Positions 1-38,447 of a stretch of 38,447 nucleotides of DNA are shown here, piece after piece. Origin of the DNA: Prochlorococcus sp. AG-412-P08 (lineage in GTDB: Bacteria; Cyanobacteriota; Cyanobacteriia; PCC-6307; Cyanobiaceae); assembly GCA_003214695.1 (NCBI GenBank), contig QCLI01000013.1:1-38447 (forward strand). Direction: 5' to 3'. A program made the translations under genes and the position numbers. The notes beneath the pieces were generated by a model that had not been told where the DNA came from, did not search any database, and saw only the letters and a program-made list of their open reading frames with translations. Position 1 is the first letter of the stretch; each line of letters begins with the position of its first letter.

Positions 1-1
1 T

Positions 2-1090
2 GACAATGATGACTCAGCAGCAACAAACACAAAGCTTCATATGCAATATGACGCTAAGTACGAACTTTACTCTAGCTTCTCTGGTAGAGACCAACTTTAC
101 ACAAGGATAAGGACTGGCTCTGGTAGTGGTCCTTTTGAATCCACTACTTCAGGTACTCACCTATCTAAGTCTAATTCCAATGGTGGTTCGCTAAAAGTAG
201 ACAAAATCTGGTATCAATTCCCTGTTGGTGATGACATCACTGCTTGGGTAGGTCCAAGGATAGAGAACTACTACATGCTAGCTAGTTCACCTTCAATCTA
301 TAAGCCAGTAACTAAGCAGTTTGCTTTAGGTGGCAATGGTGCTGTCTACGGTTCAAGCACAAGTCCTGGTTTTGGTCTTGCTTGGACACAGCCAACTGAA
401 AACCGTGGCGACGCAAGGTTTGCTGTAAGTACTAACTATGCAGCTTATGGCGGCGACTCACCTTCTACTACTACTAGTAAAGGTTCTGTAGTTTCATCTG
501 GAGGTATCTTGACCGATACTCCTTCAAAATGGTTGTCAAAGATTGAGTACGGCTCATCTAAGTGGCAGGTATCTGCTGCTATGGCTGTGAACAATTGCAC
601 AGATGATACTGCTGTTACTGCTAGTAAGCGCTGCAAAGATTGGGGTGGCTACTACAACACCACTCAAGCTGGAACACTTACTGGCGACCAAACTGCTTAT
701 GCGTTAAGAGCATCTTGGAGACCTGACTCCACAGGAGCCGTTCCTTCAATCCAAGTTGGTTACGACTGGTCGACTGTTTCCGATGATGCATCCGCTGGTG
801 CAACAGAAGAAACAAAAGGCTATATGGTAGGTCTTAGCTGGTCTGATGCCTTTATTGATGGCAATAGAGCTGGCATAGCATTTGGCTCACCCGAACATGC
901 AAGCAAGCGGGTTGCTGGTGGATCAACAGCAGAGCAAACACCATTTGCATGGGAAGCTTACTATGACTACAAAGTCAATGATGGCCTCACCATTACACCT
1001 GCTATCTTCGGTTTTGAAGATCGTGATGGTACAACAGGAACCGCAGATGACGGTTTTGGTGGTTTAATTCAAACAACCTTCAAGTTCTGA
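2..1090 (+). CDS. som: Som/OprB-type outer-membrane porin, 5' truncated by the window edge
   Basis: Beta-barrel porin of the cyanobacterial Som (iron uptake porin/OprB) family, expected in the outer membrane for passage of small solutes. The frame is already open at base 2, so the start, signal peptide and SLH region lie outside the window; the internal Met at 41 is not the real start. Visible features are the block FSGRDQLYTRIRTG, typical of the first strands of these porins, alternating Gly/Ser/Thr/aromatic strands, and a C-terminal phenylalanine after GLIQTTF, the usual BAM assembly signal. A strong hairpin terminator follows at once. The neighbouring PiuC-like and iron-binding genes fit an iron/outer-membrane locus. 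Family is clear; the exact paralogue is not. Confidence 0.9.
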   Translation, partial: DNDDSAATNTKLHMQYDAKYELYSSFSGRDQLYTRIRTGSGSGPFESTTSGTHLSKSNSNGGSLKVDKIWYQFPVGDDITAWVGPRIENYYMLASSPSIYKPVTKQFALGGNGAVYGSSTSPGFGLAWTQPTENRGDARFAVSTNYAAYGGDSPSTTTSKGSVVSSGGILTDTPSKWLSKIEYGSSKWQVSAAMAVNNCTDDTAVTASKRCKDWGGYYNTTQAGTLTGDQTAYALRASWRPDSTGAVPSIQVGYDWSTVSDDASAGATEETKGYMVGLSWSDAFIDGNRAGIAFGSPEHASKRVAGGSTAEQTPFAWEAYYDYKVNDGLTITPAIFGFEDRDGTTGTADDGFGGLIQTTFKF

Positions 1091-1115
1091 TAACTGAATT
1101 TTCAGCAGAACTAAT

Positions 1116-1143
1116 AAAAAGGTGCTCTTATGGGCGCCTTTTT
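1116..1143 (+). terminator. Rho-independent terminator of the porin gene
   Basis: A-tract, then GGTGC paired with GCGCC across a short loop (one G-T wobble), then a T-run, 26 bases after the porin stop codon. Confidence 0.85.
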
Positions 1144-1152
1144 ATATTGAAA

Positions 1153-1190
1153 GAAAAAAACACCTGCAACAATCACAGGTGTTTTTTTTT
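1153..1190. terminator. Second, probably bidirectional terminator between convergent genes
   Basis: Perfect hairpin with arms CACCTG and CAGGTG, preceded by an A-run and followed by nine or more Ts. The flanking A and T tracts let it end transcription both from the porin (+) and from the small convergent gene at 1241-1480 (-). Confidence 0.8.
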
Positions 1191-1240
1191 CGTCTAAATA
1201 AAACTAATTAAAATATAGGTTATTAATTTAGTTTCGATAA

Positions 1241-1480
1241 TCACCAGCAGTTTTCTCCTTCTCCAATTGGTATGCAGTAATCTTCTTCTTCAGCTTCTTT
1301 CATTAGCTCTTCGGCATCTGCATCGAGTTTACTTTCCTCATCAACAGATTGATCAGTAGTCCATTCTTTTAGTCCACCCAAATTATCTTTGCCAGCATTG
1401 CTAATGCTTGGATTTAATGTAGTTGCAGCTAGTAGTGCAGATGCTGCCATGAATATTGCAACAGGAGATTGATTGCTCAT
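1241..1480 (-). CDS. Small exported acidic protein, unknown function
   Basis: 79 residues. The N-terminus has a hydrophobic stretch (AIFMAASALLAATT) followed by small residues, consistent with a Sec signal peptide or a single membrane anchor. The rest is strongly acidic (runs of Glu/Asp) and ends in a Cys-x8-Cys pair that could form a disulfide. I do not recognise the family; such small secreted proteins are common in picocyanobacteria. It is convergent with the porin gene and shares its terminator region. No striking ribosome-binding site is visible upstream. That it is a real gene is supported by the signal-like N-terminus and the terminator placement. Confidence 0.65.
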   Translation of the reverse strand: MSNQSPVAIFMAASALLAATTLNPSISNAGKDNLGGLKEWTTDQSVDEESKLDADAEELMKEAEEEDYCIPIGEGENCW

Positions 1481-1568
1481 AGAATCATTTCTTTCTTATC
1501 ATTCTGCCTGCATCTTATTCAAAGTAAGATCAAAAGAATACATTTCCCAGTATCAATTGATGCAACTA

Positions 1569-2234
1569 CTAATCGCCTAACCTGCGGAGCAGGTTGCTGT
1601 AAGACTGAAAAAGAAGGTCAACTTCCGTCGTTCTACCATGTTTAGCAAGAATAGCCCTAGCACCAGTATCTAGGTTAAACAATGATTTCCTGTCTTCATT
1701 ACTAGCTACATAACTATGAATCCAACCTACACATACGAACCTAATACCAGATTGAACTTCCTCAACAGAATGAATACTGGTACTTGGATAAATTACGATA
1801 TGACCTTGAGAAAGTTTGATTCTTTTTGTTTCTTGAAGTGTCTGAATAGCAAGTTCCCCTCCTTCATAGTCTGTAGGATCACTTAAAAATAATGTAAAGG
1901 AGAGGTCACTGCGACCAGAACTCATGTACGCATTATCGATATGCATTCCATAGCCTTGACCAGCTGATGATTTAGAGAACATAATCCCATGAATTTTTCT
2001 TGGCAAAGTAAAGCTTTTAATTAACTCATTCTCTCTAATTGCTTTGCTTATGAGCCTGCTATTTTTTACTGAAATTTCTGAATCTCTTTTTAATTGTAGG
2101 TTATTTTTTATAAGTGAAGCATGAGAACCAGCCGTTTTCTTTCCACTTTCCCAAAGACCTTGATCTTCTTCAATGCTCTCAATACAACTCTTTGCAAGAG
2201 AACAATCTAATAACTTATGAACTAGAAAATCCAT
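1569..2234 (-). CDS. piuC: PiuC/YbiX-like PKHD-type Fe(II)/2-oxoglutarate hydroxylase
   Basis: 221-residue 2OG-Fe(II) dioxygenase of the PKHD type, near the usual length of about 225. The facial triad is visible: His98 and Asp100 in GYGMHIDNAYM, His155 in PSTSIHSVEEV, and Arg165 for 2-oxoglutarate in SGIRFVCVGW. The motif YEGGEL before the second His is also typical. In bacteria PiuC sits beside TonB receptors or iron transport genes and is iron-regulated; its substrate is unknown. Here it is divergent from an Fe(III)-binding protein gene, which supports an iron-stress role. Function beyond 'dioxygenase linked to iron uptake' is not established. Confidence 0.88.
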   Translation of the reverse strand: MDFLVHKLLDCSLAKSCIESIEEDQGLWESGKKTAGSHASLIKNNLQLKRDSEISVKNSRLISKAIRENELIKSFTLPRKIHGIMFSKSSAGQGYGMHIDNAYMSSGRSDLSFTLFLSDPTDYEGGELAIQTLQETKRIKLSQGHIVIYPSTSIHSVEEVQSGIRFVCVGWIHSYVASNEDRKSLFNLDTGARAILAKHGRTTEVDLLFQSYSNLLRRLGD

Positions 2235-2378
2235 TGAGAGTAAAACAAAAGCTAAGCATCCTCATAGAATATTATTACATGAAACAAATTATACTTTCTG
2301 ATGTAACTTAAGAAGCTTTGTAGGAAGTTTCATGGTTTTTGTATAGACTGAATACGAGAATAATTTCAGCTTGAATTA
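2235..2378. promoter_or_regulatory. Divergent promoter region between piuC-like and iron-binding protein genes
   Basis: A 144-base AT-rich spacer must contain the promoters of both divergent genes. I looked for a Fur box (19-bp palindrome around GATAATGATAATC) and found only weak partial AT-rich matches, so iron control is suggested by the genes and not proven by a site. No -35/-10 pair with correct spacing stood out. Confidence 0.35.
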
Positions 2379-3407
2379 ATGAAAAACCTGGGACGTATTA
2401 TTTCTTCTTTAGCAACAAGCTCTATTATATTAGGGACATCATTAAGTCTTCAAGCAAGTGCTTCTGATAGAGAAGTTCGTGTCTATTCGGGTCGACACTA
2501 TAATACCGATAAACAGGTTTTTAAAAAATTTGCCAAAGAAACAGGAATTAGAGTAAGGCTAATTGAGGCAACCGGTATTTCTTTGATTGAGAGACTTAAA
2601 AGAGAAGGAAAGAATTCAAAAGCAGATGTTATTTTATTAGTTGATGCAGCAAGAATAAGCAATGCTGCAAATAATGGACTTTTGCAATCATTTCGCTCAG
2701 AGAAATTAAATGCAAGTGTTCCATCAAAATATAAAGATGAAAAAGGCAGATGGTTTGCTCTGACAAGAAGGGTAAGAGTTATGGTTGCCAATCCTAAAAA
2801 GGTTGACATATCTAAGATAACTACATTCTCCGATCTTGCTGATCCATCATTAAAAGGTTTGGTTTGTCTAAGGAAACGTAACAGTCCTTATAATCAATCA
2901 TTAGTAGCGAATCAACTGGTACTGCGTGGAGAGAAAGAAACAAAGACTTGGTTGAAAAAAATGTTATCCAATGTGTCTCAACCTTATTTCCCTGGTGATA
3001 TTGGAATTACAAGAGCCGTAGCTCAGGGTAAGTGCGGAGTTGGAGTAGTTAATCACTATTATGTTGCTAGGATGCTTGCTGGCGTTAATGGGACTAAAGA
3101 TAAAAATTTAGCGCAAAAAGTAAAAGTCATAACTCCTAATCCAGCCCACGTAAACGTGAGCGCCGGGGGGCTAGCAAAATTCGCCACCAATAAATCAGAA
3201 GCTATCGAATTACTAGAGTTTCTTGCTTCGCCTAAAGGTAGCATTGGCCTTGCAGGACCAACATATGAACATCCTTTAGTTGGATTCAACAACAGCAATG
3301 AACTCAAAGGGTTCGGTGTCTTCACTCCAGACAATGTGTCAATAAGTCAGTTGGGCAAATACAATTCAAAGGCTATCAAAATGATGACAAAGGCAGGTTG
3401 GGAATAG
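2379..3407 (+). CDS. idiA/futA: Fe(III) ABC transporter periplasmic substrate-binding protein
   Basis: 342 residues, the usual length for the FutA/IdiA/AfuA ferric-binding family. The N-terminal 28 residues form a signal peptide ending near QASAS. Mature hallmarks are REVRVYSGRHYNTDKQVF, with a conserved Tyr/His ligand region, DVILLVDAARI, and the Tyr-rich NHYYVARML, which supplies iron-binding tyrosines in the family. The protein binds ferric iron in the periplasm and delivers it to FutB/FutC, not present in this window. In some cyanobacteria IdiA also protects photosystem II under iron starvation. It is divergent from piuC and close to the porin gene, forming an iron-acquisition patch. Confidence 0.93.
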   Translation: MKNLGRIISSLATSSIILGTSLSLQASASDREVRVYSGRHYNTDKQVFKKFAKETGIRVRLIEATGISLIERLKREGKNSKADVILLVDAARISNAANNGLLQSFRSEKLNASVPSKYKDEKGRWFALTRRVRVMVANPKKVDISKITTFSDLADPSLKGLVCLRKRNSPYNQSLVANQLVLRGEKETKTWLKKMLSNVSQPYFPGDIGITRAVAQGKCGVGVVNHYYVARMLAGVNGTKDKNLAQKVKVITPNPAHVNVSAGGLAKFATNKSEAIELLEFLASPKGSIGLAGPTYEHPLVGFNNSNELKGFGVFTPDNVSISQLGKYNSKAIKMMTKAGWE

Positions 3408-3657
3408 TTTTTGAAGTACTTCTCACAAATCAATTAACCTAGTTTAATAATTAATATGAAATTAGAAAGGGAGAGATTAGTGCTAGTAAATTACGTTTAA
3501 TACTCACCTTTAATCATAAAGTATTGTTAGATGTAATAGCATTAATTTTTAGAATACTTTCTTTAGATATTCAAGAGCCTGCTATAACTAATGTTTTGTT
3601 AAAGAATTTAGATCCTTATATTTAAAGAGTATATTATGAATATTTCCCTTCCATAAG
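3408..3657. other. Gene-poor spacer with a short start-less frame
   Basis: No recognisable gene. On the + strand a frame without ATG runs from about 3457 to 3625 and reads like helical protein (for example IALIFRILSLDIQE and NVLLKNLDPYI before the stop). It may be the decayed end of a lost gene or chance. Confidence 0.3.
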
Positions 3658-5274
3658 ATGAAAGGTTTTGGTGAAAATCAAGAATCAAAGAAGAGAAGGA
3701 TCATCAATAAATCTCATTATATCTCGCCCGAGCAGATACTTAATAATGCATTTAACTATCATTCAAAAGGCAACATTCAAGAAGCAGAGAAATACTATAA
3801 GTTATTTCTTGATAATGGCTATCAAGATCCAAGAGCTTTATCTAATTACGGTATCATCTGCCAACAAAAAAATAATCTGAAGAAAGCTAAAGATCTATTT
3901 TTAAAATCAATTGACTTATATCCAAATAGTTCCGGGGCTTTTTCAAATCTGGGTGGTGTTTTGAAAGATCTAGGTAGGCTTGAAGAAGCAGAGATATATA
4001 CTCGTAAAGCAACGGAATTGGCACCAAACTCTGAAGAGGCTCATTTTAATCTAGCAATAATTCTAAAGGACTTAGGTAGATCAAAAGAGGCTATATTGTC
4101 TATAAAGAAAGCAATAAATATAGATCCTAATTTTGCCGAATTTCATGCACACTTAGGATATATATTAAAAGATCAAAATGACCTGCAAGAAGCAGAGGTA
4201 TCTACACGAAGAGCAATAGAGTTAAAGCCTAATTTTGCCGAAGCTTACTCAAGTCTAGGAATTATTCTTATGGGTCAGCGGAAATTAAAGGCTGCTGTGT
4301 TGTCGTTGCAAAAGGCAATTGAAGTAAACCCAAATTTTGCTCAAGCATATTCAAATCTTAGTGCAACATTAATCCATCTAGAGAGTTTAGAAAAAGCTGA
4401 GGGTTATGCTCGGATTGCTATAAGAATAAATCCAGAACTTGCAGAAGCTTATTTTAACCTAGGCGACATTTTTCTAAACGTTGGTAATTTTAAGGAAGCA
4501 GAGTACAATCATAGGAAATGTATTTCTTTAAACCCTGATTGTGCAGAAGCGTATACTAGTTTAGGGGTTATTCTTTATATCAATGGATACCTAGACCTAG
4601 CATTAAAAGAATTAGGAAAAGCTCGCTCTCTTAATGCAGGGATGGAGATGAATAATTTGATATACAGTATTTTAATGAAGAGGAAGGCAAGGGAAGATAG
4701 AAAAGTTATAACTAATAGGCATTCTACTTCTAATCAACATGATTTGTTAGATTCAGGATCACTTATTATTAAAAGAGATGTAGAAATAGAACTGATTAAT
4801 GAGTTATATAAAAAAAGCACTTTGGAATTAAGTAAAATAAATGATCCAAGTCATGGTAACGCAAAAGGTTCAGATTATAACTTATTTAAAAATAATAATA
4901 ATGTAACTAGATTACTAGAAGATGATCTAACTAATATATCAAAGGAAGCAGTTGGATCAGACATAATAATAAAAGATTCGTTCTTTACTATTCTGGGGGC
5001 AGGAGGAAGTGTAAGTAATCACAATCATATAAATCTTATAGATAAAGTGCCCATTTTAGACTTAGGCAATCAAAAGTTTAGCCTTGTTTATTACCTATCT
5101 ATAGGAGATCAAAATTGTACAGAGCCTGGCATCCTAAAATTATATGAGCCAAATGAAGATATTCTTCCTTACAAAGGTATGATAATAATCTTTCCCGCAA
5201 GAAGATATCACTCTGTGAACTACAATGGTAAAAAAGATCGGCTTATAGTTGGAATAAACTTTTATAGTATTTAA
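3658..5274 (+). CDS. TPR-repeat protein with C-terminal 2OG-Fe(II) oxygenase-like domain
   Basis: 538 residues. After a short basic N-terminus, residues about 25-340 are some nine tandem tetratricopeptide repeats (for example AYSSLGIILMGQRKLKAAVL, repeating every 34 residues). A low-complexity linker follows to about 430. Residues 435-538 resemble the 2OG-FeII_Oxy_5 type: NHNHINLIDK, a strand with LVYYLSIGD, then FPARRYHSVNYNGKKDRL with the distal His and a downstream Arg. This TPR-dioxygenase combination is familiar from marine cyanobacteria; the target is unknown but could be a protein or glycan substrate presented by the TPR superhelix. It lies just upstream of the tRNA that anchors the islands. 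The oxygenase assignment is by motif pattern. Confidence 0.8.
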   Translation: MKGFGENQESKKRRIINKSHYISPEQILNNAFNYHSKGNIQEAEKYYKLFLDNGYQDPRALSNYGIICQQKNNLKKAKDLFLKSIDLYPNSSGAFSNLGGVLKDLGRLEEAEIYTRKATELAPNSEEAHFNLAIILKDLGRSKEAILSIKKAINIDPNFAEFHAHLGYILKDQNDLQEAEVSTRRAIELKPNFAEAYSSLGIILMGQRKLKAAVLSLQKAIEVNPNFAQAYSNLSATLIHLESLEKAEGYARIAIRINPELAEAYFNLGDIFLNVGNFKEAEYNHRKCISLNPDCAEAYTSLGVILYINGYLDLALKELGKARSLNAGMEMNNLIYSILMKRKAREDRKVITNRHSTSNQHDLLDSGSLIIKRDVEIELINELYKKSTLELSKINDPSHGNAKGSDYNLFKNNNNVTRLLEDDLTNISKEAVGSDIIIKDSFFTILGAGGSVSNHNHINLIDKVPILDLGNQKFSLVYYLSIGDQNCTEPGILKLYEPNEDILPYKGMIIIFPARRYHSVNYNGKKDRLIVGINFYSI

Positions 5275-5319
5275 TTACATTGTTGATTTTAATTTCTTAA
5301 TTTAGAATATCTAATACAT

Positions 5320-5405
5320 GGAGAGGTGGCTGAGTGGTCGAAAGCGAACGACTCGAAATCGTTTGACGGCAAACCCGTCCGTGGGTTCGAATCCCACCCT
5401 CTCCG
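5320..5405 (+). tRNA. trnS(CGA): tRNA-Ser (anticodon CGA), integration target of the island array
   Basis: 86-base class II tRNA. The acceptor stem GGAGAGG (5320-5326) pairs with CCTCTCC (5398-5404) and the discriminator is G. The anticodon stem AACGA/TCGTT surrounds loop CTCGAAA with anticodon CGA (5354-5356), decoding UCG. The long variable arm and T-arm (GGGTTCGAATCCC) are intact; CCA is not encoded. Its 3' end recurs at 12594, 16416, 18163 and, degenerate, 18359, showing repeated site-specific integration with the tRNA kept whole. Confidence 0.97.
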
Positions 5406-5407
5406 TT
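5394..5407 (+). repeat. att site 1 (attL, inside the tRNA-Ser 3' end)
   Basis: CCACCCTCTCCGTT. The last 11 tRNA bases (CACCCTCTCCG) are repeated at att2 12594-12604. All 14 bases are repeated at att3 16416-16429, and 12 of 14 at att4 18163-18176. This is the usual crossover region for tRNA-targeting tyrosine recombinases. Confidence 0.85.
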
Positions 5408-5527
5408 GAATTAATTTGTCAGGAGTTGTCTTGACGTGTCACTTTCACGTGAATACGTTGCAGTAACTATTGTTTTAAGCGTGAAGAGATATCCACCAGT
5501 ATTCAGGATAGTTCAACTTTGGGAAAA

Positions 5528-5573
5528 ATATGTTGGGGATATGTTGGGGATTCTTATGGAATATGTTGGGGAT
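5528..5573 (+). repeat. Left arm-type repeats of island A
   Basis: Three direct copies of ATATGTTGGGGAT start at 5528, 5539 and 5561, that is 11 and 22 bases apart, so they lie on one face of the helix. Identical copies occur at the right end (12499, 12510) in the same orientation. This is the expected arrangement of integrase arm-binding sites beside the core. A 10-bp palindrome TTCACGTGAA at 5444-5453 lies between core and arms. Confidence 0.7.
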
Positions 5574-5708
5574 TTATAGGTACCGTCTTTCTGCTCCTTT
5601 ACGAAGAGTTTTGTCGAGATCGATTGCTCTGTCTAGACTGTCTATACAAGACAAGGTGTCTTTGATGTACCGCCGGACTGCTGCTATTTCCTTAGAAGTA
5701 GATGGTAC
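5574..5708 (-). pseudogene. Start-less 44-codon frame at the left end of island A
   Basis: On the minus strand an open frame of 44 codons reads like real helical protein (EIAAVRRYIKDTLSCIDSLD, then a basic C-terminus ending RRYL). A stop lies directly upstream and no ATG or GTG is available; a TTG exists in the middle. I interpret it as the 3' end of a gene truncated at the element boundary, or a small gene with an unusual start. Family not recognised. Confidence 0.3.
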
Positions 5709-5732
5709 TTAATTATTAAATGAGCACTGTGA

Positions 5733-6824
5733 ATGACTAGTGATTTCTTTAAAAATCTCCAAAAGAACAAGGAATTAGCTGCTCAGAAATCTTCTAAGGA
5801 CAACGAGTTAGCAGCTAAATATCTAGATAGTGGATGTGATAAAGATGATAAAAAAGACTCAAAGGGAGCAATAGAGGATTACACCAAGGCGATAAAATTA
5901 AATCCAAAATATACCGAAGCATACGCTAATCGTGGTTGCGCCAAAGAAGAATTAGGTGATAAAAAAGGTGCTCTTTCTGATTGGTACAAAGCTTTAGCAT
6001 TGGGAGACAAAGAAGCAGAGAATTGGATTCGAGATGTAAAAGAAAAATATGAAATGACCCCAGAGATGGAATCAACTCAAAAGAGATTTGAAGAACTTGC
6101 TGCTAAAGCAAAGCAAAATGGAAGTAATTGGCTAACGGAACAAGTTCAAATACTTCAACCAGAAGAATTAACTCTTCTAATTAAATTGGATCAACAGGCT
6201 GATAAAGAACACGTTGCTTGGTATAACAAAAATCCTGGATTAATCGCTGGAGGAGATCGATATATAAGTTTCGACTTAACTGTGGGTGCTAAATCAGAAT
6301 ACAGGGATGTAGTAGAAAATTATTCTGAGCTAATTGAAAAGTTAGAGCTTGATTACTACAAGTCAAAATATGCTGAGCAACTTAAAGAATCAATAGACTT
6401 GGAATCTCGTACTTGGGTAGCTAATGCTGATGAAGGAATTATTTGGGGATCCTTTGAAGGTGAAATTGCTAGATTTTGCTACAAAGATACTGACCACGGA
6501 GGAAATGTTTATGTTCCCAAAAGATGTATTCTTGCCGCGCCAGACTTTTACAAGATTGAAGACTGGGATGAGATAACAATAGAATATTTGAAGGAGACGA
6601 ATTGCGGTACCGAGGAAGAAGCCAATGAAGAATTTGAATATCTTTCAGAGAAATGTAATGAACCTATTATGGTTAAGTATGTAAACACCATAGGTTATGT
6701 AGACGATATAGATGGATACGAAAGTGGATGGCTTGATGATGATTTTGCCGAACTAGAAGCCCAAGGTGTGAAATATGAAGATGTTATTGATCCAGGCGGT
6801 CTATCAACCTGGCACGATGGTTGA
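5733..6824 (+). CDS. TPR protein with acidic C-terminal domain of unknown function
   Basis: 363 residues, cytosolic (no signal peptide). Residues 28-105 contain two TPRs (DSKGAIEDYTKAIKLNPKYT and the following AYANRGCAKEELGDKKGALS). Residues 115-363 form an acidic region with several Trp and Cys; I do not recognise it. Sequence blocks such as WGSFEGEIARFCYKD and VYVPKRCILAAPDFY suggest a folded globular domain. It is the only large plus-strand gene of island A, next to the left end, a usual cargo position. No catalytic motif is visible. It could be an effector, immunity or host-interaction protein, but nothing in the sequence decides this. Confidence 0.75.
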   Translation: MTSDFFKNLQKNKELAAQKSSKDNELAAKYLDSGCDKDDKKDSKGAIEDYTKAIKLNPKYTEAYANRGCAKEELGDKKGALSDWYKALALGDKEAENWIRDVKEKYEMTPEMESTQKRFEELAAKAKQNGSNWLTEQVQILQPEELTLLIKLDQQADKEHVAWYNKNPGLIAGGDRYISFDLTVGAKSEYRDVVENYSELIEKLELDYYKSKYAEQLKESIDLESRTWVANADEGIIWGSFEGEIARFCYKDTDHGGNVYVPKRCILAAPDFYKIEDWDEITIEYLKETNCGTEEEANEEFEYLSEKCNEPIMVKYVNTIGYVDDIDGYESGWLDDDFAELEAQGVKYEDVIDPGGLSTWHDG

Positions 6825-6901
6825 GTAATGATTGACCTCTAATGATTACATCATTGACGATGGAATTTACGGTACCTGTCATTGCTTGTCCTCCTTGTGA
6901 C

Positions 6902-6947
6902 TAGAAGGGTTCTTTGGACATATCTCCTCGTATTTCTCTGTCCAAGT
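6902..6947. repeat. 46-bp hairpin-bearing direct repeat, copy 1
   Basis: Matches 8048-8093 at 43 of 46 positions. It contains inverted arms TTGGACA (6914-6920) and TGTCCAA (6939-6945). It begins at the stop codon of the minus-strand gene 6947-7516, so it could end that transcript, although no T-run follows. Confidence 0.75.
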
Positions 6948-7516
6948 CATTCCCTGCACTCTGGCTTGTTTCGATATACAGGAGAATTGCATTTTGGATC
7001 TCGTTCTTTAGTCGTCTTCTCTGACCAGTCAGTTATTGGTGGATTGTCGTACGGGTTTAGACCTTTATCTCTACCTTGGGTGTCTTGTGGACCTTGGCTA
7101 TTGGGGAGTCGGTAGTTGGGAATTGGTATCGCTATTTCTTTCCTCCATCGACCAAAAGCCCTCATAAATTCCCGCTGAGCATCCCAATTAGCAAAAAGAA
7201 ATAGCGCATTCTGCTCTCTACCATTTTGAGCTTTATAGGTAATGTAGTTGTAATGCTCATCTCCATCTATATCGTACCGATACTTAATTAATTGAGAGGA
7301 TTGTATTCCTCCTTGTCCTTCGACCCACATTCCTGGTCCCTGAAAACGAAGTCGACATTCATTCTTTATCTTTCGGCACCAAGCATCGTGATAACTCTTA
7401 GGTCCAGCATCAAACATTCCTTCAGGGAAATCAGCATCCCCAAAGTCAGCTTTTACATCAGAATGAAAAGCAGCAACGCTAATAATGGCAAGCAAAGTGA
7501 GGAGAGATCTTTTCAT
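6947..7516 (-). CDS. Secreted protein of unknown function
   Basis: 189 residues. The N-terminus MKRSLLTLLAIISVAAF followed by HSDVKADF is a clear Sec signal peptide. The mature part contains Cys residues in CRKIKNECRLRF and near the C-terminus (KCNSPVYRNKPEC), likely disulfides, and an aromatic-rich core (YRYDIDGDEHYNYITYKAQN). I do not recognise a named family. It starts directly after the stop of the upstream gene 7517-7942 (no gap), so the two are one operon. The pair is bracketed by the two copies of the 46-bp repeat, suggesting it is a cargo unit. Envelope or periplasmic location is inferred. Confidence 0.75.
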   Translation of the reverse strand: MKRSLLTLLAIISVAAFHSDVKADFGDADFPEGMFDAGPKSYHDAWCRKIKNECRLRFQGPGMWVEGQGGIQSSQLIKYRYDIDGDEHYNYITYKAQNGREQNALFLFANWDAQREFMRAFGRWRKEIAIPIPNYRLPNSQGPQDTQGRDKGLNPYDNPPITDWSEKTTKERDPKCNSPVYRNKPECRE

Positions 7517-7942
7517 CTATCTCGCCTCAACACATTCATAGGTCCTAATATTTGATGAATTTTGAGTCAATCTTTTACTAGACATATAAGTGAGTGCAGC
7601 CTCTTCACATTGATCTATTGATTGCATTGGAATTGTATTGATTGTGTTATTCCATCTAAAAATTAGATAGGCAGTCTTAGTCTTCCCACCAGTTTTTTTC
7701 ATTGCATCCAAAGCATCCTTTCGAGCTGTTTTTATTTCATTCAGAATCTCTTTTCTTACTTCTTTGACCTCAGCCAAAGCATCCTGTCGAGCTTGAGTTA
7801 ATTCACGCCTTGTATTAGCTAATGCTTCATCAATATCATTACCTTTTTCACTTCCTGTTCGTACGAAAGAATTCCCAGCAAGAGCGATGATCCCAACAGT
7901 ACTTATGGTTGCCAAAGCCTTATAGAACAAATTATTACCCAT
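7517..7942 (-). CDS. Membrane-anchored coiled-coil protein of unknown function
   Basis: 141 residues. Residues 5-24 form a hydrophobic segment (ALATISTVGIIALAGNSFV), either a membrane anchor or an uncleaved signal. Residues about 36-88 are a long charged heptad region (ELTQARQDALAEVKEVRKE), a probable coiled coil. The last 50 residues form a small domain with two Cys (DQCEEAA and YECVEAR). It is the first gene of a two-gene operon with the secreted protein 6947-7516, with zero spacing. The sequence suggests a periplasmic coiled-coil protein; there is no basis for a specific function. Confidence 0.7.
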   Translation of the reverse strand: MGNNLFYKALATISTVGIIALAGNSFVRTGSEKGNDIDEALANTRRELTQARQDALAEVKEVRKEILNEIKTARKDALDAMKKTGGKTKTAYLIFRWNNTINTIPMQSIDQCEEAALTYMSSKRLTQNSSNIRTYECVEAR

Positions 7943-8047
7943 TAAATGTGTACAAGTCTGTATTCCTTATTTTTAGCTGTTTTGATCTATTAATGCTTTT
8001 CCTGCCAACAAAGGAAACATTTGGTCAGTCGCCTGAATCCCTGCTCT

Positions 8048-8093
8048 TAGAAGGGTTCTTTGGACAGATCGCCTCGTGTTTCTCTGTCCAAGT
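8048..8093. repeat. 46-bp hairpin-bearing direct repeat, copy 2
   Basis: Same orientation as copy 1 at 6902-6947. Here the inverted repeat is longer and perfect: TTGGACAGA (8060-8068) and TCTGTCCAA (8083-8091), loop 14. The copies bracket the two-gene unit 6947-7942; this one lies 75 bases past the serine recombinase stop. Confidence 0.75.
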
Positions 8094-8132
8094 GAAAGGT
8101 CTCCAGTGTGCTCTCGGTGCTTCTAATCCGCA

Positions 8133-8165
8133 GTACCGACATATGCGACTTCGTTCTGTCGGTAC
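8133..8165. repeat. Inverted repeat at the serine recombinase 3' end
   Basis: Perfect 9-bp arms GTACCGACA (8133-8141) and TGTCGGTAC (8157-8165), loop 15, two bases beyond the recombinase stop codon. It could be a terminator stem without T-run or part of a recombination site. Confidence 0.6.
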
Positions 8166-8167
8166 CA

Positions 8168-8749
8168 TCACGCCGCTGCCTCTCTGTCGAGGATGATTCT
8201 TCGAATGGTGTGATATCCCATCGAGGTCTTATCCCTGATCTGTCTGTAAGAGTCACCTTGATCTCGAAGATCTAGTACCAGCTGTTCTCTTTGCTTACTT
8301 GTCCTAGGTCTGCCTCCTATGGATAGTCCATTCTTTCTTCGGTGTTCTATTGACTCCAAAGTACGTTCCCTAATCAGCTCTCTCTCAACCTCATTCAGAC
8401 CTGTAAGGAGACCAACCAATATTGGTGCCATCTTGCCTAAGGCACGAGTCGAGATCAGACCATCCAGAGTTCTGACGTGTACCTTATTTTCCTGCAAATC
8501 GTGGAGTCTGTTGATTACCTCTACTTGAGTTCTTCCAACCCTTGAGAGTGAGTGACAAACGAGTTCATCTCCCTCTATGAGGCAGTTCAGTGCTGCTTGT
8601 AATTGAGGGCGATCCTTCTCCTTCTTTCTGGTACTAACAACTTCACTGAAGACAAGATCACAACCTGCTTCCTTGAGTGCTGCCACCTGTGACTCCACGT
8701 CTTGGTGAGACGTACTAACTCTTGCGTAGCCAATAGTTCTTGATGACAT
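8168..8749 (-). CDS. Serine recombinase (resolvase/invertase family)
   Basis: 193 residues, the standard length of small serine resolvases/invertases. The catalytic Ser12 lies in GYARVSTSHQD. The conserved region LVCHSLSRVGRTQ corresponds to the usual Leu-x-Arg-x-x-Arg segment, with Ser-Arg-Val-Gly-Arg-Thr in place of Asp-Arg-Leu-Gly-Arg-Ser. The E helix contains GLNEVERELIRERT, and the C-terminal helix-turn-helix is DQGDSYRQIRDKTSMGYHTI. Such enzymes resolve dimers or invert DNA at short paired sites. In island A it accompanies a tyrosine integrase, so it is more likely a resolvase or invertase for the replicating form, or for the repeat-flanked cassette beside it, than the main integrase. 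Confidence 0.92.
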   Translation of the reverse strand: MSSRTIGYARVSTSHQDVESQVAALKEAGCDLVFSEVVSTRKKEKDRPQLQAALNCLIEGDELVCHSLSRVGRTQVEVINRLHDLQENKVHVRTLDGLISTRALGKMAPILVGLLTGLNEVERELIRERTLESIEHRRKNGLSIGGRPRTSKQREQLVLDLRDQGDSYRQIRDKTSMGYHTIRRIILDREAAA

Positions 8750-8881
8750 TGCTGCTGAAATGACTGTTACCGTTCAGTGTCCAGCTATCACCGTTTCTGT
8801 AGTAGCCACATCCCAGTTATTGCAGCCATTTGTAGCCGTTAAGAGTACCGTACGGTTTCAGCAGGGGGTTTTAAATCTCTA

Positions 8882-8924
8882 TGGGACTCCAAAAATTTTC
8901 AGAAATTTTCTGATTGGAGTCCCA
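8882..8924. repeat. Nested palindrome (hairpin in hairpin)
   Basis: Outer perfect 11-bp arms TGGGACTCCAA (8882-8892) and TTGGAGTCCCA (8914-8924) enclose a second perfect inverted repeat TCAGAAA (8899-8905) and TTTCTGA (8907-8913). Confidence 0.8.
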
Positions 8925-8963
8925 CTACAAAATCGAATTCGATATCACGACCCCGTCTGGCTA

Positions 8964-9030
8964 CTTTTATAGCTTGTTGTTGGGACTCATTTTAATATGT
9001 CCCAATCGCTGTCTCTTGGCTCTATAAAAG
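8964..9030. repeat. Second nested inverted repeat sharing the GGGAC core
   Basis: Outer 9-bp arms CTTTTATAG (8964-8972) and CTATAAAAG (9022-9030) enclose TTGGGAC (8980-8986) and GTCCCAA (8999-9005). The TGGGACTC half-site is shared with the palindrome at 8882. The right arm also looks like a -10 element for the gene at 9061. Confidence 0.7.
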
Positions 9031-9060
9031 GGATCTCAGCTATCCCTAGGAAGTCACCAG

Positions 9061-9237
9061 ATGGTACAGAAAACGATTGTGGAGTATATGGATCAGTTCG
9101 CTGTTTGGAGGCATTACAGCGTCAAACACAACAGACCAGAGGCGTATAGGTACTGCGTATCAAGAGCAAAGTCCACTGGCAAGAGGATGCGTCTATTGGA
9201 TGAAAATAGATGCTTGTTGGATCTAGTAGATCCTTAA
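9061..9237 (+). CDS. Small basic protein of island A, unknown
   Basis: 58 residues with no stop in frame and a good Shine-Dalgarno AGGAAG eight bases before the ATG. The protein is basic and contains EAYRYCVSRAKSTGKRMRLL, suggesting a small nucleic-acid-binding protein. There is no match to a named domain that I recognise. It is divergent from the serine recombinase, with the palindrome-rich spacer as shared upstream region, a position typical for a regulator or accessory protein of an element. Confidence 0.6.
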   Translation: MVQKTIVEYMDQFAVWRHYSVKHNRPEAYRYCVSRAKSTGKRMRLLDENRCLLDLVDP

Positions 9238-9284
9238 AAGGTAGTGGTACTAACCCTAAAAACCCGTCCTGTAGGTAGTTCAGG

Positions 9285-9300
9285 CGAGACTTTTGTCTCG
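9285..9300. terminator. Hairpin between convergent small genes
   Basis: CGAGAC, loop TTTT, GTCTCG. It lies between the ends of the plus-strand gene 9061-9237 and the minus-strand operon ending at 9321. No strong T-run, so termination is only likely. Confidence 0.4.
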
Positions 9301-9320
9301 GTGGGATAGTACCGCTAATG

Positions 9321-9458
9321 CTATATGCGGTGAAATTCCTTCTTAAAGACTTCCTTGTACTTTGTCTCCAACAGTACCGTCAGGTACTCCTCTTGAGTGA
9401 GGCGTACCTTTCTTGATAGAGCAGTGATGATGTTCTGTTGTGTTCTAGTGATCTTCAT
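9321..9458 (-). CDS. 45-residue protein, third gene of the Rep operon
   Basis: Reads MKITRTQQNIITALSRKVR and continues with EEYLTVLLETKYKEVFKKEF. Its ATG overlaps the stop of the preceding 59-residue gene as ATGA (9455-9458), the pattern of translational coupling, and this overlap decides the start. The protein is small, helical and basic. Function unknown; with its neighbours it probably serves replication or copy control of island A. Confidence 0.6.
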   Translation of the reverse strand: MKITRTQQNIITALSRKVRLTQEEYLTVLLETKYKEVFKKEFHRI

Positions 9459-9634
9459 AAGTTAGTAAATGGTTGACGTGCTTTCTCTCTTTGGAGTGCT
9501 TCTAATTGACGCAACTTCCTTGATCTTTCAAAGATAAGATCTCCTCTACTTAGTTGCTTACGCTTACGTTCATTCTCAAGTAACTTATATTCTTCTGCAT
9601 TGCGATTAGCAATGGGTAGGTTGATAGTTTTCAT
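9455..9634 (-). CDS. 59-residue basic helical protein, second gene of the Rep operon
   Basis: Starts MKTINLPIANRNAEEYKLLE and continues with a highly charged helix (NERKRKQLSRGDLIFERSRK), a possible coiled coil or nucleic-acid binder. Its ATG (9632-9634) overlaps the rep stop TGA (9631-9633) as ATGA, and its own stop overlaps the next start the same way. Two consecutive ATGA junctions are strong evidence that these frames are translated. No family recognised. Confidence 0.7.
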   Translation of the reverse strand: MKTINLPIANRNAEEYKLLENERKRKQLSRGDLIFERSRKLRQLEALQREKARQPFTNL

Positions 9635-10410
9635 TGAAAGAACCTGTCTAATGTTGCAGTAGGCGTATCACTATTTATCCTTATATTGTCATTGAAGTGC
9701 TGTAACTTTACTAAGTTATCTTCATCGATGTTTGAAGTATTCCTTCGGTCTTTAGAGATGCTCTTTGTACAGTAATTAACTAGTCCTTCCCAACCAAAGT
9801 ACCCTTCGAACTGTTGTTCTTGATCTACTGGGGAATATTTAAGACCATCTTTTGAAGTGGGATAATATACCTTAAACCCTCTACGATTCTTATCTTTCCA
9901 CTTATCTAATTGAATGGGGTTGTTAAAGCAATATCGATACACTTCTAGTTGAAATTCTTGAGTCCACTCAGCACCACCCCATTTAAATGCCTTAGTATAA
10001 TAATGACCTAACTTTTTACCTGCTGCTGCAATAGTTTCTTTCACTGATACTCTTTGGGTACCTTTGATTAATCTATCCAATGGTAACCAGGGTAATATAA
10101 GGTGTATGTGATAACCAGTGTTGTACTGATTCTTTTCGTACATAGTTAATAATGGTGCAAATATTGGTATTCTTCTCTCTGGATCTAATCGTTGTATAAC
10201 ACAATCACGTAAACCTCCTGCTAGATACTTTATTTGATCCTTATCTAATTCTCTCCAAGGAGATACTGTAAGCATTGCCAATGGTTTTATTGTACTATCA
10301 TTGATCATTCTGATTAGATAGTCTGTTGCCTTTGTTCTACACCTTGCATTCATTAGTTGTCCCCTTAATGCATCTGTAAGTTCTGGTCTGGTCTTTAATT
10401 GAATAGTCAT
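9631..10410 (-). CDS. HUH-endonuclease Rep-like protein (candidate rolling-circle initiator)
   Basis: 259 residues. The motif YHIHLILP at residues 100-107 has His101 and His103 separated by a hydrophobic residue, as in motif II of HUH endonucleases. Residues 211-220 (VNYCTKSISK) contain Tyr213-x-x-Lys216, resembling the catalytic Tyr motif III. N-terminal strand LAMLTVSPW could be motif I. HUH Rep proteins nick one strand at an origin hairpin and bind the 5' end covalently, starting rolling-circle replication; relaxases and some transposases share the fold. It heads a three-gene operon coupled by ATGA overlaps. Palindromes at 8882-9030 or in 10411-10740 are possible nick sites. The call rests on motif spacing alone, without a structure-based match. 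Confidence 0.6.
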   Translation of the reverse strand: MTIQLKTRPELTDALRGQLMNARCRTKATDYLIRMINDSTIKPLAMLTVSPWRELDKDQIKYLAGGLRDCVIQRLDPERRIPIFAPLLTMYEKNQYNTGYHIHLILPWLPLDRLIKGTQRVSVKETIAAAGKKLGHYYTKAFKWGGAEWTQEFQLEVYRYCFNNPIQLDKWKDKNRRGFKVYYPTSKDGLKYSPVDQEQQFEGYFGWEGLVNYCTKSISKDRRNTSNIDEDNLVKLQHFNDNIRINSDTPTATLDRFFQ

Positions 10411-10758
10411 AGTAGTTACTTAGTGGGTTTAGATTTAAGGTTTAAAATTAGACATACTTAGACCACCTTCAACGAGTTTTAATAACTCTTGGACTGGATC
10501 TATATGCGGTACCAGTACACTCTTGTTTAGTGCTGTTCAACAGACGTTTAGTCTAAGATAGGTTCTTATCTAAACACTTCTAGCGAGCGTATCGTCCTTT
10601 TCTATGTGGATCAATAGTGATCCAATTAGTTGTACAAGTATATAGTAACTTAGGTATATTTTTCTGTTCTTGTGAATAAATACAACCTAAGATCACATCA
10701 GGAGGTATGTTTTTTGCAATATTAATTGCAAATGCGGGAGTTGTATCATTAGTGATAC
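10411..10758. other. Spacer between rep and integrase with several hairpins
   Basis: 348 bases without a convincing complete gene. Inverted repeats visible are GTTTAG/CTAAAC (10546-10575), GGATC/GATCC (10609-10624) and TTGCAAT/ATTGCAA with a 4-base loop (10714-10731). It must contain the rep promoter and the end of the integrase transcript. It also holds the orphan frame described separately. Confidence 0.45.
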
Positions 10759-10771
10759 TTAAATTCCGCTT
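10580..10771 (-). pseudogene. Start-less frame directly after the integrase gene
   Basis: A minus-strand open frame runs from inside the integrase 3' end to the TAG at 10580. It reads like real protein (AFAINIAKNIPPDVILGCIY, later LLYTCTTNWITIDPHRK). No ATG is available in frame, only a GTG at 10694-10696 without a ribosome site. It is in the -1 frame relative to the integrase, but no canonical slippery heptamer is visible. Most simply a truncated gene; a short GTG-started protein or a frameshift extension are alternatives. Confidence 0.35.
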
Positions 10772-12087
10772 TTATCATCTTTTACCTCCGCTTCGATTGG
10801 TATGAATGACCGCATTGACATTCCTTGATTAACTAATTCCTTAGTCCACCAAGTTAAGAACTCTTTTCGATCTTGTAGAAATTGCGTTTCATCGTAATCA
10901 CCAATAGCACCTTTCTTGTGATCAGCGTGACCTATTTGTCTCTGAATGATCTCTCTGTGGTACTTCCCTACTTCCTGTCCTGCTGTTACCACTACCTTCC
11001 GCCAACCGTGTGCAGTGAGTCGATCTTTCCATCCTAGGTTTCTTAGATGTTCATTCAGTGTTTCTGGATTCAGATGTGGATACTTATCCCCTTCGGGACT
11101 TAGAAACACGTACTTCTGATAACCAGTGATCTGACGGATTTGATCCATCAGTAGATGTAACTCAGGTGTAGCAGGTATGAGGTGTGCATACTTATCGTTG
11201 TCCTTATGCTCTAATTTTCTCTTGAGTCCTCTAGTAGATGCAGGAATAACCCACATATCGGTACTACTATCAAACCAATCCCATTCAAGAGAAACTACTG
11301 TTCCCACTCGAATGCAGGACATTAAATAGAACTTCAGAGCAAGTTGAGTCAGTACGGTACCGCCACAATCGTTTGCATTGATTGAAGTCATTAATTCAGG
11401 AACCTCATTCCAAGGAATTGTTGGGTTACCTGTTTTGACGTGTCCTATACCTTCCCTCTTTGGTTTCTTCCAAGCAGGATTTTCATCTTCTGGCATCAAA
11501 CCCTCATCGCTAGCAAGGTGGAATGCATTTTTTAAGATTGACCTACATCTACCTGCGTGTATGTGAGCACCTCTTGCTTCCATAACTCTCATCATCTCTA
11601 TAACTTTCTTCTTGCCACCATTACTAAGATAAAACTCATATAAAGGTGTATCTTCCCCGAAATATTCCAGCATTTGATTTATCTTGTTTTGTCGATCTTT
11701 CCAAGTGGTTTCCTTACAAGTTTGCTGAATATATCCTAGGAACGATGAGAATACTTCCCTCAAAGTTAAGTTAGAAGTTTCAGGTACATCGTTGTTCTTA
11801 AATAACTTAGGATGTTTACCTGTGTCTTTACACCATTTTTTCAGATCAATCCATTCCTGTTGAATGTTATCGAGATCTTTTTTACTTTGAATGTCTTTAC
11901 CATAGACACCCATAGGTACGTTAGTAGTTTTACCTTTACTTCCTCTTGGGTACCTAGTTACGCCTTCAAATCGTATACATTTTGAAGGTAACTTCTCTAC
12001 AACTAAGTACAGACCGTCAGAGACTTTGTACTTTGTCCTCTTAATCCTAGGTTCTAATGTTTTGATTTTGCTGAAGGTAATTGTCAT
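10759..12087 (-). CDS. int: Tyrosine integrase, P4/DUF4102 type
   Basis: 442 residues, typical of island integrases. Residues 1-65 are the N-terminal arm-DNA-binding (DUF4102-like) domain; about 105-210 is the core-binding SAM-like domain; 225-420 is the catalytic domain. Catalytic residues are Arg260 (SCIRVGTVVSLEW), His360 and Arg363 (TAHGWRKVVV), His387 (RQIGHADH) and the nucleophile Tyr398 (AIGDYDETQFL), followed by the RKEFLTWW tail seen in P4-like integrases. It should integrate and excise island A at the tRNA-Ser 3' end and bind the TGTTGGGGAT repeats. Its ATG overlaps the stop of the AlpA-like gene as ATGA, so the two are cotranslated. Confidence 0.95.
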   Translation of the reverse strand: MTITFSKIKTLEPRIKRTKYKVSDGLYLVVEKLPSKCIRFEGVTRYPRGSKGKTTNVPMGVYGKDIQSKKDLDNIQQEWIDLKKWCKDTGKHPKLFKNNDVPETSNLTLREVFSSFLGYIQQTCKETTWKDRQNKINQMLEYFGEDTPLYEFYLSNGGKKKVIEMMRVMEARGAHIHAGRCRSILKNAFHLASDEGLMPEDENPAWKKPKREGIGHVKTGNPTIPWNEVPELMTSINANDCGGTVLTQLALKFYLMSCIRVGTVVSLEWDWFDSSTDMWVIPASTRGLKRKLEHKDNDKYAHLIPATPELHLLMDQIRQITGYQKYVFLSPEGDKYPHLNPETLNEHLRNLGWKDRLTAHGWRKVVVTAGQEVGKYHREIIQRQIGHADHKKGAIGDYDETQFLQDRKEFLTWWTKELVNQGMSMRSFIPIEAEVKDDKSGI

Positions 12088-12305
12088 TTTTGACCTCCAT
12101 TAACTGTCAAAGTTTCTTGGCAATATTGAGTAACCAAGTCAATGCGATAACCAACTCGTCTGGCAGAGATCTGTTGCCTTCTCGGGAACTGATCTTTCTG
12201 CTCAAGTCGTCTAATTGTTGAAGGTGAGAGAGAAGTAACTCTTGCACACTCCTTAATTGTAAGGAAATAACTGTCCTTACCCCAGTCAGAAACTGATGTT
12301 ACCAT
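12084..12305 (-). CDS. AlpA/excisionase-like helix-turn-helix protein
   Basis: 73 residues. The MerR/AlpA-type winged helix-turn-helix is visible: FLTIKECARVTSLSPSTIRR, then RLEQKDQFPRRQQISARRVGYR. Such proteins activate integrase or act as recombination directionality factors by bending DNA at att. It is first in an operon with the integrase (4-base overlap) and lies 200 bp from the right-end arm repeats. A canonical promoter precedes it at 12413-12441. Which of the two roles it plays cannot be told from sequence. Confidence 0.85.
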   Translation of the reverse strand: MVTSVSDWGKDSYFLTIKECARVTSLSPSTIRRLEQKDQFPRRQQISARRVGYRIDLVTQYCQETLTVNGGQK

Positions 12306-12412
12306 AGTATGATGTGGTTTAAGTGAATGGTAAATATATGGACTAAATTATATGCTTCTAACAAATAGTCGCAGAGTGAGATGGTTCTATTCATCCCGTT
12401 TCGATACTTATA

Positions 12413-12441
12413 ATTATAGCATAAAAATGCTGCCCTGTCTA
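12413..12441 (-). promoter_or_regulatory. Sigma-70 promoter of the alpA-int operon
   Basis: On the minus strand, TAGACA (one mismatch to the -35 consensus; 12436-12441) is followed by a 17-bp spacer and a perfect TATAAT (12413-12418). The leader to the AlpA start is about 100 nt. Confidence 0.8.
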
Positions 12442-12498
12442 CGGTTCTAATGGGTGTGATTATATTAAACTTAGGGTACACTAAGTACAAATCAAGAA

Positions 12499-12522
12499 AT
12501 ATGTTGGGGATATGTTGGGGAT
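12499..12522 (+). repeat. Right arm-type repeats of island A
   Basis: Two overlapping direct copies of ATATGTTGGGGAT at 12499 and 12510, the same 11-bp step as at the left end. The last copy ends 71 bp before att2. Confidence 0.75.
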
Positions 12523-12593
12523 ATTTCTTCGTTTTGCTTAAAAGACTTGTTCAGGAGTGTTCAGGACTGGTCTCTAGTACCTGACCTATATTT

Positions 12594-12604
12594 CACCCTC
12601 TCCG
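12594..12604 (+). repeat. att site 2 (junction A/B)
   Basis: CACCCTCTCCG, identical to the last 11 bases of tRNA-Ser. Confidence 0.8.
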
Positions 12605-12756
12605 CATTTTTATGTTCCCAGGTAATCCCATACATACCCAAGTCGTCTCATAAGTGTAGTTTTCTAAATTTCATTAGGGTTTAGGGTAAAAAGACAGGAA
12701 TTATTGTTCTCATATTTATCCTCCTCAGCACATATATACCGATATATTGTTGGTGG
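12594..12756 (+). repeat. Degenerate ~160-bp duplication, copy 1
   Basis: Sequence at and downstream of att2 resembles that at 18359-18514. The first 34 bases match at 29 positions, including CATTTTTaTGTT and CCAGGTAATC. Later blocks of similarity are TTAGGGTTTAGGGTAAAAAG against TTAGGGCAAAGAG, and ATACCGATATATTGTTGG against ATAACCGATACATTGTTGG. No gene in it. Confidence 0.65.
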
Positions 12757-12776
12757 ATATTGCTCCTGAAAATTTC

Positions 12777-15700
12777 TTAATTTACTTTTTTTTCAGAATC
12801 CTTAATTTTTATATTATTACCCCTCAAATCATTACCAACCCATAAGAAACCATAACCGTTTAGTAAGTTTTTATATAGTTCGGAATATCTATTGATTGGA
12901 GATAACCTCTTTTTATTTTTATATCTTCCTCTTACATCAGAAACCCATCTTCCTAAATTAAATCCGCTTTTGGTTATTGTATTCTGAGAAATATCTTTGT
13001 CTTTCCTATCATTTGTGTACTTATAAAATTCATCAATACCTTTCATGAATGCATCGTGATTAGGTTCGTATGTCCAATTAGGTAAGGATTCTAGAGTAAT
13101 GATTATATGTGTTTTTAATGCTCCATTAATTGCTTGCTTTCTCATTCTTGATACCCATGCACCTATCCCGCGAATTTCTATTGCATCAAAATCTACTTTA
13201 ATGTTCGCAACAATATCAATTTCTTCTTTAAAACATTTTTTGTAAACTCTTACAAACCCCTCCCAAGTCTCCCAATACCAATTGGGTATGCTCTCTAAAG
13301 CATTAATCTCTTCTTTAGTTAATTCACGCTTATCAAGTGTAGATTCATTGAATTCATCTTTGTATTCTTGATGATTTCTATATCTCATATATCGATATCT
13401 AGATCTACATTCGTTTGCAAATATACCTAAATCAAATTCTTTTCGCTTGTAAGAATGATTAAAGGTTTTTGGCGAACCTGGATGAATAGTTTTTCTCCTA
13501 GGTGCAACAGAATGATTGGTCTTACACCATTTTTTTAAAAAACTGATTTTTTCTAAAGATATATCAATAGTTGGGTTCCACATCCAATACTTATTAAGTT
13601 CGTTTAATCTGTTGAAAGTTGGCAAATATGTTTTGTTGTTCGGATTTTTCTCATAGAGACTCCTTATCTTATTTGCGGGCATATAGTATTTTTTTTCAGA
13701 ACCTTCAATTACTAAATGTTTATGTTTTTCCAAATATTCTTCAATAGATTCTAAATATTCTTTTGATTTGTCTTCATAAATATTCCATGACCATCCTTTA
13801 TCAATAAGTCTTTCTAGAAGTTCTATCTTTTTATTAGAGAGTATACCTAATCTGTAATTTTGTCTTTGAGTATTAGTCCATGTACCAAGATTTTTATCTT
13901 TTTGTGGTACTGTTGCATGACCATTATCTTTTTTTATAAATTTCAGGAGTTCCCCATATTTTTCGTACCAATCATCAGTAGTATTCCTAGCAATTATTAA
14001 ATCAATAGGTTCTGAAAATAAATTACTAACTCTTTCAGAAATTATTATCTTATCTTCTATTAAACCTTTTCTAGATTTTGTTGGTTTTTTTCTCTTACCT
14101 AGTGAGATTCTTAGTTCAATTATTTTTTCTAATAGATAGTCATCATGTTCGGAAAGTGCTTTTGCTATTCTCCATACTTGATTGAACCTACTTGTTAATA
14201 ACTCTTGATTTTGATCATCACCATCTTCTAATATAACGGGAATTAAAATAGTTCCAACTTTTTTATTAGGACTTAATCTCATTACTCTCCCTACTGCCTG
14301 TATAATGTCTATATGACTTCTTTTGGGATCAATAAAAGTTATACAGTCTAGAGATTTAATATCTACACCTTCCTGTAAGCACCTAGCATTTGAGATTATT
14401 ACTCTTTGCTTATTATTTTGATCTCTGAGTGGTTTTAATTTCTCATTCCTTTCGAATGAATTCATTTCACCATTAATATAATCACATTTTATTTCTTCTT
14501 TAATCCTATCTTTTGTATTCATCCACTTAATTATTTGAGGATGAATGATAGAGAAATTTTCTGCTTGTTCTTTTCTTGTATGAAAAGTAATTATTCGTTT
14601 TAAATCATATTCTTTTATTGCTTTCTCTAAAGCAATATGACTTACTAAAGTTTCTGCATCAATTATATTTTCACCATCAGTAGATAATAAATCTCTATTT
14701 ATTATCTTTTGATATATATCTGATACCTCTGATCTATATAATTCTATAGCGACAATTCTATAGTCACAAAGGAGTGCAAGTTCGTATTTATTTAAAGCAT
14801 CACTAAAAGTAAGTGTGTGTGCTTGTCTCCCAAACTTTTCAATATCATCCATTGAGTGAATTATATTATTTTTCTCAATTGCTTTTTCTTTTATATGTTC
14901 ATCAATAATCTTTGGCGTTGCTGTAAGAAATAATCTTTTATTTGACCTTATCTTTTTATTGTCTAAGATTGGTGAGAAAATCTTGGAATCATTCCCAGCA
15001 CATCTGTGTGCTTCATCACAAAAGGTGATATCAAAGTCTTTGATCTTAGAATCTTGCTGCGCTGCTTCAACTAGTTTTGATGATTGATAAGTAGAAAAAA
15101 TAACTTTTTTTGTCTTTCTATTAAGGAAATTTTTAATATCTTTTACTTTATTTTTTACAGGAATCTTTATTTCAGATAACTCTGTTATCCAGTCGTCATT
15201 ATCTTTTCTTTTCTTAGTCACAGAAATGTCAGAGCAGACGCAAATAGCATCAAAGTCATGATTTTTGTGGGCAAACCATTCTTCGATTATTTGGGATAAA
15301 AGATTTAATGATGGAACAAGAACTAGCACTTGCTTGCAGTTCAACTTTTCTTTTATCCATAAAGAGACAAGTGTTTTGCCCGTACCACATGCCATAACTG
15401 CTTGAGCACGATCACTATTTCTGAAATGTTCCGTTATGCCATCTACTGCATCCTTTTGATGTCTTCTTGGTTTGAACTTTACTTTTGAACTGGTTTTATA
15501 TCTTTTTTTTAGGAAATCTTTGAAGTCATTAAAATCTTGCTTTGTAAGATCATTAAATGTTGAGAATGTTAAATAACTAAAGTCTTTGTGAACTTGCAAC
15601 ATATCCTTACTAATATCAAATGTTGAAGTTATTAGAAGTCTATTTGATAGATATTTATTGGTTTTATTCCTTTCTGTAACTGCAAAAAAAGTAGAGACAT

Positions 15701-16064
15701 CTCCTTCATAATTAATATTAATCTTGTGGTTTGAGCGGTATTTACATTGAACTGCCCAATAAATACCTTCAAGATCTTCACAAATTAAATCGACACCTTT
15801 TTCAGGTCTTAGTAGGTTTAATTTGTTTATGTATATTTCATCTTCTAATTCACTTTCATGCCAAACATTTTTTAAAATTGATTTATATATCGTATTTGTA
15901 GATAGATAACAAATACATAGCAATTCAAATGCATTACCTTTTACCTTCTCTTGTTCATTTTTGATTAGTTCTTCGAAATCTGCAAAGGTATCACTTCTAT
16001 AAATGAATTTCGTGATGGATTTTTCTCTGAATTCTTCTTTCTGATTTTTCTCGAGATCAATCAT
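12777..16064 (-). CDS. Mrr-like nuclease / SF2 DEAH helicase / multi-HA-domain fusion, predicted defence protein
   Basis: 1095 residues. The N-terminal 190 residues look like a PD-(D/E)XK restriction endonuclease of Mrr type: Glu47 in NAFELL, Asp92 in GVDLI and Gln106-x-Lys108 in AVQCKYR. Residues 195-600 are a superfamily 2 helicase: Walker A MACGTGKT (224-231), DEAH (350-353), TATP (381-384), motif V QEGVDIKSLD and motif VI QAVGRVMR (589-596). From about 698 to the end there are four or five helicase-associated (HA) repeats, for example HATVPQKDKNLGTWTNTQR and NLGRWVSDVRGRYKN, probable DNA-binding modules. No methyltransferase is present, so this is not a normal type I or III enzyme. By domain make-up and location it is a candidate single-protein anti-phage or anti-plasmid system, which is inference. 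Confidence 0.85.
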   Translation of the reverse strand: MIDLEKNQKEEFREKSITKFIYRSDTFADFEELIKNEQEKVKGNAFELLCICYLSTNTIYKSILKNVWHESELEDEIYINKLNLLRPEKGVDLICEDLEGIYWAVQCKYRSNHKININYEGDVSTFFAVTERNKTNKYLSNRLLITSTFDISKDMLQVHKDFSYLTFSTFNDLTKQDFNDFKDFLKKRYKTSSKVKFKPRRHQKDAVDGITEHFRNSDRAQAVMACGTGKTLVSLWIKEKLNCKQVLVLVPSLNLLSQIIEEWFAHKNHDFDAICVCSDISVTKKRKDNDDWITELSEIKIPVKNKVKDIKNFLNRKTKKVIFSTYQSSKLVEAAQQDSKIKDFDITFCDEAHRCAGNDSKIFSPILDNKKIRSNKRLFLTATPKIIDEHIKEKAIEKNNIIHSMDDIEKFGRQAHTLTFSDALNKYELALLCDYRIVAIELYRSEVSDIYQKIINRDLLSTDGENIIDAETLVSHIALEKAIKEYDLKRIITFHTRKEQAENFSIIHPQIIKWMNTKDRIKEEIKCDYINGEMNSFERNEKLKPLRDQNNKQRVIISNARCLQEGVDIKSLDCITFIDPKRSHIDIIQAVGRVMRLSPNKKVGTILIPVILEDGDDQNQELLTSRFNQVWRIAKALSEHDDYLLEKIIELRISLGKRKKPTKSRKGLIEDKIIISERVSNLFSEPIDLIIARNTTDDWYEKYGELLKFIKKDNGHATVPQKDKNLGTWTNTQRQNYRLGILSNKKIELLERLIDKGWSWNIYEDKSKEYLESIEEYLEKHKHLVIEGSEKKYYMPANKIRSLYEKNPNNKTYLPTFNRLNELNKYWMWNPTIDISLEKISFLKKWCKTNHSVAPRRKTIHPGSPKTFNHSYKRKEFDLGIFANECRSRYRYMRYRNHQEYKDEFNESTLDKRELTKEEINALESIPNWYWETWEGFVRVYKKCFKEEIDIVANIKVDFDAIEIRGIGAWVSRMRKQAINGALKTHIIITLESLPNWTYEPNHDAFMKGIDEFYKYTNDRKDKDISQNTITKSGFNLGRWVSDVRGRYKNKKRLSPINRYSELYKNLLNGYGFLWVGNDLRGNNIKIKDSEKKVN

Positions 16065-16189
16065 TTAAATTTGAAGGTATATGAGGTGTAAAAATCTTTT
16101 TTTTAATTCTAAATGGTATTTCGTATATTCCATCTATTGAATCGTTCTGAAATCTCACGGACATGAGGTTGAATTAATGGAGAATCGGA

Positions 16190-16346
16190 ATGTTGTGGGA
16201 TTTTGTTGTGGGATTTTCGGAAATGTTGTGGGATAAAATCAAGTGTTGTGGGATTTCTTTAGATCGATTGGTATGACTACTCTTCTGGTTTTTATGAGTT
16301 TCCTGCAAAAGTGATATGAAAAATGTTGTGGGATTTGTTGTGGGAT
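16190..16346 (+). repeat. Right arm-type repeats of island B
   Basis: Six direct copies of (A/T/G)TGTTGTGGGAT or close variants start at 16190, 16203, 16223, 16243, 16323 and 16335. They lie between the cargo start codon and att3; the last ends 69 bp before the core. Confidence 0.75.
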
Positions 16347-16415
16347 TTTTACCTCGATCTCGCCTTATTGTTCCTCTTTATGCCCTCACCGTCCCTCCTG
16401 AACACAAATCGACGA

Positions 16416-16429
16416 CCACCCTCTCCGTT
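16416..16429 (+). repeat. att site 3 (junction B/C)
   Basis: CCACCCTCTCCGTT, 14 of 14 identical to the tRNA 3' end plus the next two bases (5394-5407). The 60 bases before it resemble those before att4 (shared TTGTTCCTC, CCCTCACC and AAATCGA). Confidence 0.85.
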
Positions 16430-16486
16430 TTTCGAAAACTAACCTCTTTCGAGGGAGAGTAGAAGTTAAGTGTTTGCAGTCTATTA

Positions 16487-16504
16487 TAGAGATTCCCGTC
16501 TCTA
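16487..16504. terminator. Hairpin downstream of the MBL-fold gene
   Basis: TAGAGA and TCTCTA, loop TTCCCG, with further near-symmetrical AT flanks. It lies 63 bases beyond the stop of the minus-strand gene 16567-17910. No T-run, so termination is uncertain. Confidence 0.4.
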
Positions 16505-16566
16505 ATAATGGTTCCTACTCTTGTTGATTGCAAAATTGCGGACTCTCTGAAGTTACTTACATTTGT

Positions 16567-17910
16567 TCAGTTGGATATCCAACTGTCAATCTTATCTCTT
16601 CTCCTATATCTACAAAGTGCCGTATAAAGAGCCCAATCAAAGATCCCTTCTCTTTCAAAAAGGAGATGGCTTCCACAACTTAGATTGTTAAAATTATAGT
16701 TGCCATTTATCCAATTAAAATAATGAGTTGGCTCAAAATAAATACCTAATAAATTGCTGGTTTTGACAGAAAAATTGAGATGAAACTTGTAAAAATCCTT
16801 GTTTGTGGTTTTTATATCTTTATTATTTAATTCTTCTATTTTATTTATATCTTCGACCAAATATATTGTTAAAGAGGCTGTTTCGTGTTTTAATCTTTTC
16901 AGGTAATCATGTAAATCTTTTGAGGAAGTCTTAAATAATTTAACAACATCACCTTTAGTTAAATCTGCTTTCATGGGGATCGATTTAGGCAGAATAAATC
17001 TATTGTATTTACCTCCTAAGTTTATGTAACTATTTTTTGAATTAATTTCTTTAGATAGCTCTATTGATCCACCACCTTCTGTTAGAGCTAATAAGGGTTT
17101 GGACATATTTTTAGCTTTCTCTTGCCAATGTTTTATTAGTTCATCATTAGTAGGAACAGCTATATAATTTTCTAGATTCTTCTTTTCCCTTCCAAGTTGA
17201 TAAGCTGCACCTGCTGGGATAACAATATCTGAAAGTACTATTTCTGAAGAACTATAGAAATCATTCATGATTCTATTCTTTAGATTAATTGCTTCTTGTT
17301 GCCTGTCTATGTTTATAAAGCATTGAGGGTATTCACTTCCTGCACCAAATGTGCGACAATATAAGTTTATTTTATTAAATCCTAAAATAGACTTTGCCTT
17401 GCTTATTAAATCACCTAATATAGTATTATTAATTACCATATCTACTTGGTTAAAAAAACATTCTTCACCATTTTTGATGAAAATTGCAGTATCCATATCA
17501 TAGTCAATCTCTGAAGGCAATGCATCTTGATTAGATTGAATTTGTGGTATGATCATTATCTCAACTGAATCATCAATAGAGAAGACTTCCCACTCATCTA
17601 AAATAATTAGATTATCATTAGAGATACCATAGTTCAGTAGAATTTTTTTTAGGATATTATCCTCAAATCTTTTTATTATATATTGCGTATCTTTACTTAA
17701 ACCAGTTATAATATCTTTATCATGATGATCATCATGGATATGACTTATATAAACAAAATCTGGTGATATTAGATTGTGTTTTTCAATTTTATATATTGGA
17801 AAGATCCCATTTATATTTGCCCCAGAATTCCATGGGTCAGTCCATAGGATATGTTTACTATTTTCAAATTCAACCTGAAACCAAGAATTAACATGGTGAG
17901 TTACTTTCAT
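16567..17910 (-). CDS. Metallo-beta-lactamase-fold protein, cargo of island C
   Basis: 447 residues. The N-terminal half is an MBL domain: strand ILWTDPWNSG, then SHIHDDHHD with His57, His59, Asp61 and His62, the HxHxDH metal site. The layout (HHVNSWFQVEF start, DPW, VYISHIHDDHHDKDII) recalls UlaG-like hydrolases and the MBL part of the sialic/muramic-acid hydroxylase family, but no Rieske domain is present and the C-terminal 200 residues are not recognised. No signal peptide, so cytosolic. Possible roles are a nucleotide-sugar modifying enzyme or a nuclease/phosphodiesterase defence protein. A TATAAT box lies 23 bp upstream of the start. Confidence 0.75.
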   Translation of the reverse strand: MKVTHHVNSWFQVEFENSKHILWTDPWNSGANINGIFPIYKIEKHNLISPDFVYISHIHDDHHDKDIITGLSKDTQYIIKRFEDNILKKILLNYGISNDNLIILDEWEVFSIDDSVEIMIIPQIQSNQDALPSEIDYDMDTAIFIKNGEECFFNQVDMVINNTILGDLISKAKSILGFNKINLYCRTFGAGSEYPQCFINIDRQQEAINLKNRIMNDFYSSSEIVLSDIVIPAGAAYQLGREKKNLENYIAVPTNDELIKHWQEKAKNMSKPLLALTEGGGSIELSKEINSKNSYINLGGKYNRFILPKSIPMKADLTKGDVVKLFKTSSKDLHDYLKRLKHETASLTIYLVEDINKIEELNNKDIKTTNKDFYKFHLNFSVKTSNLLGIYFEPTHYFNWINGNYNFNNLSCGSHLLFEREGIFDWALYTALCRYRRRDKIDSWISN

Positions 17911-17932
17911 CTCGTATTACATTCATTAAATG

Positions 17933-17960
17933 ATTATAGTAGATATATGCTTTTTTTAAA
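17933..17960 (-). promoter_or_regulatory. Promoter of the MBL-fold gene
   Basis: Minus strand: perfect TATAAT (17933-17938) with TTTAAA 16 bp upstream (17955-17960). The leader is only about 15-20 nt. Confidence 0.5.
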
Positions 17961-17966
17961 AAAGAA

Positions 17967-18066
17967 TTCCTTTTAGGAAGATACCAATAAGGAGAAACCA
18001 CTCCTGATAAGAACTGACATAAAAGGTTTCTACGGAAACAGAAAACACCCTTCTAACGGCAGAAGG
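17967..18066. repeat. Run of four short perfect hairpins
   Basis: TTCCT/AGGAA (17967-17979), AGGAG/CTCCT (17990-18005), GTTTC-TACG-GAAAC (18026-18039) and CCTTCT/AGAAGG (18049-18066) follow one another within 100 bases just before the arm repeats of island C. Could be a structured RNA, protein-binding sites or chance. Confidence 0.45.
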
Positions 18067-18069
18067 AAA

Positions 18070-18093
18070 ATCTTGTGGGATATGTTGTGGGAT
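18070..18093 (+). repeat. Right arm-type repeats of island C
   Basis: ATCTTGTGGGAT (18070) and ATGTTGTGGGAT (18082), 12 bp apart, ending 69 bp before att4. Confidence 0.7.
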
Positions 18094-18162
18094 ATATGAA
18101 CCGATTTGGAATTCTTGTTCCTCCTTGTTCCCTCACCTGCCTTTTTAAAACGAAATCGAAAT

Positions 18163-18176
18163 CCACCATCTGCGTT
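18163..18176 (+). repeat. att site 4 (degenerate)
   Basis: CCACCATCTGCGTT, 12 of 14 identical to the tRNA 3' end at 5394-5407. Confidence 0.6.
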
Positions 18177-18369
18177 ATTGTAAGTACCAGGAAGTCCCAG
18201 AACGATACACTATTGCTGCAATTTGGCTAATTAACGAGATTTTTACTCTTAATTAGTTCGAGAAAGGATCAGTAGGTCCCATTTTGGTGTTAGGGAAAAG
18301 ACCAAAAAACAACACGAAGTTGGTTCCAGGAAGGACCATGTAGTCGCTAGTTAACGGACAACCTCTCCT
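18175..18369. mobile_element. Stub D: remnant of an oldest island
   Basis: No gene. It contains an 8-bp inverted repeat CTAATTAA/TTAATTAG (18227-18256) and a weak arm-like GTGTTAGGGA (18287-18296), 62 bp before the degenerate core CAACCTCTCCT at 18359 (9 of 11 to the tRNA end). I read it as the remains of another insertion deleted of its content. Confidence 0.4.
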
Positions 18370-18514
18370 CATTTTTGTGTTGCCAGGTAATCGAATAAAT
18401 ATCTCTTAATTATAGAGTTTAGTTTTTATGAGCGATTAGGGCAAAGAGACTGGATTGACTGCTAACAAACTTATTCACCTCTTCTCATATATAACCGATA
18501 CATTGTTGGGATGG
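18359..18514 (+). repeat. att site 5 plus ~155-bp duplication, copy 2
   Basis: Degenerate tRNA 3' end followed by sequence resembling 12594-12756 (see that entry). It probably marks the distal boundary of the array, where ordinary glycan-island sequence begins. Confidence 0.55.
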
Positions 18515-18663
18515 TTCTAAACTAGCTAAAAAAATCATTCGATTGTTATTAATTTGAGTTTTATTGTAAAATGAAATTGAGATTACAGACTAATAATTAC
18601 TTTGTTACAGTTATATAGTATTTTAATTAGTTATGATAGTATATATATGTTTTTATAAATAGC

Positions 18664-19413
18664 ATGTGGCATATGGATGAATACAAAAATAATTTAAAGT
18701 CTTATTTAAGAAAAAATCAGGTTTTTTATAAAATAATTAAAAAAATAATTAACTCATATAATTACATCTCTTTAAAATTTTTCTCAAAATCAAGAAAATC
18801 TATATTTGAGGATATATATGTTAATAACAAGTGGGGGGATAATGAATCATATTCAGGAGGAGGGTCGGGTTTAATTCAAACTAATAAATTAAGAGCTGAG
18901 TTCTCAAAAATACTAGTTGAATACAATATTAAAAGTATATTAGATATACCTTGTGGTGATTTTTATTGGATGAAATTAATAAATTTAAATGGCATAAATT
19001 ATATTGGTGCTGATATAGTTTCTGAAATGATTAAGAAAAATATTAAAAATCATAGTAGTGAGAATATTAATTTTAAAGTTTTAGATTTATTAGAAGATAA
19101 TCTACCTATGACTGATTTAATTTTAGTAAGAGATTGTTTAGTTCATTTTTCAGAATCTGATATTTATAAAGCATTGAAGAATATTACTAACTCAAAGTGT
19201 AAGTATTTAATGACAACAAGTTATACAACTAAATCTTCAAATGATTATTTTAATAAAAATATTGCAACAGGCCAATGGAGAAAATTAATCTTAACTGAAG
19301 CGCCATTCAATTTTCCGCCCCCTATTAGAACACTTTCAGAGGAATGTACATTTGTTGGTCAAGAAGACAAGACCTTATCTATTTGGGAAATAAACTCTAT
19401 TCCACTAACTTAA
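18664..19413 (+). CDS. Class I SAM-dependent methyltransferase
   Basis: 249 residues, extremely AT-rich. Motif I is SILDIPCGDFYWMKL (SAM-binding loop near residue 100), followed by YIGADIVSEMI with an acidic residue at the end of the second strand, and DLILVRDCLVHF as the post-II/III region. C-terminal LSIWEI is a typical last strand. The GDFYWM variant is common in methyltransferases of polysaccharide clusters. Likely cytosolic, methylating a sugar or sugar nucleotide. It is the first gene after the tRNA island array. Start: ATG at 18664, but the ATG at 18673 is equally possible. Confidence 0.82.
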   Translation: MWHMDEYKNNLKSYLRKNQVFYKIIKKIINSYNYISLKFFSKSRKSIFEDIYVNNKWGDNESYSGGGSGLIQTNKLRAEFSKILVEYNIKSILDIPCGDFYWMKLINLNGINYIGADIVSEMIKKNIKNHSSENINFKVLDLLEDNLPMTDLILVRDCLVHFSESDIYKALKNITNSKCKYLMTTSYTTKSSNDYFNKNIATGQWRKLILTEAPFNFPPPIRTLSEECTFVGQEDKTLSIWEINSIPLT

Positions 19414-19839
19414 ATTAAGTTTCTCATACAGTCATTGGTTGAATGTGTTTTTTGCAGTTTCTCTGCACTAAGTTAAACATCTGTTTATAGACTTTTGTGA
19501 TTTATACAAAGAAATAAGCAAAAGTTAAGAAGACTATACTAAAACTAACGTTTGGATGATATTACGTTTAGCAGGTTCACCTTGTTTTGAACCTTATATA
19601 TGGCGGAGAGGCATGCTCTGTTCAACCAATTTAGATGTTAGATTACAAAATAAGCAGAAGGAAATATTAATACAAGTAATTTTTATTATTAACGATCTCA
19701 GTTTTCCTTATCCTATCTAGGATCTATTTCCTAGTTTAATTTAGTTCGAAAATAATTGCATTTATGTATTGATTAGCTAATATTCTATAATCATAAATTA
19801 AAGCATCAGCAAATTAGTTTGATTGTAATTCAAAAAAAA
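19414..19839. other. Gene-poor spacer with a doubtful 54-codon frame
   Basis: No firm gene. A plus-strand frame with ATG at 19556 and stop at 19720 (MILRLAGSPCFEPYIWRRGM, then mixed residues) has no ribosome site and may be a remnant. A hairpin AGGTTCA/TGAACCT spans 19573-19594. Confidence 0.3.
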
Positions 19840-21090
19840 TTAGTGATCGCTTACATGATCTTTTGTAATAGATTCATAATTTGAGACCATAGACTCAGCT
19901 GTATATTTCTCCAAGAAAAGTTTTCTTGCTCTAATTCCAAATTCCATTATTTCTTTTCGATCAAATCTAGAGATTTGATACAATTTATGATATAAAGATC
20001 CTTTATTTAGGTTTACGGACCAACCAGAAATTTCATTTAATAGCAGTTCAGATGTCGCTATTGAATCGAAGCATAAACAAGGTCGAGACAACATGCTTGC
20101 CTCAAGAAATACCATGCTAAAGCTTTCACAGCAACGCGATGGGATAAAAACCAGGTCTGAATTGATAATCAATTCAGAGATATGATTTGAAAAGCCAAGA
20201 AAACTTATATTGTCATATAATTTTTCAGAGGGAATAAGGCTAAATATATATTCAATATCAATTGGTCCGACACATTTTATGTTATATATATGACTTAACT
20301 TTGAAAGCTCTACTAAGCATTCACAAGATTTTTTTGTGGATAGTTCTGTAAAATTTGATATCAATAATAGCTCTAATTTGCTTTTTTTTTGCAAGGCATT
20401 TTTTCTAATTAAGTCTTCATAAATGCAATATCGATCTCTAATTCCATTATTAACAACTTTAATTAAAGGGAAAAAGAATCTAAGCTTTGATGCAGTGAAC
20501 TCAGAAACGGTTATTATATTATCTGAACACCATATCGCTACAAATGAATATATTTTAATAACAAATTTAATTTGAATATCTATTGGTTCATTATGAATAA
20601 TCAAATTAATTTTTTTAAATCTAAAAAGCTTTAAATATAACAACAGCAACCTTCCTCGAATTCCAGCAGGCCAACCTCCTATATGCACAAACCAAGTTAA
20701 AGATCTTGGCAAGCAGACAACTTGGAATAATAGAATTAACTGGTCAAGAGGAAATGATATAACATTGAAAATTCTTCTAAATAATTTAATTAGGTAAATA
20801 ATTTTTCCAGAATGTATTTGATTTATATTTTTGCCAAATATTCTATAGCCAAAACCCTTTATTCCTAATCTAATAATCTTATTAGTAAGGTCCTTAGATT
20901 TCGTCCATTTATAGTCGATCCAATGATCATGATTTAAATAAAATATTGTATTTGGTCTAAGGGATAGATACTCGCAGCATACAGAAGCCATTCCTGTTGT
21001 ATCTTTTGAGTATTCCTCACTAAAGATGGCAACAGGTTCTTTTTTGTCCTCTAATGAATGTATCAAGGGAGTATTATAAATAGTATTCAA
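19840..21090 (-). CDS. GT4-family glycosyltransferase
   Basis: 416 residues, GT-B fold. The C-terminal half has the retaining GT4 donor-site signature: ISFLGFSNHISELIINSDLV, then SRCCESFSMVFLEASMLSRP with the E-x7-E pair. IKVVNNGIRDRY is the usual turn before domain 2, and SDNIITVSEFTASKL the end of domain 1. The N-terminus has EEYSKDTTGMASVCCEYL, an acceptor-binding region. Middle hydrophobic stretches (for example ISFPLDQLILLFQVV) suggest membrane association. It transfers a sugar from a nucleotide donor to a lipid-linked glycan; donor and acceptor cannot be deduced. Confidence 0.85.
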   Translation of the reverse strand: MNTIYNTPLIHSLEDKKEPVAIFSEEYSKDTTGMASVCCEYLSLRPNTIFYLNHDHWIDYKWTKSKDLTNKIIRLGIKGFGYRIFGKNINQIHSGKIIYLIKLFRRIFNVISFPLDQLILLFQVVCLPRSLTWFVHIGGWPAGIRGRLLLLYLKLFRFKKINLIIHNEPIDIQIKFVIKIYSFVAIWCSDNIITVSEFTASKLRFFFPLIKVVNNGIRDRYCIYEDLIRKNALQKKSKLELLLISNFTELSTKKSCECLVELSKLSHIYNIKCVGPIDIEYIFSLIPSEKLYDNISFLGFSNHISELIINSDLVFIPSRCCESFSMVFLEASMLSRPCLCFDSIATSELLLNEISGWSVNLNKGSLYHKLYQISRFDRKEIMEFGIRARKLFLEKYTAESMVSNYESITKDHVSDH

Positions 21091-21187
21091 AATCTGAAAA
21101 TAAAGAAATAATTTTAGCTCTAAAGCTTTTTGTTAATCTAATTTTATATAATTGACTTCATTTTGATGTACCAAATAAATTATAGGG

Positions 21188-21535
21188 TTAATATACACCA
21201 ATAGCTGGAGTCGTAAATTCTGTAATAACTTCAGTAGCTGAACTTAATAGAGAATTACGAACCCGTATCGCATCTTTTGAAATCAGTACAGGGTTTTTAA
21301 AGCTCTCAATTTGAGAGTTAGGGTCGTAAGCAAATTTTCGTCGATCAACAGTGCCATCATGCTTGAACCGAACAAATTCTATTGGTCCATGTAAAACCTT
21401 TAGACCACCAGCTGCAAGTATTGCATGATTTAGTGTGGCTCCTGGTGGCAGACTTACTGCTGTTCCATTACCTGCATATGACGATGCCATAAAAGACATA
21501 TAAAACAAGAAGAATGGTATTAATAGCGAACTCAA
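21188..21535 (-). pseudogene. Truncated polysaccharide-export (SLBB) protein
   Basis: 115 residues: an N-terminal signal-like helix, then an SLBB-type segment (LPPGATLNHAILAAGGLKVL, HGPIEFVRFKHDGTVDRRKF, NPVLISKDAIRV) and a C-terminal tail, as seen at the end of Wza/KpsD-like outer-membrane exporters. The Poly_export domain and first SLBB repeat are missing, so this is about a third of the usual length. Either a decayed exporter whose signal peptide was joined to its last SLBB repeat by deletion, or a small exported accessory protein. It lies between the glycosyltransferase and deacetylase genes, fitting a glycan-export context. Confidence 0.55.
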
Positions 21536-21806
21536 GTTGTGATTCTTTTCCGTATTGCGAGTAAATCATGCGTATCCAAGGAAAACACTATCATTAGGGC
21601 TAAAGACTTCCTCCATAGAGGCTCTAAGGTGTTTAATCCTCACCTAAAATCCTTATTAATTAGGAGGATCTTTTCGACTATATAAAATATACATTTCCAT
21701 AAATCTTTGTAAGTCTCGAACAGATCTTCCTTTAGAAAGAGATATTATTGTAATTTACTGACTTAGTCGCGAGGGCGCATAGGACTAGTAAAAGCACAAC
21801 TTTAGA

Positions 21807-22502
21807 ATGAAAATGAATACTAATTTTCAACATACCGTATTAATCATTGTTGCTCATACTGATGATGAAACTTTAGGCCTAGGCGGGACTATCGCAAGGC
21901 ACATAGAGAATGGAGATCAAGTTTATGCTGTGTCAATGACTGATGGGGTTGGATCAAGAGATGAAATGCCTAAAAACGAAATTAAGATTAGAGCTCAAGC
22001 AGCATATCAAGCTTCAGAAATATTGGGATTTAAATGGATAAGCGCCGGGAACTTTCCAGATAATGCTATGGATTCAGTACCACTATTAAAGATTACGAAA
22101 TTTATTGAAGGAGTAAAGAGTCAAACAGCACCTACGATTATTTATACCCATAGTGCAGCTGACCTAAATATTGACCATAGAATAGTAAGTCAAGCTGTGC
22201 TAACAGCATTTAGACCACAAGATCATGAACTTTGGCATGAAATACGTACATTTGAGGTACCCTCTTCTACTGATTATGGGAATAGATCAGTTACTAATTT
22301 GTTTTATCCGAATTTATTTATAAATATCACCGATTTATGGGACAAGAAAAAAAGTGCATTAAATGCATATGCTAATGAAATGCGAACTGAGCCTCATTCA
22401 AGATCCATCCCTGGGATAGAAAATCTAGCAAAGTATAGAGGTAATCAAGTTGGTCTGAACTATGCTGAGGCTTTTGAAGTCATTAGGAAGATAGAAAGAT
22501 AA
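21807..22502 (+). CDS. PIG-L/LmbE-family N-acetyl-sugar deacetylase
   Basis: 231 residues, standard size. The zinc site motif AHTDDE (residues 16-21) follows strand VLIIV, with GLGGTIARHIENGDQVY after it; the third ligand is in YTHSAADLNIDHR. Enzymes of this family remove acetyl from N-acetyl sugars, for example GlcNAc-linked lipids or sugar nucleotides, giving a free amine. In this cluster that amine could be re-acylated by the acetyltransferase 25263-25721, the NeuD-like enzyme or the carrier-protein acyl operon. Relatives occur in nonulosonic-acid loci. Substrate not deducible. Confidence 0.88.
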   Translation: MKMNTNFQHTVLIIVAHTDDETLGLGGTIARHIENGDQVYAVSMTDGVGSRDEMPKNEIKIRAQAAYQASEILGFKWISAGNFPDNAMDSVPLLKITKFIEGVKSQTAPTIIYTHSAADLNIDHRIVSQAVLTAFRPQDHELWHEIRTFEVPSSTDYGNRSVTNLFYPNLFINITDLWDKKKSALNAYANEMRTEPHSRSIPGIENLAKYRGNQVGLNYAEAFEVIRKIER

Positions 22503-22600
22503 AATACTCTATTTGAACATTTAAAGATTGCTTATATAGTATTTTATTAGAGAACTAGAATAAAGGGAACTAATAGGATTACATTTTAAAGGCAAAATTA

Positions 22601-24346
22601 TTATTTATATACAACATAAGAACCTATACAGAGCTCATCTAATCCAGTTCCATAAAAGCATCTTAAGGCCTGCTCTGGATTCTCCACAATGGGTTCCCCT
22701 TTTACATTGAAAGAAGTGTTTAAAACGATTGGATGAGATTGATATTTCTCTAAATGATCTAATAGGTTCCAATAAAGTGGATTAACTGAAAACGATACAG
22801 ACTGTGGCCTGGCAGTATTGTCAACATGAACACATGATGGAATTAGGCTACTATATTTATTGTCTACGTCGTAAGCAATAATCATATACTCTGGATTAGA
22901 TTTGTAATCACTATTTAAGAAGTATTTTGAAAAGGCTTCTTCTTTTATAGATGGACAAAATGGTCTCCAACTTTCTCTATTCTTTATATTTATATTTACT
23001 TTATCTCTGATTTGTGAAGATATTGGATTAGCTAAAATAGATCTTGAACCCAATGATCTTGCACCTACCTCCATACGACCTTGAAACCATGCAATTAACT
23101 TATTCTCTGAAATTGACTTAGCAGCATATTTTGCAATATCGGAAGATTTCTTATAGTTTACCTTACACTTCTCCAGAATCTTTAAAATTTCATCGTCATC
23201 ATATGATGTACCTTGATAAAGCGATTGCATTCTAGATTGAATGATTTTAGTTTTTGTATACTCTTTTTCTGCAATTAAAGCTGCTCCTAGACAAACACCA
23301 TTATCAGAAGCTGCTGGTTGAAAGTAGCAATTTTTAAATAGATTTCCTCTGAGTATATATCCATTAGCTTTGCAATTCATATGTACTCCCCCTGCAAATA
23401 AGCAAGTGTCTGCATTTGTAACTTCTTTTGTCCATGAAGTCATTGAAATTAATGCTTTCTCGAGAGAAGCTTGAAGTGCAAATGCAATATTTCTATATCT
23501 CTCTTTCATAGGTGATTCCTCTGGCTTCCTTGGCTCCCCAAGAAGCTTTATTAATTTATCTGAAAATCTATTTCCCTTACTTCTTTTAAAATTATACCTA
23601 TATGTTGGATCAGTTTTGTAGAAGCCATTTTCTGGTTCGACAATAGTTAATATTTGAGCAAAAGCCTCCTCTAAAAAATCATCATGCTTACCATAACAAG
23701 ATAGTCCCATTACTCTGCCTTCATCTTCATAAGGCCTATAACCTAAGTACTCAGTAATTGATGCATATAATGCACCTAGGCTATTTGGAAGGATAACTTT
23801 ACTTATTGGTTCATTGATGATGCCATCTTTATATTCAAAAATAGCAGATGAGATAATACCACCCACACCATCATTTGTTATGATTGCTGCATGACTTTGA
23901 TCCTCAAGTATCGAAATTGTTGAAGCTGCATGACATAAATGATGTGGCAAGAAATATATTTTTGGAATCTTACTAAAATTTTCTTTATTGAATAGAAGTT
24001 CTATATTTCTTTTTATTAATATAGGGTTATATGCCAAATTAAGCTTGTCCTGAGATAGCTTATTTAATTCGTCACTTTCAGATGGGAATGATAAGTTAGT
24101 TGAAAGTAGATTCTCTGTAGCCTCTTCCTTGTAATTAACACAGTCCCACCCATAACCAATTGCTTTAATATCATTGATATTGGCCTTCAAGTAATCCAGA
24201 CCTTTTTGTATTGACAAGTAAGGAAATGAGTGCGGAGATGTCTTGATTCTGGTAAAACGTTCTTCCTCTGCCCAAAAAAGGATTTCTCCATTTTCAATGA
24301 AACAAGCAGAAGAATTTGGTCCTGGTCCAAATATTCCCAAATACAT
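22601..24346 (-). CDS. NodU/CmcH/TobZ-type O-carbamoyltransferase
   Basis: 581 residues, the full length of the family. The N-terminal Kae1-like domain has HHLCHAASTI with the metal-binding His pair, AIITNDGVGG and DEGRVMGLSCYG. The second half has CLFAGGVHMNCKANGYI and AASDNGVCLGAAL, and the C-terminal domain RMEVGARSLGSRSILANP with RESWRPFCPS and PIVLNTSFNVKGEPIV, all diagnostic. The enzyme makes carbamoyl-adenylate from carbamoyl phosphate and ATP and transfers the carbamoyl to a hydroxyl, here presumably on a surface sugar. Minus strand, alone; a 0.9-kb decayed region lies upstream. Confidence 0.93.
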   Translation of the reverse strand: MYLGIFGPGPNSSACFIENGEILFWAEEERFTRIKTSPHSFPYLSIQKGLDYLKANINDIKAIGYGWDCVNYKEEATENLLSTNLSFPSESDELNKLSQDKLNLAYNPILIKRNIELLFNKENFSKIPKIYFLPHHLCHAASTISILEDQSHAAIITNDGVGGIISSAIFEYKDGIINEPISKVILPNSLGALYASITEYLGYRPYEDEGRVMGLSCYGKHDDFLEEAFAQILTIVEPENGFYKTDPTYRYNFKRSKGNRFSDKLIKLLGEPRKPEESPMKERYRNIAFALQASLEKALISMTSWTKEVTNADTCLFAGGVHMNCKANGYILRGNLFKNCYFQPAASDNGVCLGAALIAEKEYTKTKIIQSRMQSLYQGTSYDDDEILKILEKCKVNYKKSSDIAKYAAKSISENKLIAWFQGRMEVGARSLGSRSILANPISSQIRDKVNINIKNRESWRPFCPSIKEEAFSKYFLNSDYKSNPEYMIIAYDVDNKYSSLIPSCVHVDNTARPQSVSFSVNPLYWNLLDHLEKYQSHPIVLNTSFNVKGEPIVENPEQALRCFYGTGLDELCIGSYVVYK

Positions 24347-24644
24347 TGAATTAATATAAAATTAGATTTGGAATCAAATCTTAACAGGCATTGAGCGTTA
24401 GTTCCTATAAACAGATATTTGGTAGAACTCTGACTTATAGAAATTTATTTATGAATAAAAAGATAAAGGCCAGCAGGAAGCTTCCTTTATAGTTCCTGAG
24501 CAATTTTCTAAGCAGCCAATTCCTCAAAATACTGCTAGGGTTACTAAATCATTGAATTTTGAAATCTGACTACAACCCATATATCAGTCTGGTTTTCACC
24601 AAAATAAAACGCTCCGTTTTTTCTACTGAATTGATCTATAGGTA

Positions 24645-24779
24645 TCAAGAAACTTCTATTTGAACTAGTTTATAGGGATCGACGCTGATAAGAATCTCCC
24701 AAGGCCTAATAATAGAATTTAAATTTAGTTGAAGGGAACTTAGTATTCTTGGCAAGGTACGAATTAGCTTTAGTTTAAT
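24645..24779 (-). pseudogene. Glycosyltransferase-like remnant
   Basis: 44 codons open without start. It reads KLIRTLPRILSSLQLNLNS and WEILISVDPYKLVQIEV, resembling the first strands of a GT-A (GT2-like) glycosyltransferase, where a loop, a helix and a strand ending in an acidic residue follow one another. No ATG and stops on both sides. A weak family guess. Confidence 0.3.
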
Positions 24780-24882
24780 TCAGAAAGAGCTATAACCAAA
24801 AGTGATATAAGGTGACATGAAACTCTGTCAAATAGGCATAGTAAGTCAATTTAGACTTACATTACATAGACAGATATCTCAT

Positions 24883-25011
24883 TTAGGAGAATATTTCATA
24901 GTAATACTTACCTCTAAGAAGTAAAGGGTAAAAGGAATTTCTTAATTGAAATTTTTTAAGCAAATCTGTTTCCCTTTTTGTGATAAAGTCATACTTGACA
25001 AGGAAGTTCAT
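24883..25011 (-). CDS. Short frame of 42 codons, small protein or gene fragment
   Basis: Starts with ATG (MNFLVKYDFITKRETDLLKK) and ends with a Tyr-rich basic tail (RGKYYYEIFS). Composition is protein-like, but there is no clear ribosome site and no known family. It may be the end of the same decayed gene region as 24645-24779. Confidence 0.35.
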   Translation of the reverse strand: MNFLVKYDFITKRETDLLKKFQLRNSFYPLLLRGKYYYEIFS

Positions 25012-25262
25012 AAAAAGCTAAGGTTGTTAAATACAGTTAATGATTAACTACTTGGAGAATAGTTTAATATCATAGATATATTAGGCTATCTGGGATACTA
25101 TAGATTCTAAAATATAGACATAGCTTATATTTTCAAGCTAAGCATTATACAAATAATACATTATGAATAAGGGTAACAATTAAATAAAAGGTATTGAAGT
25201 TTATAAATATTATATATCGTTATTTATCACATCGCGTTGTCAAAGATTGGTCTAAGATATTC

Positions 25263-25721
25263 TTAATCAATTCGGTAGGATATTTGGACAGGCTTGCATC
25301 CTAATAACTTGACAACATCCTGAAAGTCTCTATCTTCATTAGGTACATTAATATAAAACTCTTGAGGTATTGCTGACTTTAAAGCAGGGCAGGGTTTAAA
25401 TTTAAACTTAATTATTTTAATAATAAAAGGTATTGCTTCAGAATAATATTTCGAATCAAGATATATTCCTATTGAGTTGTTATACTGAATATAAAAAGTA
25501 CCTATATAGGAATCAAGTAGAGAGATTAAGAACCAATACCTGTAAGGATGCGAAGCTACAAATCGTTTATGAGATAAATATGAAGGCTGTTCTTTATGAC
25601 TTATATTATATTTCCGACTAGCCAAGAGGGAAAACAAAACATCTATATGCTCTGATTTAGATTGAACCTCATGAATTTTGTAAGACATAGGAGATCGTAA
25701 ATTAAATAAAACATAACACAT
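25263..25721 (-). CDS. GNAT-like acetyltransferase (short, divergent)
   Basis: 152 residues as the longest frame; the ATG at 25688 (MSYKIHEVQSKSEHIDVLFS) is the more likely start, giving 141 residues. The layout HPYRYWFLI, SYIGTFYIQYNNSIGIYL, KYYSEAIPFIIKIIKFK, FYINVPNEDRDFQDVVKLLG and a final strand with SYR matches a small GNAT fold as found in nonulosonic-acid clusters, where it N-acetylates an amino-sugar intermediate. The acetyl-CoA loop is weak, so catalytic function is inferred. The gene is divergent from the NeuD-like gene at 25903. Confidence 0.6.
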   Translation of the reverse strand: MCYVLFNLRSPMSYKIHEVQSKSEHIDVLFSLLASRKYNISHKEQPSYLSHKRFVASHPYRYWFLISLLDSYIGTFYIQYNNSIGIYLDSKYYSEAIPFIIKIIKFKFKPCPALKSAIPQEFYINVPNEDRDFQDVVKLLGCKPVQISYRID

Positions 25722-25902
25722 ATAATAAAATTATACTCCAAGAGAAAAGCATACAATAGATATATAATAGTTTAAGGACTAATATATGAAAAATGATTTA
25801 ATCTCAAAGTATTCATTAAATACTCAAATAAGAAAATATGTTTACATTCAGTTAAATTCTAATTTTTGAATTAGAATACAATCAAGGTAGTCCATGTAAA
25901 CT

Positions 25903-26598
25903 ATGCAGAATAAAGTATTTGTAACTGGCTATGCAGGTCCCATTATAGAATTATTGTTATCTAAAGTAGGTAAAGGTGATTTTTATATATCAGTAATGGA
26001 AGACGATAAAAAGAAAAGAGAACTATTAAAAAATACCTATTCAACTTGTATTTCCTCCTTAAGCTTTGATGAAGGAGTTGGCCTAATTTCAAACTCAGAT
26101 TTTACTGCAGAAATTTATATAGGAGTTAGCTCTACTCCTAAGAGTAGACTTATTGCAAAAGAGCTATTTGAAACTAAAAATATAACATTCCCAAAATTAA
26201 TTCAACCTAGTGCGAAAATATCAATATCAAGTAAATGTTCAAAGGGAATTTATATAGGCGACTTTGTCACTATAGAATCAAATGCAACTTTACATGATTT
26301 TTCTTTTATTCATAGCCATAGTCACGTTGGTCATGACTCTTACATAGGCAAGTTTTGCGTCTTAGGAGGTTCAGTAACGATTAATGGAAACTGTATAGTT
26401 GAGGACTACTGCTTTTTAGGATCTTCTGTTACTGTTATAAACGACAGGAAGATTGGGAAAGGAAGTGTTATTGCAGCCGGAACTTGCGTAACTAGGGACA
26501 TCCCGCCCTTTAGCTATGCATGTGGAAACCCGTCCAAAATCATCAGCCCTGTTCAAGTCCTAGGTCAAAAATATATTCTCCCTGAAGAGCTGATCTGA
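25903..26598 (+). CDS. NeuD-like left-handed beta-helix sugar acyltransferase
   Basis: 231 residues. Residues 1-95 form a Rossmann-like sugar-nucleotide binding domain (KVFVTGYAGPIIELLLSKVG at the start). Residues 100-205 are hexapeptide repeats of a left-handed beta helix (GIYIGDFVTIESNATLHDFS, HSHSHVGHDSYIGKFCVLGG, RKIGKGSVIAAGTCVTRDIP). The His-rich HSHSHVGHD holds the catalytic His of the NeuD/PglD group. These trimeric enzymes N- or O-acetylate nonulosonic acids or UDP-4-amino sugars using acetyl-CoA. The gene sits just ahead of the acyl operon and could share its acceptor sugar. Confidence 0.82.
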   Translation: MQNKVFVTGYAGPIIELLLSKVGKGDFYISVMEDDKKKRELLKNTYSTCISSLSFDEGVGLISNSDFTAEIYIGVSSTPKSRLIAKELFETKNITFPKLIQPSAKISISSKCSKGIYIGDFVTIESNATLHDFSFIHSHSHVGHDSYIGKFCVLGGSVTINGNCIVEDYCFLGSSVTVINDRKIGKGSVIAAGTCVTRDIPPFSYACGNPSKIISPVQVLGQKYILPEELI

Positions 26599-26754
26599 CT
26601 ATGATCAAAAATAATAACTCAGATTAAGTTTGTCCTACAAATGGTTTAAAAAATAATTCATTTGAATTTTAAGCTAAATCAATTTCTAGATTCAATAAAT
26701 TCTAGATAATTAAGATTTTAATCAATTAAGTTCTAGGTTTCACCTAGTAATAGC

Positions 26755-26799
26755 CTGAAATAAGACTTAATTTACAATATTAATTAAGACTTGTTTCAG
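26755..26799. repeat. Long inverted repeat between NeuD-like gene and acyl operon
   Basis: 18-base arms (26755-26772 and 26782-26799), 16 perfect pairs plus a possible G-U, loop of 9. The left arm begins CTGAAATAAG and the right arm ends TTGTTTCAG. It ends 157 bases after the NeuD-like stop and lies 89 bases before the next start; it may be a terminator or processing stem, or a leader structure of the operon. Confidence 0.65.
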
Positions 26800-26887
26800 A
26801 GATCTAGAAAGGCTTGCTTCTCTCTCTTCTATTGCATCCATTTAATTGTAAAATTAAATAAAGAATATCCAACGGTAATAAGCTGTT

Positions 26888-27493
26888 ATGAATGAAGGAA
26901 AATCAATTTACTTACCTTTAGGAAATCATTTCCTGACAAATGATGAAGTTGGATTAATTGATGAAAGGTTAAAAGAGTTTCCACTAGAAGATATAACTAT
27001 AGGAGATGCAGGAGAGATAAATAATTGTCAGGTAGGTAGATTGATGGAAGATCAACCAGCAAAACTTCCTAAAATACTAAATGATTCATTATCTAAACCT
27101 ATTTTGAGTCTATTCCAAACTGCCAAGGCTAAGAAGTTTTTCAAACAATACCTAGATTCTGAATCACCTCAAATCATAAGAAGAAGTCAGTTCAATTTAC
27201 TAGGTACAGGCTCCTACGTTGGCAGGCATTTAGATACAGACAGCAACCCAGATTACCAAATAGCTGCTGTTCTTCAGTTAGGTAGTGACTTCTCTGGTGG
27301 TGAATTTATTGTCTACCCCTCAAAAGAAGCAACAAAAGAAGATGCTCAAATTATTAAACCAAAATTTGGATCTTTAACTATCTCTTTTTGTTCCAAGGAA
27401 CACGAAGTCAGTACGGTGAAATCAGGAATAAGAACTTCATTTGTTAATTTCGTTTCAAACTATACAGGTATTAATAAAAGAACAATGAGCTAA
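26888..27493 (+). CDS. 2OG-Fe(II) oxygenase, first gene of the acyl operon
   Basis: 201 residues. The triad is visible: His114 and Asp116 in SYVGRHLDTDSN, His172 in CSKEHEVSTV, and Arg182 (SGIRTSFVNF) for 2-oxoglutarate. DFSGGEFIVYP is the usual strand before the second His. It resembles prolyl-hydroxylase-like P4Hc/2OG-FeII_Oxy_3 proteins. It begins an operon with 8-bp, 0-bp and two overlapping junctions, ending with an adenylating enzyme and a carrier protein, so its substrate may be a free or carrier-bound acid, or the sugar. Hydroxylation is the likely reaction; the substrate is inferred only from neighbours. Confidence 0.82.
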   Translation: MNEGKSIYLPLGNHFLTNDEVGLIDERLKEFPLEDITIGDAGEINNCQVGRLMEDQPAKLPKILNDSLSKPILSLFQTAKAKKFFKQYLDSESPQIIRRSQFNLLGTGSYVGRHLDTDSNPDYQIAAVLQLGSDFSGGEFIVYPSKEATKEDAQIIKPKFGSLTISFCSKEHEVSTVKSGIRTSFVNFVSNYTGINKRTMS

Positions 27494-27500
27494 AAATACC

Positions 27501-28586
27501 TTGTCTAGAATTAATTCATATATAAGTCGTTCTATTTTAAAGCAGTCTGCTTCAGAATCAGTTGGATATTCTTCATGGATGAGAACGTATCTATCTGCAA
27601 AAGAATATCATTTTATCAAGGACAATTATATGCATGCCATGCCTATAGAAGACTTTAAGAAAAAAATAGATTCAATATTAAATAATTTAAATATAGAATC
27701 TGATGTAAACCTTGTTGAATATTTAATCAGAGTTAATACAAGGCTTGAAATTATCCTAAAGATAATTAGATCAGGTTTTTACGGTAATTTCCAGACAAAG
27801 AAGGAACATAGAATTAATCTTCTGCTGCAGATTTTCTCTTATAGGATACTGAAAAATTCAGATCTAAATATAATTCAACCTGAATTATTCACATCTAACA
27901 ATAATAAAGACAACGACCTTCATATAATTGGACCTGTATGTCCTGATTATTCTTACGTTAATACAAAGGATGGGCGATACAGATATACATTTGAGTCAAT
28001 AGGTAATGGAATTGGATTAGTTGCTAAAAAAGCAATAATCAATTTTTCAATATTGGATAGATTGTCAAAAGATTTGGTTGCGAATGGATTAAATTTAAAA
28101 TTCAAAATACTTATTGGTGACTTTGAAGCTAATGAAAAAAATCTAGAAGCATTAAATGAATCAAAATCTAGTTTTCTTAAAAAGGTCAGTTTGAGTCGTG
28201 ACACAATAGAACAGACAACAGGTATTAAGACTGACTTATTTACATCTTTAAGCCTTGGATTAGAAGGTTGGCAAACCCAAATTGAACAAATAAAACTAAT
28301 GTATAATTTAAAAGAATTTATCGACCTTGAAAGACTATTTCCTGATATTAAACATGAAAAAAGACTTATTTCTAGGCTACCATTATATAAAAAGTGGTTT
28401 GGTAATTCTGCTAATTTTAAGCAAATATTTTTAAACCAGACCTTAGAGTATATTCTAATGGGAAGCCTTATTTCAAATTCGTATCAAAACAGAGCTTGTA
28501 TTCTCGCCTCAGATCATAAAGCCATGAGAGAGTATTACTCATTGATATCTAAAATCGTGTTAATATCATCTTCTTTCAAGTATTAA
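27501..28586 (+). CDS. Unrecognised protein, second gene of the acyl operon
   Basis: 361 residues if the TTG at 27501 is the start, or 335 from the ATG at 27579; neither has a clear ribosome site. No signal peptide. An N-terminal helical region (to about 130) is followed by an alpha/beta-looking domain with HIIGPVCPDYSYVNTKDGRY (residues 141-160) and FKILIGDFEANEKN (201-214), where the CPDY and GDFE motifs could line an active site. Later SLGLEGWQTQIEQ and SNSYQNRACILASDHKAMRE. I do not recognise the family. It is packed between the 2OG oxygenase and the flavin monooxygenase (zero gap to the latter), so it probably acts in the same pathway, for example as a transferase or ligase. Confidence 0.75.
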   Translation: MSRINSYISRSILKQSASESVGYSSWMRTYLSAKEYHFIKDNYMHAMPIEDFKKKIDSILNNLNIESDVNLVEYLIRVNTRLEIILKIIRSGFYGNFQTKKEHRINLLLQIFSYRILKNSDLNIIQPELFTSNNNKDNDLHIIGPVCPDYSYVNTKDGRYRYTFESIGNGIGLVAKKAIINFSILDRLSKDLVANGLNLKFKILIGDFEANEKNLEALNESKSSFLKKVSLSRDTIEQTTGIKTDLFTSLSLGLEGWQTQIEQIKLMYNLKEFIDLERLFPDIKHEKRLISRLPLYKKWFGNSANFKQIFLNQTLEYILMGSLISNSYQNRACILASDHKAMREYYSLISKIVLISSSFKY

Positions 28587-29537
28587 ATGAAGAAAATAGG
28601 CTTATTCTTGATACCTATAAAAATAGATCCCTCAACATCTACCTACAATGACTATATAGACTTCCTTGTACAAGCTGAAGATCATGGCTATAGCCACATT
28701 TATATCGGGGAACATTTAACTGACTCTAAAGAAGACATACAATCATCCCTAATATTTGCGGCTGCTTTGCTAGCGAGGACTAAAAAAATAACTCTATGCC
28801 TATGTGTCTTACCTTTACCCCACTACGAGATCAAACTTTTGGTAAAGCAACTTGAAGATTTATATCGACTATCTAAAGGAAGAATTGAAATTGGTTTCAG
28901 CCAGGGTGCCTTAAAGTCTGATGCGGAATATTTAGGCTTTGATCATACGAAAAGAGGGGAACACTTCAGTAGGAAGTTAGATGAACTAATGAATACAATA
29001 AAAGAATCAAAGTATTTAAGTGAGCTTCCAAAAGAAAGCTTTTTCTCTACGTTACTATCCCCTCTTCCGGTTAAGTCTTCTATACTTTTTGATCAAGGTT
29101 ATTCCGCAATTACATCAAATTTTGTAAATGAGGAATATTGGGATGCACATATTAGTTGCTTATCAAAAAATATATCTGATAGCAATAATTCTAATTGGCA
29201 TATTTGTATTAATTTGATACCAAAGGAATCAATCTCCAAAAAATCAGAAAATATAATTAAAGAGAGTCTCTATTACATTTATGAGAAACTAAATAACTGC
29301 AAATTAAATATTATGTTACCTAATCATAGTATAAATATAACCAATAAATCTAAATTACAAGCTTATCTGTATACAGAAATGACTTATAATAGCCTACCGA
29401 AGAGATATTTTGAGCTAGAGAATAAATATAAAACTATAATAGGACACCCAATAATTAATCTTTTTGACTGTATAAGTGATTCATGCTATCGTGATTTTAT
29501 ATGGAGTTTACCAAAAGATGAAAGACTTGGAAGATGA
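28587..29537 (+). CDS. Luciferase-like (LLM-class) flavin-dependent monooxygenase
   Basis: 316 residues. The TIM-barrel start is KKIGLFLIPIKIDPSTST, with EDHGYSHIYIGEHLTD, ARTKKITLCLCVLPLPHYEI and the diagnostic GRIEIGFSQGALKSDAEYLG, then KRGEHFSRKLDEL. These match the bacterial-luciferase-like family, which uses reduced FMN and oxygen to oxidise aldehydes, ketones or carrier-bound acyl or aminoacyl groups. In several natural-product pathways such enzymes act on substrates tethered to carrier proteins. It follows the previous stop directly, and its last 20 bases overlap the carrier protein gene. It is a little shorter than typical family members. Confidence 0.85.
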   Translation: MKKIGLFLIPIKIDPSTSTYNDYIDFLVQAEDHGYSHIYIGEHLTDSKEDIQSSLIFAAALLARTKKITLCLCVLPLPHYEIKLLVKQLEDLYRLSKGRIEIGFSQGALKSDAEYLGFDHTKRGEHFSRKLDELMNTIKESKYLSELPKESFFSTLLSPLPVKSSILFDQGYSAITSNFVNEEYWDAHISCLSKNISDSNNSNWHICINLIPKESISKKSENIIKESLYYIYEKLNNCKLNIMLPNHSINITNKSKLQAYLYTEMTYNSLPKRYFELENKYKTIIGHPIINLFDCISDSCYRDFIWSLPKDERLGR

Positions 29538-29775
29538 AGTATTTGATTTTATAAAAAAAACTCTTAAGAAAGCAGACTATACAATAAATCTTGAGGAATT
29601 CAACAAAAATACGGATCTAGCTTCTATTGGGGTTGAGTCAATAGTAATAGTTACATTGATAGCTGATATAGAAGAGAAATTTAAAATAAGTATTACTTTG
29701 TCAAATTTAGAGAAATATGACTACATTGTTTCCGTAAAATCAATTTGTGCGAGTATTAACGATGAGAAGTCTTAA
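29518..29775 (+). CDS. Acyl/peptidyl carrier protein
   Basis: 85 residues from the ATG at 29518 (MKDLEDEVFDFIKKTL), chosen because the fold starts there; the longer frame from 29476 would only add residues overlapping the monooxygenase. Ser41 in LASIGVESIVIVTLIADIEE is the expected phosphopantetheine site (Glu-Ser in place of Asp-Ser). Helices I-IV match the ACP pattern. Discrete carrier proteins beside an adenylating enzyme load and hold an acid for tailoring. It overlaps the monooxygenase upstream and the adenylation gene downstream by 14 bases, which argues for a matched set. Confidence 0.85.
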   Translation: MKDLEDEVFDFIKKTLKKADYTINLEEFNKNTDLASIGVESIVIVTLIADIEEKFKISITLSNLEKYDYIVSVKSICASINDEKS

Positions 29776-31261
29776 AGAAGATATACATAAAAGGCTTCTA
29801 AACAACAATCAATCTATTGTCTTTTCAACATTCTCAGGCAAAGGTTACACATCAGTTCAAATAGAGTCGTATTATTTTAATATAATTACTCATGTCGATC
29901 CCATATCCTCAACTATTATATTTCTAGCTGATTCAAGTCTAGAATCACATATTCTTTCGCTGTTTCTTATATTAAGTGAGTATGATGTAATCTTAATTAG
30001 TAACTTCTCTGATCAAATTCTTAGTATATATAGCGATTCAACAATAATTACTCTAAGTTCAAAGACGTATAATGATATAAAAGAGTTAAATATAAATAAC
30101 AAAGTTATACAAGCATCCAGGCTAGATGGATTTGTAAAATGGAGTCACCCTAGCTTTAACCTTAAAGATCTCTCAAATACATTTTATAAGAGCAGTAAGG
30201 TTGGGAAGTCAATATTTCAAAGTTCAGGTAGTACAGGCAATCCAAAATTAATTCCCTTAACATATAATCAAATAAATAGTTGCTATAATAATGTTTACAA
30301 TGGTTTTTTAAATTCATTAGATTTTAAGAATATAGTAAGTTTACATGATACAAGTTTTGTCATTATTCTACCATTTCTATTTTGTTTAGCAGCCAAAGGG
30401 GACTCAAAGTTATTGGCAAGTGAATACCAGTCTTTGTCAAACCCTATATTAAACTTTTCCTCAAATATAAATTCAATTGAGAATTTTATAATTATTTCGG
30501 TACCATCTATATTCCGCTTATTATTTAAATTACTTAAGGATTCATTTGTAAATTTATTGACAGAATCTAACATTATTACTTGTGGAGAACCCCTAGACAA
30601 AAATCTTGCTCTTAAAATTAACGCTGCAAGGCCCTTGTCCTTTTTGAATCTATATGGTTCCACAGAAGTATCTCCATGGATAATATATTTAGATGTTATT
30701 AATTTTATAAATACATTTGAAAACATAGAGAATATTCCTTCTGTGCTACCAGCCGGAAAGTCATTACCTTCAGTTCAATTACAACTAAGTTTATCCAATG
30801 AATTATTAGTTAATGCATCTTCAGTATTTGATGGGTATGAAAATCTTGAGAACTCCAAAGTATTTACTACTATAGAATCATGTAAATTCTACAGAACAGG
30901 TGATCAATTTGAAAGAAGAGATGAACTTTATTTCTGTAAGGGCCGAATCAATAGTTCTTTAAAAGTAGCCGGCGTATTTGTTAACCCAATACTGCTAGAA
31001 ATAGAAATTAAAAGTAAAACAAATCTAGAGAATCTTCTTATTATCCCCCATGAAATTAAAGCACAGTTAATTATTCTTTTCTTCAATCAAAGTCCTTTAA
31101 GCTTGACTAAAGAAATTTCAACTCTAATAAAAAATACTATTAATAATAATACTTCAAAGAATATTCCTCTTCAGATAATATTAGAAAAAGATGAAATAAT
31201 TTATTTGAAAAGTGGTAAAATCAATAGACAATATTATAAAGAAAAATATTTACAATGCTAA
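29762..31261 (+). CDS. AMP-forming acyl/aminoacyl adenylating enzyme
   Basis: 499 residues from the ATG at 29762 (a GTG at 29747 would add five). ANL-superfamily motifs: A3 FQSSGSTGNPKLIPLT, A5 NLYGSTEVSPW, A7 KFYRTGDQFE, A8 KGRINSSLKVAGVFVNP, and the A10 lysine in LKSGKINRQYY. It activates a carboxylic or amino acid with ATP and loads it on the carrier protein encoded just upstream. Specificity cannot be read: no aminoacyl-type Asp is obvious at the substrate pocket, but alignment is needed. Very AT-rich (AT-driven Ile/Asn/Lys/Ser use) like the rest of the operon. A strong hairpin follows. Confidence 0.88.
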   Translation: MRSLKEDIHKRLLNNNQSIVFSTFSGKGYTSVQIESYYFNIITHVDPISSTIIFLADSSLESHILSLFLILSEYDVILISNFSDQILSIYSDSTIITLSSKTYNDIKELNINNKVIQASRLDGFVKWSHPSFNLKDLSNTFYKSSKVGKSIFQSSGSTGNPKLIPLTYNQINSCYNNVYNGFLNSLDFKNIVSLHDTSFVIILPFLFCLAAKGDSKLLASEYQSLSNPILNFSSNINSIENFIIISVPSIFRLLFKLLKDSFVNLLTESNIITCGEPLDKNLALKINAARPLSFLNLYGSTEVSPWIIYLDVINFINTFENIENIPSVLPAGKSLPSVQLQLSLSNELLVNASSVFDGYENLENSKVFTTIESCKFYRTGDQFERRDELYFCKGRINSSLKVAGVFVNPILLEIEIKSKTNLENLLIIPHEIKAQLIILFFNQSPLSLTKEISTLIKNTINNNTSKNIPLQIILEKDEIIYLKSGKINRQYYKEKYLQC

Positions 31262-31282
31262 GCATTAATTCCCTATTATTAA

Positions 31283-31319
31283 AATATAATTTACTTAAGT
31301 TTAACAAGTAAATTATATT
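31283..31319. terminator. Perfect 14-bp inverted repeat after the acyl operon
   Basis: Arms AATATAATTTACTT (31283-31296) and AAGTAAATTATATT (31306-31319), loop of 9, starting 22 bases after the adenylating enzyme stop. Probably the operon's transcript end, though no T-run follows and the stem is AT-rich. Confidence 0.6.
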
Positions 31320-31508
31320 CCATCAGAATTCCATGATCAAACCCTATTCCATATATTTATAAATATATTTTTTAGCTCTATTTTCATTTTCATACATTCC
31401 TGCAGTTATTAATAAAATATTATCTCTAGCAATTGTCTGAACATTTATATTAATAGAACAACAAAAGAACTTTAGATTGTGTTAATCTAAAAAAAAATAG
31501 GGTCCTAA

Positions 31509-32255
31509 GTGAGAATCATTGCGACAATAGAAGCAAGAATGGGTTCTACTCGCCTCCCTGGGAAAGTACTATTAGAAGCTGGTGGTCAACCATTATTAGA
31601 ACATTTAGTTCAAAGACTTAAACTTGTACCTTCTATAGATGAAGTAATTATAGCTACTACTACAAATCAGAAAGATGAGCAAATAGTAGACTTTGCAGAG
31701 AAAAGATCAATTAAATTTTATAGAGGGAGTGAAGAGAATGTCATGTCTAGAGTTTTAGAGGCCGCTAAAACTTCAAATGCTGATGTAGTTGTTGAGATAA
31801 CAGGTGATTGTCCCTTGATTGACCCAGATATCGTAGAACAAACTATTAGGTTGTTCATACAAAATAAAGTTGACTATGCTTCTAATGCATTTTATCGTTG
31901 TTACCCTGGAGGCATGGATACTGAGGTAATTAGTAGAAGAGCGCTTGAAAAGTCATTCTCAATGACTAATGACCCTTATCATTTAGAGCATGTCTCAACA
32001 CACATTGTTGATAATCCAGATTTATTTTCACATGTATATTTAATAGCCCCTCCTTCATTAACCTACCCTGAATTTGAATTCATTGTTGACGAGGAAGATG
32101 ATTATAAATTGGTAAAAGAAGTAATAGAAATATTGGGATCCAAAAATAAGTTTTTTAGCTGCATAGATATGATTAACTTACTAAAGAATAATCATGAAAT
32201 TGCCTTTAAGAATTCAAGAGTAAATAGAAATAACACAAGACCTACATGTCTATGA
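31509..32255 (+). CDS. spsF: SpsF-like nucleotidyltransferase (CMP-sugar synthetase family)
   Basis: 248 residues from a GTG start (no ATG fits; the frame opens with RIIATIEARMGSTRLPGKVL). The N-terminal motif EARMGSTRLPGK is diagnostic of the SpsF/acylneuraminate cytidylyltransferase-like group. GDCPLIDPDIVEQ and NAFYRCYPGGMDTEVISRRA are conserved substrate-binding parts. SpsF is found in polysaccharide and nonulosonic-acid loci and probably activates a sugar with CTP. It heads a coupled three-gene unit with 32246-32539 and the aminotransferase. Together with the PseF-like gene at 33880 the cluster has two different cytidylyltransferases. Confidence 0.88.
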   Translation: MRIIATIEARMGSTRLPGKVLLEAGGQPLLEHLVQRLKLVPSIDEVIIATTTNQKDEQIVDFAEKRSIKFYRGSEENVMSRVLEAAKTSNADVVVEITGDCPLIDPDIVEQTIRLFIQNKVDYASNAFYRCYPGGMDTEVISRRALEKSFSMTNDPYHLEHVSTHIVDNPDLFSHVYLIAPPSLTYPEFEFIVDEEDDYKLVKEVIEILGSKNKFFSCIDMINLLKNNHEIAFKNSRVNRNNTRPTCL

Positions 32256-32539
32256 TATTCAAACTACTGATCATCAGATTAATAGAAATAGGGTTTGTGT
32301 ATAAGTTTCTAAACAAAGCCAAGAATTTTATTCAATCTCACAGTAACTCAAATGATTTCACTGCGTACTTAGAGCTGCTAACAAAGAAAAAAAGAATACA
32401 TAGCCCTACTAATAATTTCCCATCCATAGTAGCCATTAATATTTCAAATATACTAAATGGGGATTCTTCAGGACTATGTACAATTAAAGCTGCTCAGGTT
32501 ACACTTAATTCGTTAATTAAAGTCAAGGAGAACTTATGA
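32246..32539 (+). CDS. Small coupled protein between spsF and aminotransferase genes
   Basis: 97 residues, or 95 from the ATG at 32252, which overlaps the spsF stop as ATGA and may be the true start. Basic and helical, with a hydrophobic N-terminus (IFKLLIIRLIEIGFVYKFL), then TAYLELLTKKKRIHSPTNNF and SSGLCTIKAAQVTLNSLIKV. The stop overlaps the aminotransferase start, also as ATGA. Two coupled junctions make it a real gene. Family not recognised; possibly a small partner of the sugar-modifying enzymes. Confidence 0.6.
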   Translation: MSMIFKLLIIRLIEIGFVYKFLNKAKNFIQSHSNSNDFTAYLELLTKKKRIHSPTNNFPSIVAINISNILNGDSSGLCTIKAAQVTLNSLIKVKENL

Positions 32540-33831
32540 AGTCTAATATAAATGATCATCAACTAGCATTATTTGGTGGTGATAAGGAAGTTAAATGTAC
32601 TTTTGAAAAATACAATCCTCATTCACAGGAAGAAATTGATGCAGCAACTGAAGTTGCAAAAACTGGTGTATTATCTAATTATCTTGCTGGATGGAGTGAA
32701 AACTTTTATGGAGGTAAAAAGGTAAAGGAATTTGAAAGAGATTGTAGAGATTTCTTCAAGGTTAAACATGCAATTACTTTCAATTCTTGGACTTCGGGTT
32801 TAGTAGCAGCAGTGGGTGCTATTGGAATAGAGCCTGGTGATGAAATAATAGTAACCCCTTGGACCATGGCAGCTACTGCCACTGCAATTCTACATTGGAA
32901 TGCAATACCTGTTTTTGCAGATATTGAAGAGGATATGTTCTGTTTAGATCCAAAATCAGTAGAAAAGAATATAACTAAATATACTAAAGCAATACTTTCA
33001 GTAGATATTTTTGGGCAATCTGCAAACATGTCTAAATTAAAAGAAATTGCAGCAAATAACAATTTAAAGATAATATCTGATACTGCTCAGGCTCCTGCAG
33101 CTCTTTATAAAGGTTCATACGCAGGAACAATTGCAGATATAGGTGGTTTTAGCCTTAATTGCCACAAGCATATTCATACAGGAGAAGGAGGCATTGCAGT
33201 TACAAATAATGATGATCTAGCAGAACGTCTGTGCCTTATCAGGAACCATGCTGAAGTGGTAGCTTCAGAAATGGGAAGAGTAGATATCAGTAATTTGATT
33301 GGCCATAACTTTAGGCTAGGAGAAATAGAATGTGCAATTGGAATTGAACAATTAAAGAAATTAAAAGAACTAGTAAGGGTTAGACAAGAGCTTGCAGAGC
33401 AACTAAATGATGGATTAAAAGGGTTGAAAGGCCTAATTACTCCAGTTGTAAGAAATAATTGCACTCATGTGTATTACGCATATCCCCTTAGACTTGATTT
33501 TGGAATTATAAATTCAAATCGTGAAACGATTATAAAAGCACTCAGAGCCGAAGGAGTTCCTGGCTTAGGTTCCGGGTATATCAATCTTCATCTTTTGCCT
33601 ATGTATCAGAAAAAGATAGCTTACGGTAACAGCGGTTTTCCCTGGAATTCTGATATATGTAAACGAAATATAAACTATCAGAAAGGAATATGTCCTATTG
33701 CAGAAAAACTACAGGACTCAGATTATATGTGTATAGAAATCTGTGCCTATGATTTTAATGAGAAAAATATATCAATGATTATAAATGCTTTTCATAAAGT
33801 TTGGGGAAATATAGAACAATTAAGGCTATAA
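32536..33831 (+). CDS. DegT/DnrJ/EryC1/StrS-family sugar aminotransferase
   Basis: 431 residues. The PLP lysine is Lys211 in FSLNCHKHIHTGEGGIAVTN. Other hallmarks are FNSWTSGLVAAVGAIGIEPG near residues 82-101, DIFGQSANM, ISDTAQAPAA (Asp for the pyridine ring) and GHNFRLGEIECAIG. The enzyme transfers an amino group from glutamate to a 4-keto (or 3-keto) nucleotide sugar, a step before N-acylation. Here it fits making the amine that the acetyltransferase, NeuD-like enzyme or carrier-protein acyl group would decorate. Coupled to the preceding small gene by ATGA. Confidence 0.93.
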   Translation: MKSNINDHQLALFGGDKEVKCTFEKYNPHSQEEIDAATEVAKTGVLSNYLAGWSENFYGGKKVKEFERDCRDFFKVKHAITFNSWTSGLVAAVGAIGIEPGDEIIVTPWTMAATATAILHWNAIPVFADIEEDMFCLDPKSVEKNITKYTKAILSVDIFGQSANMSKLKEIAANNNLKIISDTAQAPAALYKGSYAGTIADIGGFSLNCHKHIHTGEGGIAVTNNDDLAERLCLIRNHAEVVASEMGRVDISNLIGHNFRLGEIECAIGIEQLKKLKELVRVRQELAEQLNDGLKGLKGLITPVVRNNCTHVYYAYPLRLDFGIINSNRETIIKALRAEGVPGLGSGYINLHLLPMYQKKIAYGNSGFPWNSDICKRNINYQKGICPIAEKLQDSDYMCIEICAYDFNEKNISMIINAFHKVWGNIEQLRL

Positions 33832-33879
33832 GAGATAGTACTTCGTTTTCTTTTACTGCTAATAAAATCTATTTTGATT

Positions 33880-34596
33880 TTAAGTCTCTTTTTTATTTCT
33901 TACTTTTAGATTATATATTGCTTCGGCAATAGACCAATCCTCATTGTCATCTATGTCTATAGAAGAACTTTTATTAAGTTCAAACCCAATAAAATTTTGG
34001 TTAGAACCGGCACCACTTGAGCTAAGAATATGAACTGGTGAAAAAATAATGAAATTTCCTGTATCAAAATATTTTTTTTCTAGATCCTGAGATCTAATAG
34101 CAAATCTTCCAGGATAAAGAGGCTTTAATTCCTGATTTTCACTCTTTTCATAAGCCCATTCTATGGGAACTGAAAATTCAGAGACAGACATGACAGGTTT
34201 AACAGCATTTTGCCTTTCAAAAAGCTTACAAGCACTTATTAAATCTTTTGCTTCAACCAAAGGCGAGCATGCTGTTATTAACCAGATTTGGTCGAATTCC
34301 TCCCCTAACTCTTTATATTGTTCTAAGACATATTTCATAACAGGCATTAATGGGGAGTGGTCTTCCGCCAAAAAGGAAGGGCGATCAAATTCTGGCGGGA
34401 AACCTTTCCTTGAAACAAACTCCTTGATTTTCTCACAATCAGTAGATATATGTATTTTATTAAATAATTTGCTTTTTACTGCAAAGTCAATTGAGTAAGA
34501 AATTATAGGTTTACCACAAAAATTCTTTATATTTTTATTTAAGATCCTCTTGGAACCACCACGAGCAGGAATAATAGCGAGCCTTTTTAACATCAA
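33880..34596 (-). CDS. pseF: PseF/NeuA-like acylneuraminate cytidylyltransferase
   Basis: 238 residues. RLAIIPARGGSKRILNKNIK and GKPIISYSIDFAVKSKLF are the CTP-binding N-terminus. IHISTDCEKIKEF, WLITACSPLV and FAIRSQDLEKKYFDTGNFII follow; the RSQDLE..Y.D(A/T)G block is typical of the pseudaminic-acid type (PseF), more than NeuA or LegF. It activates the nonulosonic acid as a CMP sugar. The ATG used follows ordinary length; an extra Met-Met at the N-terminus makes the start ambiguous by one codon. Convergent with the aminotransferase. Synthase (NeuB/PseI) and dehydratase (PseB) genes are not in this window. Confidence 0.9.
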   Translation of the reverse strand: MMLKRLAIIPARGGSKRILNKNIKNFCGKPIISYSIDFAVKSKLFNKIHISTDCEKIKEFVSRKGFPPEFDRPSFLAEDHSPLMPVMKYVLEQYKELGEEFDQIWLITACSPLVEAKDLISACKLFERQNAVKPVMSVSEFSVPIEWAYEKSENQELKPLYPGRFAIRSQDLEKKYFDTGNFIIFSPVHILSSSGAGSNQNFIGFELNKSSSIDIDDNEDWSIAEAIYNLKVRNKKET

Positions 34597-35353
34597 TTTA
34601 TAAGCTAGTCTTTTGCCATATCTAATAGTATAAAGTTAAGCGTTGAAAATATGGATAACATACTTCTGCTTCTAATAATGAATTAATCTTGCTTCGTCAT
34701 TCTAAGATCATACAATATTATCTGGTTGTGAAAAAACAGAAGACAACCTTGACTGCTATCAAATTCCGATAAACAGTTTCTGCAGTTAAAAAGACTTTTA
34801 TTCCATCATATCAGCCAATTTTATAAGATGCTGCCAGAGAGAATCAGTTGATGAGTAAAGATATTCATTGTGAATGGTTGATTGATTAATAGAATTTAGA
34901 GAAAGGAGTAGCTTTTAAATGACTTGTGTTCACCGAATTCAAAAGTACTTAAAACCAATTTGATTCCGTTGATGGCAAGGTTCTTGATGCTTGAGAGTTG
35001 TTCCCCGCGATAGGTATTGACGAGGCTCTTCTCAAAATCAATCAAGACCTGTTTAAGGAAGAATTAAGGCGTGATAGTAAAAGCAGAAAGACGACGCGAC
35101 GGTACTTGAAAGCTTCGATAATGAAATAGGACATGATAACTTTAAGTAGAGGGATGGCTATCGAAAAACTAGTTACTTTAAAAAAGCTGCAGGAATAAAT
35201 TTTCGAGGAACATCTAGATGATACTTGGGAGACATCAAATAGTTATTAAGGGAAACACCACAAGCTATATATGCTAGTTAATCAATCTTCCTAGCAAAGC
35301 TGCTTTGGTCACAAACAAAAAACACTTGAGGATCAATCATAAAAGGATTAAAT
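34597..35353. other. Decayed 0.76-kb region
   Basis: No intact gene. The minus strand has coding-like pieces in shifting frames: a 20-codon frame with ATG near 35232 (MSPKYHLDVPRKFIPAAFLK), an unassigned middle piece, and the better fragment at 34798-35063, described separately. Confidence 0.5.
34798..35063 (-). pseudogene. Frameshifted remnant, possibly of a sigma-70-like region 2
   Basis: A 55-codon frame (34896-35063) includes LVNTYRGEQLSSIKNLAING and then IKLVLSTFEFGEHKSFKSYS, which matches the spacing of sigma-70 region 2: Tyr-Arg-Gly, Leu-Ser, Leu, Gly, then Phe and Ser-Tyr before the melting segment. After its stop the reading continues in another frame to 34798 (SINQSTIHNEYLY, later WQHLIKLADMME). 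No valid start. The sigma resemblance is a visual guess; decayed coding DNA is fairly certain. Confidence 0.35.
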
Positions 35354-36487
35354 TCAGTGAATAGAAGTAAATAAATTATTTTGGTTGAGAAACTTCTTTA
35401 AATGATTCCATTGTAGTGAGTATTTTCCGATAGAGGAACAAAGTTCATCAGTAAACATAGGCTTAATAACTCCAAAGCTTCGATCTTGCAAATCAAATAA
35501 GTCTGAGTCATGAAGCATTGGAAGAAAAATATCTTGCCAAAAATAATCAATCTTTTTACAATTAGAAATCATAGGAATTAATTTAAAATTTTCCAGCTCC
35601 TTAAGAACAGCCGATCTATTTTCCAAAGTATTTGTTAAGTCATGCCTTAAGGCTACAACTAAAATATATTTACTGTTATGAGAATTTTGGATAGGAAGAA
35701 ATTGAGTTAACTCATGAACATATTTAATTATCGAATTTCTTGGAAATAACGCTTGAGAGTAATTTCGCAACTGATCTTGCTCAACAAGGTTAGATTCACT
35801 TTCTAAATAAAAGTGAATAGATGGTCTCTTATGCTTTTTTAGATTCAGATATACTTGCTTATGATCTATCGTGAATCCTGAAGGAGGTATGAATCCATGC
35901 GATAAAAATAATTGCTTAGTGTTATATTCTCTACCTCTAACAACTACTGTTGCGTTGCCAGGAAGAACTGAGATATGTTCAATTGATGATTTAGACATAA
36001 GATTTAAATTAGTTTCTGAACAAAGTTTTGACAACCTATTGGTGAATTCTAATGCTCCTTTCTTAGGATATTTTGTCTGATGGTGACTAGGATTCTTGGT
36101 TAAAGATATAAATTTAGATAAGTTTTGGTTAACAGCAGGTTGAGAATCTAAATTAGAAATAATTCTTGTGATGGGATTATTGTAAGGCAGTAATATATTT
36201 CTACCTAGAATATTCCTTGCAAAAAACTTATTCTGACAATTAGAAAGCTCTATTTTTAGAAAATTATTTATAAAATTATAACCATCATCATTAGGGAGTA
36301 AGTAATGTACTGCATTTTCAACATTAGGTATTCCAAATAAATCAATACAATGCCAGGCACCCAAAATAAATGGGGATTTATCTATAACAAGTACATTTTC
36401 TTTTGCTATAGTAGAATTTATAGCATCTAAAATATGAACAATGCCACTACCTATATATAGTTTATCAAGTTGATTCTCAAAGTTCAT
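35354..36487 (-). CDS. Flavin- or NAD-binding oxidoreductase-like protein
   Basis: 377 residues from the ATG at 36485-36487, chosen because it overlaps the previous stop as ATGA; the longer frame from 36514 would overlap 31 bases. The N-terminus has a dinucleotide-binding fold: LYIGSGIVHILDAI, then ENVLVIDKSPFILGAW with the acidic residue at the end of the second strand. This resembles FAD-dependent amine oxidoreductases and UDP-galactopyranose-mutase-like flavoproteins, with a Gly-Ser-Gly variant of the usual motif. The remainder is not recognised. Paired with a methyltransferase, it may modify a sugar or lipid. Class assignment is tentative. Confidence 0.6.
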   Translation of the reverse strand: MNFENQLDKLYIGSGIVHILDAINSTIAKENVLVIDKSPFILGAWHCIDLFGIPNVENAVHYLLPNDDGYNFINNFLKIELSNCQNKFFARNILGRNILLPYNNPITRIISNLDSQPAVNQNLSKFISLTKNPSHHQTKYPKKGALEFTNRLSKLCSETNLNLMSKSSIEHISVLPGNATVVVRGREYNTKQLFLSHGFIPPSGFTIDHKQVYLNLKKHKRPSIHFYLESESNLVEQDQLRNYSQALFPRNSIIKYVHELTQFLPIQNSHNSKYILVVALRHDLTNTLENRSAVLKELENFKLIPMISNCKKIDYFWQDIFLPMLHDSDLFDLQDRSFGVIKPMFTDELCSSIGKYSLQWNHLKKFLNQNNLFTSIH

Positions 36488-37362
36488 TTTGATGCCTGCC
36501 ACTGAATCAACCAACCAGGTAATAGACCAAATCCAGCAACATCCTTGCTAATAGTTAAATCTATTAATCCGCTGGAGGCTGCATCTTTAAAAGCTTTTCC
36601 TAAGTTACAGGTGTAATTATTCTGCCTTGCATATTTCAAGGCTAACTTAGCATAAAGTGGGTCTAAAAGTTTATAAAGCATATCTGTACATGGTTCAAAA
36701 TGAACACCAGCCTTATAACCACTTGTAACTAATTTTTCTACATGACTTTTATCAAATTTGTTGAGGTAATGAAGTCCAAATGAACTAATTATAATACTTG
36801 GTGATTCTACTTTTATATATGAAATATCATCTAACTCAAAATTTAATTTAATTGTTTTTATATCTAAATGATACTTTTTAGAAAAATGTCGACAAATAGA
36901 TAATCCATTATCGGAAAGGTCAATAGCATATAAATTTAGGCTAGAAGGTGATAAGTTCATTCCTAAATTTATAATCTTTGAACCATATCCAGAACCATAT
37001 TCGTATATATTATTGTAAGATCGATATTTTAGTAGGTTATTAACTGATGATAGGATTTTTTGATTTATATATGACCTGAGCCATTTATTTTGACCAAGGA
37101 AATGCTTATTATTATAAAATATATATTCATCATTTTCTCCATCCAATAAATCTTCAAATTCGGAGAATTCTATATTCGGTTCCTCCAAAATCTCTCTTAA
37201 TAAGGGGCCATATACATCATGGTCAAATTCTCTCAGTAATGAAGCAGCTGATTTAATATGTAAAATTGAATCATCCTTCATTATTAATTTATCTAAATCG
37301 TATGCAATATCAAGTCCAGATGCCAGATTGATCTCTTTTCCTAAAAACTCTAAGAAATCCAC
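36484..37362 (-). CDS. Class I SAM-dependent methyltransferase
   Basis: 292 residues. Motif I is NIYEYGSGYGSKIINLG, followed by LNLYAIDLSDNGLSICRHF with the acidic ribose ligand, and SIIISSFGLHYL in the motif IV region. The N-terminal 95 residues are an acidic, helical extension of unknown role. The stop overlaps the start of the oxidoreductase-like gene (ATGA), so the two form a coupled pair. The start is 45 bases from the divergent ABC transporter gene, so both promoters must be compact or shared. Confidence 0.8.
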   Translation of the reverse strand: MDFLEFLGKEINLASGLDIAYDLDKLIMKDDSILHIKSAASLLREFDHDVYGPLLREILEEPNIEFSEFEDLLDGENDEYIFYNNKHFLGQNKWLRSYINQKILSSVNNLLKYRSYNNIYEYGSGYGSKIINLGMNLSPSSLNLYAIDLSDNGLSICRHFSKKYHLDIKTIKLNFELDDISYIKVESPSIIISSFGLHYLNKFDKSHVEKLVTSGYKAGVHFEPCTDMLYKLLDPLYAKLALKYARQNNYTCNLGKAFKDAASSGLIDLTISKDVAGFGLLPGWLIQWQASK

Positions 37363-37407
37363 AATATAATAATGATATGTTTTTCATTCTATAGCTGTTT
37401 AAGATAG

Positions 37408-38447
37408 ATGGTACACAAAAAAATTCATAAATTGCCGAATTCTATAAGAATTCTCAAAAGAGTGTGGTCGAATCTTTCTGCTCAATCAAGGAATTCTCTT
37501 TATGGTCTATTGATTATAATGCTACTCAGCGGAGTAGCTGAGATTGTATCTATAGGTTCCCTAATACCTTTCCTATCCCTTATTACTAATCCAGAAAAGA
37601 TTTGGAATAATCCTTTTATAGAAAAATATGCGGAAATTTTCAATCTAACTTCTCCAAGTCAAATGATAATACCTGCTGCAATATTTCTTGGAGTAGCCTC
37701 GACTGTCTCAGGAATCACTCGGATTACAAATCTTTGGTTAAATGGTAAAGTCTGCGCAAAAATAGGAAGATCTATTAGCACCAAATGCTTTACTAAAACA
37801 ATTTATCAACCTTATTCCTACCATATATTTACTAATAGTAGCGAGATAATAAGTTCGGTTACAAAAGAGATTTCACTATTTGTGGCATTTATCAATGCCT
37901 ATTTAATTGTCATCTCATCTTTCATCACAAGTGTTTGCTTAATGTTTACACTACTCATTTTTAATTGGGAAATATCCATCACTTCATTCACATTATTTAT
38001 TATAGTTTATGGAATAATAATCCGCATTTCTTCATTTAAATTAGATTCTATTGGAAAAAGTAATGTTAGGGCAAGTCGTTTACAAGTAAGGGTTGTCCAA
38101 GAAGCACTTGGTGCCATTAGAGACATTCTACTTGAGAGAAACCAGAATTACTTTCTAAAGCATTTTATACTTCAAGAAGGAAAGTTAAGAGATCTAGAAG
38201 CAGAAAGTAAGTTCATAAAAGGTGTACCAAGATACATTTTTGAGATTCTAATAATGATTTCTATCTCTCTTTTTACAATAATAATAAGATCAGATAGCTT
38301 TTCTAATAACTATAGTGATCTCATTGTTCTACTTGGATTATTTGCTATTGTTGCACAAAAGTTACTTCCTAATTTCCAACAAGCATACTCTTCTTGGGGA
38401 ACAATACGAGATTGCTCTGCCGCAGTTGAATCTATCCTTTATCTTTC
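37408..38447 (+). CDS. ABC exporter transmembrane domain, 3' end outside the window
   Basis: 346 codons without a stop to the window end; ATG at 37408. After a basic N-terminus there are membrane helices (NSLYGLLIIMLLSGVAEIVS, MIIPAAIFLGVASTVSG, VISSFITSVCLMFTLLIF, ITSFTLFIIVYGIII) and the cytosolic coupling segment QVVVQEAL-like RVVQEALGAIRDILLER. This matches type IV (MsbA/PglK-like) ABC transporters that flip lipid-linked oligosaccharides or export polysaccharides; the ATP-binding half lies beyond the window. It fits the glycan island as the flippase or exporter. Confidence 0.85.
   Translation, partial: MVHKKIHKLPNSIRILKRVWSNLSAQSRNSLYGLLIIMLLSGVAEIVSIGSLIPFLSLITNPEKIWNNPFIEKYAEIFNLTSPSQMIIPAAIFLGVASTVSGITRITNLWLNGKVCAKIGRSISTKCFTKTIYQPYSYHIFTNSSEIISSVTKEISLFVAFINAYLIVISSFITSVCLMFTLLIFNWEISITSFTLFIIVYGIIIRISSFKLDSIGKSNVRASRLQVRVVQEALGAIRDILLERNQNYFLKHFILQEGKLRDLEAESKFIKGVPRYIFEILIMISISLFTIIIRSDSFSNNYSDLIVLLGLFAIVAQKLLPNFQQAYSSWGTIRDCSAAVESILYL

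Follow-up and report, generated by a model that had tools for sequence, protein, structure and literature searches.

The locus raises the question of what is made by a set of loading and oxidising genes lying within a surface-sugar island, and where the product goes. The window, meaning the whole stretch of DNA analysed, comprises 38,447 nt of Prochlorococcus sp. AG-412-P08 (GCA_003214695.1; contig QCLI01000013.1, positions 1–38,447). The preferred reading is that five packed genes at 26888–31261 form an operon that tailors carrier-tethered amino acids, was acquired by a surface-glycan island and works by a four-step scheme that, taken as a whole, is given a probability of roughly 40%.

Layout of the operon and its flanks

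The five open reading frames all lie on the plus strand. Together with their neighbours and two sites of interest, they are as follows:

25263–25721: 152-aa protein, earlier labelled GNAT-like
25903–26598, plus: NeuD/PglB/VioB-like hexapeptide acyltransferase, candidate glycan N-acyltransferase (TIGR03570, 114.7 bits, cut-off of 160.8 not reached; Hexapep)
26888–27493, plus: 2OG-Fe(II) oxygenase (PF13640)
27501–28586, plus: 361-aa protein, TTG start (relatives, models, Foldseek and conserved strand ends)
27933–27953, plus: PVCPDYS motif of the 361-aa protein, residues 145–151, with Cys147, just after predicted strand 1
28587–29537, plus: luciferase-like (LLM) flavin monooxygenase (PF00296)
29518–29775, plus: 85-aa acyl/aminoacyl carrier protein (PF00550)
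29638–29640, plus: carrier Ser41, predicted phosphopantetheine site (GVES motif; residue 41 of the 85-aa form)
29762–31261, plus: stand-alone adenylating enzyme (ANL), DltA-like (AMP-binding)
31509–32255, plus: CTP_transf_3 nucleotidyltransferase, glycan part (PF02348, 98.1 bits)
32536–33831, plus: PseC-like sugar aminotransferase (PF01041, 289.3 bits; PseC model 224.8, cut-off of 423.5 not reached)
33880–34596, minus: PseF-like CMP-nonulosonate synthetase (TIGR03584, 184.8, cut-off of 205.7 not reached)

The original prediction described five tightly packed genes, and both the genes and their spacing were reproduced, with gaps of 7 and 0 bp followed by overlaps of 20 and 14 bp. The carrier start was set at the ATG that gives 85 aa and fits the earlier numbering (the mechanical ORF begins at 29476), and the ligase was taken as 499 aa from its ATG (the mechanical ORF begins with GTG at 29747). 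Between 25200 and 34000 no terminator-like sites were found, compared with a mean of 3.0 in shuffled sequence, and the 52 promoter-like sites are no excess over the 47.2 (sd 6.5) in shuffles. The proposal of a loading and tailoring line that lacks a condensation or polyketide enzyme is upheld, as a Pfam scan of 31 window proteins found neither, and the ligase is of amino-acid type. A tycheposon-like element between tRNA-Ser (5319–5406) and recombinase genes was considered; it is not claimed because the last 14 or more bases of the tRNA 3' end have no second exact copy in the window.

The flanking NeuD-like and sugar aminotransferase genes of the original prediction do have matches, both below cut-off, but the GNAT-like label was not borne out: for the 152-aa protein, neither Pfam nor NCBIfam gave a match at E≤1. 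Elsewhere in the same genome, contig C24 carries PseI, WbuX, PseB-like and Wzz genes, and its PseI scores 488.5 bits against a cut-off of 340.25 (PF03102, 301.6 bits). Judged from these matches, the host has a pseudaminic-type pathway, with PseI on C24 and PseC- and PseF-like proteins in the window; a nonulosonic acid or amino sugar is therefore a plausible destination for the carrier-made acyl group. No transferase that would move an acyl group from the carrier to a sugar could be identified, and no step connects the two. PMC3210612 describes aminoacylated amino sugars in the glycans of marine bacteria.

Proposed loading and oxidation

The ligase matches AMP-binding at 49.7 bits (Pfam cut-off 29.9). 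Its NCBIfam list is headed by amino-acid adenylation and DltA models, all below cut-off, and its PDB match is DltA (7vhv, E 7.8e-12). The motifs SSGSTGNPK (154), NLYGSTE (296), YRTGD (377), GRI (394) and SGKINR (484) could be placed, and we take them to be A3, A5, A7, A8 and A10, including the A10 lysine. Within HDTSFV (195–200), Asp196 aligns by eye to the amino-acid-binding position, presumably the amino-acid-substrate Asp at GrsA position 235, and Cys274 presumably fills the position held by Cys in the DltA pocket. The motifs support an amino-acid-type ligase, and its nearest relative is DltA. The carrier matches PP-binding at 34.6 bits (cut-off 20.8; Pfam). Neither a phosphopantetheinyl transferase (PF01648, 0/1) nor a second carrier was found in the host genome, the assembly of which is 82.8% complete.

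The resemblance to DltA raises the alternative that ligase and carrier are a separate Dlt-like or acyl-supply unit, so that the five genes are not one pathway. DltA models and structures do stand first or near the top for the ligase, and just two of the five genes are found side by side again in other genomes. However, the genes overlap on one strand, the Massilia homologue of the 361-aa protein is likewise followed directly by adenylation and carrier domains, and no DltB-type (MBOAT) match was found among the 31 window proteins (Pfam). This explanation is considered very unlikely.

The 2OG-Fe(II) oxygenase matches 2OG-FeII_Oxy_3 (40.4 bits, Pfam cut-off 27), and its closest solved structure is 6n1f (E 5.8e-35). 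The metal residues H114-x-D116 and H172 and the distal Arg are intact, and are conserved in all six aligned sequences. It is 43% identical to the Massilia copy. Relatives were found in four of 72,556 plasmid records (E≤1e-4), and the neighbourhoods of these four are, in our reading, amino-acid or peptide metabolism genes; none were found in phages. For the LLM monooxygenase, the Bac_luciferase match (56.2 bits, Pfam cut-off 27.9) covers residues 14–126 only. At E≤1e-5 it was matched in the host genome alone out of 131 in the family. Neither LLM nor ligase was found in the 130 other family genomes or the 13 other genus genomes searched, although no more than three genomes of the 14 in the genus are at least 90% complete.

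The 361-aa protein and its recurring partner

The second gene had been labelled unknown. That label stands in so far as the 361-aa protein has no Pfam or NCBIfam family at E≤1, and no credible Pfam, NCBIfam or PDB sequence match, but it overlooks what is probably the key enzyme of the operon. Relatives were found in two other organisms, on a Massilia plasmid and in an alphaproteobacterial metagenome-assembled genome (loci L003 and L005). Searched at E≤10, the three members gave nothing beyond two matches to unrelated families (E about 0.1), both for the Massilia protein and regarded as chance. Because the genome collection was scanned with just two peptide patterns, further members may exist. 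No relatives were found in phages, nor any of the LLM or 361-aa protein in viral contigs (searched with few peptide patterns each).

In both other organisms, a 2OG oxygenase of the same family lies near the 361-aa relative, and the pair thus recurs in three distant genomes, including that of the host. In none of the other genomes examined was the pair accompanied by the LLM, carrier and ligase. The five-gene order, which the original prediction proposed to look for in other glycan islands, is therefore not supported as a recurring set; all five genes were seen together in the host genome only. On its own, the recurring pair is an uncharacterised oxygenase-partner module that occurs in both glycan-island and NRPS settings. 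The Massilia pair lies not in a glycan island but inside an NRPS cluster with A-PCP, C-A-PCP-TE, MFS and HlyD genes; a 275-aa Massilia protein has no similarity to one neighbour each of the Streptomyces and Piscirickettsia oxygenases.

These settings bear on the main rival, in which the operon makes a diffusible oxidised amino acid or dipeptide (a metallophore, signal or allelochemical) and sits in a glycan island only since such islands gather acquired genes. The Massilia cluster is consistent with it, as is the Streptomyces oxygenase relative, which adjoins an NRPS and an MFS gene, and the apparent lack of LLM and ligase in related genomes is as expected of an acquired cassette. In contrast, the five genes include no thioesterase or exporter, an ABC transporter lies 6 kb off at the window end, and the genes on both flanks are glycan-type. 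A diffusible product is therefore regarded as a real but doubtful possibility.

Two structure models of the 361-aa family were made with different first sequences, both built on the same two sequences, and both are of low confidence (mean pLDDT 49). The top Foldseek match of each is the cyclodipeptide synthase (CDPS) 6y4b (E 4.4e-3, prob 0.99 for the first model; E 5.2e-3, prob 1.00 for the second), with a poor superposition (TM 0.33/0.42 and 0.32/0.46; rmsd 8.3 and 7.0), and neither model has a match at E≤0.001. Among the next in both lists are PIsnA/PvcA and class-I tRNA synthetases; the PIsnA/PvcA structures are 9dhm_B (E 2.8e-2, rank 12) and 3e59 (E 0.12, rank 47) for the first model, and 9dh4 (E 2.2e-2, rank 3) and 3e59 (E 4.9e-2, rank 11) for the second. 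In both models the predicted order of elements would fit a CDPS-type HUP fold with a helical cap after strand 3, but at a pLDDT of 49. According to PMC2922099, a CDPS is a HUP domain in which strand 1 is followed by an active-site motif and strand 3 by a polar residue, and a Glu lies between strands 3 and 4.

Predicted strand 1 spans residues 139–146, and PVCPDYS, including Cys147, is invariant in all three family sequences. The GxSxxN motif is absent at this place from all three; the fetched CDPSs have GxSP in 7/7, followed by Asn in six and Thr in one. Invariant residues occupy 16 of the 25 positions immediately after the five predicted strands. In a circular-register test over 225 registers, the unshifted register alone reaches 16/25 with five positions per strand; it is among three registers that reach 12/20 with four positions, and among two that reach 16/29 with six.

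Profile comparisons count against a close sequence relationship to CDPS or PvcA. Neither hhalign result for the three-member family is significant (CDPS, P 0.12, 7 of 22 records found; PvcA, P 0.43, n=11, namely L012 plus 10 of 15 plasmid records found), nor is that against the PvcA-like L013, for which plasmids yielded no relative at E≤1e-3. In the merged MAFFT alignment, the motifs are out of register. For reference, PvcA and its distant relative L013 gave prob 94, and PvcA and CDPS gave a faint P of 0.013. A PF16715 scan of 249 genomes found no match, controls included, and is hence uninformative. Based on the models, the 361-aa protein probably has a HUP/Rossmann fold similar to that of cyclodipeptide and isonitrile synthases, and is a candidate aminoacyl transferase.

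The second fold group points to another alternative, in which the protein would be a divergent isonitrile (isocyanide) synthase and the 2OG oxygenase its partner. PIsnA and PvcA hold that place in both Foldseek lists, and the 361-aa protein is paired with a 2OG oxygenase, just as PvcA/IsnA pairs with the PvcB/IsnB oxygenase. However, PvcB is TauD-like, unlike the 2OG-FeII_Oxy_3 enzyme here, and no PF05141 match was obtained at E≤10 (a range in which HMMER filters remove most matches with E over 0.1). PvcA has an FP-x-K lysine (L012, profile consensus) to which, by eye, nothing in PVCPDYS corresponds, and the hhalign value for PvcA also argues against it. A literature search on isonitrile plus carrier found nothing. 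This alternative is judged quite unlikely. A diazeniumdiolate product was also considered and dropped, because nothing in the protein families pointed there.

Proposed pathway and comparison with known systems

In the preferred tailoring reading, the DltA-like ligase would first adenylate a small amino acid and load it onto the Ser41-phosphopantetheine of the carrier, as its motifs suggest. The LLM monooxygenase and 2OG oxygenase may then hydroxylate or oxidise the carrier-bound aminoacyl group, judging from their families and context; BtrO is reported to oxidise the side chain in butirosin biosynthesis (PMC2922099, in excerpt). Third, the CDPS-like HUP-fold enzyme could take the aminoacyl group onto invariant Cys147, as the weak models suggest, and might join it to an amine, either of a second aminoacyl unit or of a sugar. 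PMC8084100 describes a Ser-to-Cys CDPS that is active and has a higher yield with a non-tRNA ester (2.4 vs 0.8 µM per µM enzyme); the CDPS of that study, however, makes 78 µM per µM from Leu-tRNA, far above the ester yield, and did not bind a puromycin-type mimic. Finally, the neighbourhood suggests that the product would become an N-acyl group of a pseudaminic-type sugar or a related amino sugar. In short, the CDPS-like Cys enzyme would transfer the oxidised amino acid, probably to a surface amino sugar.

A bolder claim, considered unlikely, is that the 361-aa family is a new class-I-synthetase-derived (CDPS-like) peptide-bond branch, with Cys in place of the catalytic Ser, a carrier thioester rather than aminoacyl-tRNA as donor and a dedicated 2OG oxygenase, here writing oxidised aminoacyl or dipeptidyl groups onto surface sugars. 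If true, tRNA-dependent peptide-synthesis enzymes can be shifted to carrier-protein substrates, and chemically unusual surface sugars of marine cyanobacteria would become accessible to genetics; variation of the surface in these organisms is expected to affect phages and grazers.

Among known systems, the CDPSs (AlbC family, PF16715) are the best fold match of both low-confidence models, with which they would share five predicted strands and a predicted helical insert after strand 3. By hand placement, the 361-aa protein has a candidate active-site residue after strand 1, a Glu before strand 4 and a His after it, and its Cys lies where CDPSs have the catalytic Ser. In contrast to CDPSs, it lacks a Pfam match, carries the Cys of PVCPDYS where they have the Ser of GxSP, does not keep the Tyr four residues before the Glu, and has an extra N-terminal helical region and a carrier and ligase nearby. 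PvcA/IsnA with its oxygenase is alike as the second fold match and in pairing a Rossmann protein with a 2OG oxygenase, but differs in PF05141, the conserved Lys and the oxygenase family. D-alanylation by DltA/DltC shares the ANL ligase closest in sequence, a small carrier and, presumably, the pocket Cys; however, no membrane acyltransferase was found in the window, and the two oxygenases and the 361-aa protein are extra.

In the butirosin side-chain pathway, BtrJ is an ATP-grasp ligase, BtrH does the transfer and BtrI also takes part; that pathway is not known to include a 2OG oxygenase or CDPS-like protein. The likeness is that a small carrier holds the amino acid while it is built, an LLM monooxygenase (BtrO, PMC2922099) oxidises it, and it is then transferred to an amino-sugar amine. 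A note added in proof to PMC2922099 predicts that a SerRS-like amino acid:carrier protein ligase pathway with ORF Atu2574 ligates an amino acid to a surface-sugar amine. Although its loader is SerRS-like and its redox enzyme Rossmann-type, compared with an ANL ligase, LLM and 2OG oxygenase here, that pathway likewise brings together an amino acid on a carrier, a putative monooxygenase redox enzyme, an uncharacterised ORF and liposaccharide genes.

Operon layout and enzymes

26888-31261 (+), five-gene operon: 2OG-Fe(II) oxygenase, 361-aa protein, luciferase-like flavin monooxygenase (LLM), carrier protein and ligase

The tight packing originally described for these genes was confirmed, gap by gap and overlap by overlap, on the ORFs of the window. 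Spacers of 289 bp (26599-26887) and 247 bp (31262-31508) lie 5' of the first gene and 3' of the last, respectively, and no terminator-like sites were found within 25200-34000. The GC content of the five genes (0.28-0.34) is close to that of the AT-rich window (0.333), and Pfam families were recognised for four of them. The window corresponds to contig C13 in a 52-contig genome of 1.55 Mb, 82.8% complete. The 14 genomes sampled from its genus, this one included, measure 0.9-1.8 Mb, and the family members looked at 1.0-3.9 Mb.

The ligase carries the core motifs of its class. Amino acid adenylation and DltA models rank first among its NCBIfam matches, all below cut-off, and DltA structures lead its PDB matches (7vhv at E 7.8e-12). 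Read by eye against GrsA numbering, the specificity positions are taken to be D196, T197, V200, S246, I272, C274, L297, P305, W306 and K486. D196 argues for an alpha-amino acid substrate. The Leu/Trp pair resembles glycine codes and the Cys that of DltA; together with the Asp, these positions hint at a small amino acid. Of the 14 genus genomes, three of them at least 90% complete, only the present one has the ligase. The LLM, whose Pfam match is confined to residues 14-126, was found at E<=1e-5 in only this one of 131 family genomes.

The HxD, H and R residues of the 2OG oxygenase are common to the window protein and five relatives in the alignment, and its closest structure is 6n1f (E 5.8e-35). 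At E<=1e-4, it has matches in four of 72,556 plasmid records. These lie in an NRPS cluster (Massilia); beside an aminotransferase and a peptide MFS transporter (Piscirickettsia); with a C-A-PCP-TE NRPS, an MFS and a DDAH-like protein (Streptomyces, from Pfam on an unannotated record); and with a PGM1-related peptide ligase, a fatty acid desaturase and a TylF-type O-methyltransferase (Rhizobium, from the record annotation). All four are read as amino-acid or peptide metabolite contexts. A PKHD-type 2OG oxygenase at 1569-2234 (-) is distant kin of the operon enzyme (26% over 108 aa).

Recurrence of the oxygenase with the 361-aa protein

In overlapping genome samples, the 361-aa protein was matched in one of 99 relatives and one of 386 genomes of the phylum (in both cases the present genome), in one of 385 genomes from the class of another genome, G452 (G452 itself), and in two of 398 from the phylum of G452 (G452 and G1102). 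Because the coordinates of the match are identical, G1102 is presumably the same strain as that of the single plasmid record with a relative, from Massilia forsythiae (26.5% identity, E 3e-17). The single genome contig with a relative is from a Rhodobacter MAG, taken as alphaproteobacterial from that name. In the alignment, the Massilia and MAG homologues are ~60% identical, and the window and Massilia proteins ~29%.

Near both homologues is an oxygenase of the same family, 41-43% identical to the window oxygenase. Between the two genes, Massilia and the MAG encode an extra protein (70% identical over 400 aa), whose His-rich motifs, judged by eye, suggest a membrane desaturase; Pfam did not recognise the Massilia copy. 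Massilia has an additional 275-aa protein in this interval. Directly 3' of its 361-aa homologue is an A-PCP protein; the alignment shows no Asp at that position of its A domain, which suggests that it probably loads an acid of another kind. The MAG contig starts within the oxygenase frame, limiting the gene view to the downstream side. The stretch in frame before this oxygenase (L005:2-799) resembles, by eye, part of a PLP decarboxylase barrel, and may be a fusion or an assembly artefact.

Predicted fold of the 361-aa protein

Two AlphaFold models were made from two-row alignments, with the window protein first in one and the MAG protein first in the other; mean pLDDT is 49 in both. Each has a mostly helical N-terminal part, then strand-helix-strand-helix-strand, a helical insert and strand-helix-strand. 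The first Foldseek match of both in the PDB is a cyclodipeptide synthase (CDPS), 6y4b (E 4.4e-3, probability 0.99; E 5.2e-3, probability 1.00), and further matches include more CDPSs, the isonitrile synthases PIsnA/PvcA and class-I tRNA synthetases. No match reaches E 0.001, the top matches have TM-scores of 0.32-0.46 (rmsd 7-8), and the second list includes unrelated phosphatases from rank 19 on. Because both models rest on the same two sequences, neither counts as an independent check on the other.

Of the 25 positions that follow strand ends, 16 hold invariant residues (average over shifts, 26%), a value attained by the unshifted register alone among 225 circular ones, in a test on three sequences with strands from a low-confidence model. 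At four or six positions per strand, three and two registers attain the value, the unshifted one among them. In this frame, Cys147 would follow strand 1, at the place of the CDPS Ser, and strand 4 would be flanked by E316, in the helix preceding it, and by H339, after it. The Glu-to-His spacing, counted by hand on alignments, is 23 residues in the window protein, 22 in Massilia and 21 in a CDPS.

By profile comparison, the family was significantly related to neither CDPS (P 0.12) nor PvcA (P 0.43); the same method related PvcA to the PvcA-like sequence L013 (probability 94) and, faintly, to CDPS (P 0.013). Therefore, the 361-aa protein is proposed to work like a CDPS, not to be one. The L013 protein (1192-2037, -; 281 aa) is divergent: PF05141 scores 22 bits, below the cut-off of 26.4, and in the hhalign alignment its motif Lys aligns with that of PvcA, the preceding FP being absent.

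Glycan setting and known parallels

Contig C24 of the same genome encodes PseI and WbuX (both above cut-off), a PseB-like dehydratase (below cut-off) and a Wzz protein, and the window has PseC-, PseF- and NeuD-like genes, all below cut-off. The nonulosonic setting originally proposed is thus sound for the genome, but the carrier product is tied to it by position only. Other features of the region are:

5319-5406, tRNA-Ser(CGA) gene
8168-8749 (-), resolvase-domain gene
10759-12087 (-), tyrosine-recombinase-like gene (25.9 bits, slightly below the Pfam cut-off of 27.1)
12777-16064 (-), protein of 1095 aa that combines Mrr-type nuclease, ResIII helicase and helicase-associated domains
21807-24346, PIG-L type deacetylase adjoining a carbamoyltransferase
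35354-36514 and 36484-37362 (-), overlapping genes for a protein of 386 aa, unmatched in Pfam and NCBIfam, and one of 292 aa that is methyltransferase-like
37408-38447 (+), membrane domain of an ABC transporter, open at the contig end

The tRNA and recombinase genes may mark a place where a mobile element inserted; the 3' end of the tRNA was found in the window in a single exact copy. The 1095-aa protein, encoded at the border of the island, scores weakly (52 of 600 bits) as a dnd phosphorothioation restriction enzyme and possibly serves in restriction or defence. The deacetylase and carbamoyltransferase could provide additional sugar decorations in the same island, and the transporter is perhaps, as a guess, a PglK-type glycan flippase. 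Besides the 292-aa protein, another CmoA-like protein is encoded at the start of C24 (L033:2-754).

Overall, the interpretation originally given is partly supported: carrier-based amino-acid tailoring by the operon is likely and a glycan destination plausible; conservation of the five genes as a set was not found in the genomes examined. Among the titles and abstract openings listed in broad searches of the open-access literature, none describes the gene set, which is weak evidence of absence. The value of the finding lies in the recurring pair of oxygenase and CDPS-like protein, and in the Cys motif of the latter.

Published work offers several parallels. In passages of their study, Aravind and colleagues assign CDPSs to the HUP class, report 2OG oxygenase and acyl-CoA ligase genes as CDPS neighbours, suggest that such CDPSs might take aminoacyl-CoA instead of tRNA, and cite BtrO as the side-chain hydroxylating enzyme of butirosin biosynthesis (PMC2922099). 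With activated esters, a CDPS is reported to give little product (0.8 uM per uM enzyme, versus 78 with Leu-tRNA), its S33C mutant reaching a better 2.4 (PMC8084100). Among bacterial glycans, a review reports amino sugars that bear N-acetylalanyl, N-acetylglycyl and hydroxybutyryl-alanyl groups (PMC3210612), and a carrier-protein pathway linking an amino acid to a cell-surface sugar amine is predicted in a note (PMC2922099).
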